NCBI GenBank assembly: GCA_020348925.1
Contig: CP070758.1
Location: 3,537,837 to 3,574,101 of the forward strand
Direction of reading: 5' to 3'
DNA: 36,265 bases
DNA from: Gemmatimonadota bacterium
Lineage (GTDB): Bacteria; JBHIER01; G020348925
Part shown: in pieces, positions 1 to 36,265 of the stretch
How positions within the stretch are numbered: the stretch's first letter is position 1
Layout: each line of letters opens with the position of its first letter
The notes under the pieces: generated by a model
What the model was told of the DNA's origin: nothing
The model's database searches: none
The model's input: the letters and a program-made list of their open reading frames with translations, nothing else
Translations under genes and position numbers: made by a program

Positions 1-246
1 CAGAACATCAAGTACATTCGCCCCGCCGTCACCATTGCAATCGGCCGCCCAGAGCTCCTCGCCGCTCGGCGGCGGTGACGTTCCCAGAACAATATTTACC
101 GTCAGGACAGCGTCCAGAACATTAATGGCTCCATCACCATTAACATCCCCTCTCTCCCGCTGGATATCCCATGTGTAAGCTGAGCCATATAGCCCCAGCC
201 CAAACAGGAGCATGGCCAATCCCGCATGTACGATTCGTTTTAACAT
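1..246 (-). CDS. Secreted dockerin-repeat protein, 3' end outside window (partial)
   Basis: Reading the minus strand from ATG at 246 gives an uninterrupted frame to the window edge, so the C-terminus is missing. It opens with a basic start (MLKR) and a hydrophobic stretch of about 17 residues, a signal peptide for export. Two dockerin-type half-repeats follow: a GDVNGDGAINVLDAV segment and, about 27 residues on, DCNGDGGANVLDVL. These are calcium-binding loops of the F-hand type. The start is supported by a GAAAGGTGA ribosome binding site just upstream. Dockerins dock onto cohesin domains in cellulosomes, but in many non-cellulosomal bacteria they are generic modules of secreted proteins. Two more dockerin proteins lie at the other end of the window. 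The function of the missing C-terminal part is unknown. Confidence 0.8.
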   Translation of the reverse strand, partial: MLKRIVHAGLAMLLFGLGLYGSAYTWDIQRERGDVNGDGAINVLDAVLTVNIVLGTSPPPSGEELWAADCNGDGGANVLDVL

Positions 247-495
247 CCGTTCACCTTTCAGAATGTTGAGCCTTCAGAATTTTTAATACGCCACTTCAAA
301 TTACTTTTGTCGGTTACGGCTGTGAAGCCCCGAGGCAAGCTCTAGACAGACCCGTATCGTTGAATGTTACGGTTACGGCTTGTTTCCCCATCCTTGATCG
401 TCCATTATATATATGCTGGATGCAATTTTTTCAAAGGATATATATCCCTTTTCACCCGTTGCACAGGATATATATACTGCGCGATCTCATACACT
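247..495. repeat. Intergenic stretch with short AT-rich repeats
   Basis: No gene is seen here. It holds an 11-base direct repeat CGGTTACGGCT at 311-321 and 370-380, and an AGGATATATAT element at 435-445 and 465-475. The first copy contains the perfect 12-base palindrome GGATATATATCC (436-447), and a related ATATATAT run lies near 406. The stretch is upstream of the dockerin gene and downstream of the M56/HEAT gene, so it may hold the dockerin promoter or operators. No clear -35/-10 pair was found. Confidence 0.4.
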
Positions 496-2421
496 TTAGT
501 GGCGGTGATCGCGCTCGTACTCATGATCATAGTCGTGTTTGTAGTGATCGCGGTCGCGGCGGAAATGGTGGGATCGTGACGGATTGATCTCGTCCAGGGC
601 CCAGACCGCCATGGCCCGAACTTCGGGCTCGGGATCGCGGAGGGTTTCCAGGAGAGCATCAACGATACGCTCGATGTCGCGGAGAGAATCCCACGTATCA
701 CGGATACCGATGAGGCCACAGTTGAAAGCCGCTTCTCGGCGCATGTCCGGCTTTTTGTCCTCAAGCCGCCTCAGTAATGAGGGCACGCTTTCGGTATAAT
801 CGATGGCCCCTTCATCGGCTCTGAATCCATCAGTTACTCTTTTCACCAGGGGTCCGTTCATCAGGGTGCCGGCCCAGACCTGGTCGTTCTCCCAGGATCT
901 CCAATTCCAATCCGCGAAGATCTCCTCCCGGGCCCATCCGGCCTTTCGACTGCCTCTATTTTCAATCTCGCCCAGAGCCCACACCACAGCTGTTCGCATG
1001 TCTTTCTCTCTTTTGGAAATCTCAACCAACGGATCGATGGCAACCGGGTCTTCGATCTCTCCCAGTGAAAGAATAGCCATCTCACGCACACGTGGATCAC
1101 TGTCTTCGAGAGCCCAGATCAGAGGGACGATCGATTTTTTGTCCTTGATCTCACCGAGGGCCCAGGCGGCAACCTGTCTCACATCGGCGGACCCGTCCCG
1201 AAGAGCTTCGGTCAGTGGTATCACAGCATCGTGATCCTCGTGCTCCCCGAGCCACCAGGCGGCTCTCTGACGGATTATGGGATCTCTGTGTGCTTCCAAG
1301 TCCATTATGAGATCACCCGTTACAGGTATAGACTGTCTAACTCCAAAAACATCCAGTGTTATGAAGGGCAGCATCAGGACCATCAATGCCAGGGTGATGA
1401 GGACAAACTTCTCCGTGCTCAGTGAGGTATGGTTTAGCTTTTCATTCATGACGCACCGAATCCTTTCTTTCAATCCGTTTTCTCTGGCCATGGTGACGGC
1501 ATACATCGGTCTGGCCCGTTTCACGTGGGAACGGGCAACCTGGAGGAGGTAGGACGCATATTCGTGATTTCGGACACCCTGCTGCAGAGCGTAATCGTCG
1601 CAGGCCCGTTCGCGTTCCATAGCACTCCGGCGGCTTGCCAGCCAGACCAGTGGATTGGGCCAGTAGAAGGCGCAGGCAATTTGCGTAAGAAGATGAAGCA
1701 AATAATCCCAGCGGGCGATGTGGGCCAATTCGTGCAGCAGAACACTTCGTGTTTGCTCCTCGTTCCACGTCCGTACTTCAGGCGGGAATATGATCACCGG
1801 TCTGAATATTCCCCAGGCAAAGGGTATCGAGATGTTGTCGCTCACCAAACAGCGGACACTTCGCAGAAGACCGAGGCGGGTCGCCAGAGGGACGGGCAGG
1901 CTGGAGACATCCGACGGATCGAGGGGATGAGCGCGATGGGTGAGGGAGCAGACACGAAGAAGATGGATGGTCAGCCTCACGAGGTTCAAAAGGACACCGA
2001 TCCCCCAGAATCCCAGAAGTATCAGGGCCATCATCCTGAGAGGCGAGGGCTCAAACGGTTTGTTATCGGTGGTGGATTCTGATGTCTTCGCGGCATTCGG
2101 TGCTGTTGTGCTTCTTTCGCCCACAGGTTCGGGATCCAAGGATGTCGTGTGGGATACACCGGTTGGGCCCTTGGCGTCCAGCCAGATTTCCTCCAGGGAG
2201 CCAAACTGCCAGGACGGTACCGTGAAAGATACCAGAGGGAGAACCACCAGGATGACAAAAACTGTGCTCCAGGCCAACTGGCGCGCCGCCGCTGAGGATC
2301 GCCTCAGCAGCAAAGCTACCACCCCTGCGGCCGTCACCAGCAGCGTCGCTTTCAAAAAAACAGCGACACCTATCTCTGCCGCAGCCCGTGCCATCATTTC
2401 AATAGTGACTGTATCCATCAT
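496..2421 (-). CDS. BlaR1/MecR1-like M56 metallopeptidase sensor fused to HEAT repeats
   Basis: The M56 family comprises integral membrane zinc proteases that sense a stimulus outside the cell and trigger loss of a BlaI-type repressor inside. Numbering from ATG 2421 (641 aa): membrane helices near 14-38, 52-66, 130-155 and 339-356; the zinc motif HELAH at 230-234; and the downstream ERERACDD helix (268-275), which supplies the third ligand. Instead of the penicillin-binding sensor domain of BlaR1, the C-terminal part (about 372-620) is HEAT/armadillo-type repeats with recurring 'AxWALGEI' helices. The protein ends in a His/Asp/Arg-rich tail with seven His in the last 27 residues. The start overlaps the blaI stop as ATGA (2418-2421), with an AAGGAG site upstream, so the two are translationally coupled. 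M56-HEAT fusions occur in other environmental bacteria. The signal sensed is unknown. Confidence 0.88.
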   Translation of the reverse strand: MMDTVTIEMMARAAAEIGVAVFLKATLLVTAAGVVALLLRRSSAAARQLAWSTVFVILVVLPLVSFTVPSWQFGSLEEIWLDAKGPTGVSHTTSLDPEPVGERSTTAPNAAKTSESTTDNKPFEPSPLRMMALILLGFWGIGVLLNLVRLTIHLLRVCSLTHRAHPLDPSDVSSLPVPLATRLGLLRSVRCLVSDNISIPFAWGIFRPVIIFPPEVRTWNEEQTRSVLLHELAHIARWDYLLHLLTQIACAFYWPNPLVWLASRRSAMERERACDDYALQQGVRNHEYASYLLQVARSHVKRARPMYAVTMARENGLKERIRCVMNEKLNHTSLSTEKFVLITLALMVLMLPFITLDVFGVRQSIPVTGDLIMDLEAHRDPIIRQRAAWWLGEHEDHDAVIPLTEALRDGSADVRQVAAWALGEIKDKKSIVPLIWALEDSDPRVREMAILSLGEIEDPVAIDPLVEISKREKDMRTAVVWALGEIENRGSRKAGWAREEIFADWNWRSWENDQVWAGTLMNGPLVKRVTDGFRADEGAIDYTESVPSLLRRLEDKKPDMRREAAFNCGLIGIRDTWDSLRDIERIVDALLETLRDPEPEVRAMAVWALDEINPSRSHHFRRDRDHYKHDYDHEYERDHRH

Positions 2422-2801
2422 GACCCTTTCTCCTTCTCCAACCACGCCTCTATCCGTTCAATCTCTTCCTCGGAGAGTTTCCCGGAGGAAGTATTTAGCA
2501 AACTCAGGATGGCCCTGGAAGGTGATCCGCCGAAATACGTCCGAATCAGGTCCCGGGTCGCTTTCCGTGATGCCTTCTCGGCGGAGACAGCGGGTGAATA
2601 GATGTAACGGCGGTCATGTTTGCGGTATACGACGTAGCCCTTCTTGGCCAGAATGCCGAGGGTAATTCGGACGGAGTCATAACTGGTCTCATCGGGCATG
2701 CGCTGCACGACATCGGAAACACAGGCCTGGCCCAGTTGGTAGAGGATGTCCATGATCTGCCGCTCCCTCTTGCTGAGATATCCGTTCTGCTGATCTTTCA
2801 T
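2418..2801 (-). CDS. blaI: BlaI/MecI/CopY-family transcriptional repressor
   Basis: A 127-residue winged-helix repressor of the Penicillinase_R family, the usual length. It opens with the family hallmark 'LSKRERQIMDILYQLG' (residues 9-24), followed by the recognition helix region around DETSYDSVRITLGIL and a wing (GYVVYRKHDRRYIYSP). The C-terminal half (about 83-127) is the dimerisation helix bundle, where M56 proteases cleave this family. AAAAGGAG sits a few bases before the ATG. An 18-base palindrome lies immediately upstream, consistent with autorepression. The M56 gene follows with a 4-base overlap, the classic blaI-blaR arrangement. No beta-lactamase gene is nearby, so the regulon is not necessarily for antibiotic resistance. 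Confidence 0.93.
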   Translation of the reverse strand: MKDQQNGYLSKRERQIMDILYQLGQACVSDVVQRMPDETSYDSVRITLGILAKKGYVVYRKHDRRYIYSPAVSAEKASRKATRDLIRTYFGGSPSRAILSLLNTSSGKLSEEEIERIEAWLEKEKGS

Positions 2802-2817
2802 TCAGAGTTCTCCTTTT

Positions 2818-2835
2818 GTGTAAAATTTTTTACAC
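2818..2835. promoter_or_regulatory. Near-perfect palindrome, likely BlaI-type operator
   Basis: GTGTAAAAT/TTTTTACAC is an 18-base inverted repeat with one mismatch, ending 16 bases before the repressor start codon and directly abutting its ribosome binding site. Family operators are palindromes with TACA/TGTA half-sites, and the TGTA and TACA ends fit. Binding here would block transcription of the repressor-protease pair. The divergent gene at 3166 could also be affected, though it is 330 bases away. Confidence 0.6.
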
Positions 2836-3165
2836 TATTTAGACACTTGGGGGTTTCAATTTGTTTCAATTTTTCCGAAACTGCTTTCGTACAAGAAAGT
2901 TGCCCTGCATTACCAATGATCTCCACTCGTTTCTTGAAATCGTACAAATATGATACTGTGAAAACCGTACATCGGTTATTTGTAATTGTCCCAATGGAAT
3001 ATGATGTAAACCTTCATCATCTCAGGTGCGTCTCTTTTACAAAGTCTTTGTCCGACGAAATGAAACAAAGGTGTGAGTATTGTTGTCTCAAATTCGAAGA
3101 ATTTGGAGGACGGAAAGAAAGCTTTCACATTAGAACCGGAACCTTATCCGCGAAAGGAGGAAATG

Positions 3166-4152
3166 ATGCAGAAGTTTTGTATGTGGGTCGTGCTGCTGTG
3201 CCTGATTCTGGGGTGTGGTGTTATCGATATCTCTGCGGATGTTGAGGAATGGGAATTTTCCGGTGTGACAAGAATCAAGGTGAAAGGGATATCGGGTGAT
3301 GTGATCCTGCGCCCGGCGGACGGACGCACGGGCGTCGTCGAGTTGAGGGAGGATGTGCATCCGCGCAGCAGTTTCCACCCCACCGTGGAACAGGAAGGCG
3401 AGACGCTGTATATCAGAGAAAAATGGCGGGGGAATACCTCACGAGGCCGAGTGGAGTGGACTATCCTTCTTCCCGAGCAGGCCGATCCTCCATCCATTCG
3501 GATCAACAATGCATCGGGTAATCTTGATTGTCGGGGCGTCTCCGCCGAAATTGATTTCGAAACGGCCAGTGGTGATATCGTTCTTTCGGAGATGAAGCTT
3601 GGTGACCGGTCCGATTTCAGTACGGCCAGCGGAGATTATATCCTCGAGAATATGACAATCCCTGAGGACGTTGATTTCAGCACGGCCAGCGGCGATTATG
3701 AACTGGAGAACCTCATGATCGAGGAGGGATGTCGATTCTCAACGGCTTCCGGTGATGTAAAATGCCGGAACTGCAAATGTATGGACGACGTGGAGATGAG
3801 TTCAGCCAGCGGTGATGTCGTTGTTCGAGACACGGAGCTTCTGGGGTGGAGTGAGTTTTCTTCGGCCTCTGGAGATGTTGCATTATTTTTCGATAAACTT
3901 CCCGGGCACGACATCACGGCCGGTTCGGCTTCCGGCAAGGTCGTCCTCGAAGTTGACGATTTCGGTGATGATTTTACACTGGTCATGATCAAGCGTGAGG
4001 ACAGGGGTCGCATCTCCTGCCCCTTTGAATACAGTTACGAAGAAACCTTCGACGATTATCACATCTATGAAAGAAGAGTTGTCGAGCGCGGTTCTGGCAA
4101 GCCAGAGATCGAATTACGCACCGCTTCCGGAAGGGTCATTGTCAGGGATTGA
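3166..4152 (+). CDS. DUF4097-like beta-solenoid surface protein with nine ASG repeats
   Basis: About 328 residues from the ATG at 3166, chosen because AAAGGAGG sits 5 bases upstream; a longer frame reaches back to 3073. The N-terminus is hydrophobic and ends in LILGC, so it is a probable lipoprotein or Sec-exported protein. After an N-terminal beta region, the motif [TSN]ASG[DNKR] recurs nine times, mostly at an exact 20-residue spacing (for example TASGDYILEN, TASGDYELEN, SASGDVVVRD). Each copy would form one rung of a right-handed beta-solenoid, as in the DUF4097 / putative adhesin families. An acidic stretch precedes a last repeat at the C-terminus. The biochemical role is unknown. These proteins often sit beside envelope-stress or sensor genes, and here the divergent neighbour is the BlaI/M56 pair. 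A hairpin terminator follows. Confidence 0.78.
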   Translation: MQKFCMWVVLLCLILGCGVIDISADVEEWEFSGVTRIKVKGISGDVILRPADGRTGVVELREDVHPRSSFHPTVEQEGETLYIREKWRGNTSRGRVEWTILLPEQADPPSIRINNASGNLDCRGVSAEIDFETASGDIVLSEMKLGDRSDFSTASGDYILENMTIPEDVDFSTASGDYELENLMIEEGCRFSTASGDVKCRNCKCMDDVEMSSASGDVVVRDTELLGWSEFSSASGDVALFFDKLPGHDITAGSASGKVVLEVDDFGDDFTLVMIKREDRGRISCPFEYSYEETFDDYHIYERRVVERGSGKPEIELRTASGRVIVRD

Positions 4153-4213
4153 TACAGCCGGATTTTTATGCGTCTCTTTCCGTTCGAAGACGCGTATTCA
4201 TTGGATTTACGCT

Positions 4214-4238
4214 GGGGCAAGAGTTGTCCTCTTGCCCC
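4214..4238 (+). terminator. Hairpin terminator candidate after the DUF4097-like gene
   Basis: A perfect 10-bp stem GGGGCAAGAG / CTCTTGCCCC closes a five-base loop (TTGTC), 62 bases after the stop codon. The following T-run is short (TTAATACT), so termination may be partial. No other gene lies between it and 4405. Confidence 0.55.
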
Positions 4239-4404
4239 TTAATACTCTGTAGTTTTCTGTACTTTTTCGAATTTATTCGATGGAAGTGTAAGCCCCGCTT
4301 AAGCAATCCCATATGGCATAAAACAATCCCTTCTTAAAACTTCTCATTTTTATCATCAGAATTGTAAGACTTCAGAATTAAAATTGAATAAAGAGGTTTT
4401 CTAT

Positions 4405-4431
4405 TGCCCTAAAATAGTATAATTTAGGGCA
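4405..4431 (+). promoter_or_regulatory. 27-base palindrome carrying a perfect -10 box
   Basis: TGCCCTAAA and TTTAGGGCA form a perfect 9-bp inverted repeat around a 9-base centre. The centre and the start of the right arm read TATAAT (4418-4423), an exact -10 box. No good -35 hexamer is found at the right spacing, which is common for activated promoters. It lies about 90 bases before the propeller gene. It looks like an operator overlapping a promoter, but it could instead act as an RNA hairpin. Confidence 0.45.
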
Positions 4432-4518
4432 GTACGGTGATCTCATTTCTAAAAACAGGGACATAATGCATGTTCATGAACAGTGATACATGATGGTTGA
4501 AGGAGGAGTGACTTGATT

Positions 4519-6654
4519 ATGTTAAAGAAACGAATTATTATTCTGGTCCTATGTTTGACTGTATCAGCGGGGGCTGAGATATCGGTGAAGACAGTGGATT
4601 TTTTGAAGGAAATCGGTGTCGAAATCAATGCGGCGGGGCCGCTGCTCGTACAAACTGATCCTAGTCGAAATCGCGTCATTGTTGCGAACACTCTGAGCTC
4701 CTCGGTATCGATTATCGATGGAGAGACGCACTCGGTCGTGAATATCCCCATTGGGGGACGGGCACTGCAGCATCTCAAATCCGAGGCGATGACTCTGAAT
4801 AGAGGCACGGGGGATATCTGTCTCATTGCATCGAAGAGCCTCCACATTATTCATCCCGAAAAGAGATCCGCCAAGACGATTCCGACCGACGACCAGTTTG
4901 AATCCGTTGCCGTTGATGAAAGCACCGGCAATGTCTTCATCGCAGGGCGGGAGAGCGGGGAGATGGGATTCTATGAGGCGAAATCGCACAAGCTGAGAAT
5001 GCGCACCTGGCTGGATCACAGGGAGAAACTCATAAACCTCAACCAGACGCCACCTCCGCCAATTCGAAAGGTTGTTGCTGACAACGAGCTCCGAAAAATT
5101 ATTGCCATCGATGGGTACACATCAACCCTCTATCTGTTCAATTCCGATGACGGGCGGGCTGTTGATTCGAGGCGACTCGATCTTACCAGTGGCGGGCGCT
5201 GGCATCTCGCCGGTTACGATGAAAAAACCCATCGTCTGTATGTTGTCGTGGAGACGGATGCGAGGAAAGTGATCGAGGCGGCAAAGGTCGATGTCCTGGG
5301 TAACGATGATATCATTGTACAGCTTCCTGAATTCACCGAAGGTGTAGGAATTATCTACAATCCCAAACGGGACGAGGTTTATGTTCCCTACGATAACCAT
5401 CCATCGGTGCATGTTGTAGATTTTGAAAACGGAGGAAGGATTGATGAGATCAAACTTCCCGCCTATGGCAATGATGCCAGTGCCATCGATTTGGAAAATG
5501 ATTACCTGTACATTGGGAGCTGGGCCCATGGTGAGATCGATGTTATCGATCTGCAGACACGAAAGCTCGTGAGAAGAATCGAGCATTTAGGGATTATTCC
5601 TCATATGTTCAGTATGGCTTTCAATCCCCTTACAAATTTGCTCTATATTCCAAAAGGTGCAACTGCCGTCAACGGCACCTTTGGTGCTGCGGTAAATGTA
5701 TTGGATCCGGTCACGGAACGGTACGAGAAAATTCATACCGGCTGGGCACCTATAGATCTCATCGAGCTGCAAGGAAGAAACAGCTTTCTCGTCTTTAACA
5801 ACGAAGACCAGTTTGCCGAAGTCCATCCGAGCGGTCAATACGAAGTTCATACAGTACCCTATGACTACCCGGTAGAGGCAGCTTACAGTCCGGAGGGCAA
5901 TGTCTACCTTTCCTATGGGCCGCATCAATCCTACTGGCCGACCGTCTATATATGGGATGCAAAGAACGGTATCATTACAATTGACAAGGATGATCTCAGT
6001 TTTTATGACCGGCGTGTCCCCCGACAGGCCCACACAATGGCTTTGGATGTCGAAGGCGTTTTGTATTATAGTCAGAACAATTGGGGAGGGGAGGAACATT
6101 TCTTGGGGAAATTGCTGGATGAAGTTCGCCTCTTTGAACCAATCAAACGGATTGCCCTCGGGGATACGGTTGTCAGGGAAATTAGCCAGAGGATCTTGCA
6201 GTACGATCCCGAATTGCATTGGCTCTATCTCGTTCGAGTGGGGGAAGGGAACGAAGATCCAAGTATTCTTCAAGTCATCGATCCGGACTCGCAGAAGGTT
6301 GAGAAGAGGTTGTTGTTGGGTTTGACGGCCACAGATTTCATCGTAGAGACCGAGAATCTTTATATAGCCAATTTCGAATCGAATACTGTTTCGATTGTCG
6401 ACAAAACGATTTTCTCCAGTCGTGAAATCGAAACTGGTGACGGTCCGCTCAAACTCTGCCTCTGTGGTGGAAAAGTTTACGTTGCAAACCATCTCAGCAA
6501 TACGCTGCAAGAGGTAAAAGAAAAAGGCAAAGCGTTTCCAATTCCATATGAAGGATTTCCTGATAACCTCTTTGTTTTAAGAGAGAAGATCATTATTACC
6601 TCTCATAATTCTGAATCTCTTTATATTTTTCATTTCTATCCTTTTAATGAATAA
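4519..6654 (+). CDS. Secreted YVTN/NHL-type beta-propeller protein
   Basis: About 711 residues. The ATG at 4519 is preceded by AGGAGGAG at 10 bases; an in-frame TTG at 4513 is closer (4 bases) and also possible. The start MLKKRIIILVLCLTVSAGA is a clear signal peptide. The rest consists of repeated four-stranded blade signatures, such as 'NRVIVANTLSSSVSIIDG', 'GNVFIAGRESGEMGFY', 'DYLYIGSWAHGEIDVIDL' and 'NLYIANFESNTVSIVDK', ending with '...KVYVANHLSNTLQEV'. The length fits two propellers of about seven blades. Such proteins are periplasmic or surface scaffolds that bind ligands or partners, and catalysis is not implied. It reaches almost to a propeller fragment at 6676. The substrate or partner is unknown. 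Confidence 0.8.
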   Translation: MLKKRIIILVLCLTVSAGAEISVKTVDFLKEIGVEINAAGPLLVQTDPSRNRVIVANTLSSSVSIIDGETHSVVNIPIGGRALQHLKSEAMTLNRGTGDICLIASKSLHIIHPEKRSAKTIPTDDQFESVAVDESTGNVFIAGRESGEMGFYEAKSHKLRMRTWLDHREKLINLNQTPPPPIRKVVADNELRKIIAIDGYTSTLYLFNSDDGRAVDSRRLDLTSGGRWHLAGYDEKTHRLYVVVETDARKVIEAAKVDVLGNDDIIVQLPEFTEGVGIIYNPKRDEVYVPYDNHPSVHVVDFENGGRIDEIKLPAYGNDASAIDLENDYLYIGSWAHGEIDVIDLQTRKLVRRIEHLGIIPHMFSMAFNPLTNLLYIPKGATAVNGTFGAAVNVLDPVTERYEKIHTGWAPIDLIELQGRNSFLVFNNEDQFAEVHPSGQYEVHTVPYDYPVEAAYSPEGNVYLSYGPHQSYWPTVYIWDAKNGIITIDKDDLSFYDRRVPRQAHTMALDVEGVLYYSQNNWGGEEHFLGKLLDEVRLFEPIKRIALGDTVVREISQRILQYDPELHWLYLVRVGEGNEDPSILQVIDPDSQKVEKRLLLGLTATDFIVETENLYIANFESNTVSIVDKTIFSSREIETGDGPLKLCLCGGKVYVANHLSNTLQEVKEKGKAFPIPYEGFPDNLFVLREKIIITSHNSESLYIFHFYPFNE

Positions 6655-6675
6655 TTTACCCTATTGCATTAGGAA

Positions 6676-6846
6676 ATGTATACCTACGGTGATACAATAT
6701 TCGACTCAGGCAATGTCTCTTTTTATGTGAGAGGTCAGTATGGCGATGCCGTCTTCTTTATTACCCAGGGTCAGGTGGATAGTGAAGGCAGGTTGTGGAT
6801 TACGGATTTCCTTTCGGGGAAATTGTTTCTGATTGAGGAGAAATAG
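6676..6846 (+). pseudogene. Remnant of a propeller/NHL blade (56 codons)
   Basis: ATG 6676 to TAG 6844-6846 encodes 56 residues containing 'SEGRLWITDFLSGKLFLI', a typical NHL/propeller blade end. It is in the same reading frame as the large propeller gene but separated by two stop codons (6652 and 6670). There is no signal peptide and no convincing ribosome binding site. It is best read as the surviving C-terminal end of a former propeller gene, or of a duplicated copy. A short real peptide cannot be excluded. Confidence 0.4.
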
Positions 6847-6904
6847 AGCTGGAGCTCAGATTTCAGACGGCGTTCGAAATGGCAACTTCAAGATAGGAAA
6901 AACC

Positions 6905-7675
6905 TTGTTCATTGCCCTGACTCATATTGTCTCTCCCAACATCAGTCAATGCGAGGTAACGTATCGTAACAGGGAGCCGATCGACTACGATCGAGCGGTG
7001 AAGCAACATGAGGCGTATTGCCAATTGCTTCGTGACTGCGGACTCGATGTCATCGAATTGTCGGTTAACCGCGATTATCCTGACTCGACGTTTCTTGAGG
7101 ATACAGCTGTGGTTGTTGACGAAATCGCGATCATGGCCAATTTGGGAGTTGCATCCCGGCGAGGAGAAGTGAACGGCGTCGAACAGGAATTGGCCAAATA
7201 TAGAAAAATAAGGCGCATTGAGCCTCCGGCTACCTTGGATGGCGGCGATGTGTTGAAAATTGGGAGGGACATATTTGTGGGGTTGTCACCTCGAACGAAT
7301 GAGGCTGGGATTCAATCTCTGAAAAGGTTCCTGGCACCCTTTGGATATAAAATAATTCCTGTCATTTTGAAGGATTGTTTGCATTTGAAATCCGCCTGTA
7401 CTACTCTGGACAAGAAGGCCCTTTTGGTAAATGCCTCATGGCTGGATCTTGAGCCTTTTTCGAATTTCCGGATTATTCAGGTGCCGGAAGATGAATCTGA
7501 GGCGGCGAATGCGCTCAGAGTAAACGATACAATTTTCATGCATTCCGGCTTCTCAAAGACGGTTCAGATCGCTCGGGCCGAGGGATTTGCTGTCAAGACA
7601 ACGGATATATCCGAACTCCTGAAAGCAGAAGCCGGTATGACCTGCTCGAGCATCATTTTTGAGCACCTTGATTGA
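6905..7675 (+). CDS. N(G),N(G)-dimethylarginine dimethylaminohydrolase (DDAH) family
   Basis: DDAH hydrolyses methylated arginine to citrulline and a methylamine, using a Cys-His-Glu centre in the guanidine-modifying (amidinotransferase) fold. From TTG 6905 the protein is 256 aa, the usual size for bacterial DDAH. The family blocks are present: FLEDTAVV (63-70), LDGGDVL (111-117), 'FVGLSPRTN', the HLKSAC block with catalytic His160, and the C-terminal MTCSS with nucleophile Cys247. These positions nearly coincide with His162 and Cys249 of the Pseudomonas aeruginosa enzyme. The start is uncertain: there is no ATG in the N-terminal part, and TTG 6905 has AGGAAA four bases upstream, whereas TTG 6833 would overlap the propeller remnant. 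The gene stands alone; no arginine-deiminase genes are nearby. The exact substrate is inferred. Confidence 0.85.
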   Translation: MFIALTHIVSPNISQCEVTYRNREPIDYDRAVKQHEAYCQLLRDCGLDVIELSVNRDYPDSTFLEDTAVVVDEIAIMANLGVASRRGEVNGVEQELAKYRKIRRIEPPATLDGGDVLKIGRDIFVGLSPRTNEAGIQSLKRFLAPFGYKIIPVILKDCLHLKSACTTLDKKALLVNASWLDLEPFSNFRIIQVPEDESEAANALRVNDTIFMHSGFSKTVQIARAEGFAVKTTDISELLKAEAGMTCSSIIFEHLD

Positions 7676-7832
7676 AGCTCTCCAGGGAGAAGCCACTTTT
7701 GTGATTTGTTTTTCAGCTGTGTTCCCAGCACCTCAATATTATTTTCGGCTTGATTTTTTATCATAATAGTATTAACATTCTTATCCGGATTCTTTGTACG
7801 TTTCCAAACAATTGCTGAAGAAAGGAGCGAAC

Positions 7833-8252
7833 ATGGCAGAGGCGAGAGTGAAATGGGTTGATGGATTGCGATTTGTCGGATACAGTGGTTCGAAACACGG
7901 GATTCTCATGGATGCTGGCGAGAAGGTCGGAGGCACGGATACCGGAGCTCGCCCCGGAGAGATAATTCTTATCGCCTTAGGCGGTTGCACAGGCATTGAT
8001 GTGGCTTCGATTTTGAACAAAATGAGAGTTCCGTTTCATGATATTGAGATCGTTGTCAAGGGCGAGTCTGCACCGGAACATCCCAAGTATTGGACCCATA
8101 TCCAAGTGAAGTATATTGTGAAAGGAAAAAATCTTCCTGAAGATAAAGTGAAAAAAGCTGTTGAGCTTTCACAGGAGAGGTACTGCTCAGTGGGAGAGTC
8201 GCTCAGGAGGAATGTTGTCGTAGAGCATACCTATGAAGTACAAAGCGGATAA
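7833..8252 (+). CDS. OsmC/Ohr-family peroxidase-like protein
   Basis: A 139-residue cytoplasmic protein; the start ATG 7833 has AAAGGAG about 6 bases upstream. OsmC/Ohr proteins reduce organic hydroperoxides with a pair of cysteines. Both are present: Cys52 in LGGCTGIDV and Cys118 in ERYCSVGESL, in the usual positions. The arrangement resembles the stand-alone YhfA-like OsmC group rather than Ohr proper. The thioesterase follows about 100 bases downstream on the same strand. Substrate range cannot be read from sequence. Confidence 0.9.
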   Translation: MAEARVKWVDGLRFVGYSGSKHGILMDAGEKVGGTDTGARPGEIILIALGGCTGIDVASILNKMRVPFHDIEIVVKGESAPEHPKYWTHIQVKYIVKGKNLPEDKVKKAVELSQERYCSVGESLRRNVVVEHTYEVQSG

Positions 8253-8354
8253 GGGGGATCAGAGGGGTTGAAAAGGCATTAGCGGGCGAGACTAGGCGAA
8301 AGAAAGAGAATGAAGATACATCCGACCGTAATCCGCTAAATTCGAGTTATGTGA

Positions 8355-8759
8355 ATGATTATTGGGAAGACGAAAATAAGGGTGATCTATGCTGACACCG
8401 ATCAGATGGGTGTGGTCTATTATACCCGGTATTTCGAGTTCTTCGAGCGAGGGCGCACGGAATTGCTCCGCGAATTGGGTTCGCCGTATTCGGATATGGA
8501 GAAAGAGGGAGTGGGTCTGCCGGTTGTTGAAGCCCACTGTGAGTATAAAAGAGGTCCGCACTATGATGATGTCATCGTTGTGAAAAGTATGATCACACAA
8601 ATACCACGCTCCACGATTCGGATCGACTATGAATTATACGACGAACCGGAAAAGACACTGTTGGCCACAGGTTATACAATCCACTGTTTTCTCAATCGTG
8701 ATGGTCGCCCGACAAAAGCCCCCAAAGCGTTCATCGACCTGATCCGAAGAAATCTATGA
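8355..8759 (+). CDS. YbgC/FadM-type acyl-CoA thioesterase (hot-dog fold)
   Basis: A 134-residue protein of the 4-hydroxybenzoyl-CoA thioesterase family, full length. The signature 'YADTDQMGVVYYTRYFEFFER' region (12-32) contains the catalytic Asp of YbgC-type enzymes, followed by ERGRTELLRELG. These enzymes hydrolyse short or medium acyl-CoA thioesters, and YbgC in other Gram-negatives is linked to the tol-pal envelope genes. No tol genes are present here. The ribosome binding site is weak. The gene ends 44 bases from the convergent radical SAM gene. Confidence 0.9.
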   Translation: MIIGKTKIRVIYADTDQMGVVYYTRYFEFFERGRTELLRELGSPYSDMEKEGVGLPVVEAHCEYKRGPHYDDVIVVKSMITQIPRSTIRIDYELYDEPEKTLLATGYTIHCFLNRDGRPTKAPKAFIDLIRRNL

Positions 8760-8770
8760 CCCACCATACA

Positions 8771-8792
8771 TGAACTTCTCGTTCAATTTTTA
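8771..8792. terminator. Weak hairpin plus T-run between convergent genes
   Basis: TGAAC and GTTCA form a 5-bp stem with a five-base loop, followed by ATTTTTAT. It sits in the 44-base gap between two convergent genes. The stem is short, so this is only a candidate. Confidence 0.3.
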
Positions 8793-8803
8793 TCACGGGA
8801 TTT

Positions 8804-9883
8804 TTAGGTACGGAACATTCTGGCCAGATCTGCTGTGTTTTTCGGCGTCCAACCAAATACCTTGCGCCACACATCAGTGCTTTCCATACAAAGGTAGATG
8901 AAAACATTTCGATTGTGGGATCGGATCTGCGAAAGGACTTTCGAGTACATCCCAACCCTGATGGGTTTGAGATAGCGCATTTTTCCATCCTGACCAGGGA
9001 TAAATTCCTCATCAATGATCTTGCTCCGTGGGCATCGCTCCCGAATGATGGGTTTTAAACTTGGCGGGTAACGAAAGGTGCCGAGGCTGATCCAAACAAT
9101 GTTTTGAGGATCGATATATTCGAATAACGATTCTACGACACTTTCATAACCTTCTTCCCAATCAGGAGAGTAGATTATTGGATCGAAGTGAAAAGCCAGT
9201 TTATATCCGGCTTCCTGACATTGTCGGGCAGCCTGTAACCGCTCTTCAAGGGATGCACACCCCATTTCCTCTTTGTCAATAATAGTCTGTGGATTAACCG
9301 ACCAGGCTACCACCGTTTTACCACCATGATTTAAATCTAAGAGATTGTTGATCTGATTCGATTTCGTCTTGAGTTCAAACAGGACATTGCTTTTTTTAGA
9401 AAAATAGGGTATGAAAAGTCTGCTCATTTCAGTAATATGGTCAAGCTCAAGACTGTCCGTCAGCTCTCCGGTACCAATGCGCAGAGGCCATCCCGATTTT
9501 CTTTGAAGCCTTTCATCCATCTCTCGCATCAGATCGTTTATGTTGGCATACATAGTGATCAAGGGATTGTTGAAATACATCTGGAGGGCACAATAGGTAC
9601 AGTCGAGTGGGCAACCGATGACAGGACTTAAAATCTGATAGTGACAGCAAATAACCTTTGGAGTTCCGGGGCAGGGTTTGAGCATCCGACCTTTATAGCT
9701 GGTAATGAGGAGATGCTTTTTCCCCTGACCGATGGGATCGGGCTTGGAAAGAATTTCGTCGGTGGCAAGACGAGGATCATCGATGAACTCTATCGGTACG
9801 CCGGCAAGATTGTTGAGAATGGTTTCAGTAAAAGAGGCATTTTCGACCTCAACGTCAATGTAGATTTTTTTTGGTTTGAACAT
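8804..9883 (-). CDS. SPL-like radical SAM protein (spore photoproduct lyase family)
   Basis: A 359-residue radical SAM enzyme. The [4Fe-4S] motif is Cys91-x3-Cys95-x2-Cys98 (CPLDCTYC). The downstream blocks 'GTGELTDSLELD', 'VAWSVNPQTIIDKEEMG', ASLEERL and 'YKLAFHFDPII' match the spore photoproduct lyase family layout. SPL repairs the UV thymine dimer of spores. Here the loop where Bacillus SPL carries its H-donor Cys (Cys141) reads GTGELTD with no Cys, so true photoproduct repair is doubtful. An extra Cys cluster lies at 71, 79 and 80. The gene starts 14 bases after a ParB-fold gene and is likely co-transcribed with it. The enzyme class is secure; the substrate is unknown. Confidence 0.82.
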   Translation of the reverse strand: MFKPKKIYIDVEVENASFTETILNNLAGVPIEFIDDPRLATDEILSKPDPIGQGKKHLLITSYKGRMLKPCPGTPKVICCHYQILSPVIGCPLDCTYCALQMYFNNPLITMYANINDLMREMDERLQRKSGWPLRIGTGELTDSLELDHITEMSRLFIPYFSKKSNVLFELKTKSNQINNLLDLNHGGKTVVAWSVNPQTIIDKEEMGCASLEERLQAARQCQEAGYKLAFHFDPIIYSPDWEEGYESVVESLFEYIDPQNIVWISLGTFRYPPSLKPIIRERCPRSKIIDEEFIPGQDGKMRYLKPIRVGMYSKVLSQIRSHNRNVFIYLCMESTDVWRKVFGWTPKNTADLARMFRT

Positions 9884-9897
9884 TTCTTTGGAAGGCT

Positions 9898-10863
9898 TTA
9901 GAGCATTTCTAAAATGGTTTCAAGCTCCTTTTGTCTGGAAAGAGCGGTAAGTTTGATGATAATCTCTCTTAATTCTTCCTCGTTTTTAAATGAAAAATCA
10001 ACCTTCAATTTTTCTCCCTCAAGAAAGGGAGGAATTGAGAGGGATAGTTCCGGCGGTAGCTTCAACTGTCTCAGGTTGTTCTGTATTTTTTTCTCCAATG
10101 CAGCCAAGGCAGGAAACCGTTTTTCTTTGAGACGTTTTCTGATTGTTTCGATCTTCTGAGGTGTCGGCATATTTTGATCCGCGAGTATTGTTTTCATTTC
10201 ACTATCGATGATTTGGCTGGCCACAATCTCATCTCGGTGGCGGATTTCGTCAATATGTGTGAGAAACTCCTTGAGTTTGTTCGTGCCTAACCTGAGTGGA
10301 ATAATGAGATCAAAGAGGTTCTTCTGATCCTCCCTTGAGAAGCTTGAAAAAAGAGCCGCATTACTGAGAGCGACATTATTTTCGACAATATACGCTTTGA
10401 GGTGATCGTCCAATTCCCAGAGTCGCATAACGTTTTGAAAAATTTTTTTACCGGGTTCGAGATCTAAGAGAGGCATGATATCGGTGATGAGAGTCGCTTC
10501 TTCCATATGACCGATCTCACTCAATTTCCGCAGGCACAATGATTTCTCAATGAGATTCATGGCACGACTTGTCACTGTTTGATGCAGGCTGAGTAAAAGG
10601 GCCTTTGCATCGGAGAGTTCGTCAGAGCTGTAGATAATACTATCAATCTGCTTCATGTTGAGGTCGATACAACTTTGTACTCTCTGAAATCCGGAGATGA
10701 TCTGACAGTATTCTGTTGAATTTATCGTTCGAAGGATGATCGGATGGATAAGTCCAATAGCATGTATCGACTCGGTCAATCGCTTACGATGAGGCATATA
10801 CGAAATTCGGAACCGATCGTTCCGAAGATCAATTTCGACAATTGGTACCTTTTTGTAGATCAT
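9898..10863 (-). CDS. ParB/Srx-fold N-terminal domain protein
   Basis: 321 residues. The N-terminal 110 or so match the ParB nuclease-like/CTP-binding fold: VPIVEIDL at 6-13, 'SIHAIGLIHPIILR' at 32-45, the ParB box I equivalent SGFQRVQSC (57-65), and a box II-like 'LHQTVTSRAMNLIEK' at about 93-107. A helical region follows, with a coiled, lysine-rich segment near 220-275. Box I lacks the double Arg of true ParB (GERR), so CTP chemistry may differ. It is not a chromosome-partition parB by context (no parA). ATGA overlap with the preceding glycosyltransferase and a 14-base gap to the SPL-like gene argue for one operon. The function is unknown; a role with the radical SAM protein is inference. 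Confidence 0.75.
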   Translation of the reverse strand: MIYKKVPIVEIDLRNDRFRISYMPHRKRLTESIHAIGLIHPIILRTINSTEYCQIISGFQRVQSCIDLNMKQIDSIIYSSDELSDAKALLLSLHQTVTSRAMNLIEKSLCLRKLSEIGHMEEATLITDIMPLLDLEPGKKIFQNVMRLWELDDHLKAYIVENNVALSNAALFSSFSREDQKNLFDLIIPLRLGTNKLKEFLTHIDEIRHRDEIVASQIIDSEMKTILADQNMPTPQKIETIRKRLKEKRFPALAALEKKIQNNLRQLKLPPELSLSIPPFLEGEKLKVDFSFKNEEELREIIIKLTALSRQKELETILEML

Positions 10864-11702
10864 CTCAGGAACCTCTCATAATGTTCTTTCTTTCGTCTGT
10901 ATATGTTCCATTCTTTCGTTTTTCCTCTCTTCTCATATCCTTGGGCCAGAATCTCGCACCTCCGGACGATATCTCGAATGACGAGACCTCTTTGATCATC
11001 GGTCAAATTGGGATGCTTCAAAATATTTTCCAAGGCTGTAATTCTGAATCTGTCCATTCCCCAGTACTTTTGAGATAACTGATCGGGATGTCCGCCGCGT
11101 TTGATAATGAGAGGCTCAGGAATGAAATGGATGGGTGTCACCAGGGATGCTCTGAGCCATAAGTCGTAGTCTTCGCATGCTGGTAATTGTTCGTCAAAGA
11201 GCCCAACCTGAGCAAAAAGATTTCTCCTTATCAGTGCCGAGGAGAGACTGATAATACAGAGGGGAATGCAGTACTGAAATATCCAGCCCGTGTATTTGCG
11301 ATGATACTTTTTCGGGTTGACTCGAACCCCTTTTCGGATCCAAACCTCGTCTGTATAGCATATCTCGGCTTCATCAATCTGCTCAAAGATTTCCATCTGT
11401 TTTTCAAGTTTGCGCCTCGTCCAGAGATCATCCGAATCCAGGAAAGCAATAAATTCTCCCTGGGCAATACGCAACCCTGTGTTTCGAGTTTTGCTGATGC
11501 CAGCGTTCTCCTGATAGTGATAGTTGAGCCGACCTTGATAGGGTTTCAGTATATCCCTGGTGTCATCGTCAGAACCATCGTCGATCAGAATAAGCTCAAA
11601 ATCCTGATAGCTTTGATGGAGCACCGAATCAATCGCTTCAGGTAAAAAGGCGGCTCTGTTGTATGTCGGTATGATAACACTCACTTTCGGCATAAAGATC
11701 AA
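10860..11702 (-). CDS. Family 2 glycosyltransferase
   Basis: 280 residues with the GT-A fold. It has the N-terminal VSVIIPTYNRAAFL, the nucleotide-sugar loop IDDGSDDDT, the metal-binding FLDSDD (87-92), and the acceptor-side acidic motif CEDYDLW. It transfers a sugar from an NDP-sugar to an unknown acceptor, probably in polysaccharide or glycan synthesis at the cytoplasmic face; no membrane helix is visible. The TTG start at 11702 has AAGGA five bases upstream; ATG 11693 is the alternative. It overlaps the ParB-fold gene by 4 bases (ATGA) and begins 37 bases after the nucleosidase gene. No other sugar genes are nearby, so the association with its neighbours is unexplained. Confidence 0.88.
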   Translation of the reverse strand: MIFMPKVSVIIPTYNRAAFLPEAIDSVLHQSYQDFELILIDDGSDDDTRDILKPYQGRLNYHYQENAGISKTRNTGLRIAQGEFIAFLDSDDLWTRRKLEKQMEIFEQIDEAEICYTDEVWIRKGVRVNPKKYHRKYTGWIFQYCIPLCIISLSSALIRRNLFAQVGLFDEQLPACEDYDLWLRASLVTPIHFIPEPLIIKRGGHPDQLSQKYWGMDRFRITALENILKHPNLTDDQRGLVIRDIVRRCEILAQGYEKRGKTKEWNIYRRKKEHYERFLR

Positions 11703-11739
11703 TATGTTCCTTACGTAAGAGACGTCGTAATAAAGCGAT

Positions 11740-12435
11740 CTATATATTCGTACCAGGGTGTCCCCTCAAAACCCGCTTCATAATTTCTATAGTCACGAGA
11801 GCGACATTTTTAGAAGCGGAATCAACATTTTTTTTGAAATCAGTGAGCGCGTGCTCATCAGCACGGTCGGATATGCCTTTTATAACGATCCAGGGGATAT
11901 TGTGCAATTGACAGATCCTGGCCACTCCTGCTCCTTCCTGCTCCACACACTCTCCTTGAAAGCGTTTCCACAATGCTTCCCTTTCATGTACTTCTTTTAC
12001 AACACGATCCCCACTGAGAACGTCGCCAGCGACAGTTTTTCGCTTTTGCATTGTTTCATTTGAAACCTGAAGGGCATAATGAAACAAATTTGCATCTGCG
12101 TAATACACTTTATCTTTCAAATTGTTATCATCGATGGTATCGTATTCGATGACTCGCCTTGAAATAACAACATCACCTATCTTGCGTTCCGGGGATATCG
12201 CGCCTGCAACACCACAGTTCACAATAATGCCGGGGTGAAACCGTTCGATCAAGAGCCTCGCTCCTTCAGCCCCCTGCACTTTTCCTGAACCCGTTTTCGC
12301 TACCATAACATCCTCATCACCGTATCGAAGGAGGAAGAAAACATACGTCTTGATTGACTCTCTTCTGATCTCTTCAAGTTTCGAGCGCAGTGGTTTCGTC
12401 TCTTTTCCGAAGGCAGAAACGATTCCGATCCTCAT
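11740..12435 (-). CDS. MTA/SAH nucleosidase-like phosphorylase-fold enzyme
   Basis: 231 residues from ATG 12435, preceded by GAGGAA. The fold is the purine nucleoside phosphorylase/MTAN type. Key residues of E. coli MTAN have equivalents: Glu12 (Glu12 here), Glu174 (Glu167, in VEQEGAG, with Gln in place of the usual Met) and the acid Asp197 (Asp190, in GISDRAD). MTAN cleaves adenine from methylthioadenosine, S-adenosylhomocysteine or 5'-deoxyadenosine. The last is the by-product of radical SAM enzymes such as the SPL-like protein encoded two genes downstream, which is a plausible link. A 6-bp inverted repeat ATCCTC/GAGGAT (12457-12479) lies upstream and could be an operator. Confidence 0.82.
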   Translation of the reverse strand: MRIGIVSAFGKETKPLRSKLEEIRRESIKTYVFFLLRYGDEDVMVAKTGSGKVQGAEGARLLIERFHPGIIVNCGVAGAISPERKIGDVVISRRVIEYDTIDDNNLKDKVYYADANLFHYALQVSNETMQKRKTVAGDVLSGDRVVKEVHEREALWKRFQGECVEQEGAGVARICQLHNIPWIVIKGISDRADEHALTDFKKNVDSASKNVALVTIEIMKRVLRGHPGTNI

Positions 12436-12483
12436 GAGTGTTCCTCGTTTTTTCAAATCCTCTGTTTTATTTTGAGGATATGG

Positions 12484-12516
12484 AAAAGCCCCGCAGTGAT
12501 TTCCGCAGGGCTTACT
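12484..12516 (-). terminator. Rho-independent terminator on the minus strand
   Basis: On the minus strand AAGCCCTGC pairs with GCGGGGCTT (9 bp with one G-T pair) around a ten-base loop, followed by TTTTCC. It ends transcription from the unknown membrane protein and small membrane ORF, about 25 bases after the latter's stop. It also separates them from the nucleosidase operon. Confidence 0.65.
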
Positions 12517-12541
12517 ATGTTAGGTCACTTTCTCTAGAGTT

Positions 12542-12670
12542 CTATCTTTTTTTAAAGACAATGGCAAAGAGCAGGAATATGATAGTTACAATCCATAGTG
12601 GGTGGATGAGGAATCCTAAAGCAAATGTGGTGACGGCAAAAAAAACACAGATAATCGTTAGACAACCCAA
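12542..12670 (-). CDS. Small two-helix membrane protein (42 aa), non-ATG start
   Basis: This stretch has no ATG. The minus-strand frame 12694-12542 is open and ends in a strikingly membrane-like sequence: two hydrophobic helices separated by FLIHPLW and a basic end FKKR. The only usual start is TTG 12670, preceded by AAGG at 11 bases, giving 42 residues. It is in the same frame as the upstream gene, whose TAG (12695-12697) lies 24 bases before. It sits just before a terminator, which supports it as the last gene of that unit. The 'LIHPLW' turn occurs in other small bacterial membrane proteins of unknown role. A read-through extension of the upstream protein is the alternative. Confidence 0.45.
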   Translation of the reverse strand: MGCLTIICVFFAVTTFALGFLIHPLWIVTIIFLLFAIVFKKR

Positions 12671-12694
12671 AACAGAATGTGCCTTGTCTTGATG

Positions 12695-13816
12695 CTACAT
12701 GTATTTCCCTAAGATTTTCGCTACATTGAGATCGAACTCTCCGATGATCTGAGTCTCTTTTCGACTCCTGTTGGGATCATTTTCATTGATCCATTGGTAG
12801 AATCGCATATGACCCATGAGTGTCGCTTCTTGCGCAATGGGCAGAAAGAGCTTCTGCAGCTCGTTCTGGGTTATAATTTTTATTTTTCCACTCTTGACAG
12901 GCAAAAAGAAATCATTTTCCTCGATGACGATACGCCCGGTGAGCTGAGCATCCTTTTTCTCTTGACCCTCTTCGAAGTAGTTTCTGAAACGATCGACCTT
13001 GTTGTATTCCAGCGTCATCGGATCGACGATATTTGCTGCGTAATCTTCAACGCCCGCAGAATCCGGATTGAGGAAGGTCACAGGCTCCTCGCCACTGCCA
13101 ACAAACTGCTTTTCATCAGGGTACCAGATACCTCCGGTATTTGTAATATTTCCAACAATTAAGATCGTATCGGGTGCAGAGGCGACAAGGGTGTACTTTT
13201 TCGTTTCAGTAATGATGGAATCGAGGGGGAAACTGAGAAAAAATTTGTTCGTTGCGGGGTGGAGCCAGGCGTCAAAACCAGAAATGCTCGAATATTCCTG
13301 ATACCATTCACCTTTGAGCTGGTCAATTGTGACAGGTACGTAGGTATCCATATTCCGTTGGTGAGTGGCCAGACCTGCATAGCCGACACCTACAATCAAG
13401 GCCAACAGGACTGGGATAATGTATTCCCATAGCCACAAGCCTTTATCTCTCTTTTTCTTATCACCAATCAGCACGGTTGTTGCGGCTGCCACTTTACCGT
13501 AATCGGTTTCTTCGACCTCCTCGTGAAATTCCAGCGGAAACGCAAGGGCTCGGACAATGCCGTAGCCGGCGATTTTTTTGCCAACTCCGGCGTCAGTAAT
13601 GAGCGTATCCAGTGCGGAATTCTCCGCATCATTTTCAGTATCCAAAGAGAATGTGGCTTTGAGTTGAGCGTCGTCGAGTTTATATGTGATGCCCAAGCCA
13701 TCAAGGTACTCCTTGGCGGCGTCTTCGCACCCTGCGACATCCAGTGTGAGTTTGTGGTTTGTCTTGTCAGTCTTGCGCTCAATCAGGGTGGGTACTTTCC
13801 GGTCATTTACATCCAT
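12695..13816 (-). CDS. Unrecognised single-pass membrane protein
   Basis: 373 residues from ATG 13816, chosen for GGGAGG six bases upstream. I do not recognise a family. The N-terminal part (about 1-125) is soluble, with two small alpha/beta segments ('LTLDVAGCEDAAKEYLDGLG' and 'LKATFSLDTENDAENSALDTL') that look like paired heavy-metal-associated-type beta-alpha-beta units without metal-binding cysteines. A single membrane helix follows near 132-150 ('EYIIPVLLALIVGVGYAGL'). The C-terminal region is beta-rich and probably periplasmic. It ends in TAG with a small membrane ORF in the same frame behind it. The gene stands alone on its strand between two 250-base intergenic spaces. The function is unknown. 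Confidence 0.7.
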   Translation of the reverse strand: MDVNDRKVPTLIERKTDKTNHKLTLDVAGCEDAAKEYLDGLGITYKLDDAQLKATFSLDTENDAENSALDTLITDAGVGKKIAGYGIVRALAFPLEFHEEVEETDYGKVAAATTVLIGDKKKRDKGLWLWEYIIPVLLALIVGVGYAGLATHQRNMDTYVPVTIDQLKGEWYQEYSSISGFDAWLHPATNKFFLSFPLDSIITETKKYTLVASAPDTILIVGNITNTGGIWYPDEKQFVGSGEEPVTFLNPDSAGVEDYAANIVDPMTLEYNKVDRFRNYFEEGQEKKDAQLTGRIVIEENDFFLPVKSGKIKIITQNELQKLFLPIAQEATLMGHMRFYQWINENDPNRSRKETQIIGEFDLNVAKILGKYM

Positions 13817-14083
13817 TTTGACCCTCCCGACTTTGTTGGTCACGTGGAATAGTTACACTTTCATACATTCGAATATAGCGCTTTTTCGCGGTCTTCAAAA
13901 TACTTAAATTTAAGTGAACTGTCAAGTTAAATTTCGCTCCAGGAACTGTTTTTAGCGATCTTTCCGGAGTCCGAGATCCCTGGGGATTTTACACCTGCTG
14001 TCAATTTCTCGGGATACATGCAAGGCGTCCAGGAAATAGTGCTGAAACTTGAAACAGAGGATAGAATGAATGAAGTATTATGT

Positions 14084-14112
14084 TTGTATTCAATAGTGTA
14101 AGTCATTATATT
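14084..14112 (+). promoter_or_regulatory. Sigma-70-type promoter before the L,D-transpeptidase gene
   Basis: TTGTAT at 14084-14089 and TATATT at 14107-14112 with a 17-base spacer. The predicted transcript start near 14119 would fall on the ribosome binding site of the TTG 14129 start. This favours a downstream start for the gene. Confidence 0.5.
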
Positions 14113-14128
14113 TCATAAGGAAAAGTAA

Positions 14129-14953
14129 TTGCTGGTGCTTTTCATCGTATTCGGGAGGATAAGAGCCTTGCGCTATACAGAGCGTGTGAAATTTCACCAC
14201 ATGATATCCATTTCAGTACTCATTTCCTTTGTGGGATGTTCCGGAAGGGGGGATTTTCAGAGCGGAATTCTCACATCCTTGACATTACCTGAGAACTCGC
14301 GCCAGATCCTTTTCGTGACCGTATCCTCCTGGAATGATGTTCAAGGAACACTGCGGCTCTTTGGCAGAACTGAATCCGGCTGGAAGGCAGAATGCGATGA
14401 CATACCTGTCGTTCTCGGAAGAAACGGTCTTGGTTGGGGGAGAGGTCTTCATGCTCTTAATCTGGCCGGCCCCCAGAAAATGGAGGGAGACGGAAGAGCA
14501 CCGGCGGGTGTGTTCGACCTGGGAACATCCTTCGGCTATGATCTGCAAAGGCCGGATGGAAGCTCCTACCCTTACCGGCAGGCAGCCGAACACGACTATT
14601 TCATCGACGATGTCGACTCACCCACCTATAATCAATGGCAATCCCTGGACGATTCAGCGGATACAGATCCGTATTACTACTGGACGTCCTTCGAGAGAAT
14701 GAGGCGCGATGATGACCTCTACGAACTGGGGATTGTGGTGAAGCACAATATGGATCCGGTTGAAAAGGGAAGGGGGAGTGCCATTTTTTTCCACGTCTGG
14801 CGAGGCCCGGATCAACCGACAGCGGGTTGCACCGCCATGTCGAAGGAGCATCTCCTGACACTGCTCCGTTGGCTTGATCCGTCAAAGTATCCCCTTCTTG
14901 TGCAGGTTCCTGAAAACGTGCTGAAAAAAGGTCTCCTCAGGATTGATCATTGA
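14129..14953 (+). CDS. L,D-transpeptidase (YkuD-fold) lipoprotein candidate
   Basis: 274 residues from TTG 14129. The C-terminal domain carries the catalytic pair of YkuD enzymes: His222 (FFHVW) and the nucleophile Cys234 in TAGCTAM. These enzymes form or anchor 3-3 peptidoglycan cross-links in the periplasm. The Cys motif is followed by Thr-Ala-Met rather than the usual Arg, a known variant among the ErfK/DUF-type relatives. The start is unclear. TTG 14129 has AAGGA upstream but overlaps the predicted promoter. GTG 14186 would give MKFHHMISISVLISFVGC, a better signal peptide or lipobox, and ATG 14201 is also possible. The N-terminal half shows the RLFGRTESGW beta pattern of this subfamily. 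It is a single gene, flanked by intergenic DNA. Confidence 0.82.
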   Translation: MLVLFIVFGRIRALRYTERVKFHHMISISVLISFVGCSGRGDFQSGILTSLTLPENSRQILFVTVSSWNDVQGTLRLFGRTESGWKAECDDIPVVLGRNGLGWGRGLHALNLAGPQKMEGDGRAPAGVFDLGTSFGYDLQRPDGSSYPYRQAAEHDYFIDDVDSPTYNQWQSLDDSADTDPYYYWTSFERMRRDDDLYELGIVVKHNMDPVEKGRGSAIFFHVWRGPDQPTAGCTAMSKEHLLTLLRWLDPSKYPLLVQVPENVLKKGLLRIDH

Positions 14954-15566
14954 GTGTTTCATCGAAGAATTCCCCGTGATTCTGCTTCGTGGGTTGGCCA
15001 TAATTATTATGAAAAAGTTCTTTCTTTCGACCAGTGAAACTATGGGGCGATTTCGAAAATAAGCGAAAGTTGAGTTGAAAGCCCTAAATCATTGTAATGT
15101 TGTGAAAGCAACCCATTTGACTGACATTCGGATTGATTTTACGATTAATCCAGGATGGACTTTCTTATTGCTCTTTCTATCCTTCAACAACTCTCGGAGG
15201 CAACCTCTTTTGCCCCACAGGACCACAGGAATGATCGCCGAGTTACAGCGATTCCAATGGTTTTGGACGATCCGCACCATAAAAATGCCTGTCCAAACTG
15301 CAACGTTACAAACGATTATAATGACCGCTCGGCAAGCCAACAGTTGCTCCAAAAATCGATGGGATTAAGTTTGGTGGGATTGCAGGAATAAATGTCGTTT
15401 ATGCATCGTGAAACGTGAAGGAGAGGCTCAGTTATAACCTCACGTTCAAAAAGTTGTTTGCAAGATATGAGTGACAAAAAGCTCTGAGATCTTTCCCCTA
15501 CATCCACGACCAGGAGAATTTTGCAAAAAAAACGAATCCCATCAAGTCGCCAGTTGCATATTTATA
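14954..15566. other. Intergenic region without a supported gene
   Basis: About 610 bases between the L,D-transpeptidase gene and the RiPP promoter. Short frames on both strands (for example 15155-15391 plus and 15089-15352 minus) lack ribosome binding sites and familiar sequence. A hairpin AACGTGA...TCACGTT (about 15407-15446) has a 7-bp stem extended by GG/CC across a bulge, and an inverted pair GATGGGATT/AATCCCATC lies near 15358 and 15535. I see no functional gene. Confidence 0.5.
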
Positions 15567-15594
15567 TTGACATTTCATGTATTTCTGATATATT
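15567..15594 (+). promoter_or_regulatory. Near-consensus sigma-70 promoter of the RiPP locus
   Basis: TTGACA (15567-15572, perfect -35) and TATATT (15589-15594, five of six) with a 16-base spacer. The predicted start near 15601 leaves a leader of about 155 bases before the precursor ATG. It is among the strongest promoters by eye in the window, fitting high expression of a peptide substrate. Confidence 0.7.
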
Positions 15595-15622
15595 GATAAA
15601 AAGTTACATTCGGAAATCCAGG

Positions 15623-15669
15623 CCAACCAGAGGAGACCCATCCGATACAGTTTAAATTCCCCTGGTTGG
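15623..15669 (+). promoter_or_regulatory. Leader hairpin upstream of the RiPP precursor
   Basis: CCAACCAG at 15623-15630 pairs perfectly with CTGGTTGG at 15662-15669. After one mismatch, GG pairs with CC, leaving a loop of about 25 bases. It lies in the predicted 5' leader. It could stabilise the RNA or respond to a ligand; no known riboswitch is recognised. Confidence 0.4.
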
Positions 15670-15756
15670 AAATCGGAATTATTAAATTCTTCTGCAACAA
15701 TGTATTTGTATTCTGGGATCTGTTATTTGGAATTTCACGGAAAGGAGGTGATAACC

Positions 15757-15957
15757 ATGAGTGAAGTGATGGATTGGGGTGAGTGTAGTATTGATAGTAT
15801 CTATGCTTCTAAGTGCGACTCAAACGCTTGCAAGAGTGGCTGCCGCTGCGCCTGTAGTTGCCCGCCAGGTGTGAATTCTGCAAGAAACAGTGATGCTACT
15901 AGTGCCAGCAATACCGTCTCTGTTTATGCAACTTATAAAGAAACCGAAACGCACTAG
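15757..15957 (+). CDS. Cysteine-rich RiPP precursor peptide (66 aa)
   Basis: ATG 15757 is preceded by AAAGGAGGTGAT, a complete complement of the 16S rRNA tail, six bases upstream. The peptide has an acidic N-terminal leader (MSEVMDWGECS), then cysteines at 10, 20, 25, 29, 31, 33 and 35, the last four as C-x-C-x-C-x-C. After a PPG break comes a Ser/Thr/Asn/Ala-rich tail (39-66). There is no signal peptide and no double-glycine cleavage site. Cys clusters followed by a Ser/Thr/Asn tail are what radical SAM/SPASM maturases turn into Cys-to-alpha- or beta-carbon thioether bridges (sactipeptides, ranthipeptides). The layout recalls the clostridial CLI_3235 precursor group from memory. A maturase and exporter gene follow at 16205 and 17772. 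The product activity is unknown. Confidence 0.85.
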   Translation: MSEVMDWGECSIDSIYASKCDSNACKSGCRCACSCPPGVNSARNSDATSASNTVSVYATYKETETH

Positions 15958-16171
15958 AGAACCCGAGGCACTCATCTTTGAAGTTCTCAGGAACCCGGAA
16001 GAATATGAGCGGTACAAGAGGAGTATAGCGGCTAGAATTTCTTGCACTCACCCGTTGTTTCAGGTTGCACTCGTGAGTCGTCTCAGTTCTGAGGCGGCTC
16101 ACGCGCCCCTTTTCGGAAAGGGTAAAGAGGAGGAACAAATAACTATTTGCTCTTTTGTCATCGCCCATTGA
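15926..16171 (+). CDS. Possible small protein between precursor and maturase (doubtful)
   Basis: A frame beginning at ATG 15926 inside the precursor tail (open from 15890) encodes 81 residues to 16171. The first half looks protein-like ('PEALIFEVLRNPEEYERYKR' is amphipathic and charged), the second half does not. It has no ribosome binding site, and the strong hairpin at 16072-16103 lies inside it. It could be a small helper protein or the remnant of one. It is also possible that the whole gap is an untranslated spacer. Confidence 0.25.
   Translation: MQLIKKPKRTREPEALIFEVLRNPEEYERYKRSIAARISCTHPLFQVALVSRLSSEAAHAPLFGKGKEEEQITICSFVIAH
16072..16103 (+). terminator. 14-bp hairpin in the precursor-maturase gap (attenuator candidate)
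   Basis: CGTGAGTCGTCTCA and TGAGGCGGCTCACG form 14 contiguous pairs (two are G-U in RNA) around the tetraloop GTTC. The sequence then runs CGCCCCTTTTCGG, so a short T-run follows after about six bases. It lies 114 bases after the precursor stop and about 100 before the maturase. This fits partial termination or a 3' stabiliser that keeps precursor mRNA in excess over maturase mRNA, as in many RiPP operons. Confidence 0.6.
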
Positions 16172-16204
16172 TTAGTGGGAAGGTTAAGAAGGGGGGAATA
16201 TATA

Positions 16205-17689
16205 ATGAAACAGAGTCCTTTTGTTCATAAATTCAAGACCGCAAAAAATCATTATATTTATGATGTCAATACGAATAACATAATAAAAACCAGTCAAATA
16301 ATTAACGACATAATAGACGACTATGGTACGCTCTCCCCTTCGGCGATTATTCGCAAATGGACGAAGAAATACGAGGCAAAATCGATCAGAGAATCTTTAA
16401 ATTACATTCAGAATTCTTATAAATCTCAGGGCATATTTTCTTCTGATCGGCCAATCACGATGGAATACCCGATGTGTGAAAAACATTTTTGCGAGTCTTT
16501 GCAAAGTAAGTTAAGCGATCTTATATTGAACGTTACGGAGAGATGTAATTTGAGATGTAAATATTGTACCTATTCGGGAAGTTACTATTACTCGAGAAAA
16601 CATTCGATGAGAAATATGTCCTGGGAGGTTGCAAAAAAAGCGATAGACTATTTCCACTCGCATAGTCAGGCTTCAGAGAAGGTGTATGTATCTTTTTATG
16701 GAGGAGAACCTTTGCTCAATTTCGATCTTATTAAAAGAAGCGTAGAATATATTAAAAAATCCACCAAATGGCCTCCCATTATCTTTCACATTACTACCAA
16801 CGGAACATCACATAATGAAGAAGTAATGAAATTTCTAATAGATAACGATGTATTACTCCAAGTGAGCATCGATGGACCATCAGAGGTGCATGATAGATAT
16901 AGAGTTTTCAAAAATGGTAGGAGGTCTTTTAACGCAGTTAGTAAAAATCTGCAAAAACTGAAAGAAATGGACAAAGACTACTTCAAAGACAGAGTTTCTT
17001 TTACGGTCACACTTTCTCCACCATATAAATTATTAGAAGTCTATCGGTTTTTCTCTACTAATGAGTTGGTTGCCCTAAATACCCTGAGTGTCAATTTTGT
17101 AAACTCCTTCGATACAAATTTCTTCAATATTTTTTCGGATCAGGAAAACAAATCTCAACTGAAGGCGCATCTTAAGATTTTAAGAGAACGGTATGTTGAT
17201 TTGAGGGCTAATTCCACCACGACATCTTTCAATGAATTTTTAGGCGAGCTTTTTGAACGATCTCTAATAACAATTCACCGGAGGGACCGGAAGCCGATGG
17301 GAAAAAGTTGTGGACCTAATGGTATCTGTGTTCCTGGAACAAGAAGGTTGTTTGTGAATGTTGAGGGTAAACTCTACCCATGTGAAAGGGAGGGAGAAAC
17401 GTTTTGCATTGGCAATGTGGGAACCGGTGTAGAACGTCGGAAAGTATGGTCTCTGATTAAAAGATATATCGATGAAAGTACTGTAGACTGCACAAACTGC
17501 TGGGCTGTCAGACTCTGTTCATTATGTTTAGCTGAAGCAACGAAAAACCACCATTTTGATTATGCAAGGAAGAGAGAAAACTGCCCTCATGAAAGTTTGA
17601 AGTTTCAAAGAGGTTTAATTCTCTATGCAGAGATCATGGAACGGAATCCGAAAGCCTTTGATTTTGTAAAAGATATGACTATCGAGTAG
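16205..17689 (+). CDS. Radical SAM/SPASM peptide maturase
   Basis: 494 residues from ATG 16205, with AAGGGGGGAA upstream. Order: a PqqD-like peptide-binding region at about 1-95 ('NHYIYDVNTNN' through 'SYKSQGIF'); the radical SAM core with Cys114-x3-Cys118-x2-Cys121 (CNLRCKYC) and GGEP at 166-169; then a SPASM region with Cys369, 375, 393, 401, 429, 432, 438, 441 and 460, enough for two auxiliary iron-sulfur clusters. This is the build of maturases that install Cys thioether bridges in Cys-rich peptides; it resembles the clostridial CcpM type from memory. The substrate is almost certainly the upstream precursor. The gene is visibly AT-rich. The chemistry (alpha, beta or gamma linkage) cannot be read from sequence. 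Confidence 0.88.
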   Translation: MKQSPFVHKFKTAKNHYIYDVNTNNIIKTSQIINDIIDDYGTLSPSAIIRKWTKKYEAKSIRESLNYIQNSYKSQGIFSSDRPITMEYPMCEKHFCESLQSKLSDLILNVTERCNLRCKYCTYSGSYYYSRKHSMRNMSWEVAKKAIDYFHSHSQASEKVYVSFYGGEPLLNFDLIKRSVEYIKKSTKWPPIIFHITTNGTSHNEEVMKFLIDNDVLLQVSIDGPSEVHDRYRVFKNGRRSFNAVSKNLQKLKEMDKDYFKDRVSFTVTLSPPYKLLEVYRFFSTNELVALNTLSVNFVNSFDTNFFNIFSDQENKSQLKAHLKILRERYVDLRANSTTTSFNEFLGELFERSLITIHRRDRKPMGKSCGPNGICVPGTRRLFVNVEGKLYPCEREGETFCIGNVGTGVERRKVWSLIKRYIDESTVDCTNCWAVRLCSLCLAEATKNHHFDYARKRENCPHESLKFQRGLILYAEIMERNPKAFDFVKDMTIE

Positions 17690-17771
17690 GAGTTGGGAGA
17701 ATTTTTTAGAAAAAAGTGTTTTACCCCCTTGTAATTCCCCAATAAATTCATAAATATAGACAGAGAATTTT

Positions 17772-19643
17772 ATGGTTGATTTGTCCGATCTTTTCAAGAT
17801 ACCAATACAACAGACAAACGCCAAGTTCTCGCTTCTATTCCGTGCACTCGCCTTTACCTGGCAAACGGGTAAGTTTTTCACTATCCTGATATTAATAGTC
17901 AACATTATATCCGCCCTTTTTCCTGCGGCAAATTTATTTATTGTAAAAAATGTGATTGACAGTATCGTCAATCTTCTGAATACTCAAAGGAGTGGTGGCT
18001 TAAAGGATTTATCCCTATGGATCGCATTATTGATTGGCATATGGGTTATTCAACATATCATCAGTACCTTACAGACAAGTGCATCATCGTGGTTGGATCT
18101 TCGCGTCAAACAAAATGCTCAAATTTCCATTATGCGCAAATGTTCAGAATTTGATATCGCTTTTTTTGAAAATCCAACTAATTTGAATATGGTGCAAAAT
18201 GCATATGTGGGTGCCACGGGCGATATATTTTATGTCATGATCCTTTTCTTCAGTGTCATTGAAACGATTGTTACTCTTATAAGTTTCATCGCCATACTTT
18301 TTGGATTACACTGGGTGAGTGTTATGATAATCATTGCAACGACTCTACCACAAATTTTTTCCAATAGATATTTTGCCAAAAGAAGATGGGAAATTACTAC
18401 GGGTCTCGTGGAACCTCGTCGTATGAGTAGTTATTATTCAAGTGTAGTAACTCGGAGAGGAGTCGCCAAGGAGATTCGACTGTTTGGTCTCTTTAAACAC
18501 TTTCTCGATCGGTTCATATCTTTCACGGGTCAATTTAGACAGATTGAAAAGACCTTTCTTAAAAAACAGGCAGTGATAAACTTCCTGGTTAACCTTATTA
18601 CTATTGCCGGTTCTTCACTTATCTGGCTTTATATCTTACACCGGGCGATTGGTGGAACAATCAGCATTGGTGATATTGTGTTTTATACTGGAGCAGTATC
18701 AAGCTTTCAAGGTGGTTTATCCACGGTGTTTTCTTATGCAGGACAGGTTTTTCAGCATGTGCTTTTTCTGGGAAACTTCTTTTCGTTCTTAGACCTTGAC
18801 CCTTTCAAGGTCGAGGGCGCACTTAAAGGTCCAGCAAATGTGATTGGAAATCGGAGTGGTCATGTGAAACCACCTGTAATACTCAGAAAGGGTATTGAGT
18901 TTAAAAATGTCTCATTCAAATATCCGCAGACCGATAAATTGGTATTGAACAATATAAGCCTTTTTTTACCTCCTAAGGAATCAGTCGCTTTAGTCGGAGA
19001 AAATGGGGCTGGAAAAACTACCTTGATAAAACTTTTAGTTCGCCTCTATGATCCTACTGAGGGTCAGATACTTATTGATGATAGAGATATAAGAGACTAC
19101 GATTTGGAAAGTCTTCATCGAATATTCGCAGAGATTTTTCAAGATTATATCTGCTATCCTTTGACCGTGCGTGAAAATATTGGATATGGGAATATCGAAA
19201 GAATTGATGATATATCGTCCATACAAAGAGCTTCGCAACTTGCTGGAGTGCATGAATTTATTGAACGCTTCCCAGATAAATATGAGACCTATCTCGGACG
19301 TCTCTTTCAAAAATCGAACATCGACCTCTCGGTTGGTCAATGGCAAAAAATAGGTCTGGCTCGTGCATTAATGCGAGAAGATGCACCCGTGTTGATTTTG
19401 GACGAACCGACTGCAGCTTTGGATGTGTATGCCGAGTATGAAATGTATAGGCAATTTAGCGCAATGATGGCAAATCGTTTAACAATAATTATTTCCCATC
19501 GATTCTCTACTGTTCGTGCTGCCCATCACATTTTGGTTCTTCATGAAGGATGTTTAGTAGAACAAGGTAGTCATGAGAAGTTGATGAATCAGGATACATT
19601 ATACAAAGAAATGTACACTATTCAAGCCGATCGCTTTAAATAA
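17772..19643 (+). CDS. ABC exporter (TMD-NBD half-transporter), RiPP export candidate
   Basis: 623 residues in the type I exporter layout. A six-helix transmembrane domain covers about 35-335; the ATPase covers about 370-615. Walker A is GENGAGKT (409-416), the Q-loop is FQDY, Walker B is LILDE (541-545) with D-loop ALD, and the H-loop is ISHR (His576). The signature motif is LSVGQ (519-523) instead of LSGGQ, a departure in an ATP-binding residue position. There is no C39 peptidase domain at the N-terminus. It starts 82 bases after the maturase on the same strand and shares its AT-rich composition, so it most likely exports the modified peptide as a homodimer. The ribosome binding site is weak (AGAGAAT). 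Leader cleavage would need another protease. Confidence 0.85.
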   Translation: MVDLSDLFKIPIQQTNAKFSLLFRALAFTWQTGKFFTILILIVNIISALFPAANLFIVKNVIDSIVNLLNTQRSGGLKDLSLWIALLIGIWVIQHIISTLQTSASSWLDLRVKQNAQISIMRKCSEFDIAFFENPTNLNMVQNAYVGATGDIFYVMILFFSVIETIVTLISFIAILFGLHWVSVMIIIATTLPQIFSNRYFAKRRWEITTGLVEPRRMSSYYSSVVTRRGVAKEIRLFGLFKHFLDRFISFTGQFRQIEKTFLKKQAVINFLVNLITIAGSSLIWLYILHRAIGGTISIGDIVFYTGAVSSFQGGLSTVFSYAGQVFQHVLFLGNFFSFLDLDPFKVEGALKGPANVIGNRSGHVKPPVILRKGIEFKNVSFKYPQTDKLVLNNISLFLPPKESVALVGENGAGKTTLIKLLVRLYDPTEGQILIDDRDIRDYDLESLHRIFAEIFQDYICYPLTVRENIGYGNIERIDDISSIQRASQLAGVHEFIERFPDKYETYLGRLFQKSNIDLSVGQWQKIGLARALMREDAPVLILDEPTAALDVYAEYEMYRQFSAMMANRLTIIISHRFSTVRAAHHILVLHEGCLVEQGSHEKLMNQDTLYKEMYTIQADRFK

Positions 19644-20152
19644 TAACGAAGATATTTTCTCAAGAAAGGCTCTTCGGTCAAGATAAAGATCCACTCGCCG
19701 TTTTGGGTTCAGCTTCATAAAAGATATCGATTTGAATTTTTCTTATACTTCCATGCAATTCAGTTAATGTGAAATAAATAGAGTGCATTTCGGCTTATCA
19801 TAGATTATGTTATGTTCAATTCAGTCATGCAGGGGGTTTCAAGGATTTTCACCTGCGAGACAGAAATGAGCATACTTTGAGCACCTTTGAAGAGAGTTCT
19901 CTCATGAGGTAAAGGACTTGAAGACGACCATAAAATGCACGCAGTTCTTAACCGAGAAGGCAAGAAAGCGAAGGGCAAGATCGCTATGAAGGTGGCCGGT
20001 GAATCCTCAATTGAGGACAGAGATGCAATCTGACAAGGCAATTTAACTCGGGCTACCATCGTCACTACACTCATCATGACGCGGGTTCAGGGCGACGTTC
20101 AATGCCTCCTGGGAATACGTTAACCTCTATTTCAAGCAAGGGAGCAGATGCC
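19644..20152. other. Intergenic region, no firm gene
   Basis: About 500 bases. A 40-codon open stretch on the plus strand ending near 20034 (with 'NREGKKAKGKIAMKVAGE') looks protein-like but has no start with a ribosome binding site and no recognisable family. It may be a gene remnant. The minus-strand frame 19805-20077 is judged a shadow. No clear terminator was found after the exporter. Confidence 0.4.
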
Positions 20153-20686
20153 ATGGAAAGAATGGTCCAAACTTCGCCAAAGGTGGTTCTCTTGACCGTA
20201 TGGATCGTATTCGCTGTATTTATCGTAACACTTCATTTGGGGTGCGCAAACCGCTTCTCACGCGGTCATGATCATAAGAGACTCGTTCGGCTCTATTTCG
20301 AAGAGGGAATAAATCAGGGGAATGTGAATGTTGCGGATGAAATACTCGCATCGAATTTCGTGAAATATAACAATGGCGCCAAGTCCGAGGAAGTCGGCCC
20401 GGATGTTCTCAAGCAAGCCATCACATCACATATCACCAACAATACTGAGTACAAGTTTCACATCGAGGACCTCTTGGCTGAAGGAGACAAGGTGGCGGTA
20501 CGTTGGCAATGGCGAAGTATAAACGTAAAATATGGTAAGCCCAAGGAGGTGATAAGTCAGGGCATCTCGATTTTTTATTTTGAAGACGGGAAAATAGAGG
20601 AATTGTGGCAAGCGTTTGATGTCTGGAGCTTCAATAAGCAATTGGGATTTGAACATATACCGCCTGCATCCACGGAGGGCAACTAA
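20153..20686 (+). CDS. SnoaL/NTF2-fold protein with membrane or lipoprotein N-terminus
   Basis: 177 residues from ATG 20153 (GGGAG upstream). The N-terminal 10-33 is a hydrophobic helix ending in LHLGC, either a non-ideal lipobox or a membrane anchor. Residues about 40-165 look like the SnoaL/ester-cyclase NTF2 fold: 'VRLYFEEGINQGNVNVADEILASNFVKYN', 'EYKFHIEDLLAEGDKVAVRWQWR', then 'GISIFYFEDGKIEELWQAFDV'. Members are polyketide cyclases or ligand-binding proteins; the activity here is unknown. The retropepsin-like gene follows about 130 bases downstream. Confidence 0.78.
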   Translation: MERMVQTSPKVVLLTVWIVFAVFIVTLHLGCANRFSRGHDHKRLVRLYFEEGINQGNVNVADEILASNFVKYNNGAKSEEVGPDVLKQAITSHITNNTEYKFHIEDLLAEGDKVAVRWQWRSINVKYGKPKEVISQGISIFYFEDGKIEELWQAFDVWSFNKQLGFEHIPPASTEGN

Positions 20687-20819
20687 GATTGGACCACAGT
20701 GGGTATATGATATTCAATGAGAACGCGGTGCCGGTATCCCACTTATTGCATTCGAGTGACGATTTAATATAGAAATGTGTCTATTCAGTCAAGCGATCCG
20801 AAATTTTGGAGGACACCCC

Positions 20820-22112
20820 ATGAATATAAACCGATTTAAACGTTTTTCTCTGGATCGACACGCTCTGTCGTGGGAGTACATCATCAGGCTACCATTGATT
20901 TTCTTTTTGATTGTCATTCTGCCGGTGTGCGTTTTTGGCACTGATCAGAATTCAATTCTTGGGCCACCTCCTGGTAGTTATAGAATCCTGTCGGAGGACG
21001 GACAGGTGCAATTCCCCTTTGAGCTCTACCGCGAGGATATCCGTTTTGAGGGTGAAGTGAACGGTAAAAAAGTGCGCATGCTTCTGGATAACGGTATTCT
21101 CTGGGATCAGATCTTGTTCTTCGGAAGTCCGTATATTGATTCATTGGGCCTCACATATGACGGCGAAGTTGAAGTTGGTGGTGGTGGCGAAGGCAACCGT
21201 GTCAATTCCAATACGGCCTCCGGGGTGACCATCCGCTTTCCGGGTGTGGAATTTACCGGCCAGACGGCCATCGTCACGCCGTTCAGCTCCGGTCTGAGCA
21301 ATTTTTGGGAGGGTGCCGAGGGTCAGGTGAGTGGCACGTTCCTGAAGCATTTTGTGGTGGAACTCAATTTCGATACTATGATCGTAACCCTCACTGAACC
21401 CACGAAGTTCATATACACCGGGAAAGGCGCGGTGCTTCCAATGAAGTCTCTCCCCCAGGGTGCCTGGGCTATTCCTGCGAGGCTGGAATTGTCGGACGGT
21501 CGAACTCTTTCTCTGGATATCATGATGGATCTGGGTGACGGGAATCCGCTGTTTCTCGTGACGGATGAGGCCAACTCCATCGGGCTGCCTGACAAGACTA
21601 TCCAAGCCAGCCTGGGTTTTGGCGTCCAGGGTGAGATGCACGGTCATTACGGCCGGGTCCGGAGCCTTGAAATTGGTGGGTACAAGGTGGATGATATAGT
21701 GGCGAGCTTTGTCTCCAGAGATTACGGCGGCATCGTTTTTCACGAGGCCACTGTGGGGCTGCCGGTGCTGTCGCGTTTCAACTTCACGTATGATTATCCG
21801 TCACAGAGAATGTTTATCGAGCCGAATCACAGGTTTACAGATCCGTTTGAACATGATATGACCGGTATGACGTTGAAACGGAATGAAGAGGGATATCTTG
21901 CCGTCTCCGCCCTGCACCCCGATTCTCCTGCCAGCGAAGCGGGGCTTCGGATTGATGATGTTGTGACAAAAGTCAACGGTAGAACTACCGAACAATTGGA
22001 TTACTGGGATCTGCGACCGATGTTTCGGCAGGAAGGTAAAATAGTCCTTCTGACGGTATCGCGTGATGGCGAAGAATTTGAACTGTCCGTTACGCTTCGG
22101 CGAGTTCTTTGA
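20820..22112 (+). CDS. Two-domain retropepsin-like protein with C-terminal PDZ
   Basis: 430 residues from ATG 20820 (GGAGG seven bases upstream). An N-terminal membrane helix or signal anchor lies at 22-40. Two aspartic-protease-like halves follow: strand-turn VRMLLDNG (Asp90-Asn91-Gly92) and LDIMMDLG (Asp237-Leu238-Gly239). A PDZ domain occupies about 350-430 (GYLAVSALHPDSPASEAGL then IDDVVTKVNG). Canonical sites read Asp-Thr/Ser-Gly, so both active loops are changed. The fold match is good, but proteolysis is uncertain. Bacterial aspartyl protease-PDZ proteins act in the periplasm on unknown substrates. An ABC exporter follows 75 bases downstream on the same strand. Confidence 0.75.
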   Translation: MNINRFKRFSLDRHALSWEYIIRLPLIFFLIVILPVCVFGTDQNSILGPPPGSYRILSEDGQVQFPFELYREDIRFEGEVNGKKVRMLLDNGILWDQILFFGSPYIDSLGLTYDGEVEVGGGGEGNRVNSNTASGVTIRFPGVEFTGQTAIVTPFSSGLSNFWEGAEGQVSGTFLKHFVVELNFDTMIVTLTEPTKFIYTGKGAVLPMKSLPQGAWAIPARLELSDGRTLSLDIMMDLGDGNPLFLVTDEANSIGLPDKTIQASLGFGVQGEMHGHYGRVRSLEIGGYKVDDIVASFVSRDYGGIVFHEATVGLPVLSRFNFTYDYPSQRMFIEPNHRFTDPFEHDMTGMTLKRNEEGYLAVSALHPDSPASEAGLRIDDVVTKVNGRTTEQLDYWDLRPMFRQEGKIVLLTVSRDGEEFELSVTLRRVL

Positions 22113-22187
22113 ACTGCATTAGAAAAGCGATCATTTTCATTAAGGATTCCTCTGTCGCGTTGACACCACTGATTTCATGTTTAACAT

Positions 22188-23954
22188 ATGAACCCGGCAC
22201 ATCAGAATAATAAAAAAAAGAGAATTACGGTATCAAGTGTCGGCTATGTCTTGAAGGAGATTATCTGGCCGCGCAAGAAACTGGTGTTTGTGGGGATGAT
22301 TCTCATCATCATCAACCGTCTTTCAGGGCTTGTACTGCCTGGCGCGGGAAAGTATCTCATCGACGAGGTCATTTCCAAATCGAACACGTCACTGTTGTAT
22401 CCGCTGCTTTTTGCCGTCGGCGGTGCTGTGTTCGTTCAGTCCGTCTCCTCCTTTGCCCTCACCCGGTTGTTGAGCGTCGAGGCGCAGCACCTCATCTCCG
22501 TCTTACGGTCGAAGGTCCAGAAGCATATCATCTTTCTTCCCCTGCGATTTTTCGACAACACCAAAACAGGCGAACTGGTCTCGAGAATCATGACCGATGT
22601 GGAGGGCGTGCGCAACCTGGTGGGGACAGGACTGGTACAGCTTTTTGGCGGTATCCTGACATCAATCGTAGCCCTGTCCCTGCTGATTCGGATCAATCCG
22701 CTGATGACGCTGTATGTCTTGGTGCCGTTGATTGTTTTCGGTCTGGTGTCGCTCAAGGCCTTTGGTTTTATCCGCCCTATTTTTCGCGAGAGAGGAAAGA
22801 TCAATGCCGAGGTTACAGGTCGTCTAACGGAATCGCTGAGCGGTATCCGCGTGATCAAAGGGTTCAATGCGGAGAATTATGAAATCGGTGTGTTTGCCAA
22901 GGGCGTCGAACGTCTGTATCTGAATGTGAAAAAATCGTTAACGGCAACGAGCCTCGTGACATCCTCGGCGACACTTTTGCTCGGGATCGCCAGCGTCGTC
23001 ATCATGGGCCTGGGGACCACAATGATTTTAAACGGTAACATGACGATCGGTGATTTTTTCGCTTTTTCCCTGTACCTCGGCTTCTTGATTGCGCCCATAG
23101 TACAGATGAGCAATATCGGCAGTCAGATGACCGAGTCATTTGCCGGTCTCGACCGCACCGAAGAGATAATGAACACGGTCATAGAAGGGGAGGAGCCGGA
23201 ACGGATCCACACGTTTGACACGATCAAGGGTTGCGTTGTGTTTGAGGACGTGAGCTTTTCCTATGACAGGGACACACCTGTTGTGAAGGATATTTCCTTT
23301 TCAGCGCCCGCCGGTTCGGTCATTGCGCTTGTCGGTTCATCCGGCTCGGGGAAAACGACCATCGCCGGTCTGGCCGCCTCGTTTTTTATGCCGGACAGAG
23401 GCAAAATCACGGTGGACGGCATCGATCTCTCCACGGTCAGGCTGGAGAGCTACCGTTCCCATCTGGGTGTTGTTCTGCAGGACGAATTTTTATACGAAGG
23501 CACCATTGCCGAGAATATTCTCTTTTCAAAACCCCAGGCGACAAAAGAGGAATTACTGGCAGCCGTGGCTGCGGCACACGTCGATGAATTTACCGAGCGC
23601 TTTGAAAACGGCTTGGATACACTCATCGGTGAACGGGGCGTCAAATTGTCCGGCGGTCAAAGACAGCGGGTGGCTCTTGCCAGAGCCATACTTGCCGATC
23701 CGAGAATATTGATTCTCGATGAAGCGACGTCCAACCTGGATACAGAGAGCGAGCTCTTTATTCAGGAGAGCATGGCGAAACTGATGAAAGGCAGAACGAC
23801 ATTTGTCATCGCCCACAGGCTCAGCACGATCAGAGAGGCGGATCAGATTCTGGTCGTTGAGGACGGACGGATTGCCGAACAGGGAGACCATAAAGATCTG
23901 ATTAAGTTAAAGGGTCGCTATTATCAATTGTACAAGTACCAGGCCAGGATATAA
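22188..23954 (+). CDS. ABC exporter (MsbA/LmrA-like half-transporter)
   Basis: 588 residues. Membrane domain at about 30-320, with the coupling region 'PLRFFDNTKTGELVSRIMTD' typical of MsbA-type exporters. ATPase motifs: Walker A GSSGSGKTT, signature LSGGQRQRVALARA, Walker B ILILDEATSNLD, and H-loop IAHRLST, all intact. It would pump a lipid, peptide or drug-like molecule outward as a homodimer. The GC-richer composition differs from the RiPP-locus exporter. A TTGACA-N16-TAACAT promoter-like pair ends right at the ATG 22188, so either this start or that promoter is wrong. No ribosome binding site is seen. Confidence 0.88.
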   Translation: MNPAHQNNKKKRITVSSVGYVLKEIIWPRKKLVFVGMILIIINRLSGLVLPGAGKYLIDEVISKSNTSLLYPLLFAVGGAVFVQSVSSFALTRLLSVEAQHLISVLRSKVQKHIIFLPLRFFDNTKTGELVSRIMTDVEGVRNLVGTGLVQLFGGILTSIVALSLLIRINPLMTLYVLVPLIVFGLVSLKAFGFIRPIFRERGKINAEVTGRLTESLSGIRVIKGFNAENYEIGVFAKGVERLYLNVKKSLTATSLVTSSATLLLGIASVVIMGLGTTMILNGNMTIGDFFAFSLYLGFLIAPIVQMSNIGSQMTESFAGLDRTEEIMNTVIEGEEPERIHTFDTIKGCVVFEDVSFSYDRDTPVVKDISFSAPAGSVIALVGSSGSGKTTIAGLAASFFMPDRGKITVDGIDLSTVRLESYRSHLGVVLQDEFLYEGTIAENILFSKPQATKEELLAAVAAAHVDEFTERFENGLDTLIGERGVKLSGGQRQRVALARAILADPRILILDEATSNLDTESELFIQESMAKLMKGRTTFVIAHRLSTIREADQILVVEDGRIAEQGDHKDLIKLKGRYYQLYKYQARI

Positions 23955-24161
23955 CTCGAAGTCGAATCTCAATACATTTGAATTAGGGTATGCGGGATAA
24001 ACTTTTCATAAGGTAGCCGAAACTCCTGAGGGGCTACATATGAAATCAGATTCCATGGCAGGATTAAAAATTCGAATGAGAGAGGCGGGTAGTCAATGCG
24101 CAAACAGCCGTAAATTTCACGGCCCAACTTTCCATAATTCAATAATTAAGGAGAAATGAAG

Positions 24162-25211
24162 ATGGCTTTGGTAATACTGATTCTAAAAGTTATTGGTATT
24201 CTTGTCGGATTATTTGTCCTTGAACTGGCGTTCGTGGCCTTTATCCCTGGCTTTTCGGTTCCAGAGCAACGCCTGGAAAGATCGAATCAGCAGTTGAAGA
24301 GTGTGGACGCAAAACTGCCCTCGTCAAGAAAGGATGTAAGCTTCAAGGTTAAAGGAACATCATTAAGCGCATGGCTGTTCGTGCCTGAGAATGTGTCCGC
24401 ACCGGTTCCCTGCATCATTATGGGACATGGTCTCGGAGGCACCAAGGATATGGGTCTCGAATCGTATGCTGTGCGTTATCAGGAAGCAGGCTTCGCAGTG
24501 CTCGCATTCGATTACCGATATTTTGGCGAAAGCGGGGGCCAACCTCGACAGTTGATCTGGATCCCGTACCAACTTGAAGATTATGCAGCAGCGATCGAGT
24601 ATGCGCGGGGTCTCAAGGAGATCGATCCGGCAAGAATTGCCCTGTGGGGCACCTCTTTCAGCGGCGGGCATGTTATCGTAACTGCTGCAAAAAATCACAA
24701 CGTTGCGTGTGTCGTCGCACAATGTCCCTGGCTGGATGGTTTCGCGGCAGCAAGGATTGGATATAAAATACAAGGCCTCAGAAAGGGTCTTCGCATGATA
24801 ATGCACGGACAACGTGACATGGTCAGATCCTGGTTCGGTCTTTCGCCCCATAAAATACCTATCGTGGGCAAGCCGGGGAGTGTTGCCATGTTGGCTTTTT
24901 CAGAAGCGTATGAAGCTCTCGAAAAACTTGCACCGGAGAGTTTTATTAACGAAGCCTGTGCTCGTATCATGATACGGATGGACAAATACAGGCCGATCAA
25001 AAAGGCCCAGCACGTGCGTTGCCCGCTTCTGCTTCAAATTTGTGATCATGACGAACCAGTCCCGATGAGCGTCATTGAAGAAGCTGCATGTAAAATGGGA
25101 GGTGGGTCAGAAGTGAAACACTATCCGATCGGCCACTTTGATATCTACACCGGAAATTATTTCGAAAAAGCCGTAAGCGATCAGCTTGATTTCTTCACGA
25201 GACATCTCTGA
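24162..25211 (+). CDS. Membrane-anchored alpha/beta hydrolase
   Basis: 349 residues from ATG 24162 (AAGGAG eight bases upstream; ATG 24156 is only two bases away). An N-terminal membrane helix (about 2-27) is followed by an alpha/beta hydrolase of the dienelactone hydrolase or X-Pro-peptidase-like type. The oxyanion region is MGHGLGG; the nucleophile is Ser165 in WGTSFSGG; the acid is in CDHDEP (Asp296 or 298); the base is His325 in PIGHFD. It probably hydrolyses an ester or amide at the envelope; the substrate is unknown. It stands alone, with 200 bases on each side. Confidence 0.85.
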   Translation: MALVILILKVIGILVGLFVLELAFVAFIPGFSVPEQRLERSNQQLKSVDAKLPSSRKDVSFKVKGTSLSAWLFVPENVSAPVPCIIMGHGLGGTKDMGLESYAVRYQEAGFAVLAFDYRYFGESGGQPRQLIWIPYQLEDYAAAIEYARGLKEIDPARIALWGTSFSGGHVIVTAAKNHNVACVVAQCPWLDGFAAARIGYKIQGLRKGLRMIMHGQRDMVRSWFGLSPHKIPIVGKPGSVAMLAFSEAYEALEKLAPESFINEACARIMIRMDKYRPIKKAQHVRCPLLLQICDHDEPVPMSVIEEAACKMGGGSEVKHYPIGHFDIYTGNYFEKAVSDQLDFFTRHL

Positions 25212-25381
25212 GACATGGATGGAGACGATCCGATCTGTTTTAGCCCATTTGCTTTTCCATGTGAATCCTCCCGAATTCGTAAGCACAACTTGAATCTCCA
25301 ACGTAGCCTGAGCATGTGTTGCATTTCGGATAAGATGAGTTCTTCATAAGTGTTGTAAACAATTTGAGTTGAATAAATTTC

Positions 25382-25410
25382 TTGACTTATCTCAGGAATC
25401 GAACTATACT
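25382..25410 (+). promoter_or_regulatory. Promoter of the histidine ammonia-lyase gene
   Basis: TTGACT (25382-25387) and TATACT (25405-25410), five of six matches each, with an ideal 17-base spacer. The predicted transcript start near 25417 leaves a 70-base leader containing the short GC-rich palindromic stretch around CCCGGG. Confidence 0.7.
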
Positions 25411-25486
25411 ATGATCTCTTTGAAACCCCGGGATAAGAGCCCCCGGCCGAATTTCACAATAGGAATCAAAATTATGGAGGTAAAGA

Positions 25487-27013
25487 ATGCCAGTTCGTGT
25501 TGACGGAGATCATCTCACTATCGAAGATGTCGTTCGAGTGGCCCGGGAAAACGAGGAAGTCCAGATCCCACAAGAAATCATAGATAAAATCCTCGAAAAC
25601 AGAGCGATTGTTGAGAAAAAGATTGAAGAACAGGCTGTCATGTATGGGGTTACAACTGGCATCGGGGAGCTTTCCGAAGTTGTGTTGACGCCCGAGCAGA
25701 CCCGCGATTTTCAGAAATACCTCATTTACAGCCATGCTGCCGGTTGCGGCGAGCCGGTCCCCGTCGATGCAGCACGGGCGGCTATTCTGAGCAGGATCAA
25801 TGTCCTCTCCAATGGAAGATCAGGTGTCCGGCCCCTCATTGTTCAAACGCTTGTGAACATGTTGAACCGGGGTGTCACCCCGGTCATGTGTCAGCGGGGA
25901 TCGGTTGGGGCGTGCGGGGATCTTTCCCCCATGGCCCAGATGGCCCTTGTCCCCATGGGTGAGGGTGAGGCCTTTTATCAGGGTGAGCGCATGAACGGTA
26001 AGACGGCCATGGAGAAGGCGGGTATTCCCATCATTGAGTACGAGGCACGCGACGGATTGGCCACCATCAACGGATCGAACGTCATCACCGGTATGGGGTC
26101 TCTTCAGCTCTACGATGCGGAGCGCTGGCTCAAGACCTCTGAAATTGCTGCAGCCATGACGCTCGATGCCCTCAACGCCAATATGCTGGCCTATGACGAG
26201 AGGATCCACAAGGCGCGAGGGTATCAGGGAGCCATCGAATGTGCCGAGAATATCAGACGGCTTGTCGAGGGCAGCGATTACCTGAAAGAGAAGGGAAAAA
26301 AAGTTCAGGATGCTTACAGCCTGAGAAGCACACCTCAGGTTGTCGGTGCGGCCAAGGACACGCTTCAATTTTCAAGGGGGATGTTTCTTACGGAACTGAA
26401 CGGTGTGGGTGACAACCCGATTTTCTTTCCGGATGATGGGGGGACGGTCATCACCGGTGCGAACTTTCAGGGGACGCCCCTGGCCTTCGGTCTGGAGTTT
26501 CTGGGGACGGCCGTGACTACTGTGGCTGCTCTGTCAGAGAGAAGAACCAACAGGCTGCTCAATCCCAATCTCAGCATGGGGCTCCCTGCCTTTCTCACGA
26601 AGGGGGCAGGCATGTTCGCCGGACTCATGCTCACTCAGTACACAGCCGGAATGCTCGTCTCCGAGAATCGAGTGCTCAGTCATCCTGCTGCCACCGGGTC
26701 GATCCCGGCGGCTGCTGACCAGGAAGATTTCGTCAGCATGGGTATGACAACCGCCATCAAAACGAGACAGATCATCGATAACGCCAATGGGGTTCTTGCC
26801 ATCGAACTGATGGCCGCGGCCCAGGCCCTTGATTTCAGGAAACCGTGGAAGCACGGTCCCGGTATTCAGGCAGCATATGATGCTGTTCGAAGACATGTCG
26901 ATCATTTGGAGGAAGATCGACCCCTCTACGACGATATCAATCAACTTACCGCAGAGGTGAAATCCGGTCAAATTCTTAAGGAAGTGGAAAAGGCCATCGG
27001 ACCTTTGAAGTGA
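25487..27013 (+). CDS. hutH: Histidine ammonia-lyase family (MIO enzyme) with Ala-Cys-Gly triad
   Basis: 508 residues, full length, GGAGG upstream of ATG 25487. The enzyme removes ammonia from L-histidine to give urocanate, using an MIO prosthetic group built from Ala-Ser-Gly. Pseudomonas HutH landmarks occur at the same positions: Tyr53 (in MYGVTTGIG), Ser82-His83 (SHAAG), and an acidic QEDFVSMG block (Glu413). The triad is Ala142-Cys143-Gly144 (codon TGC), so the usual Ser143 is Cys; Ser-to-Cys HutH mutants are reported to remain active. The Ser-His pair favours histidine over phenylalanine or tyrosine. No hutU, hutI or hutG is adjacent, so the pathway is not shown here. Its promoter is close to consensus. 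Confidence 0.88.
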   Translation: MPVRVDGDHLTIEDVVRVARENEEVQIPQEIIDKILENRAIVEKKIEEQAVMYGVTTGIGELSEVVLTPEQTRDFQKYLIYSHAAGCGEPVPVDAARAAILSRINVLSNGRSGVRPLIVQTLVNMLNRGVTPVMCQRGSVGACGDLSPMAQMALVPMGEGEAFYQGERMNGKTAMEKAGIPIIEYEARDGLATINGSNVITGMGSLQLYDAERWLKTSEIAAAMTLDALNANMLAYDERIHKARGYQGAIECAENIRRLVEGSDYLKEKGKKVQDAYSLRSTPQVVGAAKDTLQFSRGMFLTELNGVGDNPIFFPDDGGTVITGANFQGTPLAFGLEFLGTAVTTVAALSERRTNRLLNPNLSMGLPAFLTKGAGMFAGLMLTQYTAGMLVSENRVLSHPAATGSIPAAADQEDFVSMGMTTAIKTRQIIDNANGVLAIELMAAAQALDFRKPWKHGPGIQAAYDAVRRHVDHLEEDRPLYDDINQLTAEVKSGQILKEVEKAIGPLK

Positions 27014-27182
27014 GGAATAAAAATCTCAGAGGTTACGCCGGCCAATTCGTGGCCTCTGAAAGAAGAGAGATATCCCACGGGAAGGGATTTTCCCAAACGT
27101 CAATCAATTCTTTTTTATCATTTAGCCACAAAAGCGCACAAAATTGCGCAAAATATGTAACCACTAACTGGAGAGGGCCTCG

Positions 27183-27200
27183 TACGATACAGGTATCGTA
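27183..27200. repeat. Perfect 8-bp inverted repeat, candidate protein-binding site
   Basis: TACGATAC-AG-GTATCGTA. It lies 24 bases from the 3' end of the minus-strand membrane protein gene, between convergent genes. There is no T-run, so a terminator role is unlikely. It may be an operator or recombination-type site. Confidence 0.35.
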
Positions 27201-27223
27201 ACCCCAACCCCTGGACGTTTTCA

Positions 27224-27610
27224 TTATGTCTCTGTGACTTTTTTACCTTCGAAGATGGCCTGACCTTCAGGGGATAGCAGTACGTAGAGGGTGTAAATAC
27301 CCAAGGCGGTCCCGAAGGGGATGGATAACAGGTTCAGTGCCGCAAGAATGAATCCGAGAATTCGGCCCCACTGTTGATGTTTCAGTATGCCTATGCCGAC
27401 AATTATGTCGGGAAGTGAAAGGATCAGAAAAAGCCCGGTGATAAAAGTGGCGATAATGGTAAGGATACTCAACGCTTCGGGTTCTCCGCCTTCGATTTTG
27501 GCGATGAGACCCGCTCCGATCAAGAGAGATGCGACGAACAGCCCGATGATCAAACCCATGGCACCCCATACAATCCATAAAATTCCGACGACCTTAACAT
27601 GACCTGTCAT
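27224..27610 (-). CDS. Small four-helix membrane protein
   Basis: 128 residues with four hydrophobic helices (about 5-35, 46-72, 80-97 and 100-112). The pattern is 'ILWIVWGAMGLI', then 'LPDIIVGIGILKHQQWGRIL', then 'NLLSIPFGTALGIYTLYVLL', ending LSPEGQAIFEG. I recognise this as a recurrent small inner-membrane family of unknown function in environmental bacteria. A strong ribosome binding site (GGAGGTGA) precedes the ATG. It is single, convergent with hutH. Confidence 0.8.
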   Translation of the reverse strand: MTGHVKVVGILWIVWGAMGLIIGLFVASLLIGAGLIAKIEGGEPEALSILTIIATFITGLFLILSLPDIIVGIGILKHQQWGRILGFILAALNLLSIPFGTALGIYTLYVLLSPEGQAIFEGKKVTET

Positions 27611-27726
27611 ACGTCACCTCCTTCTCTTCTTGAACTCTCATATTGAAACCTATCTCTCTCAGAGAGCCTTTTTCGCTCATGAGAAAGCGAATAGGACTCC
27701 CGGTACAATGTGGATTTTTCCCGTTT

Positions 27727-28458
27727 TTAAGTAACTCTCATAACACCCAAGTGCTTCCTGATAAACTTGAGGATGCACCATTCGTATTTAGAACCATCGA
27801 TTACTCTGAAAAAAGCTTCAGATACCGGGTGTGGATGATCCTGGCTCGTTTCATCCATTTTTCTGTTCTTGTCGACATCATGAACCAGAATGAAACCGCC
27901 CGGACGCATCATGGGAAGCCCCTTCTCAATATCCGTCAAAGCACCTTCATAGGTATGATCACCATCGACTAAATAAGTTTCAACTTTCCCCCTGAAAACT
28001 TCGGCAATGTGGGGAACGATCGCTTTTGAATCGCCGTTGTGCAGCTCAAGATGTTCATCAGCTATGCCGGTCTCGATGAGATTTCTTCTTGCGATTGCAG
28101 GGTATGTACCCTCCGAATAACTGTCGTTGTCGATACAGATAAGTTTTCCCCTGCCGTTTTCAACGATGGCCTTCGCCCACCCTACGGCCGTTCCACCCAA
28201 GTGTGTTCCAACTTCAACAATACAGTGGGGTTTGTAGTACTTGGCAAAGGCATACACGAATCGTCCGAATCGGGGGTGATCCCTACAACGAACGTCCTTC
28301 GCGGTCGAAGGCGGTGAACCTTGAAAGTTCGGTGCAATATCGTAGGGCGCTGACAAAAACAGATCGAACACCTCTCGATCAAAACAGAGGGTGCCCTCTA
28401 TACGACGGAGCCCCAAATATTTCAGAAAAATTTTCTCAATGAATCTCATACGCGTCAC
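27727..28458 (-). CDS. Class I SAM-dependent methyltransferase-like protein
   Basis: 243 residues from GTG 28458 (AGGA at seven bases); ATG 28449 is possible. The SAM motif I is CIVEVGTHLGGTA (79-91), motif II is LICIDNDSY, and a downstream acidic motif is VDGDHTYEGALTDIEKGLP followed by PGGFILVHDVD. This matches the Methyltransf_24/cephalosporin-hydroxylase-like group, often found beside sugar and natural-product genes. The substrate is unknown. A 6-bp hairpin (CTATTG/CAATAG, 28468-28487) sits just upstream of the ribosome binding site. No obvious operon partner. Confidence 0.8.
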   Translation of the reverse strand: MTRMRFIEKIFLKYLGLRRIEGTLCFDREVFDLFLSAPYDIAPNFQGSPPSTAKDVRCRDHPRFGRFVYAFAKYYKPHCIVEVGTHLGGTAVGWAKAIVENGRGKLICIDNDSYSEGTYPAIARRNLIETGIADEHLELHNGDSKAIVPHIAEVFRGKVETYLVDGDHTYEGALTDIEKGLPMMRPGGFILVHDVDKNRKMDETSQDHPHPVSEAFFRVIDGSKYEWCILKFIRKHLGVMRVT

Positions 28459-28608
28459 ACTATTATCCTATTGAAAAAATACAATAGCGCTTTGCCTAAA
28501 AATATGTAAGGCGCTTCAGGAAGCAACGTTTTTTTCTCGGAAAGATGAATACCAGACGGATACTGTTACATATGAGAAAGAGACGGATTTTAAGGTGTTG
28601 AGAGGGGA

Positions 28609-28944
28609 TTAGGCGAAACTGGCGATTGCCGTTTCAAGCGTCTCGTAGTGGGAAAACAGATTATCCATTTTAAGAAGCTGCATAATGGTGCCGATTCGTC
28701 CGCAGCAGCGAGCTAATTTGAGATCACCGCTCATATTTCTGAGCCTGGTGAGTACGTCCACCAGTACTCCAATTCCGGCAGCGTTGATCCATTTCACTTC
28801 TTGCAAGTCCACGACAATTTTTCTCAGATCTTTCGAGAGGAGTTCTTCCAGGGTTGCTCGAAATTCCGTCGTCTCCGGCCCCCCCATGATTACGCCCTGT
28901 GGCTCTAAAATAACTATGTCTTTCAAATGTTTTGTAGTAATCAT
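28609..28944 (-). CDS. STAS-domain protein, anti-sigma-factor-antagonist type, lacking phospho-Ser
   Basis: 111 residues, the normal size of SpoIIAA/RsbV-like antagonists. These bind an anti-sigma kinase unless a conserved Ser is phosphorylated. The phosphorylation loop, normally Asp-Ser-Ser/Thr-Gly, reads Asn54-Ala55-Ala56-Gly57 here. The rest is intact: LRKIVVDLQEV beta strand and 'GDLKLARCCGRI' region. Without Ser it would be constitutively binding or serve a different role. No anti-sigma gene is adjacent. The start has AAAGGG upstream. Confidence 0.85.
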   Translation of the reverse strand: MITTKHLKDIVILEPQGVIMGGPETTEFRATLEELLSKDLRKIVVDLQEVKWINAAGIGVLVDVLTRLRNMSGDLKLARCCGRIGTIMQLLKMDNLFSHYETLETAIASFA

Positions 28945-29111
28945 GGCACTTCCCTTTCAATTCCACTGTTCAATCTTTATGACGATCCGAAATGCGGAAA
29001 AGTTGCAAACATTTCTTGAACCGAATGGCAGGAGCCTGGCCTGAAAACTGAGAAGCGGATGCATCGGGAAGAATGAGCGTGGATAGGCTCGAACTTCTTT
29101 TGAAAGGGGAA

Positions 29112-29618
29112 TTAAAAACTGTGGATCACTTTTCCGATGACGTGTCGAACGTCGAGCATACCGTCGAAACGGCTGTCAAAATCGGTAGCCGCGCCTCGAT
29201 TGTCACCCATTACGAAGATGGACCTTGGAGAGACGGTATAGGGGCCCCAGTTGTTCCAGACATCGACCTCGGGGGGCCAATCGATTGTATCGGGTGGTGC
29301 TGGAAAAAGATAGGGTTCGTGCAGTACTGAGCCGTTTATGTGGACGAGGCCTTCTCTCATCTCGATGGTGTCGCCGCCGATCGCAACACATCGCCTCCCA
29401 TAGCTTCTCTTGCCTTGACGTGGATCTTTAAAGATGACAATCTCTCCTCTATGGGGGTTACGGAATTTGTAGATCGGTTTGAAAACGAGAACGCGGTCAC
29501 CCGGTTCTATGGTCGGACTCATGACGTCACCCGGTATATAGTACATCTGAAAGATCCATATGCGGACGGCGACGAATAGAAGGAGAAGGATGAAAATAAA
29601 TCCGAGTTTCCTTTTCAT
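29112..29618 (-). CDS. Signal peptidase I homologue with altered active site (probable pseudoenzyme)
   Basis: 168 residues: membrane anchor at 5-20, then the S26 fold. Signal peptidase I cuts signal peptides with a Ser-Lys pair in IPSGSM and IKR. Here the Ser block reads IPGDVMSPT, so the nucleophile position is Val32; the Lys block reads YGRRCVAIGGD, so the Lys position is Arg75. The structural GDNR (138-141) and DSR (148-150) blocks are kept. Both changes were checked on the bases. A Ser two residues later (Ser34) and Lys70 could be alternative residues, but the pair is displaced. It may bind signal peptides without cutting, or act in another way. The real lepB is presumably elsewhere. The neighbour is a CLC gene 78 bases upstream on the same strand. 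Confidence 0.82.
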   Translation of the reverse strand: MKRKLGFIFILLLLFVAVRIWIFQMYYIPGDVMSPTIEPGDRVLVFKPIYKFRNPHRGEIVIFKDPRQGKRSYGRRCVAIGGDTIEMREGLVHINGSVLHEPYLFPAPPDTIDWPPEVDVWNNWGPYTVSPRSIFVMGDNRGAATDFDSRFDGMLDVRHVIGKVIHSF

Positions 29619-29696
29619 GATTATGCAACCTGTGTTGGAAGGTTGTGAGACCCTCGTATAATTTCAATGTCTTTCCTTGCGCGATCTCTGTCAGAA

Positions 29697-31493
29697 TCAC
29701 TCTCCTGGGAACTTTCTTCTGACCATTTCTCTATTGTAGGCACCTATGAGATCCTCGTGGGTGAGGTATCCCAAAACTTTGTCTTTGATTTGAGGATCAA
29801 CTACAGGAATCATGCCATAGTCCGATTCGATAAATTTGAGATTGGCACTGTAGAGATCCTCGTCAGGTGTAACGACCACCAATCTCGTCATGAGATCGGC
29901 GGCGATGACCAGTTCGTGAAGTCCGTTCTCAAGGAAAATGGTGCGAATGTCTCTCAATGAGATGATTCCCCGGAGCTCATGTTTTTCGTTGATGACGGGA
30001 AAATAGGTTTCCGATCTTTGGGAGATCATTTTCAGGAGATCCCTGACAGGCGTATGCTCGTAAACCAGTGGGACGTCCTCCTGAGGAGTGAAGGCATCAC
30101 GCACTTTGATCTGTTCGAGGATATTGACGGTGAAATCGCCGATGTGGGCCGGTGAATCCTTCTGAGCCGGGACCTGCTTTTCGTAGATGGACCACCGTCG
30201 TCCGAAAAGAAAAGCTGTGGCCGAGACAAGCATCATGGGTACCAGCAAGCCGTATCCACCGGTCATTTCACAGACCATGAAGAGGGCTGAGATGGGAACG
30301 TTGGCCGCCCCTGCAAAAAAAGCGCCCATGCCTACAACAACAAAAGCCGTCGGTTGTGTAATACTCTGCGGAAAGAGACTTTGGCTTGCCAGCCCGAAGG
30401 CACCGCCCAGCATACCTCCGATGAACAGAGAAGGAGCGAACACGCCGCCGCTTCCACCTGAGCTGATGGTGAACCCGGTAGCCAACATCTTCAGCAGACC
30501 GAGGGTCAACAGCAACTGGATGGTGAGCTCGCCATTGATGGCCTGCTGCACCCAGCCGTAGCCCATGCCCAGAACCTGAGGGAAGAAAAAACCGAGCACA
30601 CCCAAGAGAAGACCGCCCAGAGCCGGCTTGAAATGGCTCTTGATCGGTATGCGGTGAAAGAAGTCGCGTAGCCCGTAGAAGATTTTTATGTAGAGCCCTC
30701 CCATGAGGGCGCAAAACACCCCTAAGATGGCATAGAAGATCAGTTCCACGGGATGTGTGAACTTAAATTCGGCTGAGGAGAAGAGCCTGCCCCAGCCGTG
30801 AAAAGAGGAGAAAATGGAGTAGGCCACGATTGAGGAGATGACGGATGGAATGATGGCTCCTGCCTCAATATCCTCTTTGTAGAGCACCTCCGCACTGAAA
30901 ATGGCACCTCCGAGTGGGGTTTTGAAGATGCTTCCTATTCCGCCCGCGGCACCGGCGATGACCATCTGCCGACGCTCGTGGCTGGTGAGTTTCAGCCTCG
31001 TGGCCAGAAAGGAACCGAACCCGGCACCGATCTGGGCAATGGGTCCCTCACGACCCGCGCTTCCGCCGGACCCGATTGTGAGGATGGATGAAATAGTCTT
31101 TATAACCGGCACCCTCTTACGAATAATGCCCCGTTGATTATGGAATGAATCGATGACGGCGTCGGTACCGTGTCCTTCGGCCTCTGGCGCAAAGGTGTAG
31201 ACGAGCAAACCGGCCAGCAAACCACCGATGGCCGGAACGAAAAGAAAGGCCCAGCGACGGTATTCCCCCACAATGGGTGAACTCATCACTTCGCCGCCCG
31301 GAGAAGGGGGAACATAGCCGCACAGGAAATTCATGAAGAAGATGTTGCTCCACTCCAGAAGGTAGAAAAAGATGACTGCCCCGAACCCGGCCACAACACC
31401 GATTGATATTCCGATCAGCAGCCACTTGCCCGAGAGCCGGAGCTCATACCCTCCGGTTCGAAGCCCTAAGAATCGTTTTTGCGGAAACCTCAA
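29697..31493 (-). CDS. CLC-family chloride channel/transporter with C-terminal CBS pair
   Basis: 598 residues with about 12 hydrophobic segments (23-430), then two CBS domains (about 455-590), which bind adenine nucleotides and regulate gating. CLC signatures: GREGP (147-151) with gating Glu149, GSGGVFAPSLF, and AGAANVPISALFMVCEMTG. Two residues differ from E. coli ClC: the GSGIP Ser position reads GHGTD, and the internal proton-path Glu203 is Val203 (SAEVL), as in CLC channels and many CBS-type prokaryotic members. That leaves open channel versus proton exchanger behaviour. The TTG start at 31493 has a distant GAGG. The gene lies downstream of rlmI on the minus strand. Confidence 0.9.
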   Translation of the reverse strand: MRFPQKRFLGLRTGGYELRLSGKWLLIGISIGVVAGFGAVIFFYLLEWSNIFFMNFLCGYVPPSPGGEVMSSPIVGEYRRWAFLFVPAIGGLLAGLLVYTFAPEAEGHGTDAVIDSFHNQRGIIRKRVPVIKTISSILTIGSGGSAGREGPIAQIGAGFGSFLATRLKLTSHERRQMVIAGAAGGIGSIFKTPLGGAIFSAEVLYKEDIEAGAIIPSVISSIVAYSIFSSFHGWGRLFSSAEFKFTHPVELIFYAILGVFCALMGGLYIKIFYGLRDFFHRIPIKSHFKPALGGLLLGVLGFFFPQVLGMGYGWVQQAINGELTIQLLLTLGLLKMLATGFTISSGGSGGVFAPSLFIGGMLGGAFGLASQSLFPQSITQPTAFVVVGMGAFFAGAANVPISALFMVCEMTGGYGLLVPMMLVSATAFLFGRRWSIYEKQVPAQKDSPAHIGDFTVNILEQIKVRDAFTPQEDVPLVYEHTPVRDLLKMISQRSETYFPVINEKHELRGIISLRDIRTIFLENGLHELVIAADLMTRLVVVTPDEDLYSANLKFIESDYGMIPVVDPQIKDKVLGYLTHEDLIGAYNREMVRRKFPGE

Positions 31494-31527
31494 GCTTATT
31501 TAATTCCTCAGGTTTAACATTCCACGT

Positions 31528-31590
31528 CCCAAATCCAAAATCAAAACAGAAACCTATAATTCAAAATCCAAAACTCAAAATCCTAAAAAG
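31528..31590. repeat. Degenerate CAAAATCCAAAA repeat run
   Basis: A run of near-copies of CAAAATCC/CAAAACTC, with related reverse-complement sequence (TTTTGGATTTCGGATT) at about 32877-32892 on the other side of the rlmI-like gene. It resembles low-complexity intergenic filler; its meaning is unknown. Confidence 0.35.
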
Positions 31591-31673
31591 TGACTCCAAT
31601 ATTAATGTTTCGAGACCCTTGACGCAAGAGATTCTTTCGTGTGTATTTCTGTCAGTGCGGTTTCTTCAAGATT

Positions 31674-32846
31674 TTACTCTACTTCCAGGATGGCACATTT
31701 GAGATATTCTGTTTCCGGCATGGAGAGAAGAATGGGGTGATCCGGGGCCTGTGTTCGGAGTTCGATCAGCCGGACTTTTCTTTTCACATCGGCAGCGGCT
31801 CCCCGGATCAAAGACAGAAAAGCTCCGCGATCGACGTGATAGGAACAGGAACAGGTGACGAGGATGCCTCGGGGTGAGAGGATGTTCAGGGCTCGACGGT
31901 TGATCTCCCGATAGCCCCTCAGTCCTTCAGTCAATTTTGATTTGCTTTTCACAAAAGCCGGAGGATCAAGGATAATGCACTCGAATTTCCTGTGCTTTTT
32001 ATGAAAATGCGCTAAGGTATAAAAGGCATTTCCGGCGTGGAACGTGCTCCTGTCTGAGAAATCGGAGAGCGCGGCATTTCTATCTGCCCATTGAATAGCC
32101 TTTTCGGAAGTATCTACGCCGGTGACCTCATCTGCCCCGAAATGAGCCGCGTGGAGGGCCCAGGCACCGGAATAACAGAAGCAGTCTAGGACCGAAGCGC
32201 CTGCGACAAGTTTCCTCAACCTCTTGTAATTCTCCCATTGATCAAGGTAGAGTCCGGTTTTCTGGCCCTCCAAGAGATCAACCTCAAGTTTCAGATCTTT
32301 TTCCCGTACAACAACAGGACCTTTCAGAGTGCCCTTCATCACTTTTTTATATAAAGGGATGTTCTCGAGTTCCCGAGGCGTACTATCATTTTTAACGAGA
32401 ATCACTTCCGGATGAAAAAGGTCATCCAACACCTCAACGATCAGATCGAGTTGTGCTTCCATACCAGCCGTTGAGGTTTGCACTACGAAATGATCCTCGT
32501 AGCGGTCGATGATGAGCCCGGGTAAAAGATCACCTTCACTGAAGACGAGACGATAGAACTCACGTTCACATGCGAGCCTTTGTCTGTATTCGAAAGCGTT
32601 CTGGATACGTCGCTGGAAGAAATGCCCGTCGATCTCCTCCTGATGGAGGCTCAGAATCCGAACGCAGATTAAGGAATGAGGATTGATGTAACCTCGACCG
32701 ACGAAGCTGCTTTTCAAATCGAAGACATCGACGAGTTCTCCGGGTTCATAGTCTTTCAATGAATCACTGATCTCATTGCTGTAGATCCAGAGATGACCCT
32801 TTTTTATCCGTCGTTCCTCGTTTTTCTTTAAATGGACTCTCTTCAT
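31674..32846 (-). CDS. rlmI: RlmI-like class I SAM-dependent rRNA methyltransferase with PUA domain
   Basis: 390 residues, close to the 396 of E. coli RlmI, which makes m5C1962 in 23S rRNA. An N-terminal PUA domain (about 1-80; 'LKKNEERRIKKGHLWIYSNEI') binds RNA. The central region follows, then the Rossmann methyltransferase with VLDCFCYSGAWALHAA (SAM loop), ILDPPAF, and 'GILVTCSCSYHVD' carrying the catalytic Cys of this family. The TTG/ATG start MKRVHLKK is used. A consensus-like promoter lies about 145 bases upstream on the minus strand. It belongs to translation and stands apart from its neighbours. Confidence 0.88.
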   Translation of the reverse strand: MKRVHLKKNEERRIKKGHLWIYSNEISDSLKDYEPGELVDVFDLKSSFVGRGYINPHSLICVRILSLHQEEIDGHFFQRRIQNAFEYRQRLACEREFYRLVFSEGDLLPGLIIDRYEDHFVVQTSTAGMEAQLDLIVEVLDDLFHPEVILVKNDSTPRELENIPLYKKVMKGTLKGPVVVREKDLKLEVDLLEGQKTGLYLDQWENYKRLRKLVAGASVLDCFCYSGAWALHAAHFGADEVTGVDTSEKAIQWADRNAALSDFSDRSTFHAGNAFYTLAHFHKKHRKFECIILDPPAFVKSKSKLTEGLRGYREINRRALNILSPRGILVTCSCSYHVDRGAFLSLIRGAAADVKRKVRLIELRTQAPDHPILLSMPETEYLKCAILEVE

Positions 32847-32991
32847 CGAATCAAAGTGTTTCTTTTTAAAATTTGTGTTTTGGATTTCGGATTCTGCCAG
32901 AGGTCAAGATGAGAAAGATTCACCATACATTTTCACATGATTTGTTATGAATAGCCGATTCCGAATGCTCTCTGCCTCTTTTATCAGGGTC

Positions 32992-33020
32992 ATTATAGTG
33001 TGAAACTTTTTAAGAATCAA
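32992..33020 (-). promoter_or_regulatory. Sigma-70 promoter for the rlmI-like gene (minus strand)
   Basis: On the minus strand TTGATT (33015-33020) and a perfect TATAAT (32992-32997) are separated by exactly 17 bases. The predicted start near 32985 gives a leader of about 140 bases. It probably drives the rlmI-like gene and perhaps the CLC and signal-peptidase-like genes behind it. Confidence 0.7.
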
Positions 33021-33089
33021 GGGAAAAGTTTGCAAATTGCAGAGGCATGAATAGGTCGAACTGCGAAGCGACACGATAATTATTTTGGA

Positions 33090-34142
33090 TTACTCCAAAA
33101 TATACTGATGAAAATAAGAAGGCCACGCTTGCCATCCGTGTTTACATGTCCATAAAAAACCGTTTCTATATGTGAGTCCTGCTTCTGGAGGGTCATAAAA
33201 AACGTAAAATCCTGTTGGTTCGAGAGTTTCCTTTTGGAGGAGATAAAGTCTGTTGGATCGAGAGGTGCTGAGTAGAAACCGTTGGCCGTTCCAGGCGATC
33301 CCGGATGGACGCTCCGTTGGCGGATCGTAGGTTTCGATCACGGTCATATCTGGTCCGTGTTTATAGATTCTGCTTTCTCTGGATGAGCATGACCACATGT
33401 TTATCCCATCGTATGTTACGTCATCAAAAAGGACATGCACATCCGGTCCATGGATACTCTCCGGTGTGTCATACCGGGTTTCTGTTCGCAGGGTTGTATC
33501 CGGTTGAACGGCCATTTTATAGAGATACGTTTTGTCGTCCTCGAAGGCGATAGAAACCCAGAGATAGTGGGTTCCATTTTCTTCCGTGGCTGTCAATCCA
33601 TAGGGTGTGGTGTAGGAGCTCTTATTGGGATTCGAGCCAGGGGAATCGAAATACTTCACCCATTTCAAACCCTCAGCGTCGTTGAGCACATAGATACGCT
33701 GTCGCGTTCCGGCGCTCGTCCAGGGGATGTCCCCGGTCCAGGCTAATCCGTTCGGTGTGGGGGAGGGTCCTTTCTTTGAACTCTGGTAGTAAAGCATTTT
33801 GCCGAGAGTGATATCGAAAGAATTCAGGTCTTCGTAGACCATGAGAAAGAATGTGGTAAAGGTTTCAAAATATGCTTTGGTCACAGTAAGAGTGTGGTTC
33901 TCTCCGCCGAGGATATTCGAAATACAGTAATTTCCGAGACTGTCTGTGACAGTGCTGTTTATACCGATAGTTACATTTGCATCGGGCAGTGGTTCGTTTG
34001 TGACGCTGTGGTACACCGTTCCGGAGACGGAGTAGTGGGGGAGTTCCGGAGCGTCCACCCAGTGCTTCTGTTTTTTAAAACAGGAAACGAGAAGTGTCAG
34101 GATGAGGATGCAGTGGAGAAGTATTATTGTTCTATGAAACAA
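33090..34142 (-). CDS. Propeller lipoprotein with carboxypeptidase-regulatory-like domain
   Basis: 350 residues; TTG start at 34142 with AGGGTGA six bases upstream. The signal peptide ends in LLVSC, a fair lipobox. Residues about 38-105 form a CarboxypepD_reg-like beta-sandwich (YSVSGTVYHSVTNEPLPDANVTI), and about 130-345 carry propeller-like blades ('GLAWTGDIPW', 'YLWVSIAFEDDKTYLYK', 'GLTYRNGFLWTCKHG'). It would be an outer-membrane or surface-anchored binding protein with no visible catalytic site. It begins 20 bases after the stop of the dockerin gene, so it is probably co-transcribed with it. Confidence 0.78.
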   Translation of the reverse strand: MFHRTIILLHCILILTLLVSCFKKQKHWVDAPELPHYSVSGTVYHSVTNEPLPDANVTIGINSTVTDSLGNYCISNILGGENHTLTVTKAYFETFTTFFLMVYEDLNSFDITLGKMLYYQSSKKGPSPTPNGLAWTGDIPWTSAGTRQRIYVLNDAEGLKWVKYFDSPGSNPNKSSYTTPYGLTATEENGTHYLWVSIAFEDDKTYLYKMAVQPDTTLRTETRYDTPESIHGPDVHVLFDDVTYDGINMWSCSSRESRIYKHGPDMTVIETYDPPTERPSGIAWNGQRFLLSTSRSNRLYLLQKETLEPTGFYVFYDPPEAGLTYRNGFLWTCKHGWQAWPSYFHQYILE

Positions 34143-34162
34143 CGGGATTCACCCTACAGTGT

Positions 34163-35608
34163 TTATTCGACTTTCTCAACTTTGATACAATCGACGAACA
34201 TATAGGCGGGTACGAAGCCTCCTATCCACAGCTCAATTCTCAGTGTGTTATCTGCCGGACAATAGAGAGACTCTTCAGACGCGTACGATACCCACTCTGT
34301 CCCATGAATGATTAATTCTGTTTCGTCTCTTTCTTCGCCGACATCGCCAGTCGTTAATACGATTTTCCCCCCTCGATCGCTTTCGTTCGCCTTTCCCCAA
34401 CAACTCACTATGTAATAACTGTCTTCTGCCTGTGATGGTAGTTCAATGTATGCTGCGGGCTGTGTACAGCCCCCACCGATAAACAGAGACTGTCTTCCGC
34501 AACCGGGAGCCGGATCGGCTACAAACATCTCCTGAAAAATCCATCGCCAGCCTGTGGTGTCTTCGTCAGATTCGAAGGAATTGAAATAAACGATATTCGA
34601 GGGAAGACATTCGTCCATTCGTAAGATGAGATTCACAATCTTCATTATATCCAGCACATCGACAACCCCATCCCCGTCACATTTGTACGTCGGCCCATTG
34701 CAGTCAGCCGCCTGGGATTCCTCTGACGAAGGATTGTAAATACCTAAGAAAATATGAACAGCTTCAACGATATCCAGAACATCTATGACACCGTCACCAT
34801 TAATATCACCTTTCGAGCGGGCGGGGATGACACCGTTGCATGTCACAGGGACTTCAACCCATCCTCCTCCTGATACTTCTAAAATTCCTTCGCATGGTCC
34901 CGGTTTCTCAGGGTGGCAAGAAACTATGACATCTCTTGATTGGCCTACGTTTAATTCAAAGATATTCGGATAAGCGCTGGCGCAATTTTCAGAGAAAATA
35001 TGTACGTTAGCACTTCGAGTTCCTACGTTACAAATAATCAATGTATCAATTCCTACGCTCCCGATCCATATATCGCCAAGATCAAACTCTGCAGATGATA
35101 TTTCCAACATTGGATCACAACAAAATATATCTATATAACCATTTTCAACAGAGTGTGTATATTCCATTCCTGAAGAGTTGGCAAGCTTTGTATTGAATAG
35201 AGTCAAAGGATAGTATTCCCCTTCTGCACAATTCCAAGTAATATCGAGGGTGAACTCAGCTATCGAACCGGAACCTGGAGCGATGAATGTGCCGATACCT
35301 GTCCCGGCAAACTTCACCACGCCTGGATCAGGATTGCTAGCTTGGAATATGTGTAAGTCCGCAGATCGATCTGTCCTGGTTAAACTCGCTGGATCGATAG
35401 TGAAACAGTCAGGATCGAATATCATATCGAATTGAATAGCTGCGACATTACCATCATTCTCCAAACTGATTGTGAGAGATCTATTAGTGTCTCCCGTGCA
35501 CGCGAATCCAATATCATCCACTCTCAGCACCATCTGGCCAAAGACACCGCCATTTAGTAATAAAATAAATGCTGTGGTTAGAATTAAGAAAAGAGTATTC
35601 TTTGTCAT
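34163..35608 (-). CDS. Secreted cohesin-like and dockerin protein
   Basis: 481 residues from ATG 35608 (AAGGAG upstream). Signal peptide at 1-24. A cohesin-like domain occupies about 25-165 ('VRVDDIGFACTG' region, IQFDMIFDPDCF, IAEFTLDITW). A beta-sandwich region follows (about 170-280, with VGIDTLIICNVGTRSANVHI). Two dockerin calcium loops come next, GDINGDGVIDVLDIV and CDGDGVVDVLDIM, then a jelly-roll-like C-terminal domain (YFNSFESDEDTTGWRW... FVDCIKVE). Having cohesin-like and dockerin-like parts in one chain allows self-assembly or oligomerisation. The C-terminal half is closely related to the next upstream gene. The ligand is unknown. Confidence 0.8.
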   Translation of the reverse strand: MTKNTLFLILTTAFILLLNGGVFGQMVLRVDDIGFACTGDTNRSLTISLENDGNVAAIQFDMIFDPDCFTIDPASLTRTDRSADLHIFQASNPDPGVVKFAGTGIGTFIAPGSGSIAEFTLDITWNCAEGEYYPLTLFNTKLANSSGMEYTHSVENGYIDIFCCDPMLEISSAEFDLGDIWIGSVGIDTLIICNVGTRSANVHIFSENCASAYPNIFELNVGQSRDVIVSCHPEKPGPCEGILEVSGGGWVEVPVTCNGVIPARSKGDINGDGVIDVLDIVEAVHIFLGIYNPSSEESQAADCNGPTYKCDGDGVVDVLDIMKIVNLILRMDECLPSNIVYFNSFESDEDTTGWRWIFQEMFVADPAPGCGRQSLFIGGGCTQPAAYIELPSQAEDSYYIVSCWGKANESDRGGKIVLTTGDVGEERDETELIIHGTEWVSYASEESLYCPADNTLRIELWIGGFVPAYMFVDCIKVEKVE

Positions 35609-35682
35609 TATATGGCTCCTTGGACACGTGTCATTCAATGTTCAAGATTTGGGATCAATCCACTATGAATTGGTTTAAATTA

Positions 35683-36265
35683 CTATTCTACACACTCAAC
35701 TTTCAGGCAATCTACGAATATACTATGACCGGAAAAGTACCCATGTACAATTATTCCTATTTGCAGTCTATGATTACCGGTGCAGAATACGGACTCCTCA
35801 GTTGTATACAAATTCCATTCAGGACCTTCTATGCGCAATTCTATTATATTGTCTTCATCCCATCCATGTTCCGGAGTCGTTAAGACGATACTTCCATAAT
35901 TCATACTTTTGCCCCAACAACTCATCGTATAATATCCTTCTTTGGATTGCGGTTGAAACTCAAGGATAGCTATCGGCTGCATGGAAGCTGCCCCTCCTCC
36001 AATGTGGAGAGATTTTCTTCCGCACCCTGGTACTGAATCATCGATAAACATTCTGGTCGATAAGCCTATCCAGTCAATAGTGTCTTCTGAGGTTTCAAAG
36101 GAATTGAAATAGATGACATTTCCCGGAAGACATTCATCTAATTGTAGAATTATATTGACGATTTTCAAAGCGTCCAGGACATCCACGATGCCATCTCCGT
36201 TGCAGTTTCCGCGCGGTCCGTTGCAGTCTGCTGCCCAATACCAACTGGGGTAAAAAGGCCAGAGC
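35683..36265 (-). CDS. Dockerin-containing secreted protein, 5' end outside window (partial)
   Basis: The minus frame stays open from the window edge to TAG at 35683, so the N-terminus is missing. The visible part contains a dockerin half (ADCNGPRGNCNGDGIVDVLDALKIVN) and a C-terminal jelly-roll-like domain. It is a paralogue of the previous gene: ECLPGNVIYFNSFE/ECLPSNIVYFNSFE and PGCGRKSLHIGGG/PGCGRQSLFIGGG line up without large gaps. This suggests tandem duplication. The N-terminal domains of this copy cannot be seen. Confidence 0.8.
   Translation of the reverse strand, partial: LWPFYPSWYWAADCNGPRGNCNGDGIVDVLDALKIVNIILQLDECLPGNVIYFNSFETSEDTIDWIGLSTRMFIDDSVPGCGRKSLHIGGGAASMQPIAILEFQPQSKEGYYTMSCWGKSMNYGSIVLTTPEHGWDEDNIIELRIEGPEWNLYTTEESVFCTGNHRLQIGIIVHGYFSGHSIFVDCLKVECVE

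Follow-up and report, generated by a model that had tools for sequence, protein, structure and literature searches.

Gene content and setting of the locus

Three genes make up the locus, coding for a small Cys-rich peptide, a radical SAM/SPASM maturase and an ABC exporter, all on the forward strand downstream of a promoter-like site (Table 1). They lie in a window, meaning the whole stretch of 36,265 nucleotides analysed here, which corresponds to positions 3537837-3574101 of a single 5.04-Mb contig (G000; 96.3% complete, 0.52% contamination). The host phylum is represented by this one genome only in the collection searched. An earlier note on this DNA had described peptide, maturase and exporter on one strand behind a near-consensus promoter, and each of these elements was found where that note had placed it. 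When the 365-nt upstream region was resampled 2000 times under a Markov model, a promoter with at least 11 of 12 matches arose by chance in 0.6% of cases, and one with the additional TG in 0.05%.

Table 1. Features of the peptide-maturase-exporter locus (positions in the window)
Feature	Position	Strand	Description
Promoter-like site TTGACA-N16-TATATT	15567..15594	+	11/12 matches, sigma-70-like, TG before -10
Perfect 12-nt Shine-Dalgarno (SD) AAAGGAGGTGAT of precursor	15741..15752	+	ATG at 15757
Precursor gene	15757..15957	+	66 aa, 7 Cys; no Pfam or NCBIfam family
Two tandem hairpins in precursor-maturase gap	16074..16122 (16074-16101, 16106-16122)	+	no T run
Radical SAM/SPASM maturase gene	16205..17689	+	494 aa; RRE ~1-75, core C114/118/121, SPASM
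ABC exporter gene	17772..19643	+	623 aa, no peptidase domain
Low-GC block	15400..19750	no strand	38-41% GC vs ~45-55% around; borders approximate

The gap between the precursor and maturase genes measures 247 nt and its predicted fold is weak (z = -1.9); the two hairpins are perhaps an attenuator or an mRNA-stabilising element. A match to Rfam STnc400 in the gap was below the gathering threshold and was rejected. The exporter gene is followed by a SnoaL-like gene and then by a gene for an aspartyl protease/PDZ protein (20775-22112). The latter was left unassigned as leader protease, since its GC3 of 0.56 is native-like and another gene lies in between. Within the locus we recognised neither a leader protease gene nor an immunity gene.

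The precursor peptide

The precursor has the sequence MSEVMDWGECSIDSIYASKCDSNACKSGCRCACSCPPGVNSARNSDATSASNTVSVYATYKETETH, with Cys at positions 10, 20, 25, 29, 31, 33 and 35. The CxCxCxC motif (29-35) is followed by Pro-Pro-Gly (36-38) and then by a Cys-free tail of Ser, Thr, Asn and Ala, so that the 66-residue, seven-Cys peptide with CxCxCxC core, Ser/Thr/Asn tail and full SD reported earlier was recovered in all its parts. Its SD is far better than that of the exporter, which would fit the need for a substrate in excess.

TIGR04065, the CLI_3235 precursor model, gave no match to the peptide at E<=1, whereas the precursors of the related loci L015 and L039 do match. With our own HMMs, including one built from 18 clostridial precursors, the peptide scored better than most plain shuffles but not better than control shuffles with fixed Cys positions; hence we do not claim homology to clostridial or other precursors. 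A 93-aa frame (15890-16171) that overlaps the precursor end has no Pfam match and was rejected as a gene.

The maturase

Among the NCBIfam models, TIGR04068 (CcpM) matched the maturase best with 367.4 bits, followed by RumMC (NF035951) with 272.4, lachnocin with 229, TIGR04148 with 207, PapB with 189 and SCIFF with 162 bits. None of them reaches its own cut-off, which is 500 bits for TIGR04068, where the true member L015 scores 615, and 720 bits for RumMC. A comparison with TIGR04065 and TIGR04068 had been proposed as a check, and it came out divided: TIGR04068 is strong but stays below its curated cut-off, and TIGR04065 has no match at E<=1.

The CNLRCKYC motif and the nine C-terminal Cys named in the earlier note are both present. 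The motif supplies the radical SAM Cys C114/C118/C121 (CxxxCxxC) in a domain that is above the cut-off of PF04055, and the nine Cys lie at residues 369, 375, 393, 401, 429, 432, 438, 441 and 460. In an alignment of 30 sequences the three radical SAM Cys and seven of the nine C-terminal Cys are invariant. These include the complete SPASM motif CX9-15GX4C-CX2CX5CX2-3C-C (C375-G388-C393, C429/432/438/441 and C460, all invariant), while the Pfam SPASM model gives 17.9 bits, under its cut-off of 21.5. The AlphaFold model (mean pLDDT 91.4, pTM 0.89) comprises RRE, radical SAM and SPASM domains, with the N-terminal, PqqD-like RRE modelled as three strands and then three helices (7-75, pLDDT ~90-98). 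A PDB profile search matched CteB (5wgg) over positions 6-474 (E 1e-67). Foldseek likewise placed CteB first (5why/5wgg, 'thioether bond formation'; E 4e-25), ahead of ChlB, anSME, TigE and SuiB. With TIGR04068 as the best HMM, RumMC as the next and CteB as the best fold, the assignment as a RiPP SPASM maturase of the thioether type is well supported.

Related loci

Searches of the genome_contigs and viral_contigs collections with single sequences found no relatives, and an alignment query was needed; the alignment-based scan of genome_contigs yielded 80 loci spread over many phyla. A tree built from 87 maturases places the window maturase outside the canonical clostridial CcpM clade (37 rows, SH-aLRT 95) and as sister to the maturase of genome G251 with a support of 97; two G251 rows in this tree are the same protein from overlapping loci. 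In the host itself about 50 radical SAM domains are found, one of which alone matches the maturase at E<=1e-40.

We found a Cys-rich small ORF led by an SD within 650 nt upstream of the maturase, in the sense orientation, at 31 of the 82 related-maturase loci with enough upstream DNA, and in antisense at one of the 82. The background rate is about 1% (11 of 1034 stretches). The CxC clusters of the peptides are retained in related loci while other residues vary. An Aminicenantes locus (L031), for example, has the upstream Cys-rich peptide ...SWCICGCTCGTVKDSED..., and locus L020, laid out as peptide, maturase and ABC exporter like the window, has the peptide MERLDWGLGRVVTARGCICTCACG....

In G251, which holds the nearest relative of the window maturase, the order is exporter, two peptides and two maturases, with an exporter of the window type. 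In this locus (L022, 5408-11575) the Cys-rich peptides contain 9 and 7 Cys, and the maturases, both CcpM-like, stand in tandem.

Loci like this one turned up in Aminicenantes, WOR-3, TA06, Omnitrophota, Planctomycetes and others, so that an occurrence outside clostridia is not itself new. For the host of the window, the earlier note's remark that it falls outside the usual clostridial range is correct, but it applies equally to these other lineages. Many of the related loci come from metagenome bins in which single host assignments can be wrong, although it is unlikely that the overall host breadth is an artefact of such misassignment.

The exporter and acquisition of the cassette

The exporter has an ABC_tran domain and a weak ABC_membrane match, and a Pfam search detected no peptidase C39 domain, in agreement with the peptidase-less exporter described before. 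Over all 623 residues it is 76% identical to the exporter of a locus in TA06 bacterium DG_78 (L075), and at the DNA level 77% identical over 1862 nt, a similarity confined to the gene. The RecA proteins of the two genomes are 65% identical. Host RecA is 62-69% identical to that of Latescibacterota, TA06, WOR-3 and G251 genomes, which makes none of them close kin of the host. Lateral exchange of the exporter is the best explanation for a higher identity in the exporter than in RecA. The TA06 locus (416-5710) contains a 98-aa Cys-rich peptide, a CcpM-like maturase, a second radical SAM gene nearest to the grasp-with-spasm type, and the shared exporter.

GC3 is 0.37 for the maturase, 0.35 for the exporter and 0.43 for the short precursor gene, compared with 0.41-0.64 for the other window genes tested. 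The low GC3 of maturase and exporter, together with the exporter match in a TA06 locus that has a different enzyme, suggests that the cassette, coincident with the low-GC block, is likely a horizontally acquired unit. Flanking direct repeats of at least 16 nt, as expected of an insertion, were not found, and the plasmid and phage collections held remote relatives only and no transfer vehicle. We rejected the exporter family as a RiPP marker, since relatives at 33-38% identity mostly stand alone. One of these relatives (33%; L138 in G045, 23-6659) has a signal-peptidase-like gene and two radical SAM-like genes as neighbours and may belong to another peptide maturation locus.

Comparison with known systems

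The known CcpM/CLI_3235 cassette consists of a TIGR04065 precursor, a TIGR04068 maturase, TIGR04066, an S8 protease and an ABC exporter, as in SacP23 of Paenibacillus polymyxa (PMC10731318). SacP23, the product of a TIGR04068 locus, is antibacterial; its bridges have not yet been shown (PMC10731318). The window shares with this cassette the Cys-rich peptide directly upstream of a TIGR04068-like maturase and the ABC exporter. It differs in that the precursor lacks the MKKLGK...EAY leader, and in that no TIGR04066, ACP-like or S8 gene is present in the locus; TIGR04066 is present in L039 and L099, and an S8 protease in L039. TIGR04066 had no match in the host genome, and control genomes gave none either. 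Judged from the unmatched precursor, the maturase with 367 of the 500 required bits and its position outside the clostridial clade, and the missing TIGR04066 partner and S8 protease, the window locus is not a member of TIGR04065/TIGR04068. As a further relative of bacteriocin-like systems, this RiPP locus belongs to a known kind, but it stands outside the named equivalog families, has a reduced gene content and bears a clear mark of transfer.

RumMC2 likewise consists of RRE, radical SAM and SPASM domains and installs four C-alpha thioethers, linking CxC to Asn/Glu in hairpins (PMC8188230; PMC8172795). It first abstracts the C-alpha hydrogen, and the CxC donors are joined to acceptors that lie 7 and 11-13 residues further downstream (PMC8188230; PMC8172795). 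The Ruminococcin C system (RumMC1/2) thus resembles the window in its enzyme architecture and in CxC donors that precede the acceptors, but RumC has two separate hairpins and two maturases, whereas the window has a single CxCxCxC run with three upstream Cys and one maturase. CteB of the SCIFF system (TIGR03974) comes nearest among solved folds along the entire chain, RRE and SPASM included, yet identity in the structural alignment is 27%, the maturase reaches 162 of 425 bits and the precursor has no SCIFF match. The TA06 locus, close in its exporter and in the pairing of a Cys-rich peptide with a CcpM-like maturase, differs in a maturase of ~30% identity, in its second radical SAM gene and in the CxxC/CxxxC spacing of its peptide.

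Proposed product and alternatives

We consider it likely that the three genes form a minimal, horizontally acquired locus whose product is a thioether-bridged peptide (RiPP) destined for secretion. The earlier proposal of a new sactipeptide or ranthipeptide holds for a RiPP locus with a thioether-type maturase; the choice of class goes beyond the sequence and leans towards a sactipeptide, since the Cys cluster comes first and the Cys-free tail after it. The peptide is probably a nested-hairpin sactipeptide. Its precursor would be made in excess from the strong ribosome-binding site, and the maturase would bind the N-terminal part of this precursor through its RRE domain. The radical SAM centre may then abstract hydrogen from acceptors in the Ser/Thr/Asn/Ala tail, which would be attacked by the CxCxCxC thiols to give a nested hairpin with sactipeptide-type S to C-alpha links and its turn at Pro-Pro-Gly. 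By analogy with RumMC2 we infer a ring map in which Cys35, 33, 31 and 29 would bridge progressively deeper into the tail (40-55). The product would be secreted by the ABC exporter, and a protease encoded elsewhere would cut off the leader. A bacteriocin-like or signalling peptide is the most likely role.

Radical SAM enzymes with a SPASM domain also form C-C, ether and other links. What holds for the model families may not apply to the chemistry of the window maturase, because it scores under the TIGR04068 cut-off and its precursor has no family. We regard it as rather unlikely that the product is a ranthipeptide, in which the same maturase would make S to C-beta or C-gamma bridges of short spacing instead of a C-alpha hairpin. 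PapB and SCIFF, which score on the maturase, are ranthipeptide enzymes, and the best fold, CteB, is a SCIFF maturase, but the sactipeptide enzyme RumMC scores higher than either model and the precursor has no CX3D-type repeats, with every Cys before the Cys-free tail as in hairpin sactipeptides. It is improbable that the maturase catalyses a different radical SAM modification, such as a C-C cyclophane, an ether, an epimerisation or a cyclopropyl group, with the Cys serving, for example, for disulfides or metal binding. The chemical diversity of SPASM enzymes and the remote structural relative TigE (8vpo) would allow for it; yet the models with the highest scores describe enzymes for Cys-rich peptides, several of which are known to form thioethers, and it is the CxC clusters that related loci retain.

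Somewhat unlikely, too, is a product that acts as an internal cofactor, metal carrier or quorum signal and not as an exported antimicrobial, the ABC protein being a co-acquired general exporter. Immunity and protease genes are indeed absent from the locus and the more distant exporter relatives often have no RiPP neighbours, but the closest relative of the exporter (76%) is part of a further locus with Cys-rich peptide and radical SAM genes, and an exporter of this type also accompanies the closest relative of the maturase. Finally, since five ORFs in the window, the precursor included, pass the same crude Cys/SD filter, the case rests on the linkage to the enzyme and not on the peptide alone. 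These four other ORFs, and a host genome in which no homologue of the peptide was found beyond E 0.6, could suggest a chance frame with the true substrate elsewhere. Against a perfect SD, a strong promoter upstream, and a position and Cys pattern as in the 31 related loci, we hold this to be very improbable.

The locus brings a cassette of the thioether-RiPP type to a phylum with a single genome in the collection. The likely transfer of the exporter ties it to the TA06 locus with its different enzyme, which suggests that such cassettes are put together from interchangeable pieces, far beyond gut clostridia. To our knowledge, no described sactipeptide has the ring pattern of a four-rung CxCxCxC hairpin with three further bridged Cys. 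We put forward only tentatively, and think it doubtful, that all features combine here: a four-rung nested thioether hairpin on CxCxCxC, three more bridged Cys upstream, a minimal three-gene cassette and an exporter swapped between unrelated maturases across deep phyla. Since it comprises a single peptide, enzyme and exporter, the cassette is naturally compact, which makes heterologous testing easy.

Other features in the window

By eye, further genes of the window resemble known families. A radical SAM protein similar to spore photoproduct lyase and a ParB-like protein are encoded side by side on one strand (8804-10863), and a BlaR1-like membrane peptidase with apparent HEAT-type repeats adjoins a BlaI-like regulator (496-2801). 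Moreover, two adjoining proteins (34163-36186) with similar C-terminal parts carry GDxNGDGVxDVLDI-type repeats that resemble dockerin repeats.
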